From Chytriomyces cf. hyalinus JEL632 (taxonomy: Eukaryota > Chytridiomycota > Chytridiomycetes > Chytridiales > Chytriomycetaceae), in contig JAIWWG010000186.1 of assembly GCA_025435555.1 (NCBI GenBank), positions 1-22,832 of the forward strand: DNA of 22,832 nt, read 5' to 3'. Shown piece by piece: positions 1-22,832 of the stretch (its first letter is position 1; every line of letters begins with the position of its first letter). Made by a program: the position numbers and the translations under genes. The notes under the pieces are model-generated. The model was not told the origin of the DNA. It saw only the letters and a list, made by a program, of their open reading frames with translations, and did not search any database.

Positions 1-2931
1 GAAGTGACCGGTTTGGCCGGCTTTCGAAAACCCCCCATTCGAACGCATCAACATCCGTGCTCTGCAGGGCAGAATGGATCAGTATCGTGAGGAACTTGAG
101 AAAAGGGAAGGAGAAATCAACCAAGTACTCACTGCAACAATTGAGGAAATCGAGCACCATCGACTCACGGCCGGACCAGTCACATGGGAAGACCGCGTCG
201 ATATTGCTGACCGTGCTTGGGACTTAGTATCTGACTGGATTCGTTCAGCTGCGAGAAAAGCCCTTGGTGTGGTTAAGTTTCATGGTGGCGCTCTCAAGGG
301 CGGATATGATTGAGGACCATCTCAAAGAGCTGATGCGTTGGCGCACTGAAGCCCAGGACGCGATGCTTGAAGCTGGACTGGACCCCATCACGCGGAGAGA
401 ACGTGCCGGTAAACTTCGATATATCAACATCATTGTTCGAAAAGCAGCCAAGCGCTCGAGGAAACGCCTCTACAACGCAGTCACTGACACCAGAGTGTAT
501 GACCCGAGCGCAGAAGCCAAACGGATTGCCTGCCAACGTGCTCGTAGTCTGCGATCCAACTGCGCTCTGCGACCGGATAAAATGGATCAATACGCGCAAC
601 ACTTCAAAACAACGTTTGGCTCACCCCCAAAAGGAGAAGACCAACCCAACCCCATCGCACTTGACACAACCAATCCCCGATCCCCCGAACCCCACTCACA
701 AAACATCTGTCGCAGATATCATTAAGGAAGAAAACGTGCATAGCCTGGTTGCCTGGATGCCCTCAGGAAAAGCAGCTGGAGAAGATGGAATACATGGAGA
801 GTTAGTCAAGGGACCCAAGGATCCGGAGACTGAAATCATTATCACAGCTTATCCCCTCACCCTCGCATTCCGCATCTTCACTGCACTTCTCGCAACACCC
901 ACCGAGTGGAATGTCGCCAACGTGGCACTGGTCTACAAAAACAAGGGTGATCAACATGACGTCGCCAATTATCGTCCCATATCGCTTACCTGTCGTATTC
1001 GGATGGTGTATGAGGGTTGCTTCCGTCACCTCCTTGAACACCGCACTAACTCGTTCACTGACACTGCACAAGGTGGCTTCCGACGCAACCGCTCAACCCT
1101 CGATCAGCTACTCACCCTCCACGAAATCATCGCAGCCCACCCAGACCTCCACGCAGTATACCTCGACATCCAAGCAGCTTACGATTGTACCAATCGCCCC
1201 CTCCTCTGGACAGAAATGTTCGAAAACCCGTCAGACCCCAATCCACAGATTACCCACTCAGTACTCATCCCCATCTTCAGATGCCTGTTTGACCACAACG
1301 TCGCCCGTCTACTCGTATCCGGCTCCAAATCTGCAGATATCCCAGTTACCCGTGGTCTCCTACAAGGAACACTCTCAGCACCCCCCCTCTTCAACATCTC
1401 CATCAACTCGCTCCCAGCAACACTCCGTGACCTGTACCAGAATGCATGTATTCGCGTCGGACCCCACCGCATCAACTCACTCCTTTTCGCAGATGACACT
1501 ACAGTTTTCGCACGCAACAAACACACACTTCAGCAAATCATCAACACAGTCGCAGAATGGGGTAAGAAGAAGGGCGTCACCTGGGCGCCACACAAAAGCG
1601 TCGCTGTCGGACCGACCGAGATGTGCATCAAAATGAATGGAATCGAAATCGCACAAAGAGACAGCACCAGCTACGTAGGAATGACAATGACCGCCACAGG
1701 AATCGACATGACCGCATCAACATCAAAAAGAATCACCGATGCCAAGAAGACACTGTCCTGGATGAAGGGAAAAGGGTTTAATGGTTTTGGTTTTCGAACC
1801 CTGCACAGTCTATATATGTACCCAGTCTTTATTCGCTCGCAACTCGAATATGGTCTCGCAATTCGTCCGCTCACGACAGAAGAACTCCAGCCACTCCAGA
1901 AATTCCAGAACACATGCCTCCGTATCCTCTACTCAGTACCCACCTCCACATCTATCGCCTCGCTACACCTACTATCATCAGTTCCCACTATCAAAACACG
2001 TAACCTCATCCTCAATGCTGCCTACTACTACCGTCTCCACCAGTCCAACGACACTCGCAACCTCACACTCCACACATACCGCCAAGGCCTCGAACGAGAC
2101 CACAGACCCGAATCCACATCACTCATCAAGCACACCCTCGCACACAACCCACACTTCCGATCACTTCCCCGCCTCGCACTCATTGTCAACCCGCTCACCG
2201 TCAACAATCGTCAACCCATGCTCATCACTCCTCGTGGATCCACCCACAAGATCCCCGAAGACACCATTGACGAATGGCACCACCAAGACATGCTCGCGCT
2301 TCAACAGAAATCCCAAGCCCGGACATCGAAAATTCTCCCAGTCCCTGCGACCCGCAAGCAGCGCCACGCGCTTGTCATGGCCGGCCCCGCAATTTCCAGA
2401 CCAGTCTCCCGCACCATCCTCCTCTGGCTCCTTGGCCGTATATGCAACCACCAAGAGTGCCGCACGTGCGGCGTCGAACTGTCCCGCCAGCATGGCATTG
2501 AGTGCTCCGGCATTGAACCCGCCCTGCAAGCCGCCTTCGACAACGATCTCGGACCGCCACCAGAACTCCTCGCGCATGGAGCCACTATCATCGACGAAGC
2601 CATTAGCAAGCTGGAGTTCAAATCCGGGACCAATACAAGAATCGAAGCCACTTACCAGGCCATCAACACGATCCGACTCGCCTGCGGCGGATACAGCGAG
2701 ATCATCGACGCCAGCACCGCTACGCTCCAGCAAGAGCTCGACGCCATCTTCGCGGACTACGAGGGCCTGCGAAGCATCCGAGTTCAGGCCACCGCCATCA
2801 TGAACGCCCACTACAACCCAGCGAAATTCAAACCAACTTACCGAAGCGGGCCATCAAACGCACAAGCACCCCACCGCGGGGCGATCCGGAACCGAGGAGG
2901 TCGACCGAGAGGCCGTGGACGAGGCGGCTGA
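1..2931 (+). pseudogene. Element A ORF2: LINE reverse transcriptase, two frameshifts, 5' end outside window
   Basis: Reverse transcriptase of a non-LTR retrotransposon, which would copy element RNA at a nicked target. Coding similarity starts by about position 8 and reads in three frames. Frame 2 runs to about 300 and includes an RINIRAL segment matching RWNVRRL of element D. Frame 3 runs to about 660-690, and frame 1 from there to the TGA at 2929-2931. The second shift falls in a C-rich run at 671-695. RT motifs are visible in order: GKAAGEDGI, NYRPISLT, QGGFRRNRSTLDQ, motif A LDIQAAYD, motif B GLLQGTLSAPPLFN, catalytic LLFADDT, and a YVGM motif E. A CX2CX7HX3C knuckle (CRTC...H...C) lies near 2459-2504. 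The C-terminus is RG-rich (RGGRPRGRGRGG). Motif B reads LSAPPLFN where D has LSPILFN. A TGA at 5-7 stops the frame just upstream, so an earlier shift or truncation is possible. Confidence 0.88.
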
Positions 2932-3122
2932 TGCGGCGGACTTGCGCTGCTGTTGTTGGCAGATCGACATTTTCTGTCAACTTTTACATTTAACCATTTC
3001 GAAATTTTTTTTCGCGACTTAGTCGTTTTTTCTCTGTATCCTTACCAAACACGGCCCAAAAAGGGAACCGATTACCATTTTGAAAGCGCGCTTTATCAAG
3101 CAATAAAGACACACTGAAAACG
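2932..3122 (+). other. 3' UTR of element A
   Basis: This non-coding stretch lies between the ORF2 stop and the telomere-like junction. It is A/T-richer than the coding part and contains AATAAA at 3102-3107, about 15-20 nt before the end. Its last bases are ACTGAAAACG, the same terminus as in elements C to F, although the rest of the UTR is not obviously alignable with theirs. No poly(A) tail follows. Confidence 0.75.
3102..3107 (+). promoter_or_regulatory. Putative polyadenylation signal AATAAA (element A)
   Basis: A canonical AATAAA hexamer sits about 20 nt upstream of the element's 3' end, the usual spacing for cleavage. The call rests on position and motif only. Confidence 0.55.
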
Positions 3123-3133
3123 TTAGGATTAGG
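3123..3133 (+). repeat. Degenerate telomere-type repeat TTAGGATTAGG at the A/B junction
   Basis: Two telomere-like units differ by one base from the TTAGGGTTAGG found at the C/D, D/E and E/F junctions. They join the 3' terminus of element A directly to the 5'-truncated start of element B, with no A-run between. Confidence 0.75.
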
Positions 3134-3958
3134 CACCGTGCTACCGAGCTCAATCTCATGTGGTCCTCCCGATTGCATAACTCAACTGATCGTTCTATCC
3201 CGGCTGTTCGTTTCTGGCGCGGCGCTCTGCTTGGTGCTGACAAACCATTTCAGGAATGTCTTCCCCGCCTTGCTCGCTCCAACCCACTTGTGACTCATGT
3301 GGATGCTAAATGGATTGATTTTCGACAGCAACCACTGGTTCCCCCACCTCCAGCTGAAGTTCCGTTCCGGTACCCTCCGAAGCCAAAACAAGCGCTGTCT
3401 GACAATGCTCGCAAGAAGCTGCGCAAGGAATCCATCGTCAACCTGGACAACAACCTGGACACCATTGCTGGCGCAATCCAAGTCGAAACCAAAGACCCAG
3501 TCCGGCCGTATCTGACTGCCTGCAAGGGAATTGACCGCAAGACACGCAACAACATCCTTCGCTGGACTCTTGGTGCCGTCACCCGACACGAACCGTGCCT
3601 CAAGTGCAACGACGTACTGACCCGATCCCATGCTGCTGACTGTTCTGGTGCCACTGCTCTCCTGCGCATCAACTGGGACACGCTTGCACCTCCTGCCGGC
3701 CGAATGACCTGGCTTGATACGATCCTGAATGAAGTCCGGAATACACCGCCCTCCGAAATCGACACGTACACCGAAGTCTCTTCTGCCGTAGCTCTCATCT
3801 ACACCGAATGTCGCCACCTCCAACAGCAAGCCAATGGCTACTGGGCCGAGCCAGATGCACCCGCACGACCACTGCCGCCTCGAAGACCGCGAAATCGCAT
3901 ACCTCAACCCGGGGGAGCCCCGCTTGGGCGACCACGGCAAAACCCGGAGCCTGGATAA
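3134..3958 (+). pseudogene. ORF2 C-terminal fragment of element B (post-RT region with CCHC knuckle)
   Basis: This is an open frame with no start of its own at the truncation point; the first in-frame ATG is at 3158. It encodes the region after the RT thumb, including CLKC...H...C (CX2CX7HX3C, about 3596-3643) and a proline/arginine-rich tail, and stops with TAA at 3956-3958. The 266 residues from 3158 are identical to the end of element C's ORF2. The RT catalytic core and the endonuclease are missing, so this is a dead fragment even though the frame is open. In LINE ORF2 proteins such a C-terminal knuckle is thought to help bind RNA or DNA. Confidence 0.88.
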
Positions 3959-4140
3959 TCAACCGTCAAGCCCGAACTGACCATACATATCTTATTACCT
4001 TTACCGATTCATCTGTTTCTCACATTTCCCGACCACTTTACTTCTGCTTTCTTGGAGTTCATTGACACTTTTTTGCGTGATTTTAGCTATCTTTCCACCC
4101 CGCCCTTGTGTTACTGTGTAACGTTATTAAAAGAACTGAC
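3959..4140 (+). other. 3' UTR of element B, diverged
   Basis: This matches the 3' UTR of C, D, E and F. From about 4009 it carries many small changes, unlike the perfectly matching coding part before it. ATTAAA lies at 4126-4131. The terminal ACTGAAAACG seen elsewhere is replaced by ACTGACCACACCG. Confidence 0.7.
4126..4131 (+). promoter_or_regulatory. Putative polyadenylation signal ATTAAA (element B)
   Basis: A common variant polyadenylation hexamer at the same place near the 3' end as in the other copies. Confidence 0.4.
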
Positions 4141-4166
4141 CACACCGTTCGGCATTAGGCCTCCCC
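4136..4166 (+). other. B/C junction, ambiguous breakpoint
   Basis: The end of B passes into C through CACACCGTTCGGCATTAGG. ATTAGG at 4154-4159 could be the remnant of a telomere-type junction. However, the same bases also align loosely with element D's own CACACCGCGG...GCAGTAGGCG just before GGGAAGTACTT (near 10066-10101), so C may begin as early as about 4139. The sequence does not decide between the two. Confidence 0.5.
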
Positions 4167-4171
4167 GGGAA

Positions 4172-6818
4172 GTACTTGCTCGCTCCTCGCTCTTGAACAA
4201 TACTCACACACCAAACCGTGCTAGAACTCAAGAGTTGATCAACGAGGCCTGGGAACACTTCCTGTCATGGGTCCGAAATGCTGCGTCAAAGTCAATTGGT
4301 GTCCTCCAAGTCTCTGACCATCTTTTTTTTGCCATCGGAGTTTTGGACTGATGAGCTTGAACAAAGTCGGGACAACGTGCAGCAAGAACTTGCGAACGTG
4401 CAACAGGAAATCGAGCGTGGCCAGTTGTCTCGTCTCGAAATCAAACGCCTTGCTTCCGAACTGACCAACACTCAGCGTGCTTACCGGGCGGATCTGACCA
4501 CACGCAAGCGCGTGCTCTTCGAAGATGCTGTCGATAAGCTCACAGTCCCACAAAACATGTCCTCGTTCATGCGCATGGTAAAAGGAGCCAAGTCGCGAAA
4601 AGACCGCACTGTCTGCAAACTGGACCCGGCGAAAATCAATGAACACGCTGCCCATTTTCGAACTACCTTTGGAGCACCTCCGACTGGACATCCCCAACCT
4701 GGACCCCCTGCGCTTGAGGAAATCCAGTCGCGTCCAACTCAGGAAGTCTTCAACCCGGATGCGATCATGTCTGCGATTGCTGGACTCCCACTCGGAAAGG
4801 CTACTGGATCCGATGGAATTCCTGCTGAACTCATCAAAGCCGGTGGCGATCTCATGGCTGACGTTCTCAGTGTTTTCCTGCCCATGGTCCATGCTGCTGC
4901 AACTATTCCATCTGACTGGAGGAAGGCGCTCATTGTGCCAGTCTTCAAGAAGAAGGGATCTGATCAGGACATTGCAAACTACCGACCTATTGCACTGACA
5001 AGTACGATACGACGACTCTACGAGCGGCTGCTTGTTCCTGAACTTGGACCCGTAATGCAACAACTCGATGACTTTCAAGGTGGCTTCAGACCCGGTCGGT
5101 CCTCGCTCGATCAAGCCATGGTTCTCCACGAAACCCTGAACACCAATGAACATGCTTCGACTATCCTGCTGGACATCAAAGCGGCATATGACGAAGTCGA
5201 TCGAAGGGTTCTTTGGCAAATGCTCACACAAGTCTTCGGCCTGGACGAATTCATGCTTGCACGGCTCCAGGATCTTTTCGATCACAACTCGTGCTGTCTG
5301 GTGGTGGCTGGCGTGATTAGTGATCCGATTGACAACGAACGAGGTCTTTTGCAGGGTGCTACTCTGTCCCCGATTTTGTTCAACTGTCACATCCATGGTC
5401 TCTCAATTCGGCTACGTGCTCCTGGAATCCCGCGAATTCGAATCAACGGTATCCATCTCAATAACCTCCTGTTTGCAGACGATACGTCCTTGGTAGCTGC
5501 AAATCAACATGATCTCGCAGTCCTGCTCCGAACGTGTGAGGAATGGTCCAACACTGTCGGCATCCGGTTCTCGCCATCCAAGTGCATCTATCTCGGTCCT
5601 GTTCCAGCACTACGTGATGTACCTCTCAAGCTCTACAACGTGGACCTTCCATCCCAGCAATGTGCCCCGTATCTCGGCATCCCTTTTGGCCAACACGGAA
5701 TCAACTGGGCTCTGCTGGCAAAGGAACGAACTTCAAAAGCGCGTGGTGTCATTGTGGCGCTGGCATCGGTAGGTATGAATGCAATGGGCTGGGCTCCTGC
5801 AGCTTCTGTTACTATCTACAGGAGTTTCATTCGGCCGGTCCTTGAATATGGCATTGCTCTCAAGCTCCCATCCGCGTCCACGCTCAAGTTGTACGAGTCG
5901 GTCCAACGTCTTGCACTACGGACTCTCACATCAACACCCCGCAACACGTCCACTGCCGCTCTCCACAAGCTGCTGCAAGTCGAACCATTCAAACACCGTG
6001 CTACCGAGCTCAATCTCATGTGGTCCTCCCGATTGCATAACTCAACTGATCGTTCTATCCCGGCTGTTCGTTTCTGGCGCGGCGCTCTGCTTGGTGCTGA
6101 CAAACCATTTCAGGAATGTCTTCCCCGCCTTGCTCGCTCCAACCCACTTGTGACTCATGTGGATGCTAAATGGATTGATTTTCGACAGCAACCACTGGTT
6201 CCCCCACCTCCAGCTGAAGTTCCGTTCCGGTACCCTCCGAAGCCAAAACAAGCGCTGTCTGACAATGCTCGCAAGAAGCTGCGCAAGGAATCCATCGTCA
6301 ACCTGGACAACAACCTGGACACCATTGCTGGCGCAATCCAAGTCGAAACCAAAGACCCAGTCCGGCCGTATCTGACTGCCTGCAAGGGAATTGACCGCAA
6401 GACACGCAACAACATCCTTCGCTGGACTCTTGGTGCCGTCACCCGACACGAACCGTGCCTCAAGTGCAACGACGTACTGACCCGATCCCATGCTGCTGAC
6501 TGTTCTGGTGCCACTGCTCTCCTGCGCATCAACTGGGACACGCTTGCACCTCCTGCCGGCCGAATGACCTGGCTTGATACGATCCTGAATGAAGTCCGGA
6601 ATACACCGCCCTCCGAAATCGACACGTACACCGAAGTCTCTTCTGCCGTAGCTCTCATCTACACCGAATGTCGCCACCTCCAACAGCAAGCCAATGGCTA
6701 CTGGGCCGAGCCAGATGCACCCGCACGACCACTGCCGCCTCGAAGACCGCGAAATCGCATACCTCAACCCGGGGGAGCCCCGCTTGGGCGACCACGGCAA
6801 AACCCGGAGCCTGGATAA
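4172..6818 (+). pseudogene. Element C ORF2, N-terminally truncated: RT plus CCHC C-terminus
   Basis: Reverse transcriptase fragment of the D family. The linker segment reads in frame 2 up to a run of eight T at 4323-4330, where D has a single T. The seven extra bases shift the frame, and the rest (from about 4331) is open in frame 3 to TAA at 6816-6818. An ATG-initiated version of the second frame would start at 4278, but its first residues are out-of-frame translation. Visible parts are GKATGSDGI, NYRPIALT, GGFRPGRSSLDQ, motif A LDIKAAYD, motif B GLLQGATLSPILFN, catalytic LLFADDT, PYLG motif E, then CLKC...H...C (6456-6503) and a proline/arginine-rich end. With no endonuclease or ORF1 it is not autonomous, though the RT core itself is intact. 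Confidence 0.88.
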
Positions 6819-7015
6819 TCAACCGTCAAGCCCGAACTGACCATACATATCTTATTACCTTTACCGATCATCTGTTTTCTTAACATTTCCGCACTTTACT
6901 TCTGATTCTTTGGAGTTCTTGAACTTTTTTTGAGTGATTTTTGCTATCTTTCAACCCCGCACTTGTGTTACTGTGTAACTTGATTAAAAGAAACTGAAAA
7001 CGTTAACTGAAAACG
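6819..7015 (+). other. 3' UTR of element C
   Basis: About 197 nt of non-coding, T-rich sequence conserved in B, D, E and F. ATTAAA lies at 6983-6988. The last part contains AACTGAAAACGTT twice in tandem (6992-7004 and 7005-7017), while D and E have it once. In the array this UTR lies directly upstream of element D's ORF1, so it is also the candidate promoter region for D. Confidence 0.75.
6983..6988 (+). promoter_or_regulatory. Putative polyadenylation signal ATTAAA (element C)
   Basis: Variant polyadenylation hexamer about 30 nt before the telomere-type repeat; conserved in position in B, C, D and E. Confidence 0.45.
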
Positions 7016-7017
7016 TT
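6992..7017 (+). repeat. Tandem duplication of AACTGAAAACGTT at the 3' end of C
   Basis: Two adjacent 13-nt copies of the element's 3' terminal motif. A, D and E carry only one copy, so this is a local duplication at the terminus. Confidence 0.85.
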
Positions 7018-7026
7018 AGGGTTAGG
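7016..7026 (+). repeat. Telomere-type repeat TTAGGGTTAGG at the C/D junction
   Basis: Almost two perfect TTAGGG units separate the 3' end of C from the 5' end of D. The G-rich strand is the sense strand of the elements. Confidence 0.85.
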
Positions 7027-7042
7027 AAAAAGTCTGTTTGAA
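7027..7042 (+). other. Very short 5' leader of element D
   Basis: Only A5-GTCTGTTTGAA separates the telomere repeat from the ORF1 ATG. The same leader starts E (with 11 A) and F (with 6 A). It is too short to hold an ordinary internal promoter. Confidence 0.75.
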
Positions 7043-8926
7043 ATGTCCACGGTCATCAAAAGCAGCAGCACCAACACCAAGCACCCGTTCGTGATGCTGG
7101 AGCTCAACATCGCAAAGCGCCTCAAGGGGACGGCTCGCTGTCCCGTGGCGGGATGCGGGTCGGCCTCTCTGAAGAGCCTTGGGGTGGGAGGGAATCCGAA
7201 CCAGTTTGGGTTCTCCACCATCCAAATGCAGTGCACCACGTGCACCAAACGTTGCAGACTCAACGCAGCGCTGAAGGCAGGAGGGTCGGCCTCTGCGGAC
7301 CTGTACGCAGAGTGGGAGAAGGCTTTCGGTAAGCTGGTCCCAGTCACTTCCACCACAGGCACAGCAGCAAAGCGCCGCCGCCAGAACTCCGAAGCAGACA
7401 CTGCCACTGCAGTCTCTACTTCCACACCCAGTGCTTCCCAGAGTCGTCTGATCCAACAGACCCTCTCATTTGCTGCAGCCACCGCTGGCCGCTCTGTGGA
7501 TCAGCCACCAGCAGGCTCAGCAGGCTCAGCAAGCACAGCAACAACCTCAACAACCAATCTCACCACCCCAGCTGGTTCCGCAGGCCTTCCACAGAGCGAA
7601 TTCAGCTTCATGGCACCCGCGCCAGCCATGCAGACCACCGCTGCAGCCTCCGAAATGTCGCCATCAGTGATTTCGAATGCATTTCCACCCCCTGCTGTGC
7701 CTGCCACAGCTGTCAACTGGCAGCAGCGTGCAGAGGCAGCAGAGGCCGCTACAGCTTCCCTTCAGACGCAGCTGCAGTCCCTGATTGCGCTGCTGGCCCA
7801 GCTGGTCACCCAGATGCAGCAGGGCTCAGTTGGTGTGGGTAAGTCATCAGGCACAGCAAATGAGTGTCAGCCAACTGTGGCGCAGCCATTGAGCACAGCA
7901 ACAGCCCTCTTGGCTTCCATCAGTGCTTCAACTGCTCCCACGCTCGCAGCACCAACTCCCAATGGAGCCCAGTCCACCCACGTGCAGCCCCATGTGCGTA
8001 CCTCTCGAAAAAGCGGTCGTGGAGGTCGCACTGGACCTGGAGGGCGTATTGTCCCAGGTGCTGCCCCTGCCTCAACAACAACTGTTTCTGTACCCGTTGC
8101 TGTTGAAAACACTTCCACACAGGTTGTTGAAGCCGCCTGGTCCACTGTTGCACGTAATGGAACGCGTCGTGCCCCTCCACCATCTTGCGAATCTCGTCAA
8201 CGCGCGCCGCAAACTCAGCAGCAGTATGATGAAAAAACACACCGCATGCGTCAAAAGAAGGCATTACAGATGGCGAAAGCTGTCCCTGAACCGAAAAAGT
8301 TTGCAGTGATCCGTGTTGAACTCCACAGCAGTCGTCAGTTGCGCGGATGTTCCTTCCGGGACCGGAAACATTTGATCGATGCGTTTGTGGGACAGATGGG
8401 GGTTCGCCACAATGTGGCTCTTACCTCATCTATTGGTAACTCCATCATTGAGCTGTATTGTCCGACTGATGTTGTTCTGGAAGTGGTGCGAGTTCTTAGG
8501 GAGCGTGGCCAACAAGTCCTCCTTGCAGCCTTCAACCCACTCATATCCGACATTGACGGAAATCGCCTTGACTCCACCCAGACAGAAAAAGCTGCCAAGC
8601 GCCTCGCGTTTTTGTGCAAAGCCGCACGTACTGTCAATCTCCGTGCTGCCATCCTTGCCGGTGCCTCTCAGCAACTCAAGGAAGCCACGCAGAAAGTGTT
8701 TGAAACCATCCGAGGCTCCCCATCCGACTCCCTTCTTGCACCCCCACGCCCCCACCGTAGCGCGTTTGCGAAATTTGCTGCCCCAGACACACTGTCGCTA
8801 ACTGATTTTGTGACTCTCGACCCAGTTCCGGAATCTACTGAGTTTGTCGATAGTCAAGACGATGTTGCCATGTCTGTGTCCAATCTGGATCTTGGTCCCG
8901 CGGCTGACGCCGCCGACCAAGAATGA
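7043..8926 (+). CDS. LINE ORF1 protein (element D), probable nucleic-acid-binding protein
   Basis: 627 residues, the intact ORF1 of the array. ORF1 proteins of LINEs bind element RNA and form the ribonucleoprotein; that role is inferred here from position and features. Residues 33-67 hold CPVAGC and CTTC, a CX4C-X25-CX2C pattern that could be a zinc-binding fold. KRRR at 110-113 may be a nuclear localisation signal. Residues 115-220 are low-complexity, rich in A, S, T, P and Q. Residues 225-260 look like a short coiled coil (QRAEAAEAA...LQTQLQSLIALLAQL). Residues 321-335 are R/G-rich. Residues 419-490 alternate strand-like and helix-like segments and could be an RRM-type fold, which I could not confirm. 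The ATG at 7043 is the first after the junction and is also the start in E and F. The stop TGA overlaps the ORF2 ATG. Confidence 0.88.
   Translation: MSTVIKSSSTNTKHPFVMLELNIAKRLKGTARCPVAGCGSASLKSLGVGGNPNQFGFSTIQMQCTTCTKRCRLNAALKAGGSASADLYAEWEKAFGKLVPVTSTTGTAAKRRRQNSEADTATAVSTSTPSASQSRLIQQTLSFAAATAGRSVDQPPAGSAGSASTATTSTTNLTTPAGSAGLPQSEFSFMAPAPAMQTTAAASEMSPSVISNAFPPPAVPATAVNWQQRAEAAEAATASLQTQLQSLIALLAQLVTQMQQGSVGVGKSSGTANECQPTVAQPLSTATALLASISASTAPTLAAPTPNGAQSTHVQPHVRTSRKSGRGGRTGPGGRIVPGAAPASTTTVSVPVAVENTSTQVVEAAWSTVARNGTRRAPPPSCESRQRAPQTQQQYDEKTHRMRQKKALQMAKAVPEPKKFAVIRVELHSSRQLRGCSFRDRKHLIDAFVGQMGVRHNVALTSSIGNSIIELYCPTDVVLEVVRVLRERGQQVLLAAFNPLISDIDGNRLDSTQTEKAAKRLAFLCKAARTVNLRAAILAGASQQLKEATQKVFETIRGSPSDSLLAPPRPHRSAFAKFAAPDTLSLTDFVTLDPVPESTEFVDSQDDVAMSVSNLDLGPAADAADQE
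8923..8926 (+). promoter_or_regulatory. ATGA overlap of ORF1 stop and ORF2 start
   Basis: The ORF2 ATG and the ORF1 TGA share bases in ATGA, and the arrangement is kept in E (14871-14874) and F (20790-20793). In the LINE SART1 an overlapping stop/start (UAAUG) supports translation of ORF2 by termination and reinitiation. The same mechanism is inferred here. Confidence 0.7.
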
Positions 8927-11900
8927 TCAAAATCGCATTTTCGAATCTCAACGGGCTGTCTGGCAAAGCCGAAGAAGTCCTGAGATTCAAGTCTGCGCAA
9001 TCTGTTGACCTTTCTTTAATGGTGGAAACGTGGCTCTCCCCAACATCCTCCATTCCTTTTCGACCACACCTATTTAATATCACAAGTACAAACACGGAGG
9101 CAATTGCGGGAGGTCGGCGCAATTTTGGCGGCATTTTGGCGTTCTCAACTGCAACTCTCTCCCCCCAATTCCGAGTTATCTATGAAGATCCCTTGGGGTT
9201 CTATTGCGCAATGCGCATCTCTGATCTTATCCTCATCACTGCCTACATCCCCCCCTCTGCTGACAATCGGGTAATCGGGGACATGCTTCAAAAAGCGGAA
9301 ACGTTATCTGAAGGCTTTACGTTGCGTTGTCTTTTGGTTGGCGATCTGAACGCACGGATGACGGATGCTGGTGATTCACTCACAAACACACGTGGAACGT
9401 ATATGCAGCAGGAACTGTTCAACTCTGGACTTGCGCTTCAAATCCCGGAGTCTGGGAAATGGACGTCGTGGGCTGGTGGTGGTCGAGGGATTCCGGATGT
9501 TGTACTCTCGAGCTTCCCAGTCTCTAACCTCACAGTTCATGAAGGCGAGTCACTTGGAGGTTCGGACCATCGGCCGCTGACATTTTCTGTGCCACTGGAT
9601 GTCGAAACCAAGCCCAAGTCTTTTGCGCGCTGGAATGTTCGTCGCCTCACAACTGCCAAATACCATCAGCGTTTTGCTGAGGAGCTGGAGTCCACGCAGC
9701 AGGAGATCATGGATCAACTGGAATTGCTGCGAACACGCTTGGAAAGCCCTGCTGTGGGATACGTTGCGGGTGTATCACAGTGCGATGCACACACCGTGGC
9801 ACCTGCAGTAGGCGCCAACCCTCCGGGAAGTACTTCCCATGCTTCTCTTGATCCTGTTACCCACACTGCAGATTGCCCCAGAGCCACCACTCACATGTCT
9901 GACAGTCCTTCTCAGTCCGCTGGTCCATCCCACTCCCATCCACGTTCTGTCGATGCTCCCAACCCATCTACGCAGCAGGACATGTGCTTATGCCTGGAAT
10001 TGCTGCGAACGAGCTTTGAAAGCCCTGCTGTGGGGTACATCGCGGGTGCATCACAGTGCGATGCACACACCGCGGTACCTGCAGTAGGCGCTCCCCTCCC
10101 GGGAAGTACTTCTCGCTCCTCGCTCTTGAACAATACTCACACACCAAACCGTGCTAGAACTCAAGAGTTGATCAACGAGGCCTGGGAACACTTCCTGTCA
10201 TGGGTCCGAAATGCTGCGTCAAAGTCAATTGGTGTCCTCCAAGTCTCTGACCATCTGCCATCGGAGTTTTGGACTGATGAGCTTGAACAAAGTCGGGACA
10301 ACGTGCAGCAAGAACTTGCGAACGTGCAACAGGAAATCGAGCGTGGCCAGTTGTCTCGTCTCGAAATCAAACGCCTTGCTTCCGAACTGACCAACACTCA
10401 GCGTGCTTACCGGGCGGATCTGACCACACGCAAGCGCGTGCTCTTCGAAGATGCTGTCGATAAGCTCACAGTCCCACAAAACATGTCCTCGTTCATGCGC
10501 ATGGTAAAAGGAGCCAAGTCGCGAAAAGACCGCACTGTCTGCAAACTGGACCCGGCGAAAATCAATGAACACGCTGCCCATTTTCGAACTACCTTTGGAG
10601 CACCTCCGACTGGACATCCCCAACCTGGACCCCCTGCGCTTGAGGAAATCCAGTCGCGTCCAACTCAGGAAGTCTTCAACCCGGATGCGATCATGTCTGC
10701 GATTGCTGGACTCCCACTCGGAAAGGCTACTGGATCCGATGGAATTCCTGCTGAACTCATCAAAGCCGGTGGCGATCTCATGGCTGACGTTCTCAGTGTT
10801 TTCCTGCCCATGGTCCATGCTGCTGCAACTATTCCATCTGACTGGAGGAAGGCGCTCATTGTGCCAGTCTTCAAGAAGAAGGGATCTGATCAGGACATTG
10901 CAAACTACCGACCTATTGCACTGACAAGTACGATACGACGACTCTACGAGCGGCTGCTTGTTCCTGAACTTGGACCCGTAATGCAACAACTCGATGACTT
11001 TCAAGGTGGCTTCAGACCCGGTCGGTCCTCGCTCGATCAAGCCATGGTTCTCCACGAAACCCTGAACACCAATGAACATGCTTCGACTATCCTGCTGGAC
11101 ATCAAAGCGGCATATGACGAAGTCGATCGAAGGGTTCTTTGGCAAATGCTCACACAAGTCTTCGGCCTGGACGAATTCATGCTTGCACGGCTCCAGGATC
11201 TTTTCGATCACAACTCGTGCTGTCTGGTGGTGGCTGGCGTGATTAGTGATCCGATTGACAACGAACGAGGTCTTTTGCAGGGTGCTACTCTGTCCCCGAT
11301 TTTGTTCAACTGTCACATCCATGGTCTCTCAATTCGGCTACGTGCTCCTGGAATCCCGCGAATTCGAATCAACGGTATCCATCTCAATAACCTCCTGTTT
11401 GCAGACGATACGTCCTTGGTAGCTGCAAATCAACATGATCTCGCAGTCCTGCTCCGAACGTGTGAGGAATGGTCCAACACTGTCGGCATCCGGTTCTCGC
11501 CATCCAAGTGCATCTATCTCGGTCCTGTTCCAGCACTACGTGATGTACCTCTCAAGCTCTACAACGTGGACCTTCCATCCCAGCAATGTGCCCCGTATCT
11601 CGGCATCCCTTTTGGCCAACACGGAATCAACTGGGCTCTGCTGGCAAAGGAACGAACTTCAAAAGCGCGTGGTGTCATTGTGGCGCTGGCATCGGTAGGT
11701 ATGAATGCAATGGGCTGGGCTCCTGCAGCTTCTGTTACTATCTACAGGAGTTTCATTCGGCCGGTCCTTGAATATGGCATTGCTCTCAAGCTCCCATCCG
11801 CGTCCACGCTCAAGTTGTACGAGTCGGTCCAACGTCTTGCACTACGGACTCTCACATCAACACCCCGCAACACGTCCACTGCCGCTCTCCACAAGCTGCT

Positions 11901-12405
11901 GCAAGTCGAACCATTCAAACACCGTGCTACCGAGCTCAATCTCATGTGGTCCTCCCGATTGCATAACTCAACTGATCGTTCTATCCCGGCTGTTCGTTTC
12001 TGGCGCGGCGCTCTGCTTGGTGCTGACAAACCATTTCAGGAATGTCTTCCCCGCCTTGCTCGCTCCAACCCACTTGTGACTCATGTGGATGCTAAATGGA
12101 TTGATTTTCGACAGCAACCACTGGTTCCCCCACCTCCAGCTGAAGTTCCGTTCCGGTACCCTCCGAAGCCAAAACAAGCGCTGTCTGACAATGCTCGCAA
12201 GAAGCTGCGCAAGGAATCCATCGTCAACCTGGACAACAACCTGGACACCATTGCTGGCGCAATCCAAGTCGAAACCAAAGACCCAGTCCGGCCGTATCTG
12301 ACTGCCTGCAAGGAATTGACCGCAAGACACGCAACAACATCCTTCGCTGGACTCTTGGTGCCGTCACCCGACACGAACCGTGCCTCAAGTGCAACGACGT
12401 ACTGA
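8923..12405 (+). CDS. LINE ORF2 polyprotein (element D): endonuclease, linker, reverse transcriptase; C-terminus lost by frameshift
   Basis: 1,160 residues as read. Residues 1-225 form an apurinic-type (EEP) endonuclease: NLNG at 8-11, ETWL with E35, GDLNAR with D141 and N143, and SDHRP at 214-218. These are the expected catalytic residues for nicking target DNA. Residues 260-395 are a P/S/H-rich linker with an in-frame duplication. Residues 590-960 form the RT: GKATGSDGI near 600, NYRPIALT at 661, GGFRPGRSSLDQ near 695, motif A LDIKAAYD with D726, motif B QG at 786, and FADD at 826-829. A one-base deletion at about 12311 (GG where B and C have GGG) replaces the last residues with 30 unrelated ones and removes the CCHC knuckle. 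Without that deletion homology continues to a TAA at 12742-12744, with further small indels on the way. Because the region after 12311 is indel-rich, the deletion may be a sequence error. Confidence 0.9.
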   Translation: MIKIAFSNLNGLSGKAEEVLRFKSAQSVDLSLMVETWLSPTSSIPFRPHLFNITSTNTEAIAGGRRNFGGILAFSTATLSPQFRVIYEDPLGFYCAMRISDLILITAYIPPSADNRVIGDMLQKAETLSEGFTLRCLLVGDLNARMTDAGDSLTNTRGTYMQQELFNSGLALQIPESGKWTSWAGGGRGIPDVVLSSFPVSNLTVHEGESLGGSDHRPLTFSVPLDVETKPKSFARWNVRRLTTAKYHQRFAEELESTQQEIMDQLELLRTRLESPAVGYVAGVSQCDAHTVAPAVGANPPGSTSHASLDPVTHTADCPRATTHMSDSPSQSAGPSHSHPRSVDAPNPSTQQDMCLCLELLRTSFESPAVGYIAGASQCDAHTAVPAVGAPLPGSTSRSSLLNNTHTPNRARTQELINEAWEHFLSWVRNAASKSIGVLQVSDHLPSEFWTDELEQSRDNVQQELANVQQEIERGQLSRLEIKRLASELTNTQRAYRADLTTRKRVLFEDAVDKLTVPQNMSSFMRMVKGAKSRKDRTVCKLDPAKINEHAAHFRTTFGAPPTGHPQPGPPALEEIQSRPTQEVFNPDAIMSAIAGLPLGKATGSDGIPAELIKAGGDLMADVLSVFLPMVHAAATIPSDWRKALIVPVFKKKGSDQDIANYRPIALTSTIRRLYERLLVPELGPVMQQLDDFQGGFRPGRSSLDQAMVLHETLNTNEHASTILLDIKAAYDEVDRRVLWQMLTQVFGLDEFMLARLQDLFDHNSCCLVVAGVISDPIDNERGLLQGATLSPILFNCHIHGLSIRLRAPGIPRIRINGIHLNNLLFADDTSLVAANQHDLAVLLRTCEEWSNTVGIRFSPSKCIYLGPVPALRDVPLKLYNVDLPSQQCAPYLGIPFGQHGINWALLAKERTSKARGVIVALASVGMNAMGWAPAASVTIYRSFIRPVLEYGIALKLPSASTLKLYESVQRLALRTLTSTPRNTSTAALHKLLQVEPFKHRATELNLMWSSRLHNSTDRSIPAVRFWRGALLGADKPFQECLPRLARSNPLVTHVDAKWIDFRQQPLVPPPPAEVPFRYPPKPKQALSDNARKKLRKESIVNLDNNLDTIAGAIQVETKDPVRPYLTACKELTARHATTSFAGLLVPSPDTNRASSATTY
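9694..9836 (+). repeat. Linker direct repeat, copy 1 (element D ORF2)
   Basis: A 143-nt segment recurs 276 nt (92 codons) downstream in the same frame. It encodes an LELLRT..ESPAVGY.AG.SQCDAHT pattern ending in PGSTS. The first 24 nt or so are less alike than the rest. It ends within GGGAAGTACTTCCC, a perfect 14-bp palindrome at 9825-9838. Confidence 0.88.
9970..10112 (+). repeat. Linker direct repeat, copy 2 (element D ORF2)
   Basis: Second copy of the 143-nt in-frame repeat. Substitutions against copy 1 are scattered, so the duplication is older than the spread of the present copies. The 5' edge of truncated element C falls inside this copy. Confidence 0.88.
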
Positions 12406-12744
12406 CCCGATCCCATGCTGCTGACTGTTCTGGTGCCACTGCTCTCCTGCGCATCAACTGGGACACGCTTGCACCTCCTGCCGGCCGAATGACCTGGCTT
12501 GATACATCCTGAACGAAGTCCGGAACTACACCGCCCTCTGAAATCGACTCAGTACACCTGAAGTCTCTGCTGCCGTAGCACTCATCTACACCGAATGTCG
12601 CCACCTCCAACAGCAAGCCAAGGCTACTGGGCCGAGCCAGATGCACCCGCACCGACCACTGCCGCCTCGAAGACCGCGAAATCGCATACCTCAACCCGGG
12701 GGAGCCCCGCTTGGGCGACCACGGCAAACCCGGAGCCTGGATAA
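12406..12744 (+). pseudogene. Out-of-frame remnant of the ORF2 C-terminus (element D)
   Basis: This DNA still matches the C-terminal coding region of B and C (CCHC knuckle, then the proline/arginine-rich tail) but is out of frame with the ORF2 of D. Beyond the deletion at about 12311 there are further one- or two-base indels, for example GATACATCC for GATACGATCC near 12503 and GCCAAGGC for GCCAATGGC near 12617. The original stop would be TAA at 12742-12744. Confidence 0.82.
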
Positions 12745-12931
12745 TCAACCGTCAAGCCCGAACTGACCATACGTATCTTATTACCTTTAACCGATCATCT
12801 GTTTTTCTTAACATTTTCCGCACCATTACTTCTGAATTCTTTGGAGTTTCTGAACTTTTTTTGAGTGATTTTTGCTATCTTTCAACCCCGCACTTGTGTT
12901 CTGTGTAACTTGATTAAAGAAACTGAAAACG
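12745..12931 (+). other. 3' UTR of element D
   Basis: Non-coding, T-rich and about 187 nt, homologous to the other 3' UTRs, with ATTAAA at 12913-12918 and terminus ACTGAAAACG. It lies directly upstream of element E's ORF1. Confidence 0.75.
12913..12918 (+). promoter_or_regulatory. Putative polyadenylation signal ATTAAA (element D)
   Basis: Variant polyadenylation hexamer, conserved in position with C and E, about 19 nt before the telomere-type repeat. Confidence 0.45.
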
Positions 12932-12942
12932 TTAGGGTTAGG
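12932..12942 (+). repeat. Telomere-type repeat TTAGGGTTAGG at the D/E junction
   Basis: Identical to the C/D and E/F junction repeats. It is followed by 11 A, against 5 at C/D and 6 at E/F. Confidence 0.85.
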
Positions 12943-12965
12943 AAAAAAAAAAAGTCTGTTTTGAA

Positions 12966-14874
12966 ATGTCCACGGTCATCAAAAGCAGCAGCACCAACAC
13001 CAAGCACCCGTTCGTGATGCTGGAGCTCAACATCGCAAAGCGCCTCAAGGGGACAGGCTCGCTGTCCCGTGGCGGGATGCGGGTCGGCCTCTCTGAAGAG
13101 CCTTGGGGTGGGAGGGAATCCGAACCAGTTTGGGTTCTCCACCATCCAAATGCAGTGCACCACGTGCACCAAAACGTTGCAGACTCAACGCAGCGCTGAA
13201 GGCAGGAGGGTCGGCCTCTGCGGACCTGTACGCAGAGTGGGAGAAGGCTTTCGGTAAGCTGGTCCCAGTCACTTCCACCACAGGCAACAGCAGCAAAGCG
13301 CCGCCGCCCAGAAACTCCGAAGGCAGACACTGCCACTGCAGTCTCTACTTCCACACCCAGTGCTTCCCAGAGTCGTCTGATCCAACAGACCCTCTTCATT
13401 TGCTGCAGCCACCGCTGGCCGCTCTGTGGATCAGCCACCAGCAGGCTCAGCAGGCTCAGCAAGCAACAGCAACAACCCTCAACAACCAATCTCACCACCC
13501 CAGCTGGATTCCGCAGGCCTTCCACAGAGCGAATTCAGCTTCATGGCACCCGCGCCAGCCATGCAGACCACCGCTGCAGCCTCCGAAATGTCGCCATCAG
13601 TGATTTCGAATGCATTTCCACCCCCTGCTGTGCCTGCCACAGCTGTCAACTGGCAGCAGCGTGCAGAGGCAGCAGAGGCCGCTACAGCTTCCCTTCAGAC
13701 GCAGCTGCAGTCCCTGATTGCGCTGCTGGCCCAGCTGGTCACCCGAGATGCAGCAGGGCTCAGTTTGGTGTGGGTAAGTCATCAGGCACAGCAAATGAGT
13801 TGTCAGCCAACTGTGGACGCAGCCAGTGAGCACAGCAACAGCCCTCTTGGCTTCCATCAGTGCTTCAACTGCTCCCACGCTCGCAGCACCAACTCCCAAT
13901 GGAGCCCAGTTCCACCCACGTGCAGCCCCATGTGCGTACCTCTCGAAAAAGCGGTCGTGGAGGTCGCACTGGACCTGGAGGGCGTATTGTCCCAGGTGCT
14001 GCCCCTGCCTCAACAACAACTGTTTCTGTACCCGTTGCTGTTGAAAACACTTCCACACAGGTTGCTTGAAGCCGCCTGGTCCCACTGTTGCACGTAATGG
14101 AACGCGTCGTGCCCCTCCACCATCTTGCGAATCTCGTCAACGCTGCGCCGCAAACTCAGCAGCAGTATGATGAAAAAAACACACCGCATGCGTCAAAAAG
14201 AAGGCATTACAGATGGCGAAAGCTGTCCCTGAACCGAAAAAGTTTGCAGGAGTGATCCCGTGTTGAACTCCACAGCAGTCGTCAGTTGCGCGGATGTTCC
14301 TTCCGGGACCGGAAACATTTGATCGATGCGTTTGTGGGACAGATGGGGGTTCGCCACAATGTGGCTCTTACCTCATCTATTGGTAACTCCATCATTGAGC
14401 TGTATTGTCCGACTGATGTTGTTCTGGAAGTGGTGCGAGTTCTTAGGGGCGTGGCCAACAAGTCCTCCTTGCAGCCTTCAACCCACTCATATCCGACATT
14501 GACGGAAATCGCCTTGACTCCACCCAGACCGAAAAAGCTGCCAAGCGCCTCGCTGTTTTTGTGCAAGCCGCACGTTACTGTCAATCTCCGTGCTGCCATC
14601 CTTGCCGGTGCCTCTCAGCAACTCAAGGAAGCCACGCAGAAAGTGTTTGAAACCATCCGAGGCTCCCCATCCGACTCCCTTCTTGCCACCCCCACGCCCC
14701 CACCGTAGCGCGTTTGCGAAATTTGCTGCCCCAGACACACTGTCGCTAACTGATTTTGTGACTCTCGACCAGTTCCGGAATCTACTGAGTTTGTCGATAG
14801 TCAAGACGATGTTGCCATAGTCTGTGTCCAATCTGGATCTTGGTCCCGCGGCTGACGCCGCCGACCAAGAATGA
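12966..14874 (+). pseudogene. ORF1 of element E, multiple frameshifts
   Basis: Homologous to D's ORF1 from the same ATG to the same TGA. The first shift comes early, near 13055 (an extra A in GGACAGGCTC). After that the match moves among all three frames, with fragments recognisable at about 13103-13290 (zinc-finger part and WEKAFGKLVP), 13500-13740 (low-complexity and coiled-coil part) and 14286-14500 (the candidate RRM-like part). The CPVAGC half of the zinc pattern is not in the same frame as its CTTC half. No product of normal length could be made from the sequence as given. Confidence 0.88.
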
Positions 14875-17800
14875 TCAAAATCGCAATTTTCGAATCTCAA
14901 CGGGCTGTCTGGCAAAGCCGAAGAAGTCCTGAGATTCAAGTTCTGCGCAATCTGTTGACCTTTCTTTAATGGTGGGAAACGTGGCTCTCCCCAACATCCT
15001 CCATTCCTTTTCGACCACACCTATTTAATATCACAAGTACAAACACGGAGGCGAATCTGCGGGAGGTCGGCGCAATTTTGGCGGCATTTTGGCGTTCTCA
15101 ACTGCAACTCCTCTCCCCCCAATTCCGAGTTATCTATGAAGATCCCTTGGGGTTCTATTGCGCAATGCGCATCTCTGATCTTATCTCATCACTGCCTACA
15201 TCCCCCCTCTGCTGACAATCGGTAATCGGGGGACATGCTTCAAAAAGCGGAAACGTTATCTGAAGGCTTTACGTTGCCGTTGTCTTTTGGTTGGCGATCT
15301 GAACCGCACGGATGACGGATGCTGGTGATTCACTCACAAACACACGTGGAACGTATATGCAGCAGGAACTGCTTCAACTCTGGACTTGCGCTTCAAATCC
15401 CGGAGTCTGGGAAATGGACGTCGTGGGCTGGTGGTGGTCGAGGGATTCGGATGTTGTACTCTCGACGCTTCCCAGTCTCTAACCTCACAGTTCATGAAGG
15501 CGAGTCACTTGGAGGTTTCGGACCATCGGCGCTGACATTTTCTGTGCCACTGGATGTCGAAACCAAGCCCAAGTCTTTTGCGCGCTGGAATGTTCGTCGC
15601 CTCACAACTGCCAAATACCATCAGCGTTTTGCTGAGGAGCTGGAGTCCTACGCAGCAGGAGATCATGGATCAACTGGAATTGCTGCGAACACGCTTGGAA
15701 AGCCCTGCTGTGGGATACGTTGCGGGTGTATCACAGTGCGATGCACACACCGTGGCACCTGCAGTAGGCGCCAACCCTCCGGGAAGTACTTCCCATGCTT
15801 CTCTTGATCCTGTTCCTCACACTGCAGGATTGCCCCCAGAGCCACACTCACATGTCTGACAGTCCTTCTCAGTCCGCTGGTCCATCCCACTCCCATCCAC
15901 GTTCTGTCGATGCTCCCAACCCATCTACGCAGCAGGACATGTGCTTATGCCTGGAATTGCTGCGAACGAGCTTTGAAAGCCCTGCTGTGGGGTACATCGC
16001 GGGTGTATCACAGTGCGATGCACGCACCGTGGTACCTGCAGTAGGCGCATCCCCTCCCGGGAAGTACTTCTCGCTCCTCGCTCTTGAACAATACTCACAC
16101 ACCAAACCGTGCTAGAACTCAAGAGTTGATCAACGAGGCCTGGGAACACTTCCTGTCATGGGTCCGAAATGCTGCGTCAAAGTCAATTGGTGTCCTCCAA
16201 GTCTCTGACCATCTGCATCGGAGTTTTGGACTGATGAGCTTGAACAAAGGTCGGGACAACGTGCAGCAAGAACTTGCGAACGTGCAACAGGAAATCGAGC
16301 GTGGCCAGTTGTCTCGTCTCGAAATCAAAACGCCTTGCTTCCGAACTGACCAACACTCAGCGTGCTTACCGGGCGGATCTGACCACACGCAAAGCGCGTG
16401 CTCTTCGAAGATGCTGTCGATAAGCTCACAGTCCCACAAAACATGTCCTCGTTCATGCGACATGGTAAAAGGAGCCAAGTCGCGAAAAGACCGCACTGTC
16501 TGCAAACTGGACCGGCGAAAATCAATGAACACGCTGCCCATTTTCGAACTACCTTTGAGCACCTCCGACTGGACATCCCCAACCTGGACCCCCTGCGCTT
16601 GAGGAAATCCAGTCGCGTCCAACTCAGGAAGTCTTCAACCCAGGATGCGATCATGTCTGCGATTGCTGGACTCCCACTCGGAAAGGCTACTGGATCCGAT
16701 GGAATTCCTGCTGAACTCATCAAGCCGGTGGCGATCTCATGGCTGACGTTCTCAGTGTTTTCCTGCCCATGGTCCATGCTGCTGCAACTATTCCATCTGA
16801 CTGGAGGAAGGCGCTCATTGTGGCCAGTCTTCAAGAAGAAGGGATCTGATCAGGACATTGCAAACTACCGACCCTATTGCACTGACAAGTACGATACGAC
16901 GACTCTACGAGCGGCTGCTTGTTCCTGAACTTGGACCCGTAATGCAACAACTCGATGACTTTCAAGGTGGCTTCAGACCCGGTCGGTCCTCGCTCGATCA
17001 AGCCATGGTTCTCCACGAAACCCTGAACACCAATGAACATGCTTCGACTATCCTGCTGGACATCAAAGCGGCATATGACGAAGTCGATCGAAGGGTTCTT
17101 TGGCAAATGCTCACACAAGTCTTCGGCCTGGACGAATTCATGCTTGCACGGCTCCAGGATCTTTTCGATCACAACTCGTGCTGTCTGGTGGTGGCTGGCG
17201 TGATTAGTGATCCGATTGACAACGAACGAGGTCTTTTCAGGTGCTACTCTGTCCCGATTTTGTTCAACTGTCACATCCATGGTCTCTCAATTCGGCTACG
17301 TACTCCTGGAATCCCGCGAATTCGAATCAACGGTATCCATCTCAATAACCTCCTGTTGCAGACGATACGTCCTTGGTAGCTGCAAATCAACATGATCTCG
17401 CAGTCCTGCTCCGAACGTGTGAGGAATGGTCCAACACTGTCGGCATCCGGTTTCTCGCCATCCAAGTGCATCTATCTCGGTCCTGTTCCAGCACTACGTG
17501 ATGTACCTCTCAAGCTCTACAACGTGGACCTTCCATCCCAGCAATGTGCCCCGTATCTCGGCATCCCTTTTGGCCAACACGGAATCAACTGGGCTCTGCT
17601 GGCAAAGGAACGAACTTCAAAAGCGCGTGGTGTCATTGTGGCGCTGCATCGGTAGGTATGATGCAATGGGCTGGGCTCCTGCAGCTTCTGTTACTATCTA
17701 CAGGAGTTCATTCGGCCGGTCCTTGAATATGGCATTGCTCTCAAGCTCCCATCCGCGTCCACGCTCAAGTTGTACGAGTCGGTCCAACGTCTTGCACTAC

Positions 17801-18700
17801 GGACTCTCACATCACACCCCGCAACACGTCCACTGCCGCTCTCCACAAGCTGCTGCAAGTCGAACCATTCAAACACCGTGCTACCGAGCTCAATCTCATG
17901 TGGTCCTCCCGATTGCATAACTCAACTGATCGTTCTATCCCGGCTGTTCGTTTCTGGCGCGGCGCTCTGCTTGGTGCTGACAAACCATTTCAGGAATGTC
18001 TTCCCCGCCTTGCTCGCTCCAACCCACTTGTGACTCATGTGGATGCTAAATGGATTGATTTTCGACAGCAACCACTGGTTCCCCCACCTCCAGCTGAAGT
18101 TCCGTTCCGGTACCCTCCGAAGCCAAAACAAGCGCTGTCTGACAATGCTCGCAAGAAGCTGCGCAAGGAATCCATCGTCAACCTGACAACAACCTGGACA
18201 CCATTGCTGGCGCAATCCAAGTCGAAACCAAAGACCCAGTCCGGCCGTATCTGACTGCCTGCAAGGGAATTGACCGCAAGACACGCAACAACATCCTTCG
18301 CTGGACTCTTGGTGCCGTCACCCGACACGAAACCGTGCCTCAAGTGCAACGACGTACTGACCCCGATCCCATGCTGCTGACTGTTCTGGTGCCACTGCTT
18401 CCTGCGGCATCACTGGACAACGCTTGCACCTCCTGCCGGCCGATGACCTGGCTTGATAACGATCCTGAATGAAGTCCGGAATACACCGCCCTCCGAAATC
18501 GACACGTACACCGAAGTCTCTTCTGCCGTAGCTACTCATCTACACCGAATGTCGCCACCTCCAACAGCAAGCCAATGGCTACTGGGCCGAGCCAGATGCC
18601 ACCCGCACGACCACTGCCGCTCGAAGACCGCGAAATCGCATACCTCAACCCGGGGGAGCCCCGCTTGGGCGACCACGGCAAAACCCTGGAGCCTGGATAA
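14871..18700 (+). pseudogene. ORF2 of element E, multiple frameshifts
   Basis: Homologous to D/C ORF2 from the ATGA overlap to TAA at 18698-18700. The endonuclease part is split among frames. The linker repeats are present at about 15650-15790 and 15928-16070. The longest RT piece runs from about 16878 to 17235 and includes GGFRPGRSSLDQ and LDIKAAYD. Just after it, motif B is damaged (CTTTTCAGGTGC where D has CTTTTGCAGGGTGC), and TTTGCAGACGAT, coding FADD in D, has lost a T near 17357, so the catalytic motif is out of frame. The C-terminal part is open in places (17898-18180) and then shifts again before the CCHC region. As given the gene is dead. Confidence 0.88.
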
Positions 18701-18885
18701 TCAACCGTCAAGCCCGAACTGACCATACGTATCTTATTACCTTTACCGATCATCTGTTTTCTTAACATTTCCGCACTTTACTTCTGATTCTTTGGAGTTT
18801 CTGAACTTTTTTTGAGTGATTTTTGCCTATCTTTCAACCCCGCACTTGTGTTACTGTGTAACTTGATTAAAAGAAACTGAAAACG
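18701..18885 (+). other. 3' UTR of element E
   Basis: Homologous non-coding region with ATTAAA at 18866-18871 and terminus ACTGAAAACG before the repeat. One extra C appears in TTTTTGCCTATC near 18827. It lies directly upstream of element F's ORF1. Confidence 0.75.
18866..18871 (+). promoter_or_regulatory. Putative polyadenylation signal ATTAAA (element E)
   Basis: Same hexamer and spacing as in C and D. Confidence 0.45.
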
Positions 18886-18896
18886 TTAGGGTTAGG
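18886..18896 (+). repeat. Telomere-type repeat TTAGGGTTAGG at the E/F junction
   Basis: Identical to the two preceding full junctions; followed by six A and GTCTGTTTGAA, the F leader. Confidence 0.85.
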
Positions 18897-18913
18897 AAAA
18901 AAGTCTGTTTGAA

Positions 18914-20793
18914 ATGTCCACGGTCATCAAAAGCAGCAGCACCAACACCAAGCACCCGTTCGTGATGCTGGAGCTCAACATCGCAAAGCGCCTCAAGGGG
19001 ACGGCTCGCTGTCCCGTGGCGGGATGCGGGTCGGCCTCTCTGAAGAGCCTTGGGGTGGGAGGGAATCCGAACCAGTTTGGGTTCTCCACCATCCAAATGC
19101 AGTGCACCACGTGCACCAAACGTTGCAGACTCAACGCAGCGCTGAAGGCAGGAGGGTCGGCCTCTGCGGACCTGTACGCAGAGTGGGAGAAGGCTTTCGG
19201 TAAGCTGGTCCCAGTCACTTCCACCACAGGCACAGCAGCAAAGCGCCGCCGCCAGAACTCCGAAGCAGACACTGCCACTGCAGTCTCTACTTCCACACCC
19301 AGTGCTTCCCAGAGTCGTCTGATCCAACAGACCCTCTCATTTGCTGCAGCCACCGCTGGCCGCTCTGTGGATCAGCCACCAGCAGGCTCAGCAGGCTCAG
19401 CAAGCACAGCAACAACCTCAACAACCAATCTCACCACCCCAGCTGGTTCCGCAGGCCTTCCACAGAGCGAATTCAGCTTCATGGCACCCGCGCCAGCCAT
19501 GCAGACCACCGCTGCAGCCTCCGAAATGTCGCCATCAGTGATTTCGAATGCATTTCCACCCCCTGCTGTGCCTGCCACAGCTGTCAACTGGCAGCAGCGT
19601 GCAGAGGCAGCAGAGGCCGCTACAGCTTCCCTTCAGACGCAGCTGCAGTCCCTGATTGCGCTGCTGGCCCAGCTGGTCACCCAGATGCAGCAGGGCTCAG
19701 TTGGTGTGGGTAAGTCATCAGGCACAGCAAATGAGTGTCAGCCAACTGTGGCGCAGCCATTGAGCACAGCAACAGCCCTCTTGGCTTCCATCAGTGCTTC
19801 AACTGCTCCCACGCTCGCAGCACCAACTCCCAATGGAGCCCAGTCCACCCACGTGCAGCCCCATGTGCGTACCTCTCGAAAAAGCGGTCGTGGAGGTCGC
19901 ACTGGACCTGGAGGGCGTATTGTCCCAGGTGCTGCCCCTGCCTCAACAACAACTGTTTCTGTACCCGTTGCTGTTGAAAACACTTCCACACAGGTTGTTG
20001 AAGCCGCCTGGTCCACTGTTGCACGTAATGGAACGCGTCGTGCCCCTCCACCATCTTGCGAATCTCGTCAACGCGCGCCGCAAACTCAGCAGCAGTATGA
20101 TGAAAAAACACACCGCATGCGTCAAAAGAAGGCATTACAGATGGCGAAAGCTGTCCCTGAACCGAAAAAGTTTGCAGTGATCCGTGTTGAACTCCACAGC
20201 AGTCGTCAGTTGCGCGGATGTTCCTTCCGGGACCGGAAACATTTGATCGATGCGTTTGTGGGACAGATGGGGGTTCGCCACAATGTGGCTCTTACCTCAT
20301 CTATTGGTAACTCCATCATTGAGCTGTATTGTCCGACTGATGTTGTTCTGGAAGTGGTGCGAGTTCTTAGGGAGCGTGGCCAACAAGTCCTCCTTGCAGC
20401 CTTCAACCCACTCATATCCGACATTGACGGAAATCGCCTTGACTCCACCCAGACAGAAAAGCTGCCAAGCGCCTCGCGTTTTTGTGCAAAGCCGCACGTA
20501 CTGTCAATCTCCGTGCTGCCATCCTTGCCGGTGCCTCTCAGCAACTCAAGGAAGCCACGCAGAAAGTGTTTGAAACCATCCGAGGCTCCCCATCCGACTC
20601 CCTTCTTGCACCCCCACGCCCCCACCGTAGCGCGTTTGCGAAATTTGCTGCCCCAGACACACTGTCGCTAACTGATTTTGTGACTCTCGACCCAGTTCCG
20701 GAATCTACTGAGTTTGTCGATAGTCAAGACGATGTTGCCATGTCTGTGTCCAATCTGGATCTTGGTCCCGCTGACGCCGCCGACCAAGAATGA
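18914..20793 (+). pseudogene. ORF1 of element F, single frameshift
   Basis: Same ATG, zinc-type cysteine pattern, coiled coil and R/G-rich segment as D. The frame is open to 20671 (585 codons), but one A is missing from an A-run at 20457-20460 (D has five A). The last 70 or so residues of that product are therefore out of frame. The correct frame resumes from about 20461 and reaches the TGA at 20791-20793, which overlaps the ORF2 start. A three-base in-frame deletion near 20770 removes one alanine close to the C-terminus. A single homopolymer difference is easily a sequencing error, so this copy may be intact in reality. Confidence 0.85.
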
Positions 20794-21560
20794 TCAAAAT
20801 CGCATTTTCGAATCTCAACGGGCTGTCTGGCAAAGCCGAAGAAGTCCTGAGATTCAAGTCTGCGCAATCTGTTGACCTTTCTTTAATGGTGGAAACGTGG
20901 CTCTCCCCAACATCCTCCATTCCTTTTCGACCACACCTATTTAATATCACAAGTACAAACACGGAGGCAATTGCGGGAGGTCGGCGCAATTTTGGCGGCA
21001 TTTTGGCGTTCTCAACTGCAACTCTCTCCCCCCAATTCCGAGTTATCTATGAAGATCCCTTGGGGTTCTATTGCGCAATGCGCATCTCTGATCTTATCCT
21101 CATCACTGCCTACATCCCCCCCTCTGCTGACAATCGGGTAATCGGGGACATGCTTCAAAAAGCGGAAACGTTATCTGAAGGCTTTACGTTGCGTTGTCTT
21201 TTGGTTGGCGATCTGAACGCACGGATGACGGATGCTGGTGATTCACTCACAAACACACGTGGAACGTATATGCAGCAGGAACTGTTCAACTCTGGACTTG
21301 CGCTTCAAATCCCGGAGTCTGGGAAATGGACGTCGTGGGCTGGTGGTGGTCGAGGGATTCCGGATGTTGTACTCTCGAGCTTCCCAGTCTCTAACCTCAC
21401 AGTTCATGAAGGCGAGTCACTTGGAGGTTCGGACCATCGGCCGCTGACATTTTCTGTGCCACTGGATGTCGAAACCAAGCCCAAGTCTTTTGCGCGCTGG
21501 AATGTTCGTCGCCTCACAACTGCCAAATACCATCAGCGTTTTGCTGAGGAGCTGGAGTCC

Positions 21561-21703
21561 ACGCAGCAGGAGATCATGGATCAACTGGAATTGCTGCGAA
21601 CACGCTTGGAAAGCCCTGCTGTGGGATACGTTGCGGGTGTATCACAGTGCGATGCACACACCGTGGCACCTGCAGTAGGCGCCAACCCTCCGGGAAGTAC
21701 TTC
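21561..21703 (+). repeat. Linker direct repeat, copy 1 (element F ORF2)
   Basis: Same 143-nt repeat as in D, at the same 276-nt offset from its partner. Confidence 0.85.
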
Positions 21704-21836
21704 CCATGCTTCTCTTGATCCTGTTACCCACACTGCAGATTGCCCCAGAGCCACCACTCACATGTCTGACAGTCCTTCTCAGTCCGCTGGTCCATCCCAC
21801 TCCCATCCACGTTCTGTCGATGCTCCCAACCCATCT

Positions 21837-21979
21837 ACGCAGCAGGACATGTGCTTATGCCTGGAATTGCTGCGAACGAGCTTTGAAAGCCCTGCTGTGG
21901 GGTACATCGCGGGTGCATCACAGTGCGATGCACACACCGCGGTACCTGCAGTAGGCGCTCCCCTCCCGGGAAGTACTTC
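21837..21979 (+). repeat. Linker direct repeat, copy 2 (element F ORF2)
   Basis: Partner of the repeat at 21561. It carries the same copy-2-specific differences as element D, so the duplication was inherited and not formed anew. Confidence 0.85.
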
Positions 21980-22832
21980 TCGCTCCTCGCTCTTGAACAA
22001 TACTCACACCCAAACCGTGCTAGAACTCAAGAGTTGATCAACGAGGCCTGGGAACACTTCCTGTCATGGGTCCGAAATGCTGCGTCAAAGTCAATTGGTG
22101 TCCTCCAAGTCTCTGACCATCTGCCATCGGAGTTTTGGACTGATGAGCTTGAACAAAGTCGGGACAACGTGCAGCAAGAACTTGCGAACGTGCAACAGGA
22201 AATCGAGCGTGGCCAGTTGTCTCGTCTCGAAATCAAACGCCTTGCTTCCGAACTGACCAACACTCAGCGTGCTTACCGGGCGGATCTGACCACACGCAAG
22301 CGCGTGCTCTTCGAAGATGCTGTCGATAAGCTCACAGTCCCACAAAACATGTCCTCGTTCATGCGCATGGTAAAAGGAGCCAAGTCGCGAAAAGACCGCA
22401 CTGTCTGCAAACTGGACCCGGCGAAAATCAATGAACACGCTGCCCATTTTCGAACTACCTTTGGAGCACCTCCGACTGGACATCCCCAACCTGGACCCCC
22501 TGCGCTTGAGGAAATCCAGTCGCGTCCAACTCAGGAAGTCTTCAACCCGGATGCGATCATGTCTGCGATTGCTGGACTCCCACTCGGAAAGGCTACTGGA
22601 TCCGATGGAATTCCTGCTGAACTCATCAAAGCCGGTGGCGATCTCATGGCTGACGTTCTCAGTGTTTTCCTGCCCATGGTCCATGCTGCTGCAACTATTC
22701 CATCTGACTGGAGGAAGGCGCTCATTGTGCCAGTCTTCAAGAAGAAGGGATCTGATCAGGACATTGCAAACTACCGACCTATTGCACTGACAAGTACGAT
22801 ACGACGACTCTACGAGCGGCTGCTTGTTCCAA

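Follow-up and report, generated by a model that had tools for sequence, protein, structure and literature searches.

Several kinds of LINE are known to live at chromosome ends. HeT-A, TART and TAHRE lie there head-to-tail in Drosophila, a host without telomerase, and HeT-A is without a reverse transcriptase (RT). MoTeR of Pyricularia and FoTeR of Fusarium are head-to-tail LINEs at TTAGGG telomeres, with an RT-less companion (MoTeR2) and a restriction-like endonuclease of the CRE type. In the silkworm, the endonuclease of TRAS1 is of the APE type. According to one account of the silkworm elements, this endonuclease cuts telomeres and TRAS1 is oriented along the CCTAA strand; SART1, a telomere-specific LINE, carries TTAGG on its coding strand, inserts between the T and the A of TTAGG, uses its poly(A) tail and depends on roughly 12 bp of telomeric sequence upstream of its nick (PMC7265360). 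A further LINE, R1 of Drosophila, has the 28S rRNA gene as its target. Its tandem copies are described as separated by a target-site duplication (TSD) of 14 bp (11 or 13 bp for R1B of D. ananassae), and insertion into the TSD has been proposed for them (PMC2718515).

The window analysed here is an entire contig (C96, positions 1-22832) of a eukaryotic assembly of 37.78 Mb in 242 contigs, and nearly all of it consists of head-to-tail non-LTR retrotransposons. Very probably these are LINEs targeting telomeres, in an array that has grown by insertion of new copies into an inherited 12-bp TSD. Among known systems, the TSD-linked array of Drosophila R1 comes closest in mechanism and SART1 in targeting. 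As in R1 of the ancestral type, these are LINEs with two ORFs, their tandem copies are separated by one TSD, and ectopic target-like sites carry TSDs as well (PMC2718515). As in SART1, the coding strand carries the G-rich repeat (PMC7265360). Literature titles and abstracts, a scope that leaves out most subscription papers, contained no report in which telomere targeting and TSD-linked arrays are combined. The two have been seen separately in insects, and one system joins them here.

Six LINE copies, A to F, make up the array, and all features given below for the window are on the + strand. The sequence TTAGGNTTAGG occurs four times, on this strand only (3123, 7016, 12932 and 18886; mean in shuffled sequence, 0.02), and the last three occurrences are 5,916 and 5,954 bp apart. 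An initial annotation had pointed to a head-to-tail LINE array with such repeated joints and with this spacing, and both observations hold. It had placed the array at 3113-18900; in fact the array occupies the whole contig. It had also put less than two telomere units between copies. The linker is 12 bp long, exactly two telomere hexamers, and reads GTTAGGGTTAGG at three joints (C/D, 7015-7026; D/E, 12931-12942; E/F, 18885-18896) and GTTAGGATTAGG, a variant TSD, at one (A/B, 3122-3133).

Copies B to F belong to one family (fam1), as the annotation had it, but copy A does not: A (1-3121) represents the 3' part of an element from a related family, fam2, whose unit is about 5.45 kb elsewhere. Its RT-bearing ORF spans 499-2931 (RVT_1, 6.2e-24) and its 3' end is AATAAAGACACACTGAAAAC. 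Two copies, B (3134-4139) and C (4164-7014), are truncated at the 5' end, B aligning to D from element base 4894 and C starting at element base 3072. The joint between them (4140-4163) also departs from the annotation in being degenerate, without a clean linker. D (7027-12930) and E (12943-18884) are full length and F (18897-22832) is interrupted by the contig end; all three start with the identical element base directly after the joint. The 3' end of D, ACTGAAAAC (12922-12930), is common to the families.

Across 3,940 aligned positions, copy F shows 2 substitutions and 3 gap runs relative to D; for E against D the counts are 51 substitutions and 86 gap runs. Since 59 of 87 indel runs in a second count sit in homopolymers, the indel excess of copy E looks like unpolished sequence. 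An indel-rich copy, repeats collapsed or interrupted where contigs end, and an order taken from the assembly without reads might together suggest that the tandem arrangement is an assembly artefact. We regard this as extremely unlikely, because 15 of 30 contigs contain two or more joints, their units varying in order and length, and because single insertions have TSDs that follow the rule seen in the linkers.

The elements are non-LTR retrotransposons (LINEs) of the APE-endonuclease type. In D, ORF1 (7043-8926, 627 aa) and ORF2 (8923-12405, 1160 aa) overlap via ATGA. ORF1 has a Cys-rich N-terminal segment and matched no Pfam family above the cut-off. ORF2 has a Pfam match to an APE-type endonuclease (Exo_endo_phos_2, 9232-9579; 6.4e-9 in fam1, 3.6e-10 in fam2) N-terminal to a LINE-type RT (RVT_1, 10873-11607; E 1.6e-25), and the endonuclease motifs VGDLNA and GSDH are common to fam1 and fam2. 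The best PDB matches of the RT are L1 ORF2p and R2, the only LINE proteins reachable there. The endonuclease domain, compared with PDB sequences singly or as a two-row profile, gave no related chain and no endonuclease. Pfam detected nothing downstream of the fam1 RT, and the restriction-like endonuclease of MoTeR and FoTeR was not found; unlike those CRE-type elements, the present ones have an APE-type enzyme. Both RT and endonuclease had been proposed by the annotation together with a CCHC knuckle (CLKCNDVLTRSHAADC, C-x2-C-x7-H-x3-C; 6456-6503 in the ORF of copy C, placed by its offset from copy B). The knuckle is in frame in C and B but not in D, where ORF2 loses its frame near the end, upstream of the knuckle. 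Searches with ORF2 and with a three-family alignment found no relatives among viral contigs, nor did the alignment find any among prokaryote genomes. In stability, the predicted RNA fold of the element 3' end does not exceed that of shuffled sequences (z 0.91).

The 15-mer ACTGAAAACGTTAGG was found 76 times, spread over 27 contigs, against 0 for its reversed control, and a search for sequences similar to the 3' end of fam1 found at least 41 places, the best 40 of 76 first-look candidates having been scored. As 40 candidates were scored in the searches for copies, copy counts are lower bounds. Our joint set comprises 82 joints in 30 contigs: the 76 places of the 15-mer and 6 further fam1 ends. 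A further motif place, C96:7002, which would have brought the total to 83, was excluded before counting; it is the inner member of an end motif that occurs twice. More diverged copies in C46, C228, C132, C120 and C25 (83-85%) and in C181 (92% identical) were left aside, and the flanks of C4 and C150 lie outside the set looked at.

Among the 41 fam1 matches listed, the 3' end is followed directly by TTAGG at 34 and by TTAGG after a duplicated end motif at 1; TTAGA comes next at 3, TAAGG at 2 (C231 and C202, with the same flank) and TCACT at 1 (C32). The annotation had named mostly internal copies without TTAGGG as the result that would speak against it; for fam1, with TTAGG after 34+1 of these 41 ends, this is not what the genome holds. 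At 45 of the 82 joints TTAGGGTTAGG follows the G, a preference that is overstated for 76 of the 82, since the search pattern itself contains TTAGG. Variants run in particular arrays. In C10 the linker GTTAGGGTTATG stands at all seven joints, as joint variant TTAGGGTTATG, before five different following sequences (family or truncation point differs). The variant TTAGGGTTAGA is at 3/3 joints in C140 and 2/3 in C142, TTAGGGTTATA at 2/2 in C198, and TTAGAGTTAGG at 2/3 in C5. Linkers agree within contigs in 115 of 147 pairs (shuffled mean, 47) and non-canonical ones in 27 of 30 pairs; 20,000 shuffles never produced as much agreement in either case, a statistic that is optimistic because block-duplicated copies are not independent. 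Within 9 of the 15 multi-joint contigs (C5, C48, C68, C78, C92, C95, C96, C142 and C238) the linkers vary. The differences are mostly of one base, and part of them are perhaps sequencing errors or due to a following A-run.

Further evidence comes from eight insertions outside arrays, where upstream DNA was compared with the 3' flank. At six of these ectopic sites an exact direct repeat abuts the element, of 12 bp at C221 (GTTAGGGAGTAA), C210 (GTTAGGAATATG), C231 (GTAAGGGTTAAC), C32 (GTCACTCTTAGA) and C12 (GTTAGGACTCAG), and of 14 bp at C2 (CGTTAGGGAATAGG). For the other two, C180 and the degenerate copy in C13, no TSD was found in the stretches fetched. All six have a G in front of the 11-bp core on either side of the element, which makes the duplication 12 bp long and gives ACTGAAAAC as the end of the element. 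All TSD-flanked copies except that in C210 (5/6) start within coding sequence, that is, they are 5'-truncated. Truncated units in arrays and TSDs at these sites are what target-primed reverse transcription of LINEs would leave. Hence the joints, which the annotation had taken for telomere repeats between copies, are best read as inherited TSDs of 12 bp and not as leftover telomere tract.

A different origin of the linkers would be that elements inserted independently into long TTAGGG tracts, or became attached to chromosome ends, with the tract later worn down to about two repeats. Some contigs look as this would require: in C111 other DNA leads into (TTAGGG)21, after which a 5'-truncated fam1 copy takes up the rest of the contig, and three canonical joints, in C40, C76 and the end of C94, extend into longer telomere repeats (17 bp after the joint in C40, five repeats in C94). 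The MoTeR arrays, which do lie in telomere tracts, have linkers of half a repeat to more than 20 in the account of them (PMC7367193). Here, linker length is near constant and non-telomeric variants are repeated along C10, C140 and C198, which makes erosion of tracts a very improbable explanation.

Another possibility is that the arrays arose mainly from unequal crossing-over, or from break-induced or rolling-circle amplification of one unit, so that the linker was copied along with it. D and F are nearly identical, C10 contains what looks like a duplicated block of 6,128 bp, and C66 and C78 have one truncation point in common; for one MoTeR array, D-loop or rolling-circle copying has been proposed (PMC7367193). 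Block amplification alone is insufficient, because one C10 variant precedes five different following sequences. More generally, consecutive units differ in family and in 5' truncation after the same linker variant, and single ectopic insertions have TSDs of the same size. We therefore think it unlikely that amplification was the main route. It can add to insertion into the TSD but does not replace it, and repeated insertion of this kind is the natural reading of linker sharing as seen in C10. For the C10 and C198 arrays, no outer TSD copies were found in the stretches fetched.

Five tracts of at least three perfect TTAGGG repeats are present in the assembly (two in C94, and one each in C111, C193 and C209), and all five adjoin an element or a companion element, P, directly or via a few imperfect repeats. 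In C193 the neighbour is P. The end of C94 reads array, five repeats, P, eight repeats, contig end. In C209 a fam1 copy is broken in ORF2 and telomere repeats take over from there up to the end of the contig, which looks like capping by telomerase, to judge from this one contig end. In all seven contigs above 60 kb in which a copy or array was seen to reach the end (C5, C40, C48, C68, C111, C209 and C238) the 3' end points outward. Since repeats break assemblies, a location at contig ends is weak evidence by itself. Taken with the tracts, it supports the telomere-associated lineage that the annotation had suspected. Single copies within 25 kb of a contig end point outward in C12, C180 and C202 and inward in C4 and C231; others lie away from contig ends (C2, C13, C32, C210 and C221), and the arrays of C10 and C198, with non-canonical linkers, are internal.

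This orientation separates the elements from several telomeric counterparts. Unlike here, 5' ends of MoTeR face the chromosome end and its linkers vary in length (PMC7367193), and in a further account internal MoTeR relics are without TSDs (PMC8381367). FoTeR differs in orientation as well. In the corresponding report, 3-7 TAACCC come after its 3' ends, and TSDs could not be identified (PMC12857005). The poly(A) of the Drosophila telomere elements faces the centromere (PMC10088271), again the opposite of what is seen here. Nor has telomerase been replaced as in Drosophila: a telomerase (TERT) RNA-binding domain is encoded on C172, where a short gap in the match suggests an intron, and TTAGGG tracts are present. 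A search of the assembly for 5.8S yielded none among the 39 of 1,511 candidates that were scored. TRAS1, with its telomere-cutting endonuclease, has the opposite orientation too (PMC7265360), which is that of P. Even SART1 differs: TSD analysis puts the joint here at G|GTTAGG and not between TT and AGG, no poly(A) is kept, and upstream DNA can be non-telomeric. The annotation's interpretation as a whole is partly supported: of the precedents it offered, SART1 fits in orientation, but MoTeR (like FoTeR) and HeT-A do not, and the mode of array formation resembles that of R1.

Three RT families (fam1, fam2 and that of C221) have ORF2 proteins 30-42% identical, and share the 3' end ACTGAAAAC and the target. 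A 2.33-kb element with a TSD in C210 encodes only an ORF1-like protein but has the end motif and target of the RT families; units of equal length and 5' end occur in C10 and C94, and its first kb has 9 matches, perhaps including other family members. P has its own RT (ORF2 22-26% identical) and a tail of AATAAA and poly(A). Its 3' end is followed by CCCTAA-like repeats at the five places read, and it points inward at the contig ends seen; it has 24 matches in the genome, few of which were looked at. One might speculate that a community of LINEs dedicated to telomeres makes up the chromosome ends of this organism, with at least three RT families and an ORF1-only element pointing outward under one end motif and a poly(A)-tailed family pointing inward, and that telomerase only caps a self-renewing array. 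Since the TSD equals two hexamers, each insertion would then restore the repeat frame and make a fresh target. We put this forward as a tentative suggestion, somewhat less probable than not. The inward and outward families resemble the silkworm TRAS/SART pair, a likeness relevant to the question of how frequently pairs of this kind arise in evolution.

How might such arrays grow? The 12-bp TSD, the common 3' end, the 5' truncations and the array-specific linkers are direct observations, around which the following steps can be proposed. Target-primed reverse transcription would take place at G|GTTAGG or a telomere-like sequence. The APE-type endonuclease would nick the C-rich strand, leaving a ...CCCTAAC 3' end, and this end would prime reverse transcription from ACTGAAAAC of the element RNA; no poly(A) tail is kept. 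A second cut on the other strand, 12 bp further, would create the TSD, which in a telomere is GTTAGGGTTAGG, exactly two hexamers. Since this 12-bp copy again offers a target, it may receive further insertions from that family or a sibling one, and either copy could be reused. The outcome would be head-to-tail arrays, with element 3' ends facing the chromosome end, whose linker is the founder's TSD copied onward: GTTAGGGTTAGG for a founder in the telomere, its own variant for a founder at a telomere-like internal site. The recurrence of linker variants within arrays indicates that new copies are added by insertion into a TSD that has been inherited. Recognition would be largely by the 12 bp, since the upstream DNA in arrays is the ACTGAAAAC of the previous element. 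Unequal exchange may add further units, and telomerase may cap a broken element.

If correct, this shows how short interstitial telomere linkers of a fixed kind can come about without telomerase. Variants of the linker would be birthmarks of arrays, so that founder insertion, growth and exchange could be read from sequence. In Pyricularia, longer interstitial TTAGGG tracts are described as breaking and tracts of two repeats or fewer as stable (PMC7367193); the linkers here remain at two repeats, a testable contrast. Finally, the 3' end of copy C carries the end motif twice, ACTGAAAACGTTAACTGAAAACGTTAGGG, and this duplication hints that the element RNA may extend into GUUA.

An element of 2.33 kb in contig C210 (positions 3402-5733 of L062, the sequence taken from that contig) has the same 3' end and target as the array LINEs. 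Its sole product, as read through in C210 only, is an ORF1-like protein, without an endonuclease or a reverse transcriptase (RT). Units similar to it in length lie at C10:54161-56491 and C94:17553-19884. A separate companion element, P, is a LINE with a reverse transcriptase of its own; a genome search for P gave 24 matches. At C94:22266-22814, C193:248424-248977, C76:35214-35761, C177:932211-933286 and C111:12530-14580, P stands in the opposite orientation to the array elements, and its poly(A) tail is followed by CCCTAA-like repeats.

In fam1, the LINE family of copies B to F, ORF2 contains a direct repeat of ~145 bp between the endonuclease and the RT, whose two units (window 9691-9836 and 9967-10112) are ~84% identical. 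The 3' end motif of copy C is doubled in tandem (window 6992-7018), possibly by a slip when reverse transcription starts. A comparison of copy E (window 12943-18884) with copy D shows 87 indel runs, of which 59 fall in homopolymers; copy E looks like unpolished sequence, not decay.

The ORF1 region of fam1 also has more divergent relatives, with 83-92% identity among the matches listed, at C46:505021, C228:72219, C132:11945, C120:11729, C25:80989 and C181:246226; these six may be a record of older insertions. Elsewhere, near the end of C209 that carries a telomere-repeat cap, a fam1 copy lies within a coding sequence at GTAAGGGTTAGG (C209:187600-188200). Judging from its reading frame, we take this host sequence to be Copia-like.
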